From NCBI RefSeq assembly GCF_964204645.1, contig NC_134030.1, positions 4,813,855 through 4,877,854 on the forward strand: a DNA stretch of 64,000 nucleotides, given 5' to 3'. Below the pieces are notes generated by a model. It had not been told where the DNA came from and made no database searches. It was given only the letters and a program-made list of their open reading frames with translations. Both the position numbers and the translations under genes were made by a program. Source of the stretch: Tubulanus polymorphus (Eukaryota; Nemertea; Palaeonemertea; Tubulaniformes; Tubulanidae). Positions 1 to 64,000 of the stretch are shown here, piece by piece (the first letter of the stretch is position 1; each line of letters opens with the position of its first letter).

Positions 1-1620
1 TTGATTATCTCATCGGGTCCGGGTGACTTGTTATTTTTTAGTTTTTTGATTGCATTTATAACCTCTTCTTCAGTTAGGTCTCTATTAAGGGCATCAAAAT
101 TCAACGTTGCAAAATCGAAATCGAAATGTCCCTATGGGGGCTCAGTATTATCATAGTTGGGTTTTCTATTTAGTTTATGAAAATGGTTCACCAAGTCGTC
201 AAAATTTGCTTCACATTGTGGTGCATTCGCCTTTTTGCGGAAAAACTTCCAGAAACTTTTAGGATCAGACTTCTTTAACATTCTAATTTCTTGATTAGTT
301 CCTGTCGTGCGCGCATTTCGTTCACGATTAACCGATTGTTTATAGTTAGTGTATGCGTTGTTCAGAAATTGTTTAGTTTGTTCATTTTTGGTACTCTTAT
401 AGTGCCTTTTGGCACGCCTATATGCCCGGCGCTTTTCTATGACATTACGTGAATGGTGACGTGAGGCTTTATCATTGTTGGTACGTTTACCTAGTAATCT
501 TTCCCCCATTGTATCTGGAGCCGTTCGCTTTAACGTGTCATAGAGACGTTTGTTACAAGTGTTAGGTTCCGCCTGGTTTAATAAATCTTGCTGGATAATA
601 TCAATGCCCGTACTATTATGGATTTTATCCATGTAATCAACTATTTTAGATTTGTTCCAATTAATCTTTCGTGATCTATTTACAGGTTCTTCGTTGGTTT
701 CATTTATTATTGTTGATTTGCTAGAAATTTTGATTTCGATAGGGCAATGAACATCTGAAAATAGTCGGTCGAAACACAACACTTTAAAATGCACGATTTT
801 TTCAAATAGGGGATAACTCGCTATGCCGTAATCGACCACAGGAAAATTATCTGACTTATCTGACTTAACGCATGTGTGTTTGCCCACAATTTTATCTTCA
901 CCGAGACGACCATTACATATAAATATAGAGTGTGATTTACAAAATTCGACTAATCTGTAACCATAATTGTTGATGCCGTTATCGGAATTGGTTCTTTGTA
1001 GCATATCATTTACAGTTAACGAGCGAACAGCTAAAACGTCGTCTTGAAAAATTTCACCAAGGTCTGAATATTCTATATATCTGTCATCAATGGGCGTATA
1101 GTCTAAAAGGTTGCGAGTGTGAGCGTTGAAATCGCCACACAATAAGAGGTATTAGTTGTCACAGTTATAAAGTGATATTAATTCAGAATCTAAATCGTCG
1201 AACAATTCGGCTCTTCCGTAAATACTACTCTCAGGGGGGATATACGCGGAACCTAAAAGTAAATCTTTATCTTCATTTAACATTTTTTTAATCAAATTTA
1301 AGCCAGTGAATTAGTTTACTCGTTTTCTTCTCCATGGTTACACATTTTTTCAGTACCTTTTTTATAAGAATGACAATTCCACCTGACCGTCTCACTGATA
1401 GATTTGTTCGGTTGTTCACATATGGGAAAAATCCAAGCTTTTCACAGAAGTCATTCAGCCAAAACTCGTCTGAACTGTCTAGTTTTGTCTCGGTGAGAAT
1501 TACTATATCGTTACAGAGTAGAAGATCAATAAATTCATCGTATTTACTTTTCGATTTAAGCCCGCAAACATTTAAGTTCAACAGTGATATACTAGGGGTG
1601 TTTCCACTTTTCGTATCCAC
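1..1620 (-). pseudogene. LINE ORF2: endonuclease and start of reverse transcriptase, broken
   Basis: The endonuclease would nick target DNA and the reverse transcriptase would copy the element into the nick. Open blocks lie at 1288-1620 (N-terminal half of the endonuclease, with LTETKLD), at 132-1142 (GDFNAH, then a basic linker ending in a KSFWKFFRKK-type segment) and at 1-about 120 (NNKSPGPDEI, the opening motif of non-LTR reverse transcriptases). Between the blocks there are stops and frame changes, with recognisable endonuclease residues such as YIPPESS-like sequence around 1200-1250 lying out of frame. The palm motifs are not in the window. Confidence 0.85.
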
Positions 1621-2366
1621 CCAATCCTATTCCGCGTTCATCTCTAGTATTGCCCGTGCATTTTCTAAGGCGGCACTAATGCTATCGGGTCCAGTGTTTT
1701 CAGTAATCACGCTGTCGGTCGATGTCGATGCTTTCGCTTTCTTAGGTACTTGTTTCACCCTCTCTCTTATTTTGCTGCTGTTGTGTGGGGGTTTCTTCCG
1801 TGATATCTTCGGATGGGGGTCTCTCGCATTTTTTGTCGTCTTTTCTTCTAGCTGTTTCTACGTGTCTGCTCGTATTATGTTCTTTGGTGTTATAACGATT
1901 AGTATCGGTGTAGTTATTATCGGGCTCTTGGTTGTTGATCAATGTACCGTTGCTAGCCATTTTTAGATTTTTTCCACCAGGTATCATGTGTAATAGTTTA
2001 CGGGTGTTAATTTCATGAAGGCGCTCTATATGAAATTTTCTGCTTCTGAGCAATACAGCTACGAATTTCCTGTTATTTTTCAGTTTACGCTTAGCTCGCA
2101 ATATTTCGATTTTAATGTTTTTGTTCTATGATCACACAGTTGTCGGGGTCGTCTAGGGGATCTCGCTTTATATTGGAATTCACTTCTATTTGCAAATCCA
2201 TGCATAAATTTTCCAATTTTTTCATGTCGGATTTTGATGCTGCTAACTCAATTTTGCATTTTGCTATCGTGGTATTGGCTTTTTTAAGTTTCGCGGTGAG
2301 GGCGGCATTTTCTTCGGCTATATCATCTAGTTTTGCGCTGGCGAACTCAGAGGAAGTTTTAAGATC
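1621..2366 (-). pseudogene. LINE ORF1-like protein, broken
   Basis: Two open blocks in different frames, 2112-2366 and 1742-2101, look like one former protein. The first is a heptad-rich helix (repeated E, K, L, A, with LKKANTTIAKCKIEL) typical of the coiled coil of ORF1 proteins. The second is basic, beginning RAKRKLKNNRKF, and turns polar with a Q-rich end. A frameshift lies near 2101-2112 and a stop near 1742. The apparent start codon of the first block, at 2390, falls in host sequence to the right of the element boundary and so is fortuitous. RNA binding is inferred only from family behaviour. Confidence 0.6.
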
Positions 2367-2694
2367 GGCTTGTATATGATGCCAGCGCATTTGAAGTGCT
2401 CTCGCCCTGACGTCATGGCAATTATTTTAAACCGGTTTGTTATTCTGAATATACTGCGCGATATGCCGTATAAAATGCATAATGCATTCACCAGTGCGCA
2501 TGTGAAAACGTGTAAAAATATTTGTGACAAAGGTAATGTCTAGTGCATCAAATATTTGATATACCAGTAAGCTTAGCTTATGTGAAACATCCGAAAACAA
2601 GAAACATAAACAAAATCAGTTTACTACCAATTGCTGATTTATCAATTTTATCAAAGCTTCAAATGATACTTTAATTTTTTTTGTTTTAGATAAC
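2367..2694 (+). repeat. Copy of the ATP-grasp gene upstream region
   Basis: This stretch aligns with 6077-6420, the segment just upstream of the third ATP-grasp copy, with scattered differences and one length change in an ATAATGC run. It ends in the same TTTTAGATAACATAT string that precedes the start codon at 6423. It is therefore the former 5' flank of the first, truncated ATP-grasp copy. It may carry promoter or 5' untranslated sequence, but no TATA box or other site was identified with confidence. Confidence 0.85.
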
Positions 2695-2698
2695 ATAT

Positions 2699-3416
2699 CA
2701 TTCATTGGTCAGTAACAGTTGTTTTGGCCTTGCAGAAGTGCTGTTCTAGGATGCGCTTACCCGTCCAAATTCCCTCGAGATCTTCAAGATAAATTATGGC
2801 GTGAATTTGATGATATTGTCGGGCGTATGAATGAACTAGGATTCGACAACCAATTCGTCCACGTTGAAATTTTCATCATGGCCGATAATTCGATCAAAAT
2901 AATCGAAATCAACCATCGTTTGTCGACGGTCGTAGCACCACTTTACAGAGCGTGTCTTCACGATGGTAACGTAGTGGTCGCTCTGATGGAAATGAACCGA
3001 GGAATAATTCCGACACACCCGCGGCCGAACGCTAAGTGTGGCATCGGTGGACAAGTGGTAACGTTCAAATCCGACTTAGCTAAAGATCTTATCGACTTTA
3101 AGTACGCGAAGTCGATTCCTGATGTTGTTATCATAAAATCACCAAATGAAAATGTAGTTTATCCTCGTGATGATGGTGGATGTTTTATAGGTGTCGTTAG
3201 CGCCTTTGGTGACAACCATCAAGGTAAACCAATGTATCTGAAATATATCATGTACCAAATATCAAGAATGCATTTACGTATGCCATGAATAATTCTACGT
3301 TTTTCTTCCACATTTCAGTTGCATTCAGAGAGTTTTTGCGCATTTCTAGAATGATTTTGAAACAACCTGAATACAGCCCTGCTGAGATCACTGATGGTGA
3401 AGGCACTTCTGATTGA
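2699..3416 (+). pseudogene. ATP-grasp ligase copy A, internally deleted
   Basis: The open stretch after the junction encodes the C-terminal half of the ATP-grasp fold (AYPSKFP, HVEIF, EINHRLS). A donor follows 3223, and an acceptor before 3319 opens a second exon ending at 3416, as in the two intact copies. The first about 224 codons are missing: the ATAT at 2695-2698 replaces everything between ATAT at 6421-6424 and ATAT at 7093-7096 of copy C, a 672-base deletion with 4 bases of microhomology. A further 5-base gap near 2718 (ATACG in copy C) shifts the frame, and no ATG remains. The second exon ends differently from the other copies (PAEITDGEGTSD). It is a pseudogene unless an unseen upstream exon feeds it. 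Confidence 0.88.
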
Positions 3417-4269
3417 CCCAAACTGTACTACACGATTGTCCTTCGATCACCCGCTCTACATTGCATTTCTACTACATGTAGCAGCTAATTTATTAACATT
3501 TTATTGGAAATATCTATGATGTTTTTTTTTTGGTAAATAAGTAAATACATGTGATCGAATCAATGAATTCTCTAAGTTTAAATTATTGAATCTCTCTGAT
3601 CTATTCATCATTTCGTTGCTGTGTTAAACTTGATGGTTTCGTTGAATAAAGCGCTATGTTTTATGTTGCATTAATTCTGACTATGTCATAACGCTCGTGA
3701 GCCGCGCTGACCTCATTTAAGAGCTTAATATGTATGCACAAAAATATATGAAACCGAGTTCGAGTTACATTGTGACTATCAAACCATCGCCCAGATAACA
3801 AACCGAACCGTAATAAATGAAAATTACTCTTTCTTGGCATAGTTTTTAATGTATTGATTATAAGGCTTTCTTTGCACAGGTCATAGTAAATTCAAGGTTT
3901 ATTTAACCTACAATAAATTCAGATAATACCGCACCTATGTTAGACATTGGTGGTATCTTCAAGTCAAGAAGTAAGTTTAACGTTTATTACCGATTGTTTC
4001 ACTCTTGAATTGTTGTTTTCTTGCTCTAAGGAAGATATTTCTAGTTCGTTGGAAACCTAGATGATTTAATACCGTAACTTATGAAAGATTTATATTCCTT
4101 AAGTACAAGGACGAACGCAAACGTTGTTATATCGCCTTCTTACCTATAAATTCATATCGTTATTTGTAGAAAAAATCTGATCAACTGTCAATTACAAAAA
4201 GGTGCACTGTGTAATCACTTTCTAAGTCGGTTATTTACCGGTTTCAGATATCGTACGATATAGATTATC
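3417..4269. other. Spacer between ATP-grasp copies A and B
   Basis: No coding exon is visible. It starts with the 3' flank of copy A, which has an AATAAA near 3644 as a likely polyadenylation signal. The right end carries a TTTCAG at about 4242-4247 just upstream of the copy B start codon, which may be a 3' splice site for an untranslated first exon. Confidence 0.5.
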
Positions 4270-5604
4270 ATGGCAGCATCGATAAAAGTAGCGATCCTGT
4301 GCTCAGGAAGGGAGGGCGAGGCGTTTGCCGAGGGTATATTCGGAAATATTCCACAAGAAATGAAGACGGAAAATGCCACATTTGTCAATATCCTGCTGAA
4401 ACCCGAGGAGAGTCTGCTAGAATTTACGCTTCGATGTATAGAGCAAATAAAACGGGAAAACTTCGACTTTGTCATATCATTAACCGACAGTACAGCGGTA
4501 GTACACGCTAAAATCTCGTCCGTTTTGCCAAAGATTCCCGGTCCGTCGTTGGATTCGGTAATGGCGGCGTTTAACAAGATTCACGCACGCAAATACCTGA
4601 TGAAAGATGGTGGAGGCGTGAGGTATACCCACTTAGACCTGAATGCTAGTCCGCAAGATATATCAGATGCCGTCAAACTGGTCGGTTTACCGGCGTTCAT
4701 TAAGCCAGTGGCCTTGCAGTATTCAATCGGAGTGGAAAGAATTGACGACGAGAATGATATCAAACCATGTCTTCACATTATTAAAGAAATGGATATTCTA
4801 TACCAGAATGATGTCACCGGCGTCTTCGAAATCATACCTGATGAAGATGGGGCCATATTGGAAGAATATATCGATTCAGAAGCAACAGCTTCAGTTGAAG
4901 GGTGCGTCGCGAACGGAAATATCATTCATTGGTCAATAACAGACACATTGTTTTGGCCCAGCAGACCTAGTGCTGTTCTAGGATGCGCTTACCCGTCCAA
5001 ATTCCCTCGAGATCTTCAAGATAAATTATGGCGCGAATTTGATGATATTGTCGGGCGTATGATTGAACTAGGATTCGACAACCAATTCGTCCACGTTGAA
5101 ATGTTTATCATGGCCGATAATTCGATCAAAATAATCGAAATCAACCATCGTTTGTCAACGATCGTAGCGCCTCTTTACAGGGCGTGTCTTCACGATGGTA
5201 ACGTAGGGGTCGCTCTGATGGAAATGAACCGAGGAATAATTCCGAAACACCCGCGGCCGAACGGGAAGTGTGGTCTCGGTGGACCTCTGGTTATATTCAA
5301 ATCAGGGGTAGCTAAAGATCTAATCGACTTTGAATACGCTAAGTCTATTCCCGATGTTGTGATCATAAAATCACCGAATGAAAATATATTTTATCCTGGT
5401 GATGATGGTGGATGTGTCGTAGGTACAGTTGGTGTATTTGGAGAAAACCATGAAGGTAAATATATGTTATGTTGTTATATCAGACAAACATCAAGACGCG
5501 GATAATTCTATCTATTTCTGGTTATTGCAGATACATTCAACAAATTTTTGCGCATTTCGAGACGAATTTTGAAACATCCGGAATACAGCCCCGCTCACTG
5601 GTAG
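4270..5604 (+). CDS. ATP-grasp family ligase, copy B
   Basis: ATP-grasp enzymes join a carboxylate to an amine or thiol through an acyl-phosphate; the substrate here is unknown. Exons are 4270-5455 and 5531-5604, giving about 419 residues. Visible features: an N-terminal alpha/beta domain (KVAILCSGREGEAF, residues 6-19), a linker with KIPGPSLDSV, the ATP-binding lysine in FIKP (143-146) followed by SIGV, the acidic LEEYI (197-201), and the metal-binding HVE (275-277) and EINHR (290-294). It has no signal peptide or membrane segment. The fold recalls the ligase half of carnosine synthase and bacterial ATP-grasp amide ligases, but it is much shorter than carnosine synthase. The start codon is chosen because it aligns with the second Met of copy C. 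Both exons end with the conserved FLRISRRILKH segment before the stop. Confidence 0.85.
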
Positions 5605-5849
5605 TGATTATACACACCATCGCGTGTGATCGACCTCCACTCAATACTGTGGTTGGCCTTTCAACTTATTTTGCGTATGGCTGTACATTGTAAACTGTTG
5701 CCTCGCTTTGAACCAGGAAAAGACGTTAGAATCGACTTCAGAATTATGTGTATGGTACTCATTATCCACTCCCAAATCTCGACGATACAAGCCTAGCTCA
5801 AATACGTTACAGATTGTGGACTCGGATTAAGCTTCGAGGGGTGCTGGTG

Positions 5850-5985
5850 TCAGTCGATGTGCACAACGTCATTAATATTAGCATTTCAAAATAACAATTA
5901 CTAGTATGATTTTTGAAGTTAACTTTTAATTAGATATATTTCATAAGTCTTATTTTCTAATCAATGATGTTCATGCCTTTTCAGA
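5850..5985 (+). repeat. Dispersed repeat, copy 1
   Basis: It shares TCGATGTGCAC, TTTCAAAATAACAATTAC and TTTCATAA-type blocks in the same order as 32594-32735, in the same orientation, about 26.7 kb away. No terminal repeats or coding capacity were seen, so the class is unknown. Confidence 0.65.
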
Positions 5986-6076
5986 AATATTTCACTATAA
6001 CCCAATGTGTTATTCTTTAAGGCTTCTAGTTAGCTTTTTTGTTTACGAGTACCATAATTGATAGCAATTAAGTATA

Positions 6077-6422
6077 GGCTTGTATATGATGCCAGCGTAT
6101 TTGAAGTGCTTTCGCCCTGACGTCGTGGCAATCTTTTTTTAAACCGGTTTGTTATTCTGAATATACTGCGCAACATGCCGTATATAATGCATAATGCATA
6201 ATGCATAATGCATTCACCAGTGCGCATGTGAAAACGTGTAAAAAAAATTGTCACAAAGGTATTGTCTAGTGCATCAAATATTTGATATACCAGGTAAGCT
6301 TAGCTTATGTGAAACATCCGAAAACAAGAAACATAAACAAAATCACTTTACTACCAATTGCTGATTTATCACTTTTATCAAAGCTTCAAATGATACTCTA
6401 ATTTGTTTGTTTTAGATAACAT
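6077..6422 (+). repeat. Upstream segment shared with ATP-grasp copy A
   Basis: It aligns with 2367-2696. The match starts at GGCTTGTATATGATGCC and runs to the ATAT at the start codon. It includes the CGCCCTGACGTC, ACCGGTTTGTTATTC and TGCGCATGTGAAAACG blocks. TGACGTC resembles a CRE/ATF site; in copy A the same place reads TGACGTCA, a perfect CRE palindrome. That is suggestive only. The segment marks copy C as the closest relative of copy A. Confidence 0.8.
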
Positions 6423-7800
6423 ATGGCAGAAAGAATTATGGCGGCACCATTGGCAAGAATAGCACTTCTCTGTTCAGGACGGGATGGAGAGGCATTTGCT
6501 GAAGATATAGTTGGTAACATTCCTCAAGAAATGAAGACGGAAAATGTTATATTTGTCACCATCATGCTGAAACCCGAGGAGAGTCTGCTAGAATTTACGC
6601 TACGATGTATAGAGCAAATAAAACGAGAAAACTTCGACTTCGTCATATCATTAACCGACAGTACAGTGGTAGTACACGCTAAAATCTCGTCCGTTTTGCC
6701 AAAGATTCCCGGTCCGTCGTTGGATTCGGTAATGGCGGCGTTTAACAAGATTCACGCACGCAAATTCCTAATGAAAGATGGTGGAGGCGTGAGGTATACC
6801 CACTTAGACCTGAATGCTAGTCCGCAAGATATATCAGATGCCGTCAAACTGGTCGGTTTACCGGCGTTCATTAAGCCTGTGGCCTTGCAGTATTCAATCG
6901 GAGTGGAAAGAATTGACAACGAGAATGATATCAAACCATGTCTTCACATCATTAAAGAAATGGATATTCTATACCAGAAAAATGATGTCACCGGCGTCTT
7001 CGAAATCATACCTGATGAAGATGGGGCCATATTGGAACAATATATCGATTCAGAAGCAATGGCTACAGTTGAAGGGTGTGTCGCTAACGGAAATATCATT
7101 CATTGGTCAATAACAGATACGTTGTTTTGGCCTTGCAGAAGCGCTGTTCTAGGATGCGCTTACCCGTCCAAATTCCCTCGAGATCTTCAAGATAAATTAT
7201 GGCGTGAATTTGATGATATTGTCGGGCGTATGATTGAACTAGGATTCGACAACCAATTCGTGCACGTTGAAATATTCATCATGGCCGATAATTCGATCAA
7301 AATAATCGAAATCAACCATCGTTTGTCGACAGTCGTAGCGCCACTTTACAGAGCGTGTCTTCACGATGGTAACGTAGGGGTCGCTCTGATGGAAATGAAC
7401 CGAGGAACAATTCCGAAACACCCGCGGCCGAACGGGAAATGTGGTCTCGGTGGACTTCTGGTTATGTTTAAATCGGGGGTAGCTAAAGATCTAATCGACT
7501 TTGAATACGCGAAGTCGATTCCCGATGTTGTGATCATAAAATCGCCGAATGAAAATATATTTTATCCTGGTGACGATGGTGGATGTGTCGTTGGTACGGT
7601 TTGTGTCGTTGGTGACAACCATGAAGGTAGGCTATAATGTGTATTATTAATCCAACATCAAGATGTATTCACATGCGGATTCATGTAATTCTATTCATTT
7701 CATCTACATTACAGATACATTAGAAGAATTTTTGCGCATTTCGAGACGAATTCTGAAACATCAGGAAAACAGCCCCGCTCAGCTCGGTGATGACCTTTGA
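6423..7800 (+). CDS. ATP-grasp family ligase, copy C
   Basis: Exons 6423-7626 and 7715-7800 give about 429 residues, very similar to copy B throughout. All ATP-grasp landmarks are kept: FIKP plus SIGV for ATP, an acidic LEQYI strand, HVEIF and EINHRLS for metal binding. It differs by eight or nine extra N-terminal residues (a second Met aligns with the copy B start), one extra residue near 180, and a one-residue change in length near 230 (WPCRSA against WPSRPSA in copy B). The C-terminal tail is longer, ending PAQLGDDL. The two intact tandem copies suggest dosage or substrate divergence. The reaction is unknown; amide or peptide ligation is an inference from the fold. Confidence 0.85.
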
Positions 7801-8200
7801 TACACACCGCCGCTCATGGATTGACCTCCGTTCAATACTGTGATAGTGTCCTTTTTTTCATATTTTTTCGTGCAGATAGTTCATTATGATTCTGGCCGAA
7901 ACAAATGCCAGACATCTTACAGATACATTACGGATGCCTTTCCGTCAATTAAATTCATCTTGTTTCGTATAATTACTGATTTGATACTGTACTTTTGATA
8001 GCAATACTGTAAAATAATATCTCAATTAATACATTAGAATTGGTTGTGTCATCCTGTATTCGTTGTGTCAACACAAAAAATATACATATTTAAATGATGT
8101 AATCGTCGTATTATGTTTATAATGATTTATTTTTCACTTAAAGATAGTTTAGATGAAATGAAAAATGTAAGTGCTGAATAAAGTGATTCTTCCAATAAAT

Positions 8201-8221
8201 CGTTGAGATAAAATCTCAACG
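8201..8221. repeat. Perfect 9-bp inverted repeat
   Basis: Arms CGTTGAGAT and ATCTCAACG are separated by AAA. The hairpin lies about 400 bases after the copy C stop codon, and just after an AATAAA near 8179. No function is assigned. Confidence 0.7.
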
Positions 8222-8504
8222 TTTTCGTGGACACATGTCTCATCCCACGAGGCACCTTCACCAAGAACCTTAGTGTCTGTTGTACCACAGTGTCTGGGTA
8301 CACTAGGATCGTAGAGCGACGGAGATCACTGTGGAGACTGGACACCCACACTACAGGACTGGGTGAACAAATGCCTTGCATGTGCATTTCTGCAGCGATT
8401 CAGTGGTCAGGGAATTTTCAGTGTGATCATTATAATGAACATTTCTACCTGGGAAGGCAGTGAACTTCTTCTAGGAGTAATTCTATTCCGGCTGTTCTCA
8501 AAAC

Positions 8505-8650
8505 TTGACCGTCAAAGGCTGCCCCTATAGATAACAGTAGCGGTTATCATGTGAACTATGCCCGCAATATACCTTCTGCGGAATGTGAGTAAAGTTAGTT
8601 CGCATATTCACCGTCAACGATATATTTTGGGGCAGCACTTGATGGGTTAA
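8505..8650 (-). mobile_element. MITE, family 1, degraded copy
   Basis: Imperfect terminal inverted repeats are seen: the left end reads TTGACCGTCAAAGGCTGCC, and the right end is the complement of TTAACCCATCAAGTGCTGCC. The interior, read on the minus strand, matches the interior of 31294-31451 (blocks ACGGTGAATAT and CGAACTAACTT in the same order). The element is too short for a transposase and must have moved by an enzyme supplied in trans. Confidence 0.8.
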
Positions 8651-8712
8651 ATCTCGATGCTTCTACTGTGGCACGTGAATAATAGTCCCATTAAGTATTT
8701 GTTCTGTTTAAA

Positions 8713-8740
8713 CATAGAACTATAACAGAATAGTTCTATG
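8713..8740. repeat. Inverted repeat, 11-bp arms
   Basis: CATAGAACTAT and ATAGTTCTATG flank a 6-base loop, with weaker pairing continuing outward into TTTAAA/GGTTTAA. It may be a small foldback element or chance. Confidence 0.6.
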
Positions 8741-9421
8741 GTTTAATGAAGCACCTTAATTAGTTAACTATGACAATTGATGATCAATGTTGATAACAAA
8801 GATGAAGTGGCGCTATCGTACGGGCGGGTCGAGCGAACCCAAATAAAATGGCTGCCCCCATGACAAATTTTCCTCGGGTTTTGGCGAAACGTTCTCATTA
8901 CATGCATAGTTCCTACGTTGAAGATAACTGAAGGGTAAACACTGAGTAAACAACATACAAAGTTCGATTCTTTCAAAAGTTTGAAACTGACACGAATGCA
9001 ATATTTAAGTTGAAATTGAATTTTTGTTGGAAGGCGCCTACGAGTACGACTAATTTAATTTAAATTATTTATTTTACCAAACCTCTATCTACGCCGAGTG
9101 ATGAAGGTTCGTTAGTTCAATGTTCTATTATTGTCCTTCATTATTATTAAACATTTAACCAAGCAGCAATTAATTACTTACACTAATGGTCTAAGAGTAA
9201 GAGAGTGGCATCATAGATATATTTAGGGTAAACTATTTATCACTGAACTAGGGCCTAGATAACGTTTATTTAGACGCTCAGCCTATTTTTATGACATAGA
9301 TGAACGACACCAGCTATATTTACGATGTTTCATTCTGATTGGCTAATTCACTTTGCGCATGTGCACTGGAGTGCACGAATTCGAAGAAAGTTCGGAGAAC
9401 AGAGTGAGAGAAAATAGAGCG

Positions 9422-9495
9422 GATCGAGCGAGACTCTAACCTGGGCCAGTAAATTACTAGCGCAGCATCATACCACTAGACCGCCAAACTCGCTG
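9422..9495 (-). repeat. Degenerate tRNA-Pro-like sequence
   Basis: On the minus strand the 74 bases start AGCGAG and the pairing partner CTCGCT lies near the 3' end. GGTCTAGTGGTATGATG matches the D-arm and A box of eukaryotic tRNA-Pro. The B box is decayed (AGGTTAGAGTC) and the anticodon arm does not pair. It is best read as a tRNA pseudogene or a SINE head and not as a working tRNA gene. Confidence 0.5.
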
Positions 9496-9537
9496 AAAAC
9501 CAACCGGATGTTTTAACTAGGCCTACATATAGCCTCA

Positions 9538-9595
9538 CCTTACCCTAACCCTATCCCTAGTTGTGTGAAACAGAACCCTAATCCTAACCCTCTGG
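9538..9595. repeat. Short telomere-like (CCCTAA) patch
   Basis: Degenerate runs of CCCTAA-type units occur (TTACCCTAACCCTATCCC and ACCCTAATCCTAACCC) on either side of a unique spacer. It is too short and irregular for a telomere and is probably an interstitial relic or chance. Confidence 0.45.
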
Positions 9596-9824
9596 ACCTC
9601 TTCTCACCGTTTTGACACTAATCCTATCCCCTCAAAACCATAATCCTAAATTCAATATAAACGTAAAAATATAATTTACTACCGCTTTACGACGTCATAA
9701 AAATAGCCACTTCCTTAATTAGATTGAAATGAATTGTAGTCTTACGTTATTTGTAGGTAAATTAGTCTCTCTTACGCTTAGCCTAACAAGAGAAGAGAGG
9801 CAAAGCTGAGCTGTGATAAACAGA

Positions 9825-12800
9825 ATGGCTTGCAAACGGAATGCTGAGTCGTCCATTGATGTCGATCCAGAATACGCCGATATTGCACAGCATCAAACCA
9901 AAAAACAGAAGACATTTGAAAAAGATGGTTTGTAACAATTATTATAATATTTGTTTGTCACCCTCTGGGCTTGTATTCAATTGGGTTGGATCCTGGGAAC
10001 ACAAAAAAAAATGAAAAGGGCACTAAGGGCCTGCTGTTAAGCTTCGACACAGAGCGAAAGTAAAACCAAAACAGAGGCAGTGTTCTCCATGTGCTGGAAT
10101 TTAGGTGCTGCATTTGTTGTTAAGAAAGTGTAGGCCTATGACATCGTGGCTGCTGAAGTAGCAAGGCTTTCAATACCCAAACACACAGTAACTTAAGCTT
10201 AATTGCGGTGTTAGATCTTCTATTTTTGGTAGGGGCACCAGATATATTATGGGTGGCTGATTTTTAGAGGGGTGGATGTAGAAATGAAAGGGTCACCACT
10301 CTAAAACCTGTTGTTGTTGGGAGAGTCTGCAAAACTTAAGAATTTCATTCGATGCAATCCAATATTTTCAGGCACTTGAGCGACGTTTATGAGATTTTGA
10401 AACAAAAATCCTGTTTTACCAACCTAATTTTGCGGTTGTTTTGTATCATGTTTTATTTTCAGCGAAGAAAGCGACGATTAAGAAAATCGAAACGATTATA
10501 AAACGACAGTTTTCAGAAGAAATCTCGAACAAAGATAAGGAAATCATGGTTCTCGATGAGGTGATTTATCGATCATCATTCCGGCTAGCAATCTAAAAAC
10601 AATTCAATTTATCCTAATCTTTCTGAGATTTCGGTCCCTTTTTTTTGTAGAAAATCCATCAAACGCGGTCGATGTTAGACAAATTAAGAGCGTGTTTAGC
10701 AGCGAAGTATTACAGTTCGAGCTCGACTGCGAACACGGTAAATCTGGTATGTTGTTGTAGGCTTATAGACGTGATAGATATTTTCCACTTTCTTTCAAGG
10801 GCCGATCTAGGATTATTTGAAGGGGTTGACCTGAAAATTGGAATATGGGCACTTAATTTGAAAATGGTAGATCCGGCAATGGGAGGGCTGCAAACATAGA
10901 TGGTTATCCTGTTGCCCTCCCACAGAAAATTAATGACAGAAAGGGGCTTTTCTAGGCCTAACCAGATCCCATTTGATTTGATATCTCGTCTATTTTAGTA
11001 CACCCCCTAAATATGCCCTTGTCTTTTCCTTGTTGTATTTGCAGAATTGAAAGGAATGATTTTACAATACCATTGTCTCAGGATGAAATATCTATCACGT
11101 GTTATATTTCAGAAAAAAGCAACCAGCAGCAACCCCCAACCGTCTATACACCCCGCGGTGAAAAAAACTATTGGTAAATACCCGTCTGACTTACTGCGAC
11201 TATCACAGCCCGCGATGTCCGATAGTCCAGATGTCAGTCGCAGTAACTCTCCGGCTCTTGACGTCACAACTTCGAGTAGATCTAGCAACCTACGGAAAAC
11301 GGCTACCGCAACCTTGGCGACAGCGGCTGAGGCTATCGAGCACGAAAAACCTTCCGAAAAGGTAAAATTTTGTTTATTCTGAGTCGAATTGGTTGCTGGG
11401 ACATCGTTGCAATTACCTGAAACGTAATACAGTAGAACCTGCTTAATTCTGATCAATTGAGACCAATAAAATTCTATTAATTTATGATACATGATCTGAA
11501 TTGAGTGGGTTTGAGGACTGTTCATAATTGTAATTTTGTACACACATATATCAGAAAATTGCTGAAGAAATTAAGCCAGAAGTGAAGAAGTCTGTGAAAC
11601 CGGAAGCAATAGCCGCTCGTGGAGGAAGGTTCAAAATCAAGAAGAGAATTATTGTTGGAAATGTGTCAAGGTAACGGAGGGCTTGATTAGCGACATTTAG
11701 AGACATCTCAGATGTGTTCCAAACCTATTTTCAAAGATGAGATATGGCTATTAATTGTCCTGACATGATTTCATTCGGTGGAAAGTTCTGAAATGTTCAT
11801 TTCCGTATATAGATATATTCCGATCGAGAAACGAGATAAGAATGATCGTTCCACTCATAAGTGGATGGTCTACGTACGCGGACCGAGCGACCAGCCTAAT
11901 ATCGAAGGATTCGTCAAGAAAATCTGGTTCTTTTTGCATCCGAGTTATAAACCGAATGATTTAGTGGAAGTCGCGTATGTAACTGCTTTTAATACCGGTA
12001 TCGCTTTTCTTCAGTGAACTGTTTTGAATGTTATACTGATGATCAATTTTCCTATGTTTCAGATGTTATCCATTTCATTTGACACGTCGTGGCTGGGGAG
12101 AGTTTCCGATCCGCGTGCAACTTCATTTTCGCGATCCTCGCAATAAAAAGATCGACCTTATTCACAATATCAAAGTAAGCCTCTAGGGCAAGTTCCATAG
12201 TCGAAACTTGAGACCAAGAATGGTCTTAAAATCTTAAAACAGTCACTGTCTTAAATTGTTAGTTGGCTGTAGAACTAGTATGATCTTAGACTGGTCTAAG
12301 TCCCCTCACTAAAGTCATCACTATTTTTGAGTCCCAATTTGTATTTCCAATTCAATTGACTTAAGTGTGAGTCATCAGTGATAAGTCTATTAAGATATGG
12401 ATTGTTCGAACTACAACAACCTTAACATGAATTCAATCCGTGTCTTTTTTACTTGTTTCAGTTGGACAAAACATACACAGGGCTTCAAACACTCGGCGCT
12501 GAAACGGTAAACCTTGAAATTCCTATTTCAAAACATTCTGTAGAAGATTTTACGGGGAGCTCCTCACCTGGATGTCAGGGAATTTTGTAAATAAGCTAAA
12601 AAAATCTTGGGACAATTGCATGTCAGGGAATATTCAGGGAAGTTAGTCAAATAAAGTCGCCGCCCTGTTCTGAACAATAATAAGGGGTAATGGTATAATT
12701 TCAAGGGGTAATGTTTTCATTTATAGGTCGTCGATATTGAACTTGAACGTGATGCGATTGAAGACATTCCGGTTCTAAGTGCCACCACTTCTTCCACTGG

Positions 12801-14368
12801 GACACCTATTAAAACCGATAATTCAACTACCGCCGCCGCCGGGAACAGCCAGACACCCGCGAAAAAACTCCTTGACTTGAACAACGTAGAAGACAATGAT
12901 ACAGTTACTATGAATACGACGTTAGCAGACGGGTTAAGCGTGCAGGAATACGTGGCCAAACACGGCAGTTTAACAGTGAAACATAACGCTAAAGTAGCAG
13001 CGTCTCCGAAACGCGCTCGAAGCCCGCGTAAAGCGAGCCCGAAACGCGCCGGCAAGAGTCCGACTAGAAATACGAGGATTAAAACTGAAATAGCTGAAAC
13101 AAACGGAATGATCGTACAAAATGGAGCTACTGAAATTAAAACAGAGTTTACCACAATTAAACAGGAACCGGTTGATTGGACGAATTCGAATAGCGGAGCA
13201 GGTGATGCGCCATCTGTTGGGAATTTATGTAAGCAATCGATTCCATTGAATAATGATTCAGTTAGTTTTACTCGAATCAAAACTGAGGTTGATTCAACTG
13301 AGGCCGTGGCGACCTCGTCTTACATCAGTTCAACAGCGCCGTCTACAGTTAACGCTATCAAACAGGAACCGTCGTCGATCCCCGCGCAGCCTCCGAAAAT
13401 GGTTTACGTGAAATGTATCGATCCGCAAGGAAAAATGATTCTACTGCCGCAGCAGTTTCTGTCTCCGGCAGCGCTAGCAGCGGGTTCACATTCGAACATT
13501 CCGACAGTTCAGATTCCGACCGGCAACAAAACAGTAATCCCAAATACGGTCGTCAACAAACAACAAAAAGTCTTCCAACCGAAAATGACGAGTTTAAAGC
13601 CGTTAGTTTCGAATCGAATACGTCCGCCCGGCGCCGTGTCGTTATTGAACAGCGTGTCGCAATTATTCGTCGCGACGGACTCGGCAAAAAATACGCCGCC
13701 CGTCGCGTCGCCGAAAACCAGTCCGACCATTTCGTTGGTCGGTTCGAATAATAAAATGGCAAATAACGCAGCGAAATCAGAACCGACGAAGACTTTACTC
13801 GTCCAATCACCGACTAATAACAGCATTACGCTATCACTACCGCAATCAGCTGCTGCGGCGTCTAATATAACCCTCACCGTTCCCGTAGCGGTTCCCGGAC
13901 AACCGAACAACGCGACTCCGCCGCGTATAGAGGGCGCCGGTCAGCAGGTGATACGCGCGAACATCGGCGGTAAATTAGTCTGGTTACAAATGAACACGAC
14001 CAACAATCAATTGCAACGACATCCAGCGATGAACAGCACCTCGGCGAAAACGGCGCCCGAAATGACGACGACTAACGCCGCATTTCTATCGGCTCAACAG
14101 CCTGTTATTACTCAAACAACAGCCGCGAGTTCTCTTCTCATTCACCAGCAACTCGGTAATTCGACGCTTCGAGCGCAGCAGACGCTTAATCAATCAGTGG
14201 TGAACATGAATTCAAACAAAGGCGCCGGCCCGATGAAACTCGAGCAATTGATGAAATCGGCTCAACCGACGATAGCTAATAATACGCATCTAACATTTCA
14301 AGGAAGCAAACTCATCCCAACTGCGAATTTATCGAATAATAAATTGAAATCGAGCCTCGTTAAGAATA

Positions 14369-14399
<31 letters not shown>

Positions 14400-16734
14400 A
14401 GCGGATAAATCGATTACTGGCTGGAAGGCTAAACGATTAGCGGTCATTCACAAGACTCTGACTGATGGAAATAGACCTCCGCTGTGGCGTGATATTCGGT
14501 AAGTTTTCTCGAAGTCGATATTCTTTGCCCAAAATGTTGCAAATATTCCAAGGAAGATTCAAATCTTAAGAATTCTTTTGTGTTTTTTTATTTCTAAGAT
14601 TGGAAAATATGACTGATGTAGTGTCATTGTTGAAAGCAGTCGTCAAGCAGTATCCCCTTGTAGCTGAGCAGCCATGTAAGTACTTTAAACAAATATCTCG
14701 TTGCTCCTATCGATGAACTGTATGTACCGGTACTGAACAACGTGTTTTTGTTGAATTATTTTCTGCAGCCCGATCTCACTACCCGTACTGCGCTCCGTCG
14801 CGAGAAGAATTTTTATCGTGGAACATCGGAAAGCGGCGAGCAGCTGAGGTAATGAATAATTCCCAAATGTTTTCCTATCTTTCCCGAATCATCAAACATG
14901 ATATAGACTACCAGCGGATAGACGATTATTCAAGAAATCTTCTTCAAACACCTATTGTCTGATTACATTAGATGATCATGCTTTTTATTCCAGTGGCAGC
15001 GAGCTTGTGACGTGCGTCAGAGAATTGAACAACTATTGAACAATTCTAAAAAGTGGAAGGGTCAAAAGATCTGGACAACGAAAGCATTAGTCGCTTGGTG
15101 TCGCAATTATTTGTATACTCCGCTTGAACCGGGTGCGTTTAAAAGATTTCCTATACTATTAACTATGTCTTATCCAGGGGGGGTAAGAATGCAGGGTGGC
15201 CACTGACCTCGAAAAGAGAATTTGTGTTATAACATTAACTGTAAACATGGAAAACTCAGGCAATTTTTGTTCAAGTTGCCACCTGGAATGTTCATCCTTT
15301 CATCATGATATTTTTTCAGTTGCGAAGACATCCGGCAATAAACCTAATGAAAAGGAACCCCAGACTAGCGGTAATGATAAGTACCAGATAAGCAGTTGTA
15401 CAGATTCGACTCCAATTGTGACGAGGATTGAATCTTCAGTCGTGAATTCTACGCTATCAAATTGCAACGATGATGTCGAAATAATAGATATTATTGGCAT
15501 GGGTAGGTGTGAAAATGCATTTACAAGATGGCAACAGGAAAACTAAAAAATCTAGAAAAAATCAGGGAAATTCTAAGAATTAGACAAAATGCGTGATAAC
15601 TCAGGGAATTTGAATATGCTATTGACCACGCATTTCTTTATCAATACATGATTCATGAAAATGAATAGATTGTAGAATAGATTGAAGCATGAAATTGACC
15701 CTTTAAGATTTAGCCATTAAGATTTAGCTCGAAGTTAAGACCCTCCAGTCATTGGTCATCCCCTAATTCATGCAGAGTTTCGCGGTTGTTCATTTCAGAC
15801 AATCCGAAACAATGCGTTCAAGAAATTAAAATCGAAAAAGAAGAATCTGCAGATGATCCACAAGTCAATCCGGATATGATTTACATTTCACCAACATCGG
15901 AGGAAATATTCATCGAAGATCATTTGAAAAAGGTAAGAATTTCTAGACATTAACACTTTGTGTGAATGTGTCTAACAAAATGTTAAAGCTTAATTTGTAT
16001 CGATTTTATGTTGAATATAGATTGGTATTCAAACCGACGCAGTTGATATAGACTACGGAGTTCGAGGGCATTTAGTGGAGAAAATGATAGCGACTGTAAG
16101 TATTTACTGTGAAATAACGAATCTCCACTTTGGAATGAAAATTGAAATGATTCAATAGTTTCTAACATTCTTTTTTCAGGCAATGACAGAGTTCATGAGT
16201 GATTTGCTGCGACATACTGCGAACAGTGTTTCTCAAGAAAAGAGGTATTTATGAACTACCTGTTGATTTTTCAAAGCCCTTTAAAAAGAGAAAAGCAAAA
16301 TATACTGAATGATTGATAGACTGTGATGCCTTTGCTTTTAGTCATGGACAGCAACTAAGCACTCTTGCCATTTTCTGCTTTTTCTCACAATTATCTAAGG
16401 ATCTTGATGTTCTGAAAATTTAGCGTGGAAAATCCAATCGGAACATGTTTTTAGAGGCAAAAGTAAAAACTCCACCATACACCACATGTAGACCACATCC
16501 ACTCGAGCTCACCAGTTAGTTGCTGTAATAGCAAGCAGCAAGGAATCCTTGGTAAATTTGGTCGTTATCACTAACGTTCGATTTATTTATCGTTTCAGTT
16601 TCTGCGATGAAATCACCGCAATCGACCTTTACAAATCAATCGGCAAATATAAACAATTCGACTTCATTACAAATCGTAGTCTCGGTAAACCTCTCGATGA
16701 TCTCGCCATCAATTTAGATACGACTAAACGCTGA
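9825..16734 (+). CDS. YEATS2: YEATS domain-containing protein 2
   Basis: YEATS2 is the acyl-lysine reader and scaffold subunit of the ATAC histone acetyltransferase complex in the nucleus. Seventeen exons with continuous phase give about 1210 residues: 9825-9927, 10463-10560, 10651-10737, 11113-11361, 11555-11670, 11813-11974, 12063-12174, 12462-12506, 12727-14498, 14599-14675, 14769-14848, 14994-15132, 15320-15502, 15799-15932, 16021-16095, 16180-16244, 16599-16734. The N-terminal helix ([22 protein letters not shown]) matches vertebrate YEATS2. The YEATS domain spans about residues 206-330; the acyl pocket residues H260, S262, Y263 and W283 sit in HPSYKPND and RGWGEFP. The 590-codon ninth exon is low complexity, with ten glutamines (873-882) and repeated IKTE/IKQE motifs. 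The C-terminal part carries [15 protein letters not shown] and a histone-fold-like end ([17 protein letters not shown]). The protein is a little shorter than human YEATS2 (about 1420). Confidence 0.96.
14371..14400 (+). repeat. CAG/CAA repeat encoding ten glutamines in YEATS2
   Basis: Nine CAG codons followed by CAA lie in exon 9 (residues about 873-882). The near-pure CAG run is a likely length-variable site. Confidence 0.95.
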
Positions 16735-17519
16735 TGTCAGGGTCGTATTAGAGAAATCTGAATGATCTGGTGTTTGAGTAAACTAACTGTCCTAACAGCA
16801 TCAATTCAATCAGAGTACCAGTAATGTTTTCATGGCTCAATATACCTGTTGATCCCACCATGCAAATTTATGCATTTATTTCCTAAGGCCGAAAAGCTTC
16901 TGTAATGCCATTCGAGCTATATGATCGATATAGGCTATATAAAACAGCTAGTCAATCTAATTTACATCTCGGTAATTTAAAAGTTAAGTGTTGTTTAAAT
17001 GTCAGTCTCTTTTTTTGATTAATTTCTTGCTCACTCGTACCTGTCCTCCTGTGTAAATACAAACATTTTCTATACAAAGAAGATTTAATGAAATTGACTA
17101 AAATAATAATATTTCATAGTTTAATAAGAAACTGAAGCCATTTATTTGTTTATTCGATTTCTTTACTCATTGATCATTGCTGATGAGCAACAAGATTTTC
17201 GGATTAGGTTTTTTGAGAAAATGGAGAATTATCAATCTCTACAGCCTGGAACCCTTTCATTTTCTATAAAAGTTTTTGAACTCAAGAATTGCCAAAAGGT
17301 GATAGTGTCTCGATGGCGGTTGTAGGAATGGAGGAGTTATTTCAGTGAAGAGGGAAGATGATGAACGGCAGACCCTCATCTAGATGATGGTAGACAGTAC
17401 AAAATACAGAAACCAAAAAAAAAAATCACTAAAATCACTTTATTTGCAATACCCCAGGAAACTTATATACATGATTCATATGTGCATTTGGATGGTTCAT
17501 ATGTACATTCGGATGGATT
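16735..17519. other. Convergent 3' region between YEATS2 and the thioesterase gene
   Basis: The two genes end towards each other here. No further exon is visible. The minus-strand polyadenylation signal for the thioesterase gene is likely at 17439-17444. The rest is AT-rich untranslated or spacer sequence. Confidence 0.6.
17439..17444 (-). promoter_or_regulatory. Likely polyadenylation signal of the thioesterase gene
   Basis: The minus strand reads AATAAA about 75 bases after the stop codon at 17520-17522. Confidence 0.6.
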
Positions 17520-19113
17520 CTAGCTTTTCACATTCAAAGCAATTAAATTGAGCAATTGTTTTTGATTATCTGGATCAAATAGGTAGAAATGACCGCCAGG
17601 AAAGTTTGTGTAAGTCACAGGACCGGAAGTAATATCTGACCAACCTGAAATGACAATAAAGTTTAATAAATACATCGTTTAATCATGAAACATGGTACTA
17701 ACAGTTGATATTACAACATATTACGATCTCCCCTTGAAATGGTTGAGTCATGATGGCATTGGGTGGGGTCCCAATCCCTGAAATCAGCAGGATTGGTGTG
17801 AAAGGTAGTTGATAGTAATAATACTCTGTGAATTCATATTTGTTTCATTTTAAGATATGTTTGCCAGCACTCAAGTGTTGTGAAAAACTGCATCTATGCT
17901 TTACCGGTACATAAAAGCAGATTTTTCAGACTGTGTTCAGATCATCAATTTTCCGCTTCTAGTTCTACTTACTATCGGTATTTGTACGTTCATCATCTAT
18001 ACCCATGATTACACTAATTGGGCACCGTAATACTGGTTGAACTATCGCCTCCTCACAGCTATAAAGAGAAAATCACAATTACTGTAGTTAACTAACTTAG
18101 CTTTCTCAGTATCACATCCAGTTCATGCAGTACCTGTACTTTGAGATAACTTTGTAATCAGCTTTTAAACTTGGCAGAAACAATCGCAACATTTCACTAT
18201 TTTCTATGATTTCTTTAGGAGTTCCACCTTTAAATGGAATAATCACTCATAAAAAATCTCTGGTTAACTTTTCTAAGAATAGATTCACATTTCAAATGTA
18301 CACAAATACCTACCAACCTGAATTAGATAATCAATTAACTCTTTATCATTATAATTTGAGATGGTCGTCCCAATTTTCCTCCAAGAGCTGGACTGAAAGA
18401 TAACCAGTCGGCCAATAAATAAACACGCTCAGAGTGGTGCAAACTTTGAATACTCTCTCTTACAGTTTAAATTGTGTACCTGAGGGCCACTTGCACCTGA
18501 CACGAATATATGCTGCGGTTCTATGTCATATTCTTTCTTCAATGCTTTCGCCAGTTCATAGCACATCAACCCGCCAAAACTGTAAACAAGAAATAGAAGG
18601 GAATTTCATACATCAAAATTTAAAACTATTTAAGAAGATTGTCCAGTAGCTCGGTGATGTGTGGGTTCAAATACCTGTGTCCAAATAATGCAAATTTTTT
18701 CTCTTTAAACGATTCGCCTATGGTATCAACGATTTCTTTGATCAGAGTTTCGTGGCTCGTGTGGTTCTTCTCAACAAATCTGTTTTCACGTCCCGGTAAA
18801 CGTATAGCGTTAACTACAAGAAAAAAAAACAACTTTTGATTTTACACTCAATGACCATATAAAAGAATCCCTTATTTGCTTGCTCCACTGGCACTGGTTG
18901 GTGGGATTTAGCAACAGGTTTCTTGTTGCGCTGTTTGGTGTTTGAAAAAAGATACAATAAAAATATAAATATGAAGAAGAACTCGCCTTCAGTTTCTGGT
19001 AGGTGATTAGCCCATGATCGAAAGTAATATGTTCCACCTCCTGCCCACGGTAGACAAAATAAACGAATAGCAGAATTCGGGTTGATATGATGACAGCTGA
19101 CGAGCCGGTCCAT
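17520..19113 (-). CDS. OLAH: Type II (S-acyl fatty acid synthase) thioesterase, OLAH-like
   Basis: This alpha/beta hydrolase releases acyl chains from the carrier protein of fatty acid or polyketide synthases in the cytosol. Seven exons give about 249 residues: 19113-18987, 18813-18675, 18579-18480, 18392-18314, 18227-18134, 18058-17973, 17644-17520. Family motifs appear in order: LFCLPWAGGGTYYFRSW near the start, IRLPGRE, the nucleophile Ser89 in GHSFGG, the lid segment IQVGGTPKE, the acid Asp201/202 in GIDDER, and the catalytic His227 in PGGHFYLFDP. Length fits the family (about 250-265). Exon 1 seems to end in a GC donor (GAAG then GCGAGT), because this restores TEVNAIRLPGRE in frame. It is read away from the tetraspanin gene, with 359 bases between start codons. 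Confidence 0.93.
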
Positions 19114-19472
19114 ATCGTAGCGGTTAATGACAGTTTTGAATTTGTTGGGTGGTAATTAGCACGGCTGGCTCTACGTTCGATTCTCCGTATTTGAAATCCC
19201 TGATCGTATAACCATCGCTAATTTCCATCCGATCAAAAAACAAATCTAGGCCCAAATCTTTTGTACGGGTAGATCAATAGTCAAATGTTTTTTTTCACAA
19301 ATCGCTAACACCCACGCGATGATAACAAGGGAAGCGAAGCGCCTGTGCAATATATTGACATTGAATTGAATTGACTTCCGGGTTGATGTCATCGGCGTCT
19401 CGACCTTGACCTTATTCAGTCGATGAGTTGGAAGCTGCTGCAGTAATTCTCATATCATCGGCGGCCTAAAAC
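19114..19472. promoter_or_regulatory. Shared divergent promoter region, thioesterase and tetraspanin
   Basis: The start codons of two genes on opposite strands lie at 19113 and 19473, so this 359-base interval must hold both 5' untranslated regions and probably a bidirectional promoter. A GATAA string is present at about 19321. No TATA box is clear. The regulatory role is inferred from layout only. Confidence 0.6.
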
Positions 19473-22400
19473 ATGGTTTGTGGTGGTTTTACGTGCTCGA
19501 AAAATGCATTAACTGCGCTGAACGTGCTCTACATAGTAAGTGTTCATATCGTAGACTTTTGTTTCCGAACCTTGAGTATAGCTCGCCTCATATGACGACA
19601 ACGATGGATGAGATTCATCATTTTCATGATTTCAATTCAATCAATCAAAAATCAAGAAATTTCTAGCACTACGTCCACTACGACCTCTCTCGACTCACGT
19701 TGAAATTACGAGAGAACTATTAATAGGCCTATTGAAACTTCGAAACTTCAACCGCTAATTCCACAACTCGGGGTACAATGAAATTAGCAGGTTTAACTAA
19801 TATAATAAATTAATATGGCGGAGAGAGGGGCCTGACATTGATCGTGTCAAAACTGAAAGTCAAAATACTGAACCGGCATCATCGATCGCCAACTTCACGG
19901 CACCATATCCACTAATAAGTCCAGGAGGAAATGGCAGCCAGTTCTGTCTTCATCATCAATACGGATGGAGGCCAGGTAGAGGCCTATTGGTGTCCGGCAC
20001 ATTTGGTAGTTAATATCGGTTTAGGTGACAGGGTTTCTAATAAGATGTTTTCTCACTCAGATTGATATTAATTTCATTACGAATAATTGGTATATTTTTG
20101 ATTACTTAAAACATTGAATTGTTAAGTTCAATAATAGTCATGTTTTTTTTCTGATTCAGCGATTACATTCTTGGTTTACGTTTTTGTTTTTCAGGTAGTA
20201 GCGTTCATTTTGATCGGAGTCGCAGCGTATGGTCGCGCTATCGCCATAGTAACAAGTTTAGCGATTGTTGGTGGTATAATCGCATGCGGAGTATTTTTAC
20301 TATTTATAGCTCTTATCGGTCTGTTCGGAGCCATCAAACATCACCAAGTTCTTCTCTTCTTTGTATCCTTTTTATTGATATGGCAGTATTAAATCTGGAT
20401 TAGAATTTTAAGCTTGAAATAGTTCATTTACAATATGTTTAATTCTCACTTGACCAATTTATATTTGTAACCGTCCATGAGCTGTGGAACTGGGCCCCAG
20501 GCTATAAGCTCTAGAGTTATTTTCAATTCAATACAAATTGACAAAGCCTAGAATCCTTATTGGTAAATCAAGACAACAACGATGATTAAATTTTCATGAT
20601 TTTTCGCATTGCATCGATGCTCCACAACTTACAGAGATATTTACCAGTATTTCTGACTGTATTCATTTTTTGGTCCTACAGTACTGTTTTTGAATCTTAA
20701 CGAAATCCCTCTATAGTATATGATCATTCTGTTTTTGTTGTTCCTGATACAATTCGCGATCGCCTGCGCTTGTATCGCGTTCAGCCCGAGCCAACAGCAA
20801 AAATTCCTCCAGCAGGGATGGAAGATCTCAACGGATACTACGAAAAACGAAGTCCAGAACGCTTTCAACTGCTGCGGATTCATGGACCAAAGTGATATGA
20901 CTAGTAACTTAGGTCATCCGAAATGCGCTGGACACAATGTAGGTTGATACACTAGCAGACCTTAATCAATCTATAGCCTGGAAGCACCCTTTCACATATT
21001 CATCATTATGATTATAGTCTTGAAGATCCTTGTTATGAGTGCCTTATGTCTAATGTAGTCGATATGATTTAATTTGATTTGAGTTCATTTTCTTATAAAT
21101 CCGCCCCGAACACTTGTGAACTCTGGATGATCACTTTCTGAAAATGCGTTGATGATATGTCTTAAGTCTGAATCGAAATACTGAATTAGCATGTGAAGAA
21201 TTAACCATCGAAAATGTGAGGAATTGAAATCTCGGATACTTAGAATATATCATTTTCTATGTTTTATTCAGAAATGTTGCGTAGGCAGCGACGCTCAATG
21301 CTGTACCGGCATTGCATCGACGACTAATACAACGCAGACGCCATGTCCGTGTAAAAACTGTCTCGATGTGATTAAGCCAAATATAAACAAAGTACTGAAG
21401 ACGACCGGTGGTGTGGGATTATTCTTCAGTTTCACTGAGGTATTTATAAATCCCGGACATTTCTTTCGCATTCTAAAAGAATTTCAATTCCATTTCGTAT
21501 CTGAACAAAAAGAAGATTTGAAGAAACGTCAAATGTGAAAGTTGGTAGATTTTGTTACGAGGTTTTAACTGTATGTTTGTTTGTTTGTTTTGTGTTATGA
21601 GTTTAGGTTTGTATTTTGAGAGTTGTTCATTTGAGAGTTTATATTGAAGTTGTATCGCTCACTGTAATATTGTTAATAGCACACGCATCCTGATCACTGA
21701 ATAGCATGGTTTGAACCCCGACCCTACCATCCTCGTCTTGGCCTGCTACCTGCCAAAATATGTGCTCCAACATTAACTAACACAGGAATGAATTCGATAT
21801 GTTATTTAGCCTACCCTCAGGAATTATAAGGAAATGTTATGTTGTGACACACAAACACACGTAATTACGTTTATATATCGGGCTCCAGTTGAACAATTCC
21901 TGACATATGTTAAAAACTTCATCTTCATTCTTAGGACTAAAGCTACGTTCACATGTGTTTTTGAACTGGGCCAAATTTGGCCTGTTACCGATTAGGCCAG
22001 GGCTAATTGTTCACAAAATTTAGCCAAATTTAGCCTGGCCAAAAACGTCTGACCAAGACTTGTGCCAAATTTTAAGGGCAAGTCATGATTGCGTGTGAAC
22101 GTTAACTGGTTCTCAAAGTGACTCACCCAATGATAGCAGTTTTAGTTACAAGTGAATGATTTACGTGTCCAATCAAGCATGGGCCAAGTTTAATTTGGGG
22201 TCTGGTGCAGATCAGTTTGACCCAGGCTAAATCCATGAGATGTGGCTTAGTTTTAAGTCTTCAGATTTTGGCCATGAATCCAAGATGGACTTCAATGCAA
22301 ACTCAAGTATTATTTTGATGTAATTCACTATTTATTAATCAAATTCATTGATTAATCTGTTCATATCCTAATGAAGAGACTATTGCCATGGAAGCATCTG

Positions 22401-22608
22401 TCAATTCTGAAACTGAAGTCGCCATATACACTAGTTAAGGAGCAAACAACACCCATATCGAACTGGCTAGAAATCTTTTTATTATGAAATGTAGTTGCCA
22501 TTTTCTTGATTTTGTGGATTGTTTTTGTTGCAGATTTTAGGCGTTTGGCTCACAATTCGTTACCGAAATCAAAAGGATCCGCGAGCGAATCCTAGCGCAT
22601 TCCTATAA
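19473..22608 (+). CDS. TSPAN13/31: Tetraspanin of the 13/31 type, form ending in exon 5a
   Basis: Tetraspanins are four-pass membrane proteins that organise partner proteins in plasma and vesicle membranes. Exons 19473-19535, 20195-20362, 20717-20938, 21272-21439 and 22534-22608 give about 231 residues. The start [20 protein letters not shown] is the hallmark of vertebrate tetraspanins 13 and 31. Helix 1 runs into [13 protein letters not shown]; helix 2 [21 protein letters not shown]; helix 3 [19 protein letters not shown]. The large outer loop has NCCGF and a following CC and paired C residues for disulfides. Helix 4 starts [11 protein letters not shown] and ends in [18 protein letters not shown]. 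All exon junctions are in phase 0. Intron 4 contains a MITE. The gene has a second possible last exon at 24248-24322. Confidence 0.95.
21941..22107. mobile_element. MITE-like element in tetraspanin intron 4
   Basis: The ends are imperfect inverted repeats: AGCTACGTTCACATGTG at the left and CGTGTGAACGTTAACT at the right. The inside is rich in CCAAATTTGGCC-type short palindromes. There is no coding capacity. Confidence 0.55.
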
Positions 22609-23512
22609 CACATTAGCCACGTATACATAAAACACGAAAACCTTTTTATAGTGGTATTTATTTATCATCTATTATACATTTGTTGTATATTTTATTACTG
22701 CATAGTGCTAATCATATCAGCACCTTCTATGATTGTGATTATACAGCGTAGATCAATTGAAACCTCGGTGAAACCATTTTAGGGGTCAAATTGAACTCGA
22801 GCTCACATTTATTGACTCGATTATTGACTTATTCTTCAGAATGGGTTCTACGAGGTTTCCATTGTTTAAACGGACTATCTTCTATCATTACTAGATTAGA
22901 AATTTCGATCATCCTCAAGTTATTATCGATTAAGATCTGCGATGATTCGAATGACAAATTAGCTCTGCTTTTGATTTTGGCCCTTCATAGAGCTTCATGA
23001 CACATGAATACTTACTATTTTGAAAGCTGTGTTTTTATGTGTTTCTCAGTGTATTTGATACAGTTAAGTGGAATCTTGTTATAGTGGACTCGGATGCATT
23101 TCCCTCGTATAAACGGATACTGGTTTGCTAGAGTTTGCTGTATTGAGGTTCCGCCGTAAATAGTTTATAAAGGAGAAAAACTAGTCCGTTGAATTTTGAT
23201 CGCGGTTTCAGAGGCACGAGAAAGAATATGTTGTAATTGTTTTAATGCATGAAGTGTGTCATAGGTGGCGGTGCTAGTACCTTCTAACGAAACACACACT
23301 TAACAAAAATCACCGGTTTTTGTTTTGATCGAACGATTGCGTGAAAGCAATGAAAGAATTCTTTATTTCCGTGTAACAGTAATTGTTTCATTGTGATATT
23401 TGATTTCACCATTAGAATCTCGGATGAATGATGAGTTGAAATCAATTTAAACTATGGTAGTTGCAGTCCATAGTATATGAAAGACCCGCTTATATTGAGA
23501 ATAAACATCGAA

Positions 23513-23584
23513 AAATCTGTCAGTGTAACAAATTTTATCATACTATAATAAAATTTGTTGACAAATTGACACACTGACAGATTT
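23513..23584. repeat. Inverted repeat left of the large palindrome
   Basis: AAATCTGTCAGTGT and ACACTGACAGATTT form the outer arms; ACAAATTTTAT and ATAAAATTTGT form inner arms around a short loop. It abuts the larger palindrome at 23595, and TTAATATTCAAT lies between them and again near 23814. Confidence 0.75.
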
Positions 23585-23594
23585 AATATTCAAT

Positions 23595-23774
23595 GACGAG
23601 AGAAATCCCACAACGATTCAGTCCGAGATGAAAAATTCTTGAATGGAAGAGAATTTATTAAGAGCGACCTTTCGGCTAAACACTATTATTGTAATAGTGT
23701 TTAGCCGAAAGGTCGCTCTCTTCTATTCAAGAATTTTTCATCTCAGACTGAATCATTGTCGGATTTCTCTCGTC
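23595..23774. mobile_element. Long palindrome, about 85-bp arms (foldback element)
   Basis: Left arm (23595-23684) and right arm (23688-23774) are near-perfect inverse complements, from GACGAGAGAAATCC outermost to GGCTAAACACTATTA at the centre. Only a few mismatches and one extra ATTTATTAAG-like block in the left arm break the match. It lies in the intron between tetraspanin exons 5a and 5b. Transcripts of either strand would form a long hairpin. It is probably a foldback/MITE element; a hairpin RNA role is speculative. Confidence 0.8.
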
Positions 23775-24247
23775 ATCCATCTTACACGGATATTGTGTGT
23801 AACTTCTCGACTCTTAATATTCAATATTGCAGGTCTTTTATATAGTGATAAGTTTATTGTTTGATTCTGTTCTTAAGTTTTGATATTTTCATTCCAATTC
23901 TGTCCAACCGTTTTTCATTAAACTATAATGAGGTTCTATGATATGTAATGAGATTATGCATGTGCATGATTGTTTTTATAAATCCTTGAATGAAAAGTAA
24001 TGATTTTTATCATCGACAATTCGTTGCTATATTCTGAGTTGATAATCAGTCCCTGATTTGAGTACAAATGGCAGATATAAAGAAAGAATGAATCTAACAG
24101 TCGTGAATTCACTAAGCAGATTCAACGGACCTGCTCAACCAAGCCTCGGAATTATAAAGAGAAAAAGATCTTCATTAGTTAGAGTACCACATAGTAGGTT
24201 GAAATCCGATAATTAATACCTTTCTTTTTATTTATTTTTTTCGACAG

Positions 24248-24322
24248 ATAATCGGAGTATGGTTAGCATTAAGATACCGAAACCAGAAAGACCCGCGCGC
24301 GAACCCGAGCGCATTTCTATAA
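24248..24322 (+). CDS. TSPAN13/31: Alternative last exon (5b) of the tetraspanin gene
   Basis: After a CGACAG acceptor, 75 bases encode [18 protein letters not shown] plus NPSAFL and a stop. That is the same length and phase as exon 5a (22534-22608), and the peptide differs at only three or four of 24 positions, while many third-codon positions differ. Exon 4 can join either one. This is a duplicated terminal exon and not a separate gene, because it holds only the end of helix 4 and the tail. The two forms would carry different 3' untranslated regions. Whether both are used needs transcript evidence. Confidence 0.85.
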
Positions 24323-24490
24323 TGATTACGGATATAAATGATTATTAAACTGACAACAAACGCCTAGCAACAGTTGCCATGGATGATACGAGAGCAACAA
24401 TGATATACGAACAATATCAAACCCTTTCTCGGATCAGTCAAGGCGTAGTGACATTTGCAGATCTGGTTTTTGGCGAAATTTTGTTTTTGA

Positions 24491-24510
24491 TAATGATGAT
24501 GATGATGATG
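24491..24510 (+). repeat. (GAT)n microsatellite
   Basis: A run of about six GAT units follows TAAT. Confidence 0.9.
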
Positions 24511-24669
24511 AAAAGTGAATTTCCTTTCATTTCGTGTGTTTGACCCGAAAAGGGGTTTGTATTCGTTTCATTTGATATATTTATAATTGATCAGGGGAGA
24601 AGTTTTTTCACCAGTGCTTGTGTTAATTGATGAATCTTTCGTTTCTTGAGTGACGTGTAGTAGTGTTAA

Positions 24670-25000
24670 GCGCGGCGCACACCTTTGCGATTGATCGTTT
24701 GATTGCTTCATCGCATGGTTGTATCGCATCATCGTAAAGGTATGCGGTGGCATCCGGGGCCGATTGCATCACATGTTGAATATTTCGCATGCGATTTTTT
24801 CGGCGCGATAAAAATCGTCAAGGTGTGCGGGCTACACTGCCGATGTTCTGAACGAAAGTTTTTATTGGCCAATCAGAATAAAGGATGAAGCAGTCACATG
24901 ATGCTGCAAATGGCGGGTATCACAGAGGTATGCGGGGATGATGCGGTTTCATTGCATGCGATGATACGATGACAATGATCGCAAAGGTGTGCGCCCGGCT
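24670..25000. mobile_element. MITE with GGCGCACACCTTTGCGAT ends
   Basis: GGCGCACACCTTTGCGAT near the left end is matched by its inverse complement ATCGCAAAGGTGTGCGCC near the right end, 330 bases away. The inside has further direct and inverted pieces of the same motif (GGTATGCGG, CGCATGCGAT) and no open frame with meaning. It is a non-autonomous DNA transposon by structure. Confidence 0.82.
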
Positions 25001-26990
25001 TTATTCTAGCTGTGTTACGACCATATCGATAAAAGTTTTTGTAAAAGTTGTCTTCTTTTCAATGGCATTTTGGAAATCGAATTAAAAAAGTTAGTCATAA
25101 TATGAAAGTTCGCTAGGTGAATTATTTGTGCTTATTTGTTTACTGTAATTGACATCACCGAGGAATGGTTTCATAGACTGGTATATTGTCTTGAATTTTC
25201 AATTCAATTGAGGATGAATTGCATTGATTCCCAGGTTTATTACCAGTCTATGAGCCCAGGTTCAAAGTTTTGTTTATATACATGTACTTGTATACATATT
25301 TGAATTAAATGTAGTAAGTTTGTTGAAAAGTTGACATGTAGCTGGCCTCTGTGGGGGCCATATTTACTTGTGCTAATTCGTATGATATAATTCGCCTCTT
25401 GTTGTTTCGAAATATTTCCAAAGTAAAAAAAAAACTGTTAATGATATGCAAACACAATGTTTTACAATGGAAGTGAAAAAAGTAAGATGTTTGACTGTCT
25501 GTAACTTTGTCACACGTGGTTAGAGTTTAGCTGTAGAACTGTTTAACTGACCTATGATGCACAGTATGGTTTATCGTTTGCACGCTTACCACTCATCATA
25601 TCCTGCGCTGTGCCTATTTGTTTAGACCTAGAATGCGTAGATACACTCACCTTCTCGGACCCCATTAGAATGAAAAATAACTTCAAAGAACAAAACGCGT
25701 GCTGGTATATGTTTCTTCCTGGTCGAGTCAAGAATTTTATCAATTGTCAAAAACCGATTACGTTTCTGATGGCTTGGCTATGATTCCTTGAGGACTTAAA
25801 AATTCATAGCCATGTTAAGGATATAAAGATACATGAGAATTGCTCTTATTTTCTAGTCTGAGTCATTTATTCTCTTTAACTGTCATGACTTCAGAATAAT
25901 TTGCATACCTAAATATATTTATATCAATATGACGTATATTATATATATCCGTAGTTCATTCGTATGAAAACTAAAACAAAGATAAAAAATCAGTATTCAT
26001 GATTTGTATACATTGCATATATGTCTTTGTGGAACATTCCATATTTAAAGTTAGTCTGGCTTCTTATGATAAGATTTTTGTAACCTTCCATAAACACTGA
26101 GTTGTAAGGATAGTGTATATGACCCGTCAAATGTTGAAGATACCGATAACACAGTAGATTCCAACCTTTACTGTCACCTCTGAAAAACTGCTCAAGTCGG
26201 TGAATTTTACTAAGTATTCAGAGTAAGTTTGAGTCAACCGTATAAACTGTTTTGTTTGTCTAGTACCTCAAAGAAGGAAATACCTTATCAGAGTTTTGAG
26301 TACAGAGTCGGCGTGTTCATACACGTGTTAATACATGTTTTCAATGTATCGAAGATAATCTATGAACTTATATATATATATATCCAGAGTCTCCACTATC
26401 ACTGAAACCCGAAACAGCTGCAGAAACTTGAGCCTTGAGCCTGTTACAAATAATTCAATTCATTTTGCAAAATTTCATTATTCGCGGCCATAGATGAGCA
26501 TTTATTTGACTTTCAGACAGAAAATTGACTGAATATCATTATTTCGCTTCTGCCACTGTTATGGATTTCAAAGGTTATTGTTTAACTTATTTACATTTAT
26601 ATGCATTACATACAAGTAATAACGTACCTATCTATGTAAATGTATGTATATTTAGTATGTATATAATAGGGATAATGATTGTTTAGAGTATGTGTATTGG
26701 ATCTCTTGTAAATATTTTCATCAAACAGCAGTAAGAACTAGAAAGGAATATCACCTGCACTGAATCCTATTATTCATTAAGCCGTCGGTTTCGCTACTGA
26801 TTCTGAATTGATTGCGATTTAATTTTTTCATCAAATGTCCATCATCAAATTTATTGAGTATTTGCAGAAACTGACCCCATGATTGCACACTGCACAAATG
26901 AACATGCTGGATTAAGTATCAAATATTTTTTATATCACCAATTGTCATTAATCTGAGTTTAAGTTGCATTAACACCCTTTTTACAATGAT

Positions 26991-27478
26991 AAAGAGCTGT
27001 TAGCTGTCTACTGTCTATAGATACAGAGCTTAGCTGTCTGTTTATAGATACATAGCTGTAAGCTGTCTGTCTATAGATACAGAGCTGTTAGCTGTCTGTC
27101 TATAGATACAGAGCTGTTAGCTGTCTGTCTATAGATACAGAGCTGTTAGCTGTCTGTCTATAGATACAGAGCTGTTAGCTGTCTGTTTATAGATACAGAG
27201 CTGTTAGCAGTCTGTCTATAGATACAGAGCTGTTAGCTGACTGTCTATAGATACAGAGCTGTCTGTCTATAGATACAGAGCTGTTAGCTGTCTGTCTATA
27301 GATACAGAGCTGTTAGCTGTCTGTCTATAGATACAGAGCTGTTAGCTGTCTGTCTATAGATACAGAGCTGTTTGCTGTCTGTCTATAGATACAGAGCTGT
27401 TAGTTGTCTGTTTATAGAAACAGAGCTGTTAGCTGTCTGTCTATAGATACAGAGCCGTTTGCTGTCTGTTTATAGATC
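26991..27478 (+). repeat. Minisatellite, 29-bp unit, about 16 copies
   Basis: The unit reads about CAGAGCTGTTAGCTGTCTG followed by TCTATAGATA. Most copies are identical or differ by one base; some are shortened. There are no unique spacers, so it is a tandem array and not a CRISPR. Copy number is likely variable between individuals. Confidence 0.95.
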
Positions 27479-27506
27479 TGGATTTTAGTATTAACCCAGA
27501 CATTAT

Positions 27507-27902
27507 TATTGTAACTTATCAGCATATTTGAAACTTCAAACCCAATATGATTAGATTATGTCTTATTCTCTAATTATCGTGTCCTTGATTCTAAAATACA
27601 TTGTTGGCAACTGCTCTGTAACTGTGCTGCGGTTATGAGTAATATCAGGGCCAATAATAATAATAGATGTCCCTGGTGAATACAGGTAGTGATGCTTGCC
27701 CTTATGGCTAGGTTTCGAAGCCAGCACTAACCTCGGATGTATGTTTCGTTTCATTGATTGCACACATATTATGAAGTCAGATGTGTGTGTATCAGAAGTT
27801 TTATTTTCTTTGTTTATCAATTTATGGATTTTGGGATGATTTTTGTGTATTATATATTGATGATGTACCCTTTCAAAACTGCTTTTAATAAAAGAATGAT
27901 TT
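27507..27902 (+). repeat. Dispersed repeat of about 400 bp, copy 1
   Basis: It aligns with 30601-30965 in the same orientation: shared blocks include ACTTCAAAC, CTAATTATCGTG, GGCTAGGTTTCGAA, TTATGAAGTCA and TTTTCAAAACTGCTTTTAAT. The element adjoins the minisatellite. No terminal repeats or coding sequence are visible; the GGTTTCGAA block recalls a tRNA B box, so a SINE origin is possible. Confidence 0.7.
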
Positions 27903-28167
27903 AAGGAATCTTATAGTATTCTGTTAGAAAAATAGAACTATCGCCTGAATTGTCTTCGATCATACGTGCAGGGCCATAGCTTCAGTGATACCATGGAATA
28001 AATCTAGTTTATACGTCCATGGTGATACCAAACCTTAAGACCCCTCTAAACATAAGAACCTTAGAGTTTCTGTGATACCCACACTTATCACTTGCATCAG
28101 GAGGCTTAATCCATATTTTGCAATTACGCAAAAGTGAAATTTACTTCTGATAAGGCCAAAAAAAATT

Positions 28168-28358
28168 GATACCTTGTTTCTCCGCTCTGCTGAGCTTAAA
28201 TGCTGACCCGGTCGGCCGCCTATCTACCCTATACATTACTTTTTTAAAATCGTGATCAATTTCACCATAACAGACCCGGCCGCTATAGAAATGAACTGTT
28301 TATAAATTTTATCATATTTTACAAAAATGACCCGGCCGCTGCGGAGAAACAATGTATC
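28168..28358. mobile_element. MITE with GATACNTTGTTTCTCCGC ends
   Basis: GATACCTTGTTTCTCCGC on the left and GCGGAGAAACAATGTATC on the right are inverted repeats about 190 bases apart. Inside, GACCCGGCCGCT-type blocks recur three times. It lies just downstream of the stop of the unrecognised gene at 28372 and could sit in its 3' untranslated region. Confidence 0.8.
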
Positions 28359-28371
28359 ATTTTTGTTTAGC

Positions 28372-29318
28372 CTAATATCCGCTTTCGTAGTTGCCGCTTG
28401 GTTTTTTGTCGCGTTGTTCTCGATTCTTCTGTCGCCGTTTTGGAACGTTCCCCCCTGAAGGATGGGCGGGTTGATATTGCCTTTGCGACGCTAGCACCCT
28501 TACTTTTTCTTCCAATTTTTCTACCCGCATCGAATTTTTCTTGACGTCAAGTGTCAGTTGATTGAATGCATTTTCTATTCCAATGGCTCGTTTAGTGCGG
28601 TCTTCCAGGTCGTCGCAACGGATTTTTGTGTCATTAAGTTCTCGCTTCAATGAAGGTAATTCAACGTGTAACCTTTGCAATTCAGTATGACTTTCGGTAT
28701 CACGGATTGGTAAATTGACTTTAAACGACTGGTAGATCTTTTGTCGTGTGCACATCACATGAAGCCCCCACATGAATGGATACGGGTTTGCTTTGTACTC
28801 CGACGCCATATCTTGATCTTTACATTTAACTACAAACCTTTGCTTCATTGGGCTATGGCTTATTGCCATAGGTTTGTACGGTACTGTGATTCCCGGGGGA
28901 ATTTCTCTCCAATCTAAATTCACCTAAGATTGAAAAAGAACACGTTCATTTAAAGATATGTTTTATACGTGACCGTGCGAAATTGTAATAAGTGATCTTT
29001 ATTTACAGTTAAACCTACCTCATCAATCGGTATCATTTGAACAGTGAATCGGATTGTCTCACCGCAGTACTCTTTCAGTTTCTTAACTATCATCGTTTCC
29101 AGTTCATCCGTCCACAATGTCAAAACCATTTCCAGTAGATCACCATGTGTGACGAGTAGACCGCAATTGAAATCGAATAACGGATCGTAGAAATATTTTC
29201 GTATTGCTCCAACTTCTTGATTCTGCGAATCCTCTGACCAAACATTTACCTTTCGACCATTGTAAGACACCGAAATTTCATGTTTATAACCATTAGCAGT
29301 TGCCACGCTTGAACCCAT
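28372..29318 (-). CDS. Unrecognised two-exon protein with C-terminal coiled coil
   Basis: Exons 29318-29019 and 28923-28372 join in phase 0 and give 283 residues. The start Met is chosen because a TTTGCAG acceptor lies just upstream (exon from 29333), implying an untranslated leader exon. The first about 170 residues form a compact-looking globular part (ISVSYNGRKVNVW, DFNCGLLVTHGDLLEM, WREIPPGITVPYKP, FVVKCKDQDMA). Residues 175-245 are heptad-rich and probably helical coiled coil (LQRLHVELPSLKREL, MRVEKLEEKVRVL). The tail is basic and disordered (PKRRQKNREQRDKKPSG). No family was recognised and no function is proposed. It lies 275 bases downstream of the sulfotransferase on the same strand. 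Confidence 0.7.
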
Positions 29319-29592
29319 ATTCGAATCAACTATCTGCAAAGCATATTCCTATCTCTACATATAATACCTTTAATATATACGGGGCATTTGTTTTATCTCT
29401 CACGAAAAAAAAATGAAATATACACCGCACATGACTTTTTACGGGTGAGTCACAGCGTTAAAAATCGAAAATCGAAAGTAAAAATAAAATGACACGGACA
29501 TTTTTATATTAAAAAAAGGGATTGACCCCGTTATTTATTTGGTTGGTAAATTTCATATCCCACCTCTATAACGCAACGTAATAAGATAGAAA

Positions 29593-32273
29593 TCACTGAT
29601 TCCTCAAAAAATCTAAGTCGTAATCAAACAATATGAAATCAGCTCTATATTTCGCGTATAATTTATCAATCAACTCTTTTGGCAAGTCTTTGTAATATTT
29701 GTGTAGTTTTTCTATGGAATACGTATGAGGGAGTGTGGCCGTTTTTGCCAGTTCAGGTTCAAGCTGGAAACGACTTTGAACGAGTTTAAAATCATCGTGG
29801 ACTGTATCTCCGTATTTCCCGATGAAGCTGTACTGGACTTCGCATGGACGACAAAGCTTGTTGTATATTGCCCAATGTATATCATCGTGACTGCGACGAA
29901 GGATGAACTCGGCGAATTCTTTAAATGTTGCTCTGTCTCCAGGTTTGACGTCATTTCGGGCTGATTGGAGAATTATCGTCTCGAGGTTCGCGTAGTTTCT
30001 ATCATGTTTTTTAACAACTTTATCCAAGTATGCGGATAACAGTCTCTCAAATGGATGTCGTACGAACATAAATTTGAAGTAGGATTTCAAGCGTTTGGCC
30101 GTTTCTTCTCGAGAATAACTCGACAGTGATCTGATCAAACTTAATGATCTAACGTAGATTTTCTTTTTAATTGCAAAATTGTTAATGACGGATAGGTTTG
30201 TCGTGAGTAGTTTCCCTGTCGTGTGTAGTAACGTATATCTCCATATCGACGTGCCCACTTTGGGAATTTCGCAATAAAGGATCTTGTGTACGTCATCAAC
30301 CGTAAAGCTGTTATACGTATGTGAATCTAGAAAAAATAGTGAGATTTTATGTCAAAATTAAACACCTGAGGTCTGGCGGATTAACGAGGCGTACCGCAAA
30401 CATTTCGTTGCATCATAGTTTAATTTGTCAAAATGTTTGTTTTACGATGGGTACTCCCAGGTTAAATTGTAATTCGTCTAAGGAACCCGATTTTTCTCTG
30501 ACTTATCTACAGATACGTGTCGAATTATCACTTTTTAGCTTCTTAGAAATAGATGCAGAGTTGCCAGATGTCTCTGACTATAGTTAGCTGCCTCTATGTT
30601 ATTGTAAATACGTAATTGGCATATTTAAAACTTCAAACTAGATATGATTATAGGTTATGTGTTCTTCGCTAATTATCGTGCATTTTATTCTAAAATATTC
30701 ATCCAATTAGCTGTTCTGTTGAACATGATCGAGTAGGGCCACTAATCTCTGGTGAAATACAAGTATAGTGCAGTGGTGCTTAAATATCATTGGCTAGGTT
30801 TCGAACCCAGTACTAACCTACGTTTTACGGCTAGTGCGGGATTTACGTTGTTTCGTTGCATTGATTGCGCGCATCGCTTATTATGAAGTCAATTTATGGA
30901 TTTTTAGATGATCTAATCTGTTGATGGTGTACCTTTTCAAAACTGCTTTTAATGAAAGAATGATTCAATGTTCCACACTTGACGATGATCTCTACGGATC
31001 TCTACAGATCGAAACGTCGTGCATTTCATATTTCAGATTTTTTCGAATAAATAAATTCTCGATTTTAAAATTCTTTTAATTTGTACATAGTGGGTTTTTA
31101 TCTTATGTGATTTAAAGAAGTTTTAGTTTTTATATATGATATTTGCTACTGTCTGTAGAGGATCTGGTGACTGGGTACATTGTTGTTGGTATAAATGGAT
31201 AAGAGCCATAAGATACAATCATTCAAAGGCGACTAGAAACATTCGAGTGTAAAACTCGCATGCCACAGTAGGAGTACCTAGCTGAATAAAAACTTAACCG
31301 TCAAGTGCTGCCATTATACACGATATTCACGGTTCACGGTGAATATTCGAACTAACTTATTACTCGCTTGCCACAGCAAGACTATTACCCGTGGAGTTAG
31401 TTCCCATGTTTACCGCTAATAGAATATATAGCGACAGCACTTGACGGTTAAAGATTCGTATTCGTATTTGTGGGGTTACCTAATCGTATATTTTGATTAA
31501 GATTTTTAGTGAGATTTGTTTCAAAATTGATTAGGCACTGTCGGGTAAGGTTGATAGTTCGCCAAAGCTACGAGCAATCATCTCAACTTGAGATGATTGC
31601 TCGTCGGTCAAAAGAAATAAGATCTGCGGGTGAATGATTTTTCTCTGACGTATCTACCTGTCGAATTGTCACTTGGTAGCTTTTCACATCCTGCTTTCAC
31701 GTGAGCGAGTCTTTGCTGATATATAGTTCTCAAGTCACCGACTGATGGGGAAATTGTACGATCCTGCGGTATCTGAAATATAAGTTTCATCAGCAAATCA
31801 ATCGAAAAAAAAACACAATCGAAAGAACTACCGTTTTCGAAGCTTTTTGAAAATGATGGAGGATTCGAAACGCCCAACTACTCGCATTGTTATTCTTTTT
31901 ATTGTGGCTTTTTCCAATTCAAACATAGAAACTTGCCTATCGAAATCAAATGTTTCTATAGTTGTATATATCTTTGTGGTGATTATACTGCGGAGTATAC
32001 CATTATAAACCTTTGATTCGCCAATAAAATGAATACTTTTAAAAAGTTGTTGATGAAGTCATTATGCAAGGAAAGCTCTCTAAAAGGAAGATGAGAAGCG
32101 TATTTACCTTCGAGAATTGTCTTTTATCTCTATAATTATATCTATTCGTTTTAGACTACCACATGAATTCTTACCTCTATTTTCACTGCTACATCGCTTG
32201 TATCTTTAAAAAGACTAAGGATTTTCAACATCAATGTTACTGAAATTGCCGTCGCTACCACTTTGCGGATCAT
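29593..32273 (-). CDS. Golgi carbohydrate sulfotransferase (HNK-1ST/CHST family)
   Basis: These type II membrane enzymes move sulfate from PAPS to sugars of proteoglycans or glycoproteins in the Golgi. Exons 32273-32175, 31772-31658 and 30326-29593 join in phase and give about 315 residues. A short N-terminal signal anchor (VVATAISVTLMLKILSLF) is followed by a stem. The 5'-phosphosulfate loop is CEIPKVGTSIW (residues 90-100), and the 3'-phosphate site is FVRHPFERLLSAY (about 158-171). Later family marks are HW near 223 and FIGKYGDTVHDDF. Length is near the usual 330-420. The sugar acceptor cannot be told from sequence. Intron 2 has a MITE, a dispersed repeat and a decayed copy of part of exon 2. 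Confidence 0.92.
30488..30545 (-). pseudogene. Decayed copy of the sulfotransferase exon 2 border
   Basis: GATTTTTCTCTGACTTATCTAC followed by a GTCGAATTATCACTT block matches 31637-31685, which covers the end of exon 2 and its donor. The copy has a small insertion and base changes. It lies about 1.1 kb further into the same intron and is probably the remnant of a local duplication. Confidence 0.55.
30601..30965 (+). repeat. Dispersed repeat of about 400 bp, copy 2
   Basis: This is the partner of 27507-27902, in the same orientation, inside intron 2 of the sulfotransferase gene. It is followed by GATCTCTACAGATCGAAACGTC (about 31002-31018), a type of sequence often seen near the 3' ends of retroelements. 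Confidence 0.7.
31294..31451 (+). mobile_element. MITE, family 1, well-preserved copy
   Basis: TTAACCGTCAAGTGCTG at the left is matched by CAGCACTTGACGGTTAA at the right: perfect 17-bp terminal inverted repeats around 124 bases. The interior matches 8505-8650 in inverse orientation. Located in intron 2 of the sulfotransferase. Confidence 0.9.
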
Positions 32274-33423
32274 CTTATAATACTGAACCTAATTCTGAGG
32301 TTATACGTCAGCAACTTGTATGTCGGCAATACAGAGTCACCACAACTGTTACACCTCGGTGTCTTCTACTTCATTAAGTTCAACAAGCCCAATCTAATAC
32401 ACGTCTATATCACATTCATTTCAACATCGAAAATGCGATGGTTGATAATGACGTAATTCATAATGTAATGATGATGATTTGTTTCGTGTACCGGTCAGGG
32501 TAAGGGATTTTTTGACGCCGTTAAAACTGTTGCAATAATGTTTTTACACATTGATAATTACCATGCGTTGTTAGTGTGACAGGGAGTTCCGTGTTAATCG
32601 ATGTGCACTATCATCAATATTGACGTTTCAAAATAACAATTACAATTATGAATTTTGGCGTTCATTTTGTAATCAAATATACTTCATAACTCATATTTTA
32701 TATTTGAAAAATTCTCATGTATTTTTGATAATGAATATTGAGCTATGTACTCTACGTCACGTCATCAATATCGGCTAGCCTGGTTAGCTGGTTACCAGTC
32801 AATTCAATTCCATCGTCGATATATTCAAATTCAAAATAACTTTATTGATCCTTCATTCATTGCCGATAATATTAGACAATATATGTGTAAACAAACTTAG
32901 TTTCCTGAGATTTCCCCCAAGAATCTGCAACCGCTTGATTGTTTTTTCTCGATCTAATTCAAGACCCACTTCATCCGGATGATAAACAATATAATACGGA
33001 TTAGCTCAAAATCCAGATTCAACTGATCCAGACTAAGCGGGTTGTACTGTGTTTATTCTCTCACCACAAAAAAAAATTTCTAGCTAGAAATGAAAATCTT
33101 CAATACAATGGTGGAGGCCTGTGTGCTGGCCTCTTTTTTCCTGTCCATGCGATATTGGAATTCTCCCCTCTTTTTCTGTCAATGCGATAGGTATGACCAG
33201 TACTTAATAAGGCCACTAGAAAGACAGTATTAATGACTTCAACAATTCTCGTTAGGGCGATTCAGTTTCAAATGGGTGGATGGCTAACTTTGTTGATGAG
33301 CTAAGATGGTCAAGTCAACCGTTCAATATGGCTGCTATGCCTCACATGATTTGTTTGATAGATTTGGACGGGGCAAGAGAGGTCAAGAGAAGGCAAGATT
33401 CTTTTCCGAATACATTTTTTTCT
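32274..33423. other. Spacer between the sulfotransferase and a GPCR gene
   Basis: It contains the likely promoter of the sulfotransferase at the left and a dispersed repeat at 32594-32735. No exon was found. Confidence 0.5.
32594..32735 (+). repeat. Dispersed repeat, copy 2
   Basis: Partner of 5850-5985, same orientation, with shared TCGATGTGCAC and TTTCAAAATAACAATTAC blocks. Confidence 0.65.
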
Positions 33424-34578
33424 TCACGTCGATACGATCTTGTCTTTACGTCGACAATTGAATGTAGCTTTCAGTTGATCTCGAAAGCGACGTCTCGACG
33501 CGCAATAAATAAAGAAATTAACCGATGATACAGTCATTCTTATTACAGTTTGAAATGCATTGAAATATACGAATGTGGTCGATTTTCCAATTTTCCCGTT
33601 TATAGTGAGCATCAGATTCGTAATGTTAGCTTTCAGAACTAAGACATTTTTCATTAAATACAAACACGAAATGAGAACTAACGTCAGAGTTAAACTACGG
33701 TCGTTACTGTTCTGGTTTGCGGACATGTTTTTTCTCACTTTTCTTGCAGACCTCAATGTGAATATCAATCGGATAGTTATCACGATCACCATTAAAGTGG
33801 GAATAAAAGCAAAAATTGGAGCGCGGACGAAAACTTCGTAATATCTCAGATGAATGTTTTTTACTAATGGAGTTAATTTTTGCGTCCACCTTTCGTGTCC
33901 GGTGCACGGATTGCGGGATCGACGGTTTGTATACTTCAAGAAATTCCTAACCTGATCAGATATGGAAATTAGTGCACCCACCATAACGTAGATATAACCT
34001 TTCCTCATGGTTATTACTCTGGCCGCTTTGAGAGGCCAACATACAACGATATATCTGTCTACAGCAATCAACAGAGTTATGTAATCTCCAATTCCTGAAA
34101 AAAGCAACCGAAAATTTTTCGTCTGAGCATGAAGACGCTTCAAGACCTGGTTTATATTATTGGTCATATCCAACAACATGGTGTGACCGTAGAGTTGGGC
34201 CTGGAAGTCAAATACAATATACGATAGACAGTATAGCAGATCGGTGACAGCTAAACATGTCAAATAGAATATACTCGTGTTAGTAGAGCGTTCTTTTTTC
34301 AGAATCACGAAGGACAACGAATTTGCGCACACCCCAAATATGGCAACGCTGAAAACGACGAAATTCACCACTTGCAGTAGCATGTTCAAATGAAACGGCT
34401 TGTAATCGGAATGGTGGATGTATTTACACCGGGGATGTGGTTTAAATCCGCCTTCCACGATGGTGGACACCTCCGATTCATTCGAATCATATCCAGCCAT
34501 ATGTAGCAAACGTTGTTTGGGTCGACTGGAAAATATGTCTAATACTCCGATAGATAGTGAACGAGTTATTCGAAACAC
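33424..34578 (-). CDS. Class A G protein-coupled receptor, intronless
   Basis: This plasma-membrane receptor of 384 codons is uninterrupted. Met27 (MAGYDSNES) is an alternative and perhaps better start, since the first 26 residues are basic and not signal-like. Seven hydrophobic helices are seen: helix 1 with GVCANSLSFVIL, helix 2 LTCLAVTDLLY (Asp 2.50), helix 3 ending DRYIVVCWP, helix 5 with IFAFIPTLMVIVI, helix 7 SSVNFFIYC (NFFIY instead of NPxxY). The usual helix-3 cysteine is absent, and helix 6 lacks the CWxP signature, although a loop-2 cysteine (NPCTGH) is present. The DRYIVVCWPL end resembles FMRFamide-receptor-like invertebrate receptors, but the ligand is unknown. Confidence 0.88.
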   Translation of the reverse strand: MFRITRSLSIGVLDIFSSRPKQRLLHMAGYDSNESEVSTIVEGGFKPHPRCKYIHHSDYKPFHLNMLLQVVNFVVFSVAIFGVCANSLSFVILKKERSTNTSIFYLTCLAVTDLLYCLSYIVFDFQAQLYGHTMLLDMTNNINQVLKRLHAQTKNFRLLFSGIGDYITLLIAVDRYIVVCWPLKAARVITMRKGYIYVMVGALISISDQVRNFLKYTNRRSRNPCTGHERWTQKLTPLVKNIHLRYYEVFVRAPIFAFIPTLMVIVITIRLIFTLRSARKVRKNMSANQNSNDRSLTLTLVLISCLYLMKNVLVLKANITNLMLTINGKIGKSTTFVYFNAFQTVIRMTVSSVNFFIYCASRRRFRDQLKATFNCRRKDKIVST

Positions 34579-35643
34579 AAGAAGCTGTGATATCGCATGT
34601 ACACAAATATGCTAGTTTCGATTGTAGCGTTCTCGTCCAAAACCTTCAGAAAACATTGGCGAGCGAAAAAGAGCTGAATGTGAATTTTCGCTTAAACGTT
34701 TAGCCGCAGAATTTGATGTTATTCTAGTATCGACCAGGAATCTGCTGCGGTATGAAAGGTGTTTCACATGTCAGCACACTGTAATTTCTGTACGACAGAA
34801 CCATATAATCATGACATCAGAAACTTTGAAATAAATATATAGATACGAATAAAGAAACGGAAAATTACTCCATTCATTCAAACTTTCAAACCAAGGAAGC
34901 TTCATTCGGTCATCAGTGGCAATTTCAAATCGAGTTTCAATTTGAGGTTGAAAATGTCTCAGAGGGCTTTCAACGCAATAATGTGTATAATGTGTATAAT
35001 GTTATGCATCGAGAAAGATATCGTTCATATGAGTTTTCAACAAGACCATTTAGAAAATTTAGTAAAAGAATCGAAAAATTGCTGCTCATTAAGATACACT
35101 TTTTCATAAATCTTGAAACGAATCAAAGACACAGACCGATCATTCTGACACGATGACAAATTACAAAAAAATACAGAATATATTTTCGCTATGAAAGCAA
35201 CATGGGAGCAGCATGTAGATAGACCAAGTCCAAGTATGAATGAAATTCTGAAAACTATATTGTTCATCATACTGAGTGATTGAAACAAAAACACTGTTAA
35301 GTAATTATAATTCTCTCAGAATGTAGGCCTTACTACAAAAATTCACAATAATCATTGAAATTTCAATAAGTATCGACAAAATAGCACTCCGTCAAATTTT
35401 AAACTATGATGATGAAATCATAAACTGGACCAAGCTCTAGGAAACCATTTCGACTTTCGGTAACTCCTATATTTTCGAAGCAAAATACATTTGCTTCTGG
35501 AGATCTTTTCAAAATCAATTACCCGAGCCTATTTAAATGAGATTTTTCTTATTGAAACATATAACTCAACTTTCGAGTGACCTAGTGTTCGGTGGTTAGA
35601 CTTATCAAACTTGTGTTAATCAAACATTTTAAAACAGATAGTA
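34579..35643. other. Spacer left of the GPCR-methyltransferase array
   Basis: No exon or clear repeat. Near 34980-35000 there are short ATAATGTGT repeats. The last about 70 bases resemble the 5' flank of the other GPCR copies (CGGTGGTTAGACTT and TTTTAAAACAGATAGTA). Confidence 0.45.
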
Positions 35644-36143
35644 ATGCAGCCAAATATAAGCTTTATACGACCCTATTGGGTGAATTTCATCGAGTATTTT
35701 TCACGCAATCCGTCGAGCGAATTGAATCGGTTTCTGTTTCTTTACATTTATCCGATTGTTTTCATTTGCGGACTGACTGGAAACTCGCTGTCGCTGGTCT
35801 TAATGTTCGATCATCGATTTCGCCGTCATTCTTACAGCGCGTATATGGCGGTTTTGGCTATAAGTGACACTGTCTGTTTGGTCGGTTCTTTCATGGCTTC
35901 AATAAATCTAATTCCTACACTTTAAATGGTGGCGTTTTTATACGATTTACAGATGTCAACAAATGCCGTTTACCCGATCATGTATTCTATGCATCTAATT
36001 TAATAAGTTCTTGGATTATCATTTCGAAAACACTAGAAAGATGCTTCGCCGTTGTAAGCATGAATTATGCCGTAAAGTTCTACATATATTGTTTGATGGG
36101 AGCCGAATTCAGGAAAACGCTGAAACAGTGTTTTCGATCATGA
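35644..36143 (+). pseudogene. GPCR copy A, internally deleted pseudogene
   Basis: It starts with the same MQPNISFIRP as the intact copies at 37550 and 47539, and is nearly identical through helix 2. A one-base loss near 35915 (CTAATTCC for CTAATTGCC) shifts the frame. Then about 440 bases are gone: GCCGTTGTAAGCAT joins the end of helix 3 straight to the helix-7 sequence, and the last codons (RKTLKQCFRS, stop) follow. No working receptor can be made. Confidence 0.92.
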
Positions 36144-36485
36144 AAAATATCTCATCGCATTGCACATACACGTATTATAATGGCCGATAAAAGCTATTGC
36201 TAAAACCTAAAACCAAACACAAAAATGCAGCCTGCAGCTAGAATACATTTTAGAGTACCATGTATCAACAAAACCCATTAGCAAGATTGCAAGTTTTAAA
36301 AATGAATACTGCGTCCATTTGATCATCATGATGTCATTGTGGTATAGATAGTCACTACTTTTGGACAGTTCATCAAACTTTAGTAGTCAGTTTAATGGAA
36401 ATAGTGTTGTACCTCGCACATTGATAAGATGCACATTTTACGATTCTCAAAAACAATTGAAAAATAGATCATAACTCGTCATTTG
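36144..36485 (+). repeat. GPCR 3' flank repeat, copy 1 of 5
   Basis: This downstream segment (CAGCCTGCAGCT, GTATCAACAAAACCC, TTTAGTAGTCAGTTTAATGG, ending CGTCATTTGATATCG) recurs after or near each GPCR copy: 38498-38850, 45481-45735, 46117-46485 and 48487-48850. It marks the extent of the repeated GPCR unit. Confidence 0.85.
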
Positions 36486-37549
36486 ATATCGCAGATACGG
36501 AAGCGATAAGCGATAAGGGGCCTCCAGTTGTCGCGAGCCAGCTCGACAAGTCGACATTTCGTGTGACATTTCGATGACAAATTATGTTTTGTTGACCATT
36601 TCCTTATTCCTCCTGCAAATAAATGACGTTTTATATCTGATTTTCCTATAGGTATGCTAAAATCATTCATTTATTGGGCAAACTTTTAGTAAATCTGAGT
36701 TAATATCTAACCTAATTATCATATTTAGATTGAAGATGATGTGCTTTATTTTTTCTTGTATAATATCTGCCTCAGATACATAAAACTTTCACAGAACAAT
36801 GAACTTTTAATTGTCACTATGTCAACTATCCACATTGTTAACTCTAACTAACTTTTCAGCACTGGCCCCAGGTTTATATTTTTTATTTAAATGAGAAGAA
36901 GCATTTATATCGAATTGTTTCATATAAACTTCAAAAATAATTCTATAACATTCTCTCTGGGGATCATAGCTATTATGAATAAAAATTGCTTTATCGAAAT
37001 TTTTTAATCTATAATTTGTTGCATTTCTCCAGTAATTATCAAATTTTTACCCACTCCTATAGAAGTTCTGGTATGGAATGATTCTTTTTTCTTGACACCT
37101 TGCTTACTTTAAAAAATTTACATAATCTAACATTTTAGCACTTTTTAAAGGTTTTTTTCAATTCTTTACTATTTCCTTCAACCTTTCTACATCTGGCGTG
37201 AAAACCTATTTATACCAATACTATTAACTTATGGCAATTTGGGAGCTGTCTTGACTTATCTTTAATATTATTCCCCAATAACTTTGCAAATATACTGTCG
37301 CAGTATATTTCCTAGAGTATACTTTGTTCTATTTTAGTTTATCCGTGAAATTTGCCTCAAAGATCATACAACGGGCAATCTGATTGGTGCCGGTTAAACC
37401 TGCGCACCCAGTCTAGTGTGGCAGGGTCTTGCGCCGTGGCTGAGTGTAGCGACGCCATCGAAGTTCGAATCGCTGCCGGGGAGGATGTCGGTGGTTAGAC
37501 TTGTAGTATACATGGACCAAGTTAACAAAAGATTTTAAAATAGATAGTA
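36486..37549. other. Spacer upstream of GPCR copy B
   Basis: AT-rich sequence repeated at 46490-47538 and lacking a recognisable exon. It contains the tRNA-like element at 37387-37483. Promoter sequence of the receptor is presumably here; ATATACTGTCGCAGTATAT at about 37291 is a notable near-palindrome. Confidence 0.5.
37387..37483 (+). repeat. tRNA-like (SINE-head-like) element before GPCR copy B
   Basis: GTGGCTGAGTGTAGCG resembles the A box of tRNA-Ser/Leu, and AAGTTCGAATCGC resembles a B box, but only about 10 bases separate them, so no anticodon arm exists. Copies precede the other two 3' GPCR copies (45773-45871, 47375-47473) but not pseudogene A. It ends about 70 bases before the start codon, so it may be in the 5' untranslated region. 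Confidence 0.55.
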
Positions 37550-38497
37550 ATGCAGCCAAATATAAGCTTTATACGTCCCCATTGGGTGAATTTCATCGAG
37601 TATTTTTCACGCAATCCGTCGAGCGAATTGAATCGGTTTCTGTTTCTTTACATTTATCCGATTGTTTTCATTTGCGGACTGACTGGAAACTCGCTGTCGC
37701 TGGTCTTAATGTTCGATCATCGATTTCGCCGTCATTCTTACAGCGCGTATATGGCGGTTTTGGCTATAAGTGACACTGTCTGTTTGGTCGGTACTTTCAT
37801 GGCTTCAATAAATCTAATTGCCTACTCTTTAACTGGTAACGTTATTATACGATTTACAAATGTCAACATATGCCGTTTACCCGAACATGTATTCTACGCA
37901 TCTAATTTAATAAGTTCTTGGATTATCGTTTCGATAACACTAGAAAGATGCTTCGCCGTTGTCAGTCCCTTCACTGCCAGAATATTCTGTTCTCGAAAAG
38001 TAGCATGGATTATAACGGCTTCGGTTGTATCACTTTCATTCGCGTTCACTTCTTACGCGGCCGCAATTACCTCGTACGACAGTGAATTCGGTTGCTTCAT
38101 ATCATCATTACGCGGAATGAAGGCGCACTACGCGATCGCCCCGTCCAGTTTCATCTATTCACCGATATGTATCATAGCCTTACTAAACATCATCATAATC
38201 AGATCTTTAACGACGTCGCCGTCGTTAATACAAAGTAATAAAACAAAAATTCACTCGAATAATACCAGGAAAATAACTTTCACCGTTCTCATTGTGTCGA
38301 TAACGTTTATAATTCTGCTCACTCCATCGGCCAGTCTTTGTATTCTTGTGGCGGCTTTACCGAATACACCAGACTTTGCAAACTGGTTAGATACGGCGCA
38401 ATTCATCTTTAGCATAAATTGTGCCGTGAATTTTTACATATATTGTTTGACGGGAGCCGAATTCAGGAAAACGCTGAAACGGTGTTTTCGATCATGA
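37550..38497 (+). CDS. Class A GPCR, copy B, intronless
   Basis: A 315-residue seven-helix receptor with a short N-terminus (possible N-glycosylation at NIS, residues 4-6). Landmarks: GNSLSLVL in helix 1; Asp75 in LAISDTV of helix 2; Cys108 and Cys182 for the helix 3-loop 2 disulfide; ERC (132-134) in place of DRY; Pro259 in helix 6 (LLTPSA); NFYIY (294-298) in place of NPxxY. The tail is very short. The layout fits invertebrate peptide-receptor-like class A families; the ligand is unknown. It is 98-99% identical by eye to the copy at 47539, and both are fully open, which suggests both are still under selection or are very recent. Confidence 0.9.
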   Translation: MQPNISFIRPHWVNFIEYFSRNPSSELNRFLFLYIYPIVFICGLTGNSLSLVLMFDHRFRRHSYSAYMAVLAISDTVCLVGTFMASINLIAYSLTGNVIIRFTNVNICRLPEHVFYASNLISSWIIVSITLERCFAVVSPFTARIFCSRKVAWIITASVVSLSFAFTSYAAAITSYDSEFGCFISSLRGMKAHYAIAPSSFIYSPICIIALLNIIIIRSLTTSPSLIQSNKTKIHSNNTRKITFTVLIVSITFIILLTPSASLCILVAALPNTPDFANWLDTAQFIFSINCAVNFYIYCLTGAEFRKTLKRCFRS

Positions 38498-39681
38498 AAA
38501 GTACCCCATCTAATCACACATATTATACATGTATTATAATGGCTGATAAAAGCATTTGCTAAAACCTAATACATGTACCAAGCACATAATAACAGCCTGC
38601 AGCTGGAATACAAGTATTGTGTATCAATATAAATCCATTAGAAACAGACGCATTTTAAGTTTTAAGATTGCAAGATTTAAAAAAAAATACTGCGTATGAT
38701 TCATGATGGATGTCGAACTAATAGTCAATACTTTTTGGAAGTTCATCAACCTTTAGTCAGTTTAATGAAAATATTGTTGTACACCTCGCACAATACTAAG
38801 ACGCACCTTTTATGATTTTCGAAAATAATTGAAAACATATCATAATTCATCATTTGATAACGAAGACAATGCACGACTTATAGCTGCTTTAATCACATCA
38901 TGGGGCAGTGTAGTAGACCAAGTAGAAATCAAGTTCCGGGAAATATCGTTCAATATCTGAGTGAATCATCAGGTTGCTGAATTCATATTCAAAAATGTTT
39001 TGCTTCCTGAAGACTATATAATACATGACTGTTGGGTTTGGAAGGGACACCAAATTAAGTCAAATCAAATTAAATTCGCCAATCAAATAAATAAGAAGGA
39101 ACATCAAGATGAAGAACGTATACGAAAGAAGAAAGTAGCTATAATCTATATGTGCTAATTAGACAGGAGTGGACTGACCGAAGAACCAAATACTCATATT
39201 CAGAAACCAAATTCCACAGCCGTGAGTTAGAGTTATCTCTGAACTCGGGAGTTGGGCTGGGGGCTGTGTTTTTAAGTGATATGGGTCACCATATTTTTAC
39301 CATACCGAAAGCATATTCAGTATCGTCTGGAAGAAAGGCAGAGCACAATTTCACAAATTTTCAATGTCAATAGAATAAAGATATGGTGACCTTATTATGA
39401 AAATTCTAAATGGAGTGATTAAGGTCACCATATTTCTCTATTTTATTGGCGTTAAAAATTAGTAAAGCTTTGCTCTCTTCAAGACTGACAGACCCTATTG
39501 AAATTGGCGATAACATCATAACCAAAAGTATATTTACCGGGTTCTTATCGCCCAAATCAAACAATAAAGTTCACCATATTTTAATAAAAAATTAACTTGG
39601 CAATGAAATAACCAGAAGCATATATACGATACATTTTTTCTCACTGCGATTAAAGCCGGGCGGGACGCCAGACATGACAAG
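38498..39681. other. Spacer between GPCR copy B and methyltransferase 1
   Basis: It starts with the GPCR 3' flank repeat. 39376-39440 holds an inverted repeat. Small open frames at 38961-39158 and 39152-39373 are preserved in unit 2 only because the whole region is a recent duplicate, so they are not called genes. Confidence 0.5.
39376..39440. repeat. Inverted repeat with ATATGGTGACCTT arms
   Basis: ATATGGTGACCTT at 39381-39393 pairs with AAGGTCACCATAT at 39421-39433, with weaker pairing outward (AGAATAAAG and CTCTATTTTATT). Another GGTCACCATATTTTTACC half-site is at about 39285. Repeated in unit 2 near 49371-49423. Confidence 0.7.
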
Positions 39682-40407
39682 ATGTCTAGTGACACAATAC
39701 GCAAAGAACTTTTGGAAACCGTTCGAAAACTTGTTGGTGAATATCAAAACACCATCATCGAATCGGGAGGTCAGGCTGAGTTAACATTCTGTGGTAAGAA
39801 ATTCGTCACTTTCAACGATGTATGTTTTACTGAAGGTTACGATGACATAGCGCTAAATTTACCAGATGAAACATGCAAAGATGCGAGGGTTCTAGAAATC
39901 GGATGCGGAAATGGTTGTGTGAGCACCATGCATTATCTGCAAAACAAATCCAAGATCAGTTTCATTCTAGCGGTGGATATTAATCCACAAGCTCTAGAAA
40001 ATACTAAAGCGAATTTCGAGCGTTACGGAGTTCCGGGGGAGGTGCGCTATTCAGACGTGTTCCAGGCGATTTCTGAAGATGAAAAGTTCGATTTGGTTTT
40101 TTGGAATGCTCCATTCTTCAACCATACCCCCACCGAGACCGGTGACCTGAAGATTGTCGAAAGAGGATTCATGGATCCCGGTTACGAGGGCATCGGTAGA
40201 TTCATCGCAGGTGCGCGTAAATATCTGAGACCCGGTGGAAATGCGCTTTTTGGTTTTAGTAGCACTTGTGGTCAAATTGACATCCTGGAAGAAAAGGCGA
40301 AAGAAGCAGAAATGCGCCTCGAACGTTTTTGGCATAAAACACTGGTCGTGGAAGCATTTGTCGTAGATTGGGAATTATGGCGAATTCTACCGATTGATAC
40401 CGAGTAA
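39682..40407 (+). CDS. Small-domain SAM-dependent methyltransferase, PrmC/RsmC-like, copy 1
   Basis: The enzyme moves a methyl group from S-adenosylmethionine; the target is unknown. It has 241 residues and no intron. After an N-terminal helical part (1-30) and FCGKKFVTFNDVCFTEGYDD, the SAM-binding motif I is VLEIGCGNG (70-78), the acidic ribose contact is Asp99 in VDINPQA, and the post-motif NAPFF (142-146) stands where PrmC/HemK and RsmC have NPPY/NPPF. The C-terminus has FWHKTLVVEAFVVDWELW. No signal peptide or membrane segment, so it is likely cytosolic. It uniquely has Cys65 where the other copies have Arg. The intronless form and bacterial-type architecture are unlike the intron-rich genes nearby. 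Confidence 0.85.
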   Translation: MSSDTIRKELLETVRKLVGEYQNTIIESGGQAELTFCGKKFVTFNDVCFTEGYDDIALNLPDETCKDARVLEIGCGNGCVSTMHYLQNKSKISFILAVDINPQALENTKANFERYGVPGEVRYSDVFQAISEDEKFDLVFWNAPFFNHTPTETGDLKIVERGFMDPGYEGIGRFIAGARKYLRPGGNALFGFSSTCGQIDILEEKAKEAEMRLERFWHKTLVVEAFVVDWELWRILPIDTE

Positions 40408-41906
40408 GAAACCGAAGTGTAAATGTACCATTTAGTCAAATAACCCGCTTGAAAAAGCTATTTAGTTGCAATATAGAATATGAAATATTTCAAACTGTTG
40501 TATGACTGCATCGTGGCCAATAAGGTACATAGTCACATGAATAGGTTTCATTGTACTAACAATAGTCCAGTCTAGGATTTATGATCGCTTTTGGATTAAA
40601 GTTATGACTGTGCAACTGAGAGACTTACGTACCGGTACCTATGTATATTTTACAAAAACAATCAAGGGTTTGTGGTCTCGCGGCCTATTAGTTTCCTGAT
40701 GAGATATTCAAATTAACCTTATTTATTCTTAATAATATATCATATTATTCATTGGCAATATATGTGTTATTTTTCTGCAAGGCGCCAATTAACTTTCAAT
40801 TCAGTTTTCTCGTTATAATGAGGGTCACGATCCATGGTGCATGACAATGAACAGTCCTGATGATGTCGACCTCTGTGTACCATCATTCACTACTTGACCG
40901 CCGAAACAACAAGGAAACCTTTTTTAGAGATACATCGTTCGTTTGTTTATTTGTTGACTGAGATAGAACATAATGTATTTATACGTATATTCATATGTAC
41001 AAGATTCCCCCGACAATATAAATTTACAATCCAATAAATCTAATAATAATAATCATTATATGATAATAATAATGATTATAATAATAAAGAATTCACAAAA
41101 AGATGATGAGTGCACGTAACCAACAAATGTTACGAAAAAAAACCTACTTCTTACAACACTCGTAAAATAAAATTTATCTCTACAAATAAATTAAGTTATT
41201 TCCCCATAATATCTAAAATGCACTTAGCCATATCAGTGAATATGTTTTACCACATTCAAAATGTACGCAAATACTTCTTGATCCTTTTGATATATGCGTG
41301 CCAAAACAGTTTTCAATTACTTTGAAGCACAGGATAAGACATTACCTTTCAAAAGCGAAATTCTAATTCAGAAATAAGTTAAATACTACCAAATCAGCCA
41401 CAGTTCGGGAAATGGGGTGAGAGCGATGTTGAGAAAAATATACACATCCATCGCAATTCTGAACTCAAACTACATTCAATGAAATGTAGTCCACTCGCGA
41501 TAATCTTATGCCGTTGTATTACATAAAGCACCAAGAGCAATTTTCACAGAATCTCTATACATCATTATATCTAATAATCTATTCGTCAGAACCGTTCGCA
41601 CTTAGTTAACTAGTAATCAAAATATTACCTAATTCGATATTAAACCAGATCTCTTTTTTTTATTTTTGATTACGCTTCATTTTTTCAAATCTTTATAAGA
41701 AGATATAATATAATTTACATAAACGGTGTAGAAACACTATTATCATTACGTTGCTCAGGCATTTCAACATATATACGTATCAAGTTTTTATGTAGGGTTG
41801 ATCGTTCACGCATCTAAAAATATTCCTATAAAATTACAGTAGAGTACTCCATTCATCAAAAAGTCGAGAATTTCATCGTAAGAAAAATCAAAATTAATAG
41901 TGAATT
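40408..41906. other. 3' part of methyltransferase module 1
   Basis: AT-rich sequence without a supported exon; conserved across the four copies mainly because they are recent. A TAATAATAAT microsatellite with internal symmetry lies at about 41038-41093 and differs in length among the copies. Confidence 0.55.
41038..41093 (+). repeat. (TAA)n-type microsatellite with hairpin symmetry
   Basis: TAATAATAATAATCATTATAT and following ATAATAAT runs. The other module copies carry longer runs (near 44480-44527, 51030-51083 and 54483-54535). Confidence 0.85.
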
Positions 41907-42239
41907 ATGAATAGTGAATTATTAGAAAATGTAATAGAAAATCCATTAATAATAAACCCGAAATTTAATGAAATGAATATATTAGATTATCGGTGGTACA
42001 GAAAAACATTTATAGATTATTTCTCGAGTCATGATAAAGAGGACATATTGAAAAAGTTAGATAACTTTAAACCAAAAATAACTTATGCAATGAACTTATT
42101 TGAACTTAAATATGATGATTTAAGAGAATTTTTAAATAAACATCCATCAAGAAATGAAATCGAAAATTATATTCCAAAAATATTTTCAAGAGCTGCGAAT
42201 ACTAAATATAAACTCCCACGTGGCGAGGCTTATTTCTGA
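41907..42239 (+). CDS. Small very AT-rich ORF, unrecognised, unit 1
   Basis: 110 codons rich in N, K, I, E and Y, starting MNSELLENVIENPLIIN and ending KLPRGEAYF. It begins exactly at the border of the methyltransferase module and is preceded by a doubled AATAGTGAATTA. Base composition is well below that of the neighbouring genes. No family was recognised; the composition recalls proteins of AT-rich viruses, bacteria or mobile elements, which is only an inference. The following GGGGGTCTGGGGGCCCTCCC resembles tracts common in invertebrate repeats. Confidence 0.45.
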   Translation: MNSELLENVIENPLIINPKFNEMNILDYRWYRKTFIDYFSSHDKEDILKKLDNFKPKITYAMNLFELKYDDLREFLNKHPSRNEIENYIPKIFSRAANTKYKLPRGEAYF

Positions 42240-43127
42240 AGGGGGTCTGGGGGCCCTCCCCTAGAAAGATTTTGAAAATTCAATCGCCGGAGATGCGTTT
42301 TGGGGCCATTTCACGGTCTCATTCACAGAAGCATGAGAAGCCGCGAGCCAACCACCTAGTCAGAGAACGACGAGCTGCTACGCGGTACAGCGTGCTTTTG
42401 AAAAAAAATTTGTTAAGCAAAAAAGTGGGGCGGCTTTGGCCGCCCCTGCCGCCCCTGTTCCGACGGCCCTGACTGGTGCTATGGCAACGCTGGCAACAGG
42501 TGTTCTTTTATACATCAAAAAACGTCAGTTACAATTCGTCCTGAACAAGATATACGTAACAAGAATAACACGGTTTTTTTCATTTACCAAGGGTTAGTCG
42601 TTTGTATTAGTACACGAGCAACTTTTATTAACGAATATTTAAAGCTTCCATTTGACTATTTCAAAATATGCATGTCAAAAATAGAGCACTTAGTTTTTAC
42701 CCTGAGTTGGTTTCCATACACCTCCTTTCCTGTCTGGATGGGCGACCCTCAGTCCTTGCTCCAAGTCATCATCAGCTTTTCTAAATGTTTTCCATAAGTC
42801 CCTACCGCCTGGAATGGAAAGAATGGAAAAAATGAATGAATGAAATATGTCAACAGGATAAGAACCAACGCAAGTTTTTGCTACGTGTGAGATTTGTGAA
42901 GCCAATATTTCCACCACCCCAACTAGTTCTGATTGACCTCATTTCTTTTATTAATGATACACTCGAGAAACGTGAAATCCCTTCTCGCCGGTGAGATCAT
43001 CGGCTGATGTCGGAGTTATAGCTGCTGTTACACATAAATTATTGAATGAATATAAAAATTCCTAATAATACGATAATTTTTAATTCTGACTGCGATTAAA
43101 GCCGGGCGGGACGCCAGACGTGACAAG
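42240..43127. other. Spacer between the AT-rich ORF and methyltransferase 2
   Basis: No supported gene. On the minus strand, 42808-42701 is an open 108-base segment bounded by AG and GT (GGRDLWKTFRKADDDLEQG within it) that could be an orphan exon relic. The equivalent in unit 2 has lost the AG. The rest looks like decayed repeat. Confidence 0.4.
42701..42808 (-). pseudogene. Possible orphan exon relic
   Basis: The minus strand has a CATTCCAG acceptor, an open 36-codon segment rich in charged residues (DLWKTFRKADDDLEQG, AHPDRKGGVWKP) and a GTAAAA donor. No partner exons were found. It may be the remnant of a former gene or of a retroelement. Confidence 0.3.
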
Positions 43128-43853
43128 ATGTCTAGTGATACAACACGCAAACAACTTTTGGAAACCGTTCGAAAACTTGTTGGTGAATATCAAAACACGA
43201 TCATCGAATCGGGAGGTCAGGCTGAGTTCACATTCTGTGGTAAGAAATTCGTCACTTTCACCGATGTATGTTTTACTGAAGGTTACGATGACATAGCGCT
43301 AAATTTACCAGATGAAACACGCAAAGATGCGAGGGTTCTAGAAATCGGATGCGGAAATGGTTGTGTGAGCACCATACATTATCTGCAAAACAAATCCAAG
43401 ATCAGTTTCATTCTAGCGATGGATATCAATCCACAAGCTTTAGAAAATACTAAAGCGAATTTCGAGCGTTACGGAGTTCCAGGGGAGGTGCGCTATTCAG
43501 ACGTGTTCCAGTCGATTTCTGAAGATGAAAAGTTCGATTTGATTTTCTGGAATGTTCCATTCTTTAACCAGACCCCCACCGAGACCGGTGACCTGAAGAT
43601 TGTCGAAAGAGGATTCATCGATCCCGGTTACGAGGGCATCGGTAGATTCATCGCAGGTGCGCGTAGATATCTGAGACCCGGTGGAAATGCGTTTTTTGGT
43701 TTTAGTAGCGCTTGTGGTCAAATTGACATCCTGGAAGAAAAGGCGAAAGAAGCAGAAATGCGCCTCGAACGTTTTTGGCATAAAACACTGGTCGTGGAAA
43801 CATTTGTCGTAGATTGGGAATTATGGCTAATTCTAAAGATTGATACCGAATAA
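43128..43853 (+). CDS. Small-domain SAM-dependent methyltransferase, PrmC/RsmC-like, copy 2
   Basis: 241 codons, open, intronless, same motifs as copy 1 (VLEIGCGNG, an acidic residue in MDINPQA, and NVPFF in place of NAPFF). Copies 2 and 4 share NVPFFNQ, the change RKQ near the start, and VETFVVDWELW, and so form one subtype; copies 1 and 3 form the other. This copy alone ends LILKIDTE. The Ala/Val difference lies in the substrate-side motif and could affect specificity, which is an inference. Confidence 0.85.
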   Translation: MSSDTTRKQLLETVRKLVGEYQNTIIESGGQAEFTFCGKKFVTFTDVCFTEGYDDIALNLPDETRKDARVLEIGCGNGCVSTIHYLQNKSKISFILAMDINPQALENTKANFERYGVPGEVRYSDVFQSISEDEKFDLIFWNVPFFNQTPTETGDLKIVERGFIDPGYEGIGRFIAGARRYLRPGGNAFFGFSSACGQIDILEEKAKEAEMRLERFWHKTLVVETFVVDWELWLILKIDTE

Positions 43854-45936
43854 GAAACCGAAGTCAAAATGTACCAAATAACCCGCATGAAAAACAACAT
43901 CTAGTTGCAATATAGAATATGAAATATTTAAACTGTTGTATGACTTCATCGTGGCCAATAAGGCACACAGTCACATGAATAGGTTTCATTGTACTAACAA
44001 TAGTCCAGTCTAGGATTTGTGATCGCTTTTGGATTAAAGTTATGACTGTGCAACTGAGAGACTTACGTACCGGTACCTATGTATATTTTACAAAAACAAT
44101 CAAGGGTTTGTGGTCTCGCGGCCTATTAGTTTCCTGATGAAATATTCAAATTATTTTTATTGATTCTTAATAATATATCATATTATTCATTGGCAATATA
44201 TGTGTTATTTTTTACAAGGCGCCAATTAACTTTCGATTTAGTTTTCTCGTTATAATGAGGGTCACGATCCATGGTGCATGACAATGAACAGTCCTGATGA
44301 CGTCGACCTCTGTGTACCATCATTCACTACTTGACCGCCGAAACAACAAGGAAACCTTTTTTAGAGATACATCGTTCGTTTGTTTATTTGTTGACTGAGA
44401 TAGAACATAATGTATTTATACGTATATTAATATGTACAAGATTCACCCGACAATATAAATTTACAATCAAATAAATCTAATAATAATAATTATTATATAA
44501 TAATAATAATAATGATAATAATAATAAAGAATTCACAAAAAGATGATGAGTGCACGTAACCAACAAATGTTACGAATAAAAACCTACTTCTTACAACACT
44601 CGCAAAATAAAATTTATCTCTACAAATAAATTAAGTTATTTCCCCATAATATCTAAAATGCACTTAGCCATATCAGTGAATATGTTTTACCACATTCAAA
44701 ATGTACGCAAATACTTCTTGATCCTTTTGATATATGCGTGCCAAAATAGTTTTCAATTACTTTGAAGCACAGGATAAGACATTACCTTTCAAAAGCGAAA
44801 TTCTAATTCAGAAATAAGTTAAATACTACCAAATCAGCCACAGTTCGGGAAATGGGGTGAGAGCGATGTTGAGAAAAATATACACATCCATCGCAATTCT
44901 GAACTCAAACTACATTCAATGAAATGTAGTCCACTCGCGATAATCTTATGCCGTTGTATTACATAAAGCACCAAGAGCAATTTTCACAGAATCTCTATAC
45001 ATCATTATATCTAATAATCTATTCATCAGAACCGTTTGCACTTAGTTAACTAGTAATCAAAATATTACCTAATTCGATTTTAAACCAGATCTCTTTTTTT
45101 TCATTTTTGATTACGCTTCATTTTTTCAAATCTTTATAAGAAGATATAATATAGTTTACATATACGGTGTAGAAACACTATTATCATTACGTTGCTCAGG
45201 CATTTCAACATATATACGTATCAAGTTTTTATGTAGGGTTGATCGTTCACGCATCCAAAAATATTCCTATAAAATTACAGTAGAGTACTTCATTCATCAA
45301 AAAGTCGAGAATTTCATCGTAAGAAAAATCAAAATAAATAGTGAATTATACATTATGATATTATTTTCTGTCTAGAAAATTATTCGGTACAAAAATTACG
45401 CGACTTAAATTATGTTCATCATTTTCTTATTTTTAAACAGCCACCATTATGTAAAATCTAACTTTGAGCAAAATGCAAAAGTGTATCAACAAAACCCGAA
45501 AGCAACGGAGACGTTTTAGATTTTAAGATTGCAAGATTTAAAAATGAATACTGCGTTCATTTGATCATCATGATGTCATTGTGGTATGAAATAGTCACTA
45601 CTTATGGACAGTTCATCAAACTTTAGTAGTCAGTTCAATGGAAATAGTGTTGTACCTCGCACATTGATAAGATGCACATTTTACGATTCTCAAAAACAAT
45701 TGAAAAATAGATCATAACTCGTCATTTGATATCGAAACTTGCCTCAGAGATCATACAACAGGAAATCTGATTGGTGCCGGTTAAACCTGCGCACCCAGTC
45801 TAGTGTGGCAGGGTCTTGCGCCGTGGCTGAGTGTAGCGATGCCATCGAAGTTCGAATCGCTGCCGAGGAGGATGTCGGTGGTTAGACTTGTAGTATACAT
45901 GGACCAAGTTAACAAAAGATTTTAAAACAGATAGTA
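43854..45936. other. 3' part of module 2 and the unit 1/unit 2 junction
   Basis: Module sequence runs to 45349. Then come about 130 bases shared with 55358-55489, the duplication breakpoint at 45481, an orphan GPCR 3' flank (45481-45735) and a tRNA-like element (45773-45871). No exon. Confidence 0.6.
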
Positions 45937-46116
45937 ATGCAGCCAAATATTAGCTTTATACGACCCTATTGGGTGAATTTCATCGAGTATTTTTCACGCA
46001 ATCCGTCGAGCGAATTGAATCGGTTTTTGTTTCTTTATATTTATCCGATTGTTTTTATTTGCGGACTGACTGGAAACTCGCTGTCGTTGGTCTTGAAACA
46101 GTGTTTTCGATCATGA
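45937..46116 (+). pseudogene. GPCR copy with body deleted, open 59-codon remnant
   Basis: The first 53 codons match the intact receptors (MQPNISFIRP to SLSLVL) and then, without frame loss, the sequence jumps to the final codons (KQCFRS, stop). Helices 2-7 are missing. The remaining frame would give a short peptide with a single membrane helix. It is almost surely a deletion product, but it keeps the start codon, frame and upstream tRNA-like element, so it could be expressed. Confidence 0.85.
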
Positions 46117-47538
46117 AAAATATCTCATCGCATTGCACATACACGTAATATAATGGTCGATAAAAACCTATTGCTAAAACCTAAAACCAATCACAAAAAT
46201 ACAGCCTGCAGCTAGAATACATTTTAGAGTACCATGTATCAACAAAACCCATTAGCAACGGACACGTTTTAGGTTTTAAGATTGCAAGATTTAAAAATAA
46301 ATACTGCGTCCATTTGATGTCATTGTGGTATGAAATAGTCACTACTTTTGGACAGTTCATCAAACTTTAGTAGTCAGTTTAATGGAAATAGTGTTGTACC
46401 TCGCACATTGATAAGATGCACATTTTACGATTCTCAAAAACAATTGAAAAATAGATCATAACTCGTCATTTGATATCGAAGATACGGAAGCGATTATCGA
46501 TAAGGGGCCTCCAGTTGTCGCGAGCCAGCTCGACAAGTCGACATTTCGTGTGACATTTGGATGACAAATTATGTTTTGTTGACCATTTCATTATTCCTCC
46601 TGCAAATAAATGACGTTTTATATCTGATTTTCCTATAGGTATGCTGAAATCATTCATTTATTGGGCAAACTTTTAGTAAATCTGAGTTAATATCTAACCT
46701 AATTATCATATTTAGATTGAAGATGATGTGCTTTATTTTTTCTTGTATAATATCTGCCTCAGATACATAAAACTTTCACAGAACAATGAACTTTTAATTG
46801 TCACTATGTCAACTATCCACATGGTAAACTCTAACCAACTTTTGAGCACTGGCCCCAGGATTATATTTTTTATTTGAATGAGTAGAAGCATTTATATCGA
46901 ATTGTTTCATATAAACTTCAAAAATAATTCTATAACATTCTCTCTGGGGATCATAGCTATTATGAATAAAAATTGCTTTATCGAATTTTTTTTTAATCTA
47001 TAATTTGTTGCATTTCTCCAGTAATTATCAAATTTTTACCTACTCCTATAGAAATTTTGGTATTGAATGATTCTTTTTTCTTGACACCTTGCTTACTTAA
47101 AAAAATGTACATAATCTAACATTTTAGCACTTTTTAAAGGTTTTTTTCAATTCTTTACTATTTCCTTCAACCTTTCTACATCTGGCGTGAAAACCTATTT
47201 ATACCAATACTATTAACTTATGGCAATTTGGGAGCTGTCTTGACTTATCTTTAATATTATTCCCCAATAACTTTGCAAATATACTGTCGCAGTATATTTC
47301 CTAGAGTATACTTTGTTCTATTTTAGTTTATCCGTGAAATTTGCCTCAAAGATCATACAACGGGCAATCTGATTGGTGCCGGTTAAACCTGCGCACCCAG
47401 TCTAGTGTGGCAGGGTCTTGCGCCGTGGCTGAGTGTAGCGACGCCATCGAAGTTCGAATCGCTGCCGGGGAGGATGTCGGTGGTTAGACTTGTAGTATAC
47501 ATGGACCAAGTTAACAAAAGATTTTAAAATAGATAGTA
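46117..47538. other. Spacer upstream of GPCR copy C
   Basis: Repeats 36144-37549: GPCR 3' flank copy (46117-46485), AT-rich sequence, and a tRNA-like element (47375-47473). No exon seen. Confidence 0.55.
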
Positions 47539-48486
47539 ATGCAGCCAAATATAAGCTTTATACGTCCCCATTGGGTGAATTTCATCGAGTATTTTTCACG
47601 CAATCCGTCGAGCGAATTGAATCGGTTTCTGTTTCTTTACATTTATCCGATTGTTTTCATTTGCGGACTGACTGGAAACTCGCTGTCGCTGGTCTTAATG
47701 TTCGATCATCGATTTCGCCGTCATTCTTACAGTGCGTATATGGCGGTTTTGGCTATAAGTGACACTGTCTGTTTGGTCGGTACTTTCATGGCTTCAATAA
47801 ATCTAATTGCCTACTCTTTAACTGGTGACGTTATTATACGATTTACAGATGTCAACAAATGCCGTTTACCCGAACATGTATTCTATGCATCTAATTTAAT
47901 AAGTTCTTGGATTATCGTTTCGATAACACTAGAAAGATGCTTCGCCGTTGTCAGTCCCTTCACTGCCAGAATATTCTGTTCTCGAAAAGTAGCATGGATT
48001 ATTACGGCTTCGGTTGTATCATTTTCATTCGCATTCACTTCTTACGCGGCCGCAATTACCTCGTACGACAGTGAATTCGGTTGCTTCATATCATCATTAC
48101 GCGGAATGAAGGCGCACTACGCGATCGCCCCGTCCAGTTTCATCTATTCACCGATATGTATCATAGCCTTACTGAACATCATCATAATCAGATCTTTAAC
48201 GACGTCGCCGTCGTTAATACAAAGTAATAAAACAAAACTTCACTCGAATAATACCAGGAAAATAACTTTCACCGTTCTCATTGTGTCGATAACGTTTATA
48301 ATTCTGCTCACTCCATCGGCCAGTCTTTGTATTCTTGTGGCGGCTTTACCGAATACACCAGACTTTGCAAACTGGTTAGATACGGCGCAATTCATCTTTA
48401 GCATAAATTGTGCCGTGAATTTTTACATATATTGTTTGACGGGAGCCGAATTCAGGAAAACGCTGAAACAGTGTTTTCGATCATGA
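47539..48486 (+). CDS. Class A GPCR, copy C, intronless
   Basis: 315 codons, almost identical to copy B. Differences include Asp97 and Asp104 for Asn, Lys107 for Ile (NKCRLPEH), Phe161 for Leu, Leu234 for Ile, and Gln311 for Arg. Several of these lie in outer loop 1 just before Cys108, a region that often shapes ligand binding. All class A landmarks (Asp75, ERC, Pro259, NFYIY) are kept. Confidence 0.9.
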   Translation: MQPNISFIRPHWVNFIEYFSRNPSSELNRFLFLYIYPIVFICGLTGNSLSLVLMFDHRFRRHSYSAYMAVLAISDTVCLVGTFMASINLIAYSLTGDVIIRFTDVNKCRLPEHVFYASNLISSWIIVSITLERCFAVVSPFTARIFCSRKVAWIITASVVSFSFAFTSYAAAITSYDSEFGCFISSLRGMKAHYAIAPSSFIYSPICIIALLNIIIIRSLTTSPSLIQSNKTKLHSNNTRKITFTVLIVSITFIILLTPSASLCILVAALPNTPDFANWLDTAQFIFSINCAVNFYIYCLTGAEFRKTLKQCFRS

Positions 48487-49671
48487 ATAGTACCCCATCT
48501 AATCACACATATTATACATGTATTATAATGGCTGATAAAAGCATTTGCTAAAACCTAATACATGTACCAAGCACATAATAACAGCCTGCAGCTGGAATAC
48601 AAGTATTGTGTATCAATATAAATCCATTAGAAACAGACGCATTTTAAGTTTTAAGATTGCAAGATTTAAAAAAAAAATACTGCGTATGATTCATGATGGA
48701 TGTCGAACTAATAGTCAATACTTTTTGGAAGTTAATCAACCTTTAGTCAGTTTAATGAAAATATTGTTGTACACCTCGCACAATACTAAGACGCACCTTT
48801 TATGATTTTCGAAAATAATTGAAAACATATCATAATTCATCATTTGATAACGAAGACAATGCACGACTTATAGCTGCTTTAATCACATCATGGGGCAGTG
48901 TAGTAGACCAAGTAGAAATCAAGTTCCGGGAAATATCGTTCAATATCTGAGTGAATCATCAGGTTGCTGAATTCATATTCAAAAATGTTTTGCTTCCTGA
49001 CGACTATATAATACATGACTGTTGGGTTTGGAAGGGACACCAAATTAAGTCAAATCAAATTAAATTCGCCAATCAAATAAATAAGAAGGAACATCAAGAT
49101 GAAGAACGTATACGAAAGAAGAAAGTAGCTATAATCTATATGTGCTAATTAGACAGGAGTGGACTGACCGAAGAACCAAATACTCATATTCAGAAACCAA
49201 ATTCCACAGCCGTGAGTTAGAGTTATCTCTGAACTCGGGAGTTGGGCTGGGGGCTGTGTTTTTAAGTGATTCGGGTCACCATATTTTTACCATACCGAAA
49301 GCATATTCAGTATCGTCTGGAAGAAAGGCAGAGCACAATTTCACAAATTTTCAATGTCAATAGAATAAAGATATGGTGACCTTATTATGAAAATTCTGAA
49401 TGGAGTGATTAAGGTCACCATATTTCTCTATTTTATTGGCGTTAAAAATTAGTAAAGCTGTGCTCTCTTCCAGACTGACAGACCCTATTGAAATTGGCGA
49501 TAACATCATAACCAAAAGTATATTTACCGGGTTCTTATCGCCCAAATCAAACATTAAAGTTCACCATATTTTCATAAAAAATTAACTTGGCAATGAAATA
49601 ACCAGAAGCATATATACGATACATTTTTTCTCACTGCGATTAAAGCCGGGCGGGACGCCAGACGTGACAAG
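48487..49671. other. Spacer between GPCR copy C and methyltransferase 3
   Basis: Near-identical to 38498-39681, with the same GPCR 3' flank and the same inverted repeat (about 49371-49423). No gene is supported. Confidence 0.55.
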
Positions 49672-50397
49672 ATGTCTAGTGACACAATACGCAAAGAACT
49701 TTTGGAAACCGCTCGAAAACTTGTTGGTGAATATCAAAACACGATCATCGAATCGGGAGGTCAGGCTGAGTTCACATTCTGTGGTAAGAAATTCGTCACT
49801 TTCAACGATGTATGTTTTACTGAAGGTTACGATGACATAGCGCTAAATTTACCAGATGAAACACGCAAAGATGCGAGGGTTCTAGAAATCGGATGCGGAA
49901 ATGGTTGTGTGAGCACCATGCATTATCTGCAAAACAAATCCAAGATCAGTTTCATTCTAGCGGTGGATATCAATCCACAAGCTTTAGAAAATACTAAAGC
50001 GAATTTCGAGCGTTACGGAGTTCCGGGGGAGGTGCGCTATTCAGACGTGTTCCAGGCGATTTCTGAAGATGAAAAGTTCGATTTGGTTTTTTGGAATGCT
50101 CCATTCTTCAACCATACCCCCACCGAGACCGGTGACCTGAAGATTGTCGAAAGAGGATTCATCGATCCCGGTTATGAGGGCATCGGTAGATTCATCGCAG
50201 GTGCGCGTAAATATCTGAGACCCGGTGGAAATGCGCTTTTTGGTTTTAGTAGCACTTGTGGTCAAATTGACATCCTGGAAGAAAAGGCGAAAGAAGCAGA
50301 AATGTGCCTCGAACGTTTTTGGCATAAAACACTGGTCGTGGAAGCATTTGTCGTAGATTGGGAATTATGGCGAATTCTACCGATTGATACCGAGTAA
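49672..50397 (+). CDS. Small-domain SAM-dependent methyltransferase, PrmC/RsmC-like, copy 3
   Basis: 241 open codons, the counterpart of copy 1 (NAPFFNH, VEAFVVDWELW). It has Arg65 as in copies 2 and 4, Ala14 for Val, and Cys212 for Arg near the C-terminus. Motif I and the ribose-contact Asp are unchanged. Confidence 0.85.
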   Translation: MSSDTIRKELLETARKLVGEYQNTIIESGGQAEFTFCGKKFVTFNDVCFTEGYDDIALNLPDETRKDARVLEIGCGNGCVSTMHYLQNKSKISFILAVDINPQALENTKANFERYGVPGEVRYSDVFQAISEDEKFDLVFWNAPFFNHTPTETGDLKIVERGFIDPGYEGIGRFIAGARKYLRPGGNALFGFSSTCGQIDILEEKAKEAEMCLERFWHKTLVVEAFVVDWELWRILPIDTE

Positions 50398-51903
50398 GAA
50401 ACCGAAGTGTAAATGTACCATTTAGTCAAATAACCCGCTTGAAAAAGCTATTTAGTTGCAATATAGAATATGAAATATTTCAAACTGTTGTATGACTGCA
50501 TCGTGGCCAATAAGGTACATAGTCACATGAATAGGTTTCATTGTACTAACAATAGTCCAGTCTAGGATTTATGATCGCTTTTGGATTAAAGTTATGACTG
50601 TGCAACTGAGAGACTTACGTACCGGTACCTATGTATATTTTACAAAAACAATCAAGGGTTTGTGGTCTCGCGGCCTATTAGTTTCCTGATGAAATATTCA
50701 AATTAACCTTATTGATTCTTAATAATATATCATATTATTCATTGGCAATATATGTGTTATTTTTCTTCAAGGCGCCAATTAACTTTCAATTCAGTTTTCT
50801 CGTTATAATGAGGGTCACGATCCATGGTGCATGACAATGAACAGTCCTGATGATGTCGACCTCTGTGTACCATCATTCACTACTTGACCGCCGAAACAAC
50901 AAGGAAACCTTTTTTAGAGATACATCGTTCGTTTGTTTATTTGTTGACTGAGATAGAACATAATGTATTTATACGTATATTAATATGTACAAGATTCACC
51001 CGACAATATAAATTTACAATCCAATAAATCTAATAATAATAATTATTATATAATAATAATAATAATAATGATAATAATAATAAAGAATTCACAAAAAGAT
51101 GATGAGTGCACGTAACCAACAAATGTTACGAATAAAAACCTACTTCTTACAACACTCGCAAAATAAAATTTATCTCTACAAATAAATTAAGTTATTTCCC
51201 CATAATATCTAAAATGCACTTAGCAATATCAGTGAATATGTTTTACCACATTCAAAATGTACGCAAATACTTCTTGATCCTTTTGATATATGCGTGCCAA
51301 AACAGTTTTCAATTACTTTGAAGCACAGGATAAGACATTACCTTTCAAAAGCGAAATTCTAATTCAGAAATAAGTTAAATACTACCAAATCAGCCACAGT
51401 TCGGGAAATGGGTTGAGAGCGATGTTGAGAAAAATATACACATCCATCGCAATTCTGAACTCAAACTACATTCAATGAAATGTAGTCCACTCGCGATAAT
51501 CTTATGCCGTTGTATTACATAAAGCACCAAGAGCAATTTTCACAGAATCTCTATACATCATTATATCTAATAATCTATTCGTCAGAACCGTTCGCAGTTA
51601 GTTAACTAGTAATCAAAATATTACCTAATTCGATATTAAACCAGATCTCTTTTTTTTCATTTTTGATTACGCTTCATTTTTTCAAATCTTTATAAGAAGA
51701 TATAATATAGTTTACATATACGGTGTAGAAACACTATTATCATTACGTTGCTCAGGCATTTCAACATATATACGTATCAAGTTTTTATGTAGGGTTGATC
51801 GTTCACGCATCCAAAAATATTCCTATAAAATTACAGTAGAGTACTCCATTCATCAAAAAGTCGAGAATTTCATCGTAAGAAAAATCAAAATTAATAGTGA
51901 ATT
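50398..51903. other. 3' part of methyltransferase module 3
   Basis: Counterpart of 40408-41906, with a longer TAA microsatellite near 51030-51083. No exon. Confidence 0.55.
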
Positions 51904-52236
51904 GTGAATAGTGAATTATTAGAAAATGTAATAGAAAATCCATTAATAATAAACCCGAAATTTAATGAAATGAATATATTAGATTATCGGTGGTATAGAA
52001 AAACATTTATAGATTATTTCTCGAGTCATGATAAAGGGGACATATTGAAAAAGTTAGATAACTTTAAACCAAAAATAACTTATGCAATGAACTTATTTGA
52101 ACTTAAATATGATGATTTAAGAGAATTTTTAAATAAACATCCATCAAGAAATGAAATCGAAAATTATATTCCAAAAATATTTTCAAGAGCTGCGTATACT
52201 AAATATAAACTCCCACGTGGCGAGGCTTATTTCTGA
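51904..52236 (+). pseudogene. AT-rich ORF, unit 2 copy with start codon changed to GTG
   Basis: Differs from 41907-42239 at very few codons (Gly for Glu near residue 46, Tyr for Asn near 98), but the ATG is GTG here. In a nuclear gene this removes the start, and the next in-frame Met is at codon 23. Either the frame was never coding or this copy has been lost. Confidence 0.5.
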
Positions 52237-53126
52237 AGGGGGTCTGGGGGCCCTCCCCTAGAATGATTTTGAAAATTCAATCGCCGGAGATGCGTTTTGG
52301 GGCCATTTCACGGTCTCATTCACAGAAGCATGAGAAGCCGCGAGCCAACCACCTAGTCAGAGAACGACGAGCTGCTACGCGGTACAGCGTGCTTTTGAAA
52401 AAAAAATTTGTTAAGCAAAAAAGTGGGGCGGCTTTGGCCGCCCCTGCCGCCCCTGTTCCGACGGCCCTGACTGGTGCTATGGCAACGCTGGCAACAGGTG
52501 TTCTTTTATACATCAAAACAACGTCAGTTACAATTCGTCCTGAACAAGATATCCGTAACAAGAATAACACGGTTTTTTTCATTTACCAAGGGTTAGTCGT
52601 TTGTATTAGTACACGAGCAACTTTTATTAACGAATATTTAAAGCTTCCATTTGACTATTTCAAAATATGCATGTCAAAAATAGAGCACTTAGTTTTTACC
52701 CTGAGTTGGTTTCCATACACCTCCTTTCCTGTCTGGGTGGGCGACCCTCAGTCCTTGCTTCAAGTCATCATCAACTTTTCTAAATGTTTTCCATAAGTCC
52801 CTACCGCCGGGAATGGAAAGAATGGAAAAAATGAATGAATGAAATATGTCAACAGGATAAGAACCAACGCAAGTTTTTGCTACGTGTGAGATTTGTGAAG
52901 CCAATATTTCCACCACCCCAACTAGTTCTGATTGACCTCATTTCTTTTATTAATGATACACTCGAGAAACGTGAAATCCCTTCTCGCCGGTGAGATCATC
53001 GGCTGATGTCGGAGTTATAGCTGCTGTTACACATAAATTATTGAATGAATATAAAAATTCCTAATAATACGATAATTTTTAATTCTGACTGCGATTAAAG
53101 CCGGGTGGGACGCCAGACGTGACAAG
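52237..53126. other. Spacer between the AT-rich ORF copy and methyltransferase 4
   Basis: Counterpart of 42240-43127. A 177-codon plus-strand frame at 52263-52796 exists only because of small indels relative to unit 1 and is not taken as a gene. Confidence 0.5.
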
Positions 53127-53852
53127 ATGTCTAGTGACACAACACGCAAACAACTTTTGGAAACCGTTCGAAAACTTGTTGGTGAATATCAAAACACGAT
53201 CATCGAATCGGGAGGTCAGGCTGAGTTAACATTCTGTGGTAAGAAATTCGTCACTTTCACCGATGTATGTTTTACTGAAGGTTACGATGATGTAGCGCTA
53301 AATCTACCAGATGAAACCCGCAAAGATGCGAGGGTTCTAGAAATCGGATGCGGAAATGGTTGTGTGAGCACCATACATTATCTGCAAAACAAATCCAAGA
53401 TCAGTTTCATTCTAGCGGTGGATATCAATCCACAAGCTTTAGAAAATACTAAAGCGAATTTCGAGCGTTACGGAGTTTCGGGGGAGGTGCGCTATTCAGA
53501 CGTGTTCCAGTCGATTTCTGAAGATAAAAAGTTCGATTTGGTTTTCTGGAATGTTCCATTCTTTAACCAGACCCCCACCGAGACCGGTGACCTGAAGATT
53601 GTCGAAAGAGGATTCATCGATCCCGGTTACGAGGGCATCGGTAGATTCATCGCAGGTGCGCGTAGATATCTGAGACCCGGTGGAAATGCGTTTTTTTGTT
53701 TCAGTAGCGCTTGTGGTCAAATTGACATCCTGGAAGAAAAGGCGAAAGAAGCAGAAATGCGCCTCGAACGTTTTTGGCATAAAACACTGGTCGTGGAAAC
53801 ATTTGTCGTAGATTGGGAATTATGGCGAATTCTACCGATTGATACCGAATAA
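53127..53852 (+). CDS. Small-domain SAM-dependent methyltransferase, PrmC/RsmC-like, copy 4
   Basis: 241 open codons, the counterpart of copy 2 (RKQ near the start, NVPFFNQ, VETFVVDWELW) but with the copy 1/3 ending WRILPIDTE, a mix that may reflect gene conversion. It has private changes: Ser118 for Pro, Lys134 for Glu, Cys191 for Gly, and Val56 for Ile. SAM motifs are intact. Confidence 0.85.
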   Translation: MSSDTTRKQLLETVRKLVGEYQNTIIESGGQAELTFCGKKFVTFTDVCFTEGYDDVALNLPDETRKDARVLEIGCGNGCVSTIHYLQNKSKISFILAVDINPQALENTKANFERYGVSGEVRYSDVFQSISEDKKFDLVFWNVPFFNQTPTETGDLKIVERGFIDPGYEGIGRFIAGARRYLRPGGNAFFCFSSACGQIDILEEKAKEAEMRLERFWHKTLVVETFVVDWELWRILPIDTE

Positions 53853-56800
53853 GAAACCGAAGTCAAAATGTACCAAATAACCCGCTTGAAAAACAACATT
53901 TAGTTGCAATATAGAATATGAAATATTTCAAACTGTTGTATGACTTCATCGTGGCCAATAAGGTACACAGTCACATGAATAGGTTTCATTGTACTAACAA
54001 TAGACCAGTCTAGGATTTATGCTTCATCGCTTTTGGATTAAAGTTATGACTGTGCAACTGAGAGACTTACGTACCGGTACCTATGTATATTTTACAAAAA
54101 CAATCAAGGGTTTGTGGTCTCGCGGCCTATTAGTTTCCTGATGAAATATTCAAATTAACCTTATTGATTCTTAATAATATATCATATTATTCATTGGCAA
54201 TATATGTGTTATTTTTCTTCAAGGCGCCAATTAACTTTCAATTCAGTTTTCTCGTTATAATGAGGGTCACGATCCATGGTGCATGACAATGAACAGTCCT
54301 GATGACGTAGACCTCTGTGTACCATCATTCACTTCTTGAACGCCGAAACAACAAGGAAACCTTTTTTAGAGATACATCGTTCGTTTGTTTATTTGTTGAC
54401 TGAGATAGAACATAATGTATTTATACGTATATTAATATGTACAAGATTCACCCGACAATATAAATTTACAATCCAATAAATCTAATAATAATAATTATTA
54501 TATAATAATAATAATAATAATGATAATAATAATAAAGAATTCACAAAAAGATGATGAGTGCACGTAACCAACAAATGTTACGAATAAAAACCTACTTCTT
54601 ACAACACTCGCAAAATAAAATTTATCTCTACAAATAAATTAAGTTATTTCCCCATAATATCTAAAATGCACTTAGCAATATCAGTGAATATGTTTTACCA
54701 CATTCAAAATGTACGCAAATACTTCTTGATCCTTTTGATATATGCGTGCCAAAACAGTTTTCAATTACTTTGAAGCACAGGATAAGACATTACCTTTCAA
54801 AAGCGAAATTCTAATTCAGAAATAAGTTAAATACTACCAAATCAGTCACAGTTCGGGAAATTGGGTGAGAGCGATGTTGAGAAAAATATACACATCCATC
54901 GCAATTCAAAACTCAAACTACATTCAATGAAATGTAGTCCACTCGCGATAATCTTATGCCGTTGTATTACATAAAGCACCAAGAGCAATTTTCACAGAAT
55001 CTCTATACATCATTATATCTAATAATCTATTCATCAGAACCGTTCGCAGTTAGTTAACTAGTAATCAAAATATTACCTAATTCGATTTTTAACCAGATCT
55101 CTTTTTTTTCATTTTTGATTACGCTTCATTTTTTCAAATCTTTATAAGAAGATATAATATAGTTTACATATACGGTGTAGAAACACTATTATCATTACGT
55201 TGCTCAGGCATTTCAACATATATACGTATCAAGTTTTTATGTAGGGTTGATCGTTCACGCATCCAAAAATATTCCTATAAAATTACAGTAGAGTGCTTCA
55301 TTCATCAAAAAGTCGAGAATTTCATCGTAAGAAAAATCAAAATAAATAGTGAATTATACATTATGATATTATTTTCTGTCTAGAAAATCATTCGGTACAA
55401 AAATTACGCGACTTAAATTATGTTCATCATTTTCTTATTTTCAAACAGCCACCATTATGTAAAATCTAACACTGAGCAAAATGCAAAAGTTGACACATGT
55501 AATCAATTACTACTATTACAAAATAAATCTCAAAATGCAATATCGAATTCTGTTTGTTCTCGTAGAGAATGAAAATTAAGTTTCGTTTGACTGTTGCTAT
55601 TATGTGTGTGCCAGTTCAACTAATTGCTTTCAATCCTATGAAACCATAAAATGCGAAAGATTTTCATGTTTGTTTTTCCTCATAATCTTTCCTTAAAGCA
55701 TTGATTTTGTTTGATGTTGCAAATTTGATCATTCACTTGTTTGGTATTTAGGTATGAAACATGTTGTGGTATTCAAATAAACTATGAACAGTAGACTCTG
55801 CTTGCCACTGATCTCACAGGATCAAGGAATTCTCTCGCGAGGTATCAACTCCGGGTTTGACCGAGTCTTCTATATTAGGAATTCTCGGATGAATAAAATT
55901 TGTTACCTCAATCGCATTCAATACTTCAAATTGAGGAATTTTCACAGATGATTCGAATTTGAATAAGTAGGTCATAGATGGCAATACAATATATTCTAAT
56001 CTTTTTTTCAACATGATATCTGCCAAAATATACAATACAGAAATCAATTACTGGCACCGGAAGAATGAAGAATAGCGAATCCTTCGTTGTACATTTTCAT
56101 GTACCGCGCGTAAAAAAAATCTATGCACGTTTCAAATTAAGATATACATTTATTTAAACACAATAGTAAATTCGAAGTATCTTTTTATCATTGAAGTACG
56201 TAAGTATATTATGCCAGTTTCACACGCACACAAACTGTACAAAGATATATTCATAGAGAAATTCATGAGATTTCGTTCCTGTCTTCGCTTCATTCGTTTT
56301 CAATTTGTTAATTACAGTTGCAATGTTTTGTGCACATCTGAATGCTCGCACTGCTAAGAGAGCCAGGCGTAATAATGAATGTAGGTGTCATAAGTTGTGA
56401 GTTCACATTCTAAACAACAACAATAACAGAGCAATACGGCAATGATACCGAAATACTTTTTGAAATATTTCTTCAAGCGACTGAAAGCCAAAAGCAGACA
56501 TACTACGTGTGCATGATTGGAAATTTCAACTTTTAATCTACAAGTTTATGACTAAAACGTCAACTTGCAGAGTGTCAAATAAATTGTTGTTTCACGTGAA
56601 CATCATTCTTACACCTCTTAGCATCTATAGACAGTAAAACATGCGTCTATAATCATCCCCCATCATTCATAGATGGAAAGAGTATCAACTGTAATTTATT
56701 CAATAGCAGTTTTTTAAACTATATACAATCTATATATTGTCATAGCGACGAATTAAACAAGAATACATACAACTTAGCGCGAAATCAATAGCATAGCGCT

Positions 56801-57789
56801 GCCACTGGTAGCCATAGCAACCCGGGAACCAGGGGCACTCTAAATTGAAGAATTATCATTTAACATTTTATCTTTATACAACCTAAAACATCTTATAAGC
56901 AACAGGCCCCGTCATTCTGAGTATTTCTTCCTTTTAGTTATTTTCACAGTTCTATGACGCTTTGCAGCTATTTTCGTTTCTCGTTCGAAAGTTCAAAAAA
57001 AATTCATCTCGAATGAACTTCGGAATAATCTACACAATACAGGTGCTATGGCCACCGGAAAAAACTGCTTTTTCACATATTCAGTTGTTACTGAGACAAT
57101 CAGTCCACAATCGTTGGTCTACGCACTTATTCGCATTTATTTACCTACGGAAATGGTTACAACAAAGTTCATCATCGCACGCGTGCCCTTCATCCGGCAG
57201 AAAATAATCCACACCACGAAACAACAACTTATAGAGCTATAATAATTATGTAAAACTGTTGCTAAGAACAGACAAACTTATCGCTTATCCTTTCCCATAT
57301 TTTCATATATTTTTTGCGTATACATATATGTATATATACAGTACAATTATAAGTTCCCGTTTCTTTCATTTAAATACACATCGAAAATTTGACAATGAGA
57401 ATATCGATTCTAGCAAAAAGTCATGATGAGATCTGTTGTAGAAGCTGAAGAGCTCCGCGTTTTTGAGGCTTTTTTTGTCATTTCCTTAGGTTATTGTATT
57501 ACGAATGACGCGATAAAGTTTCAACGTGCTTCACGTCGCGCAGCACATTTTGAACGTAGGTAGCACTTCGGTTTCTTCGGTCGTGCGATGATTTGTCGTT
57601 GCCCGTTTCCAGTGCGTACGGTTGAAATTGTCATTGCTTCGTATCTCGGAGCGTTTATGTTTTTCTATCACATTGTCACGGTGTTTAGACCAGAATTGCA
57701 CATTAAAGATTCTCGGTGACTTGGTCACCTTCGTATACGTATTATATATCCACACTCGTGTACACAGCTATTCATCCAGATTCCATCTC
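53853..57789. other. End of the array and 3' side of the Robo gene
   Basis: Module 4 runs to about 55357 and the duplicated unit to 55489. From 55490 the sequence is single copy in the window. No plus-strand gene was recognised. 56100-57800 may include the 3' untranslated region of the Robo gene on the minus strand; an AATAAA on that strand lies at about 56149-56155. Confidence 0.5.
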
Positions 57790-57804
57790 TCATACTATCG
57801 GCGT
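57790..57804 (-). CDS. robo: Possible last coding codons of Robo in a further exon
   Basis: If the GTAAGT at 58114-58109 is used as a donor, the open frame leaves exon 9 in phase 0 after DPLGD. A poly-T tract plus TTTGCAG lies at 57805-57815; the exon after it would add TPIV and a TGA stop. The alternative is read-through to the TGA at 58100-58102 (ending DVSYM). Only a transcript can decide. Confidence 0.35.
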   Translation of the reverse strand, partial: TPIV

Positions 57805-58099
57805 CTGCAAAAAAAAATCAGAGCTAGTTTTAGGAATATTCTTCTAGAAGATTTTTGATTCATATGAACTTTTTCTAAACGTCTACCATTAGGACTATGA
57901 AGAAATCTTAAGGATTTGTAAAACAGGGGCTGTATTTCAGCCGAAGGCTCAAATAGGTCACGTTCTGTTCCACTATAGAAGAATTTCATCCGATAATTAA
58001 GGTATTAGAAATCGAGCTAAAAGGTTCAGTCATCCTAAAATGAACAACCAGAGGATTTTGGCCCAGTACAAATGATATCATATACCACACCGACCAGAT

Positions 58100-61000
58100 T
58101 CACATATAACTTACATCGCCCAATGGATCCAATGTATTATATGGATGATGTGGATCTCTTTGCGGATCGAATGTGTCATAAATATGCTCTTCGGGGTGCG
58201 TACGAGTCTCACTATCGCTCAGATAATTCGGATTACTGCCGACGTGATGATTACGCTGATTTTTCTTAGGTCGGCCGGTTGTCGCGCACATACGCTGGTT
58301 CATGTTCATGTTGTTCATGGGAAAGTTTGGCCGGTGATAAGTAGGGAGATCGCCTGCAATATACGAAAATATCAACATTACAGCTTATCATCGATATAGC
58401 GTAACCGGAATTGATATCAATTGTGGAACTAAATAAATCACGGATAAATTGAAATAAACGATTCAGTATAAAATAATTCCACAATTGATAACACAGTAAA
58501 CCTCTTCTTACTTGGATTTGATCAACTCAGACTTTTGACTAACTCGGACAAAAAAAAAGAAAACAGAAATCATTTTTCTGACTTCCTAACATATTGGACT
58601 TAGCCCTTAGCTCAGACCAATTTTGCAGGTCCCAGTTTGTCCGAGCTAGGCGAGGTTTACTGTACCTGGTATATGAAAAGTCTTTTTTATATACCGGTGC
58701 CATCGATTGTGGTATGATTTATCAACTCCTAAAACTGAGAAACCCTCAGTCTACCAGTCAATATAGTAGAAATTAAAAAATTTTATCATTCACAAACTGA
58801 GTAACGCCTAACTGAATAACACAGATAATTGGAAACTAAATCAACTAATCACCTATGTTTTAAAGCTCATCTGTCATTATCCTATTGAACTTTAAATTAT
58901 ATCTTTATCAAAACAAAAGGTAATAATAATACAGGCATATATGTATATATAAAAACAGACGCACACAAAAATATTCTTTTTTCAATTCTGTTTTATAGAT
59001 TAAACGAATTCGGCTAAACTTTCTCTTACGGTACTTCTTCGATGTAATGTATCAATAGAAATTAACACAATCATGCAAAAACGTAATATAGAGGACACAC
59101 ATGCTGAGCAGTTTGAAATGTGACCTACGTTGATAGGGGTGTATCTTACCCTGAGCGTGGGCAGGATGTTGTTGCAGTGACGATGGTGGTTTATTCATGT
59201 CGTTTAACTCGCGCGGAGATGGATGACTGCCGTTACGTTCTGGAGGCATCGGAGGCATTCGATGTGTATCACTGCCACTACCCTGATCACTACCGCGTCG
59301 TGGACCGTACTTCATTGCTGTAAATAATTGACAAATAAGATTCCTTAAGCATTTTCGAAACAAATTCAGAAATGCTCACTGATAATGACTAACAGAAGCC
59401 AACTCCTGGGCTTTAGACAAACTACTTGAGAGACTTGACTTATTGTGTCTGGCTACCCTCTACAGGGCGGCCACTTTCCATCTCTTTACTAATTCCCAGA
59501 GTTTTCCATGACTTTTCATGTTATGGTACAAAATACCCTGAGTGAACCAGAAAAATGTCTTGGATTTGAATGTTAAAATTCATTCATTTGTTCTGAATCA
59601 AGTATTGATAAAGAAACACGTGATCAATGAAATTATCCAAATTCACTGAGTTTTTCAGGTTTTTGGTAAAATTTGTCAAATTCCTTGAGTTTCGCAGATT
59701 TTTTCTAAATTTTTCTGATTCCCTGAGTTTTCCAAGTAAGTAGCCACCCCGGTCTATTCTAGCTATTGGCGTACCTTGTTCCTGCAATTGTTTTTTTCGT
59801 TGAGATTTAGGGTAAGGTTTATGAGGTGGCACGGCGCTATAGTTACTGTCCGTGCTGTAAGGTGATTGCGGTCGTTTGGCGCGTTCACGATGTCGATGCT
59901 GACGACGTGCTGAAACCAAACAGAAAAATAAACGTGCAAATAAAACCCGGTGACTTAAAAGAAAAAAGTATTCTAGAAACCATTCGAGCTTCAATTCTCC
60001 AATATCTAATGATAAATTCCTCAACCGAGTTCAAATCGAGAAATCAAAAATTCCGATGAGATAAAATATTGTCGATGGAAACAACCGATACAAGTAGACA
60101 ACGTTTCTGATGTTATATACTTAAAAACAAACATTTTGTCAATGAATTAAGCCATTCGTAAGTAGAAAATAATCATCAACAAGTTGCAAATTTGAAATAG
60201 ATTTGATAGACATAAAATGGAACTAATGATAAATTGTTCGCATGCAAGTCAGGTCGATATTAACACCATGCACTTGAGAGGAACTATTCAAGCAAAGCCA
60301 GCACACAGATATCTACAAATAACGCTAATGCCTAACCCCTCTCACAAAGAAATGAATACCGGTAATTATCACTTCGGCATCAATTCAGGGTATTCCTATA
60401 TGGTGGTTTCGAAATCGGATCCAACGCAGGGGATGGTTTGGGAATGAAGGGGAGGGCTGGTTACTTACGTTTATTATTTTGTTGATTCTCGGCAGGTGTC
60501 ACCGTCGAACCAACAACAGTTAGACCAGAGAGCTCCGCGGCCTTGGCGACGGCAGTGGCAAAGTCTGCCTCGGTTAGGAATGATCCGTCACTCGAGCTAG
60601 CCAAACTTGAGCGTGCACTAGGTACATCAGAGTTACTATTGTCAGTCACGCTAGCCCAAGATGCCATCATAGACCCTGCAAAACAATAATCACTCGATGC
60701 CTAACAACTACTTTATATAGACGACAGTATACTATAGTACAGCACACACCCTGTCACTGATTCCCAAACAGACCCCGTACAAACAAGTAATATTTCTCCC
60801 AGTAATACATTATATGATTATTCCCCCACACCATTCATTATAAAAGGTACAGTACTCCTCCTTAGATATTACATACAGTATTTAAGCGATTAACTGAACA
60901 TGCTAATCTTTTGCCATGCAGAAATCAAAGTTGTTTAATATCCAATCGTAGCAATGAGTTCATATCGACCATTCTAATATGTATGGCCAACTCGCAAAGA

Positions 61001-63955
61001 AAGCTTTCACAGCATAGAAAAACACCTGGATGATTCAGCCTACTCACCATCAACAATATCGCCCCCTATACTTGACTCGGGTGAGCGGTGTTGTTGCTCG
61101 ACATCAGATTCTCCGACATACTCCGGCATTCCCTCCGATACAGGTGATTCCCGTCCATTATAACCAACATCGACGCATAAATGTGGTCCATTCGGTGTAC
61201 ATTCTAACCTATAAACAAACAAAACATGAAATACATTACGTTACATGATGTTAGCCATTATTATACCATATTTTTTAGAATAGGTCCGTTCTAAACTATA
61301 GAATGGACCATTTCTCTGTGTGTGAAAAGAAAATTTGCGTTAATTGCCTTTCAATCGACGGTGCATTTAGTTGGACCAGTGAAAAACAGCGGATTTTAAA
61401 ACATGTATGAATGGACAGCATTAATTTGGTCCATTCTAATGGTCCAGGTACTGGCGTAATCAGAATGGACTAACTGGCAATAGTATGGATGTGGCTGCAT
61501 TTCACGCATTTTGATTCAACTAAACTATATCTTACCTAGCCTGAGGTGAATGCATACATTCACTAGCTATACTGGGTAGTGAAGACTGTATACCTCGATC
61601 CATCAGAGCTCCTTCAGGTGAAACATGCTGAGGTATTGCTGCATACATTCCACGTGACGGGCCTCTCTCCGTATCACTCATACGACGCGGGCACTCGTCC
61701 GTCGGTAAAACTTTATACCCGCGATACGGACCAGAATTACAAGTGCCGCCATTTTCACAGTTCATATAATTATTCGGGTTTCGCGGCGACTGAACGCGAT
61801 TCGCAGTTCCGTCGTTGTAATTACGCGGTGACTGAGTCCGACGCGGGTCGTTATAATCTTGAGGCCAGTTACGACCTTTCGGCGACAGGGAACGCCGATC
61901 GTTTTCGGACATGTTTCTCGGCGGCGTCGGCAGTCGATCCTGCGGGCATCGATACGAGCCGGTACGCGACTGCGACGAAATCGGACTGCGTTGCATCGCG
62001 CGGTTACGATCGTTGAACCGCGTCGCCGGCGATTCGCAGCGTTGATGCGTCGGTGAATCCGGAGGCGTTCCTACGTCGCTCGGAGGAGGGTGCTCCGGCG
62101 GAGGCGGCAAGAAATCGGCGAAATTTAGAACGGGATTTTTCGGTGGCTGCGCGTATTGAGGAGGCATTTTACGTTTTATAGGAATTCCATTTTCATCTAA
62201 AATGTTCAAAACATACATATGTACATACACGTTATTACCTGAAGTACAATTTCATTTGACAGTACTCAATAATACAAACCTATTATGTAACTTCCATTAT
62301 CACTGATCGGACTGTTGGCATCCATTGGCATGTGCTCTGAAACGAAAAAACGTTGTAAGTTTGTCAAAACACATGGTTTTATGTTAATGGTCATAATGCC
62401 ACAACCCAGTTCCACGGTCATGAGTAAAGATTTGACTAAGAGTGATCTAATAATGAACTAATTAAACCATCCAGTTATCAGGTACCAGAGAACCATGGAA
62501 CCAGGTCCTCATCAATACTAATTTCAACACACTAATAGCGCACCAGCATTGAATAATGTTATTTATATCAATGGAAAATAATGATGATGTCGTGGCTATA
62601 AGCACTATTACAGAATTATCTGCAAGCAAATGAACTGGTTAAAACGTGATTAGAATGTGTTGTTGAGGAAAAGGATATCTTTGTGAATTTTTTTATTTCT
62701 AAATCAATCATAACATCAATCTACCCATGATTTTATAGCTGCCATTCAACCGGATGATGAAAGTCTTTCGGTAAGATTATCAAACATTTTTCTTTCAAAG
62801 CGTCACATATTCTATATGTAACGCTATTGTTGCTCAGGGGATTGCTGTATCTTCACAGGAGATCAAAAAGCAGCACCACTTCACAAAGAAATGCGACTGG
62901 AACTGGAATTTACCAGCTGCCAGAACCAAGGCACCAACTATCATACATTAATAGTGAAAATCTGTACTATGAAGTGGAAGCATTCACTGATTCAGTTCGT
63001 CAGGGTAAGCAAAGCAATTTTGGTTACACAGGAAGCTGATGAAAAAATGCACTTCAAACTTTTGGTAATTTTTCAGGTGAACTGGAGCATCCATTAATCA
63101 CACATCCCGATAGCTTAATGAATGCCGAAATTTTAGATGATTGTAGGAGACAGATGAGCGTAGTTTTTGATGATGATCATTGCTTTTTCAAACAGAATGA
63201 AGCGTGCGAAAGCTTTTGTTTTAAGCATGTTTTTATACAATGTTCAGTTTAATAGGTTAATAAAGGCTTGAAGCAGCTGGGTTATTGTGTTACCTGCGTA
63301 ATAAACATTCTCAGGCATGATGAGCATACCCGTACCAGTATTTGGCCGGCTATTATCGGAATTAGAATCGCCCATATCCTGTTTCACGCAGCTGTCACTC
63401 GAATTACTCTTCTGTTGAATATAACCTTTCTGTATAGGTGTAAATGCCGAGCCAGAATTCTGAAAAAAGATAACGAAATATTTGAATATTAGAATCGAAA
63501 AAAAATCATAAAAGATATTCATTTCATCTATTACAATCTGAGGGAGCATCTAAGAATGTCCGGGAAGTGTGACTCCCCAGGAGTATGAATTCAGCTGAGT
63601 ACAGTAGCGATGTTAGACGTAATGGACCATGCTGACAAGGAGACTGTCCGAGTACTTCAAATGCCAAAAAATGATGTTAGAACTCAGCTGAGCGTAATTG
63701 TAGTAATAGATGAAATGGACTGCCACAAAATATGTACCTGTTTATTGATAATATTATTGCTGTTGACGAGAGTAGTTGTCGCGTATGGTGCGACCGGAGG
63801 CAATATCGCGTTGTTTTTATTGTAGAATGTTTTCATATGGGTCAACGTGCCACAGTTTTGATTATACATGTTATCCTCCATGTTCTGATTCATACGTTTA
63901 TCGAGTATGTTCGTTATGTCCGGTTGTTGTACGGCTATCGGTCGAGGTATCGTCG
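58100..63955 (-). CDS. robo: Roundabout receptor (Robo), cytoplasmic tail exons, 5' part off the window
   Basis: Robo is the Slit receptor that steers axons and cells; the cytoplasmic tail recruits Ena/VASP, srGAP and Nck-type partners. Nine exons in continuous phase: 63955-63738, 63459-63294, 62336-62280, 62196-61536, 61208-61048, 60675-60469, 59909-59775, 59317-59150, 58353 to 58100 (or 58115). They encode about 675 residues. CC1 is PYATTTL (first exon); CC2 is NFADFLPPPPEHPPP (fourth exon). The sixth exon has SWASVTDNSNSD, SSSDGSF and ADFATAVAKAAELSGL, closely matching vertebrate ROBO1; the seventh has RPQSPYSTDSNYSAV, also as in ROBO1. Proline-rich segments (MPPMPPER) could serve SH3 partners. 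The Ig, fibronectin and membrane parts are outside the window. The 3' end is uncertain, since a GTAAGT donor lies 15 bases before the stop. Confidence 0.95.
58413..58490. repeat. Inverted repeat in the last Robo introns
   Basis: TATCAATTGTGGAA on the left pairs with TTCCACAATTGATA on the right around about 50 bases, just upstream of the last exon. It is perhaps a tiny foldback element. Confidence 0.6.
59464..59752. mobile_element. MITE-like element in a Robo intron
   Basis: The left end AGGGCGGCCACTTTCC and the right end AGTAGCCACCCCGG (minus strand CCGGGGTGGCTACT) are imperfect inverted repeats. The inside is a chain of short related pieces, CCCTGAGTTTTCC-like and AATTTTTC-like. A related short piece with GGGTGGCCACT and AAAACTCAGG is at about 15190-15265 in a YEATS2 intron, and GTCAGGGAATTTT pieces are near 12575 and 12630. 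Confidence 0.6.
61275..61470. repeat. Repeats of TGGTCCATTCT in a Robo intron
   Basis: AGAATGGACCATT and TGGTCCATTCTAATGGTCC occur in inverse orientation about 140 bases apart, with further AGAATGGAC half-sites. Possibly a degraded MITE. It lies between the exons ending at 61208 and 61536. Confidence 0.45.
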
Positions 63956-64000
63956 CTGTAAGAAGAAAAACAATTCATAATGTAACTCCATACTAATAAA

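Follow-up and report, generated by a model that had tools for sequence, protein, structure and literature searches.

Two adjacent units carry a receptor gene and two methyltransferase genes

The window analysed here is a stretch of 64,000 nucleotides of Tubulanus polymorphus DNA (C6:4813855-4877854, in a genome of 268 Mb and 77 contigs). A self-BLAST of the window gave a single long collinear match in direct orientation between positions 36121-45482 and 46094-55490, 98.04% identical over 9406 columns, which for a length of 9.4 kb is far above chance. Each unit holds one open GPCR gene of 315 codons and two open methyltransferase (MTase) genes of 241 codons, all of them intronless:

36121-45482, plus strand: unit 1 of the tandem duplication, 98.04% identical to 46094-55490
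37550-38497, plus strand: GPCR copy 1, 315 amino acids, intronless, predicted class A (rhodopsin) orphan (PF00001, E=3.5e-14)
39682-40407, plus strand: MTase A1, 241 amino acids, intronless, N-x-P-F class-I SAM methyltransferase (PF05175, E=7e-15)
43128-43853, plus strand: MTase B1, 93% amino acid identity to A1
46094-55490, plus strand: unit 2 of the tandem duplication (same 98.04% match), with the extra bases in 13 of the 14 indels
47539-48486, plus strand: GPCR copy 2, 315 amino acids, 98% identical to copy 1
49672-50397, plus strand: MTase A2, 98% amino acid identity to A1
53127-53852, plus strand: MTase B2, 96% amino acid identity to B1

From unit 1 to unit 2 the coding sequences are displaced by 9989 (GPCR), 9990 (MTase A) and 9999 (MTase B) nucleotides. 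The first-pass annotation had described two units, each with one intact GPCR and two intact MTases, at near-constant offsets of 9,989-9,999; the self-match, the six full open frames and the recomputed offsets confirm this observation. The units are adjacent and in the same orientation, and their identity runs through the non-coding DNA (1.37% divergence), as in a tandem segmental duplication.

The methyltransferase blocks duplicated before the units

The MTase genes lie in longer repeat blocks, which are also related within a unit:

39620-41923, plus strand: 2.3-kb MTase repeat block A1 (A-B identity 96-97% by BLAST)
43065-45365: MTase repeat block B1, partner of the A1 block
49610-51920: MTase repeat block A2, partner of the A1 block
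53064-55373: MTase repeat block B2, partner of the A1 block

Divergence is 1.2% between A1 and A2, 1.8% between B1 and B2, and 2.5-3.2% between A and B blocks. The site patterns of the four blocks set A1 and A2 apart from B1 and B2 at 33 sites, with conflict at 3, which indicates that the A/B duplication is the older event and preceded that of the units. The same 33:3 pattern rules out conversion between the A and B blocks, none being detectable. The clean orthology of the units, together with their low non-coding divergence, bears out the earlier description of the tandem duplication as young.

The units are separated by a spacer of 612 bp built from rearranged pieces of the receptor and its flank, and a truncated receptor lies on the left of unit 1:

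45482-46094, plus strand: spacer, a copy of the GPCR 3' flank (45482-45734) followed by a GPCR 5' piece encoding amino acids 1-53 (45734-46094)
35589-36495, plus strand: truncated GPCR remnant, 93% identical to the GPCR 5' part and 76% identical to the GPCR 3' flank

The spacer pieces are 97.1% identical to 36283-36491 and 96.1% identical to 37347-37707, all of their sources lying within 1.6 kb of the start of unit 1; by eye, the three spacer junctions have 0-1 nt in common with these sources. In the left-hand remnant, a 5' piece (amino acids 1-139) is joined, at about position 36057, to the diverged 3' end of a GPCR with its flank. Another GPCR-MTase cassette, the third, is found 3.5-8 kb beyond the left edge of the window (C6:4807137-4809976, minus strand); it is inverted and matches the units at 94-97% identity. 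Its MTase gene is intact, and its GPCR gene is frameshifted by a 38-nt deletion near the N-terminus.

The open frames are probably under purifying selection

The two units were aligned and their coding and non-coding differences were compared, as the first-pass annotation had proposed. The 6953 aligned non-coding sites contain all 14 indels, whereas the 2400 coding sites differ by 36 substitutions and no indel (P=0.016, or P=0.05 when frame-breaking indels alone are counted). Pooled over the three gene pairs, there were 21 non-synonymous and 15 synonymous changes, that is, a dN/dS of 0.40 (P=0.007). By gene pair, the values were 0.36 for the GPCR (11 nucleotide and 6 amino acid differences), 0.34 for MTase A (9 and 5) and 0.46 for MTase B (16 and 9). 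Since dN was not significantly lower than the non-coding divergence (P=0.25), the case for constraint leans mainly on dS and on the indels. In simulated neutral copies the six frames remained open with a probability of 0.28 when substitutions alone were considered, and of 0.012 when the non-coding indel rate was added, on the assumption that two in three indels break the frame.

The dN/dS of 0.40 and the lack of coding indels make purifying selection on the frames probable, on evidence that is modest. It had been argued that six open frames are unusual for neutral copies unless the event is very recent. At 1.4% non-coding divergence they are only mildly surprising, as recency explains a good part of their preservation; the low dN/dS and the simulation with indels indicate that constraint contributes as well.

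The receptor belongs to a large intronless family

The receptor scores 53.3 bits with the class A (rhodopsin) profile 7tm_1, against a cut-off of 30.5. When the peptide-type label of the first-pass annotation was checked, the best solved relatives, CCK-A (1e-7), CXCR4 and the NPFF receptors, matched at only 30-35 bits, a distant likeness, and by sequence the receptor is classed as an orphan of class A. The nearest independent paralogue is an intact gene on C2 (85% amino acid identity, dS about 0.6, dN/dS 0.12-0.14), with no MTase in the surrounding 10 kb. Two genome-wide searches with loose criteria returned 1717 and 2676 candidate intronless class-A receptors, which often lie in tandem arrays, for example nine at C7:15.348-15.365 Mb. 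The head-to-tail copies, the high identity that includes non-coding DNA and the arrays across the genome are those of the tandem or lineage-specific expansions of intronless class-A GPCRs in other invertebrates; unlike these, the block described here includes two copies of an unrelated enzyme gene, and its breakpoint is complex.

The methyltransferases form a family of prokaryotic type

About 25 intronless and mostly open genes of the MTase family are found across the chromosomes, with a cluster on C8. The nearest independent paralogue of the genes in the window is on C4 (72% amino acid identity, dS about 0.6), with no GPCR in the surrounding 10 kb. The AlphaFold2 model of A1 (mean pLDDT 93.4) matches class-I SAM methyltransferase folds with Z of about 21, and the SAM-binding glycine motif E-I-G-C-G-x-G is invariant across the animal set. 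Motif IV reads W-N/H-x-P-F/Y in most members and is followed by a variable loop.

The previous assignment of these proteins as PrmC/RsmC-like is correct for the fold, which they share, and fails for the motif and the curated cut-offs. Compared with PrmC/HemK, they have N-A/V-P-F rather than N-P-P-Y and score 50 bits against 199 (TIGR03534); they also fall below the cut-offs for RsmC (NF007023, 45 bits against 295) and for HemK2/MTQ2, that is N6AMT1 (TIGR00537, 61 bits against 87). With the N5-glutamine methyltransferases HemK2/N6AMT1 and PrmC they share the class-I fold (Z 19-21) and a weak sequence match; they differ in motif IV (W-N/H-x-P-F/Y versus N-P-P-Y) and score far under the curated cut-offs. 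The closest solved fold is that of the carbamoyl N-methyltransferase Asc-Orf2 (PDB 9l4q; Z 21.3, rmsd 3.0 over 201 residues), at a very low identity of 17% and with a Z that ties with HemK2/N6AMT1; Asc-Orf2 is also matched by the sequence profile, weakly (E=9e-6).

Uncharacterised N-x-P-F methyltransferases of Patescibacteria, archaea, Streptomyces and Xenorhabdus are about 30-40% identical to the animal proteins, the best matches extending over most of the protein length. The motifs FW-N-x-P-F, D-P-x-Y and G-F-S are common to both, and the animal copies are set apart by a small number of additional residues near positions 88-95. When these relatives are included in a tree, the animal copies fall into a single group with strong support. 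The Xenorhabdus and Actinoplanes relatives, which are those checked, sit among genes of secondary-metabolism type, the neighbours of the Xenorhabdus copy being DegT aminotransferase, Gfo/Idh dehydrogenase, inositol phosphatase and GNAT genes. A viral origin was rejected, as the IMG/VR matches were weak, partial and mostly limited to residues 55-140. A horizontal origin of the animal MTases is plausible, and their substrates are probably small metabolites. A broader scenario, in which a prokaryotic MTase of natural-product type was acquired horizontally, expanded to about 25 intronless genes with diversifying substrate loops and became linked at some loci to chemoreceptor-like GPCRs that sense the methylated products, is very improbable as a whole.

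Receptor and enzyme are most likely accidental neighbours

The first-pass annotation had also proposed that receptor and enzymes form a single amplified cassette that moves as a whole, with a hint of shared function. This part was not supported: the nearest paralogues stand alone, the genes have duplicated separately and other adjacencies occur at the frequency expected by chance. At the C6 locus itself, MTases were duplicated without the receptor (A and B) and receptor pieces without an MTase. Among 20 other MTase matches, searched with 1.5-kb flanks, a receptor was nearby at C7 alone; 0.33-0.6 such loci were expected, so that the one observed is not significant (P=0.28-0.45, from rough receptor densities). 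This locus (C7:562158-565143) has the order MTase - GPCR - MTase on one strand, with a GPCR of a different subfamily that contains one in-frame stop and lies 190-270 bp upstream of an MTase. That the C7 GPCR is, as on C6, directly upstream of a same-strand MTase counts against chance linkage, which is nevertheless the likely account; the C6 cassette most likely consists of accidental neighbours.

A functional cassette, in which the ligand is made or modified by the MTase, or the receptor is the molecule modified, and selection holds the pair and raises its dosage, might have explained why each of the three C6 cassettes has its GPCR immediately upstream of a same-strand MTase, why a different GPCR has the same position on C7, and why five of five C6 MTases are open. 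We consider this hardly credible, as the sister genes, on C2 for the GPCR and on C4 for the MTase, sit apart, the two genes duplicate independently at C6, the receptors are broken in the inverted cassette and at C7, and GPCRs are near MTases no more often than by chance. Selection for dosage or novelty on the MTases alone, with the GPCR as a passenger under loss, is unlikely. In its favour, the five C6 MTases are intact and their family is expanded, with a variable loop after motif IV, while the receptor copies comprise two intact genes, one frameshifted gene and fragments. It does not agree with the intactness of GPCR copies 1 and 2 and their dN/dS of 0.36, nor with the strong constraint on the receptor relative to the C2 copy.

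As the sequence comes from one assembly, two alleles of a single unit could have been placed in tandem (retained haplotype); the divergence of 1.4% could be allelic, being within the heterozygosity of many invertebrates. Such an artefact is improbable: the two flanks do not simply meet at the junction, which consists of rearranged pieces of unit 1; the spacer differs from the left-hand remnant, so that it does not represent a second allele there; the inverted cassette and the independent A and B copies exist in addition; and no N runs occur in the window. Read from this one assembly, the locus is very probably an ordinary tandem segmental duplication, real and recent.

The origin of the locus is thus very probably a recent local segmental duplication in tandem, with genes that were co-amplified by adjacency and are each probably constrained separately. 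Two intronless genes, one for an orphan class-A GPCR and one for an MTase of small-molecule type, would have become neighbours, after which the MTase block would have duplicated beside itself to give A and B, now 2.5-3.2% apart. At about this divergence the GPCR-MTase cassette would have been copied, in inverted orientation, about 40 kb away, and the 9.4-kb GPCR-A-B block would have been copied head to tail last (1.4% non-coding divergence). The spacer may have arisen when repair replication switched templates and then went on to copy the entire unit: its three breakpoints, which jump back and forth within 1.6 kb of the start of unit 1 and have hardly any sequence in common, fit serial template switching. 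The receptor would be kept as a member of a very large, tandemly expanded intronless GPCR family, and the MTases as members of the N-x-P-F/Y family of prokaryotic type with its about 25 copies.

A joint function of GPCR and MTase is not needed to explain the locus. Their co-amplification can be attributed to the adjoining position of the genes and to a region that is locally unstable, as judged from the third, inverted cassette and the duplicated ATP-grasp neighbours (see below). The locus is a clear case of amplification through adjacency, in which receptor and enzyme genes can be duplicated together without necessarily having a common role. The MTase family is a more interesting by-product than the duplication itself: these are enzymes of prokaryotic type expanded in an animal, with the nearest solved structure coming from natural-product biosynthesis, and may merit a study of their own.

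Neighbouring region

ATP-grasp ligase-like genes (PF13535) form a tandem array at 2695-7842 of the window and at C6:4795037-4798588. Five regional matches are more than 80% identical; one match is partial (C6:4816570-4817106) and one has an in-frame stop. A metabolic gene cluster made of the ATP-grasp array, the MTase array and a sulfotransferase was considered and rejected as a general rule, as ATP-grasp paralogues on C3, C7 and C9 lie away from other MTase loci; the flanks of the prokaryotic MTase loci contain no significant ATP-grasp relative. At C6 about 4799.6-4804.0 kb (window -14286 to -9906), a stretch of 2231 bp that holds 503-bp inverted repeats is repeated in tandem at 100% identity, which reflects either a very recent event or a transposon. 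Within the window, positions 26988-27477 are a tandem repeat with a unit of about 29 bases and about 91% identity, and an open frame at 132-1142 on the minus strand resembles, by eye, a fragment of a LINE endonuclease/reverse transcriptase.
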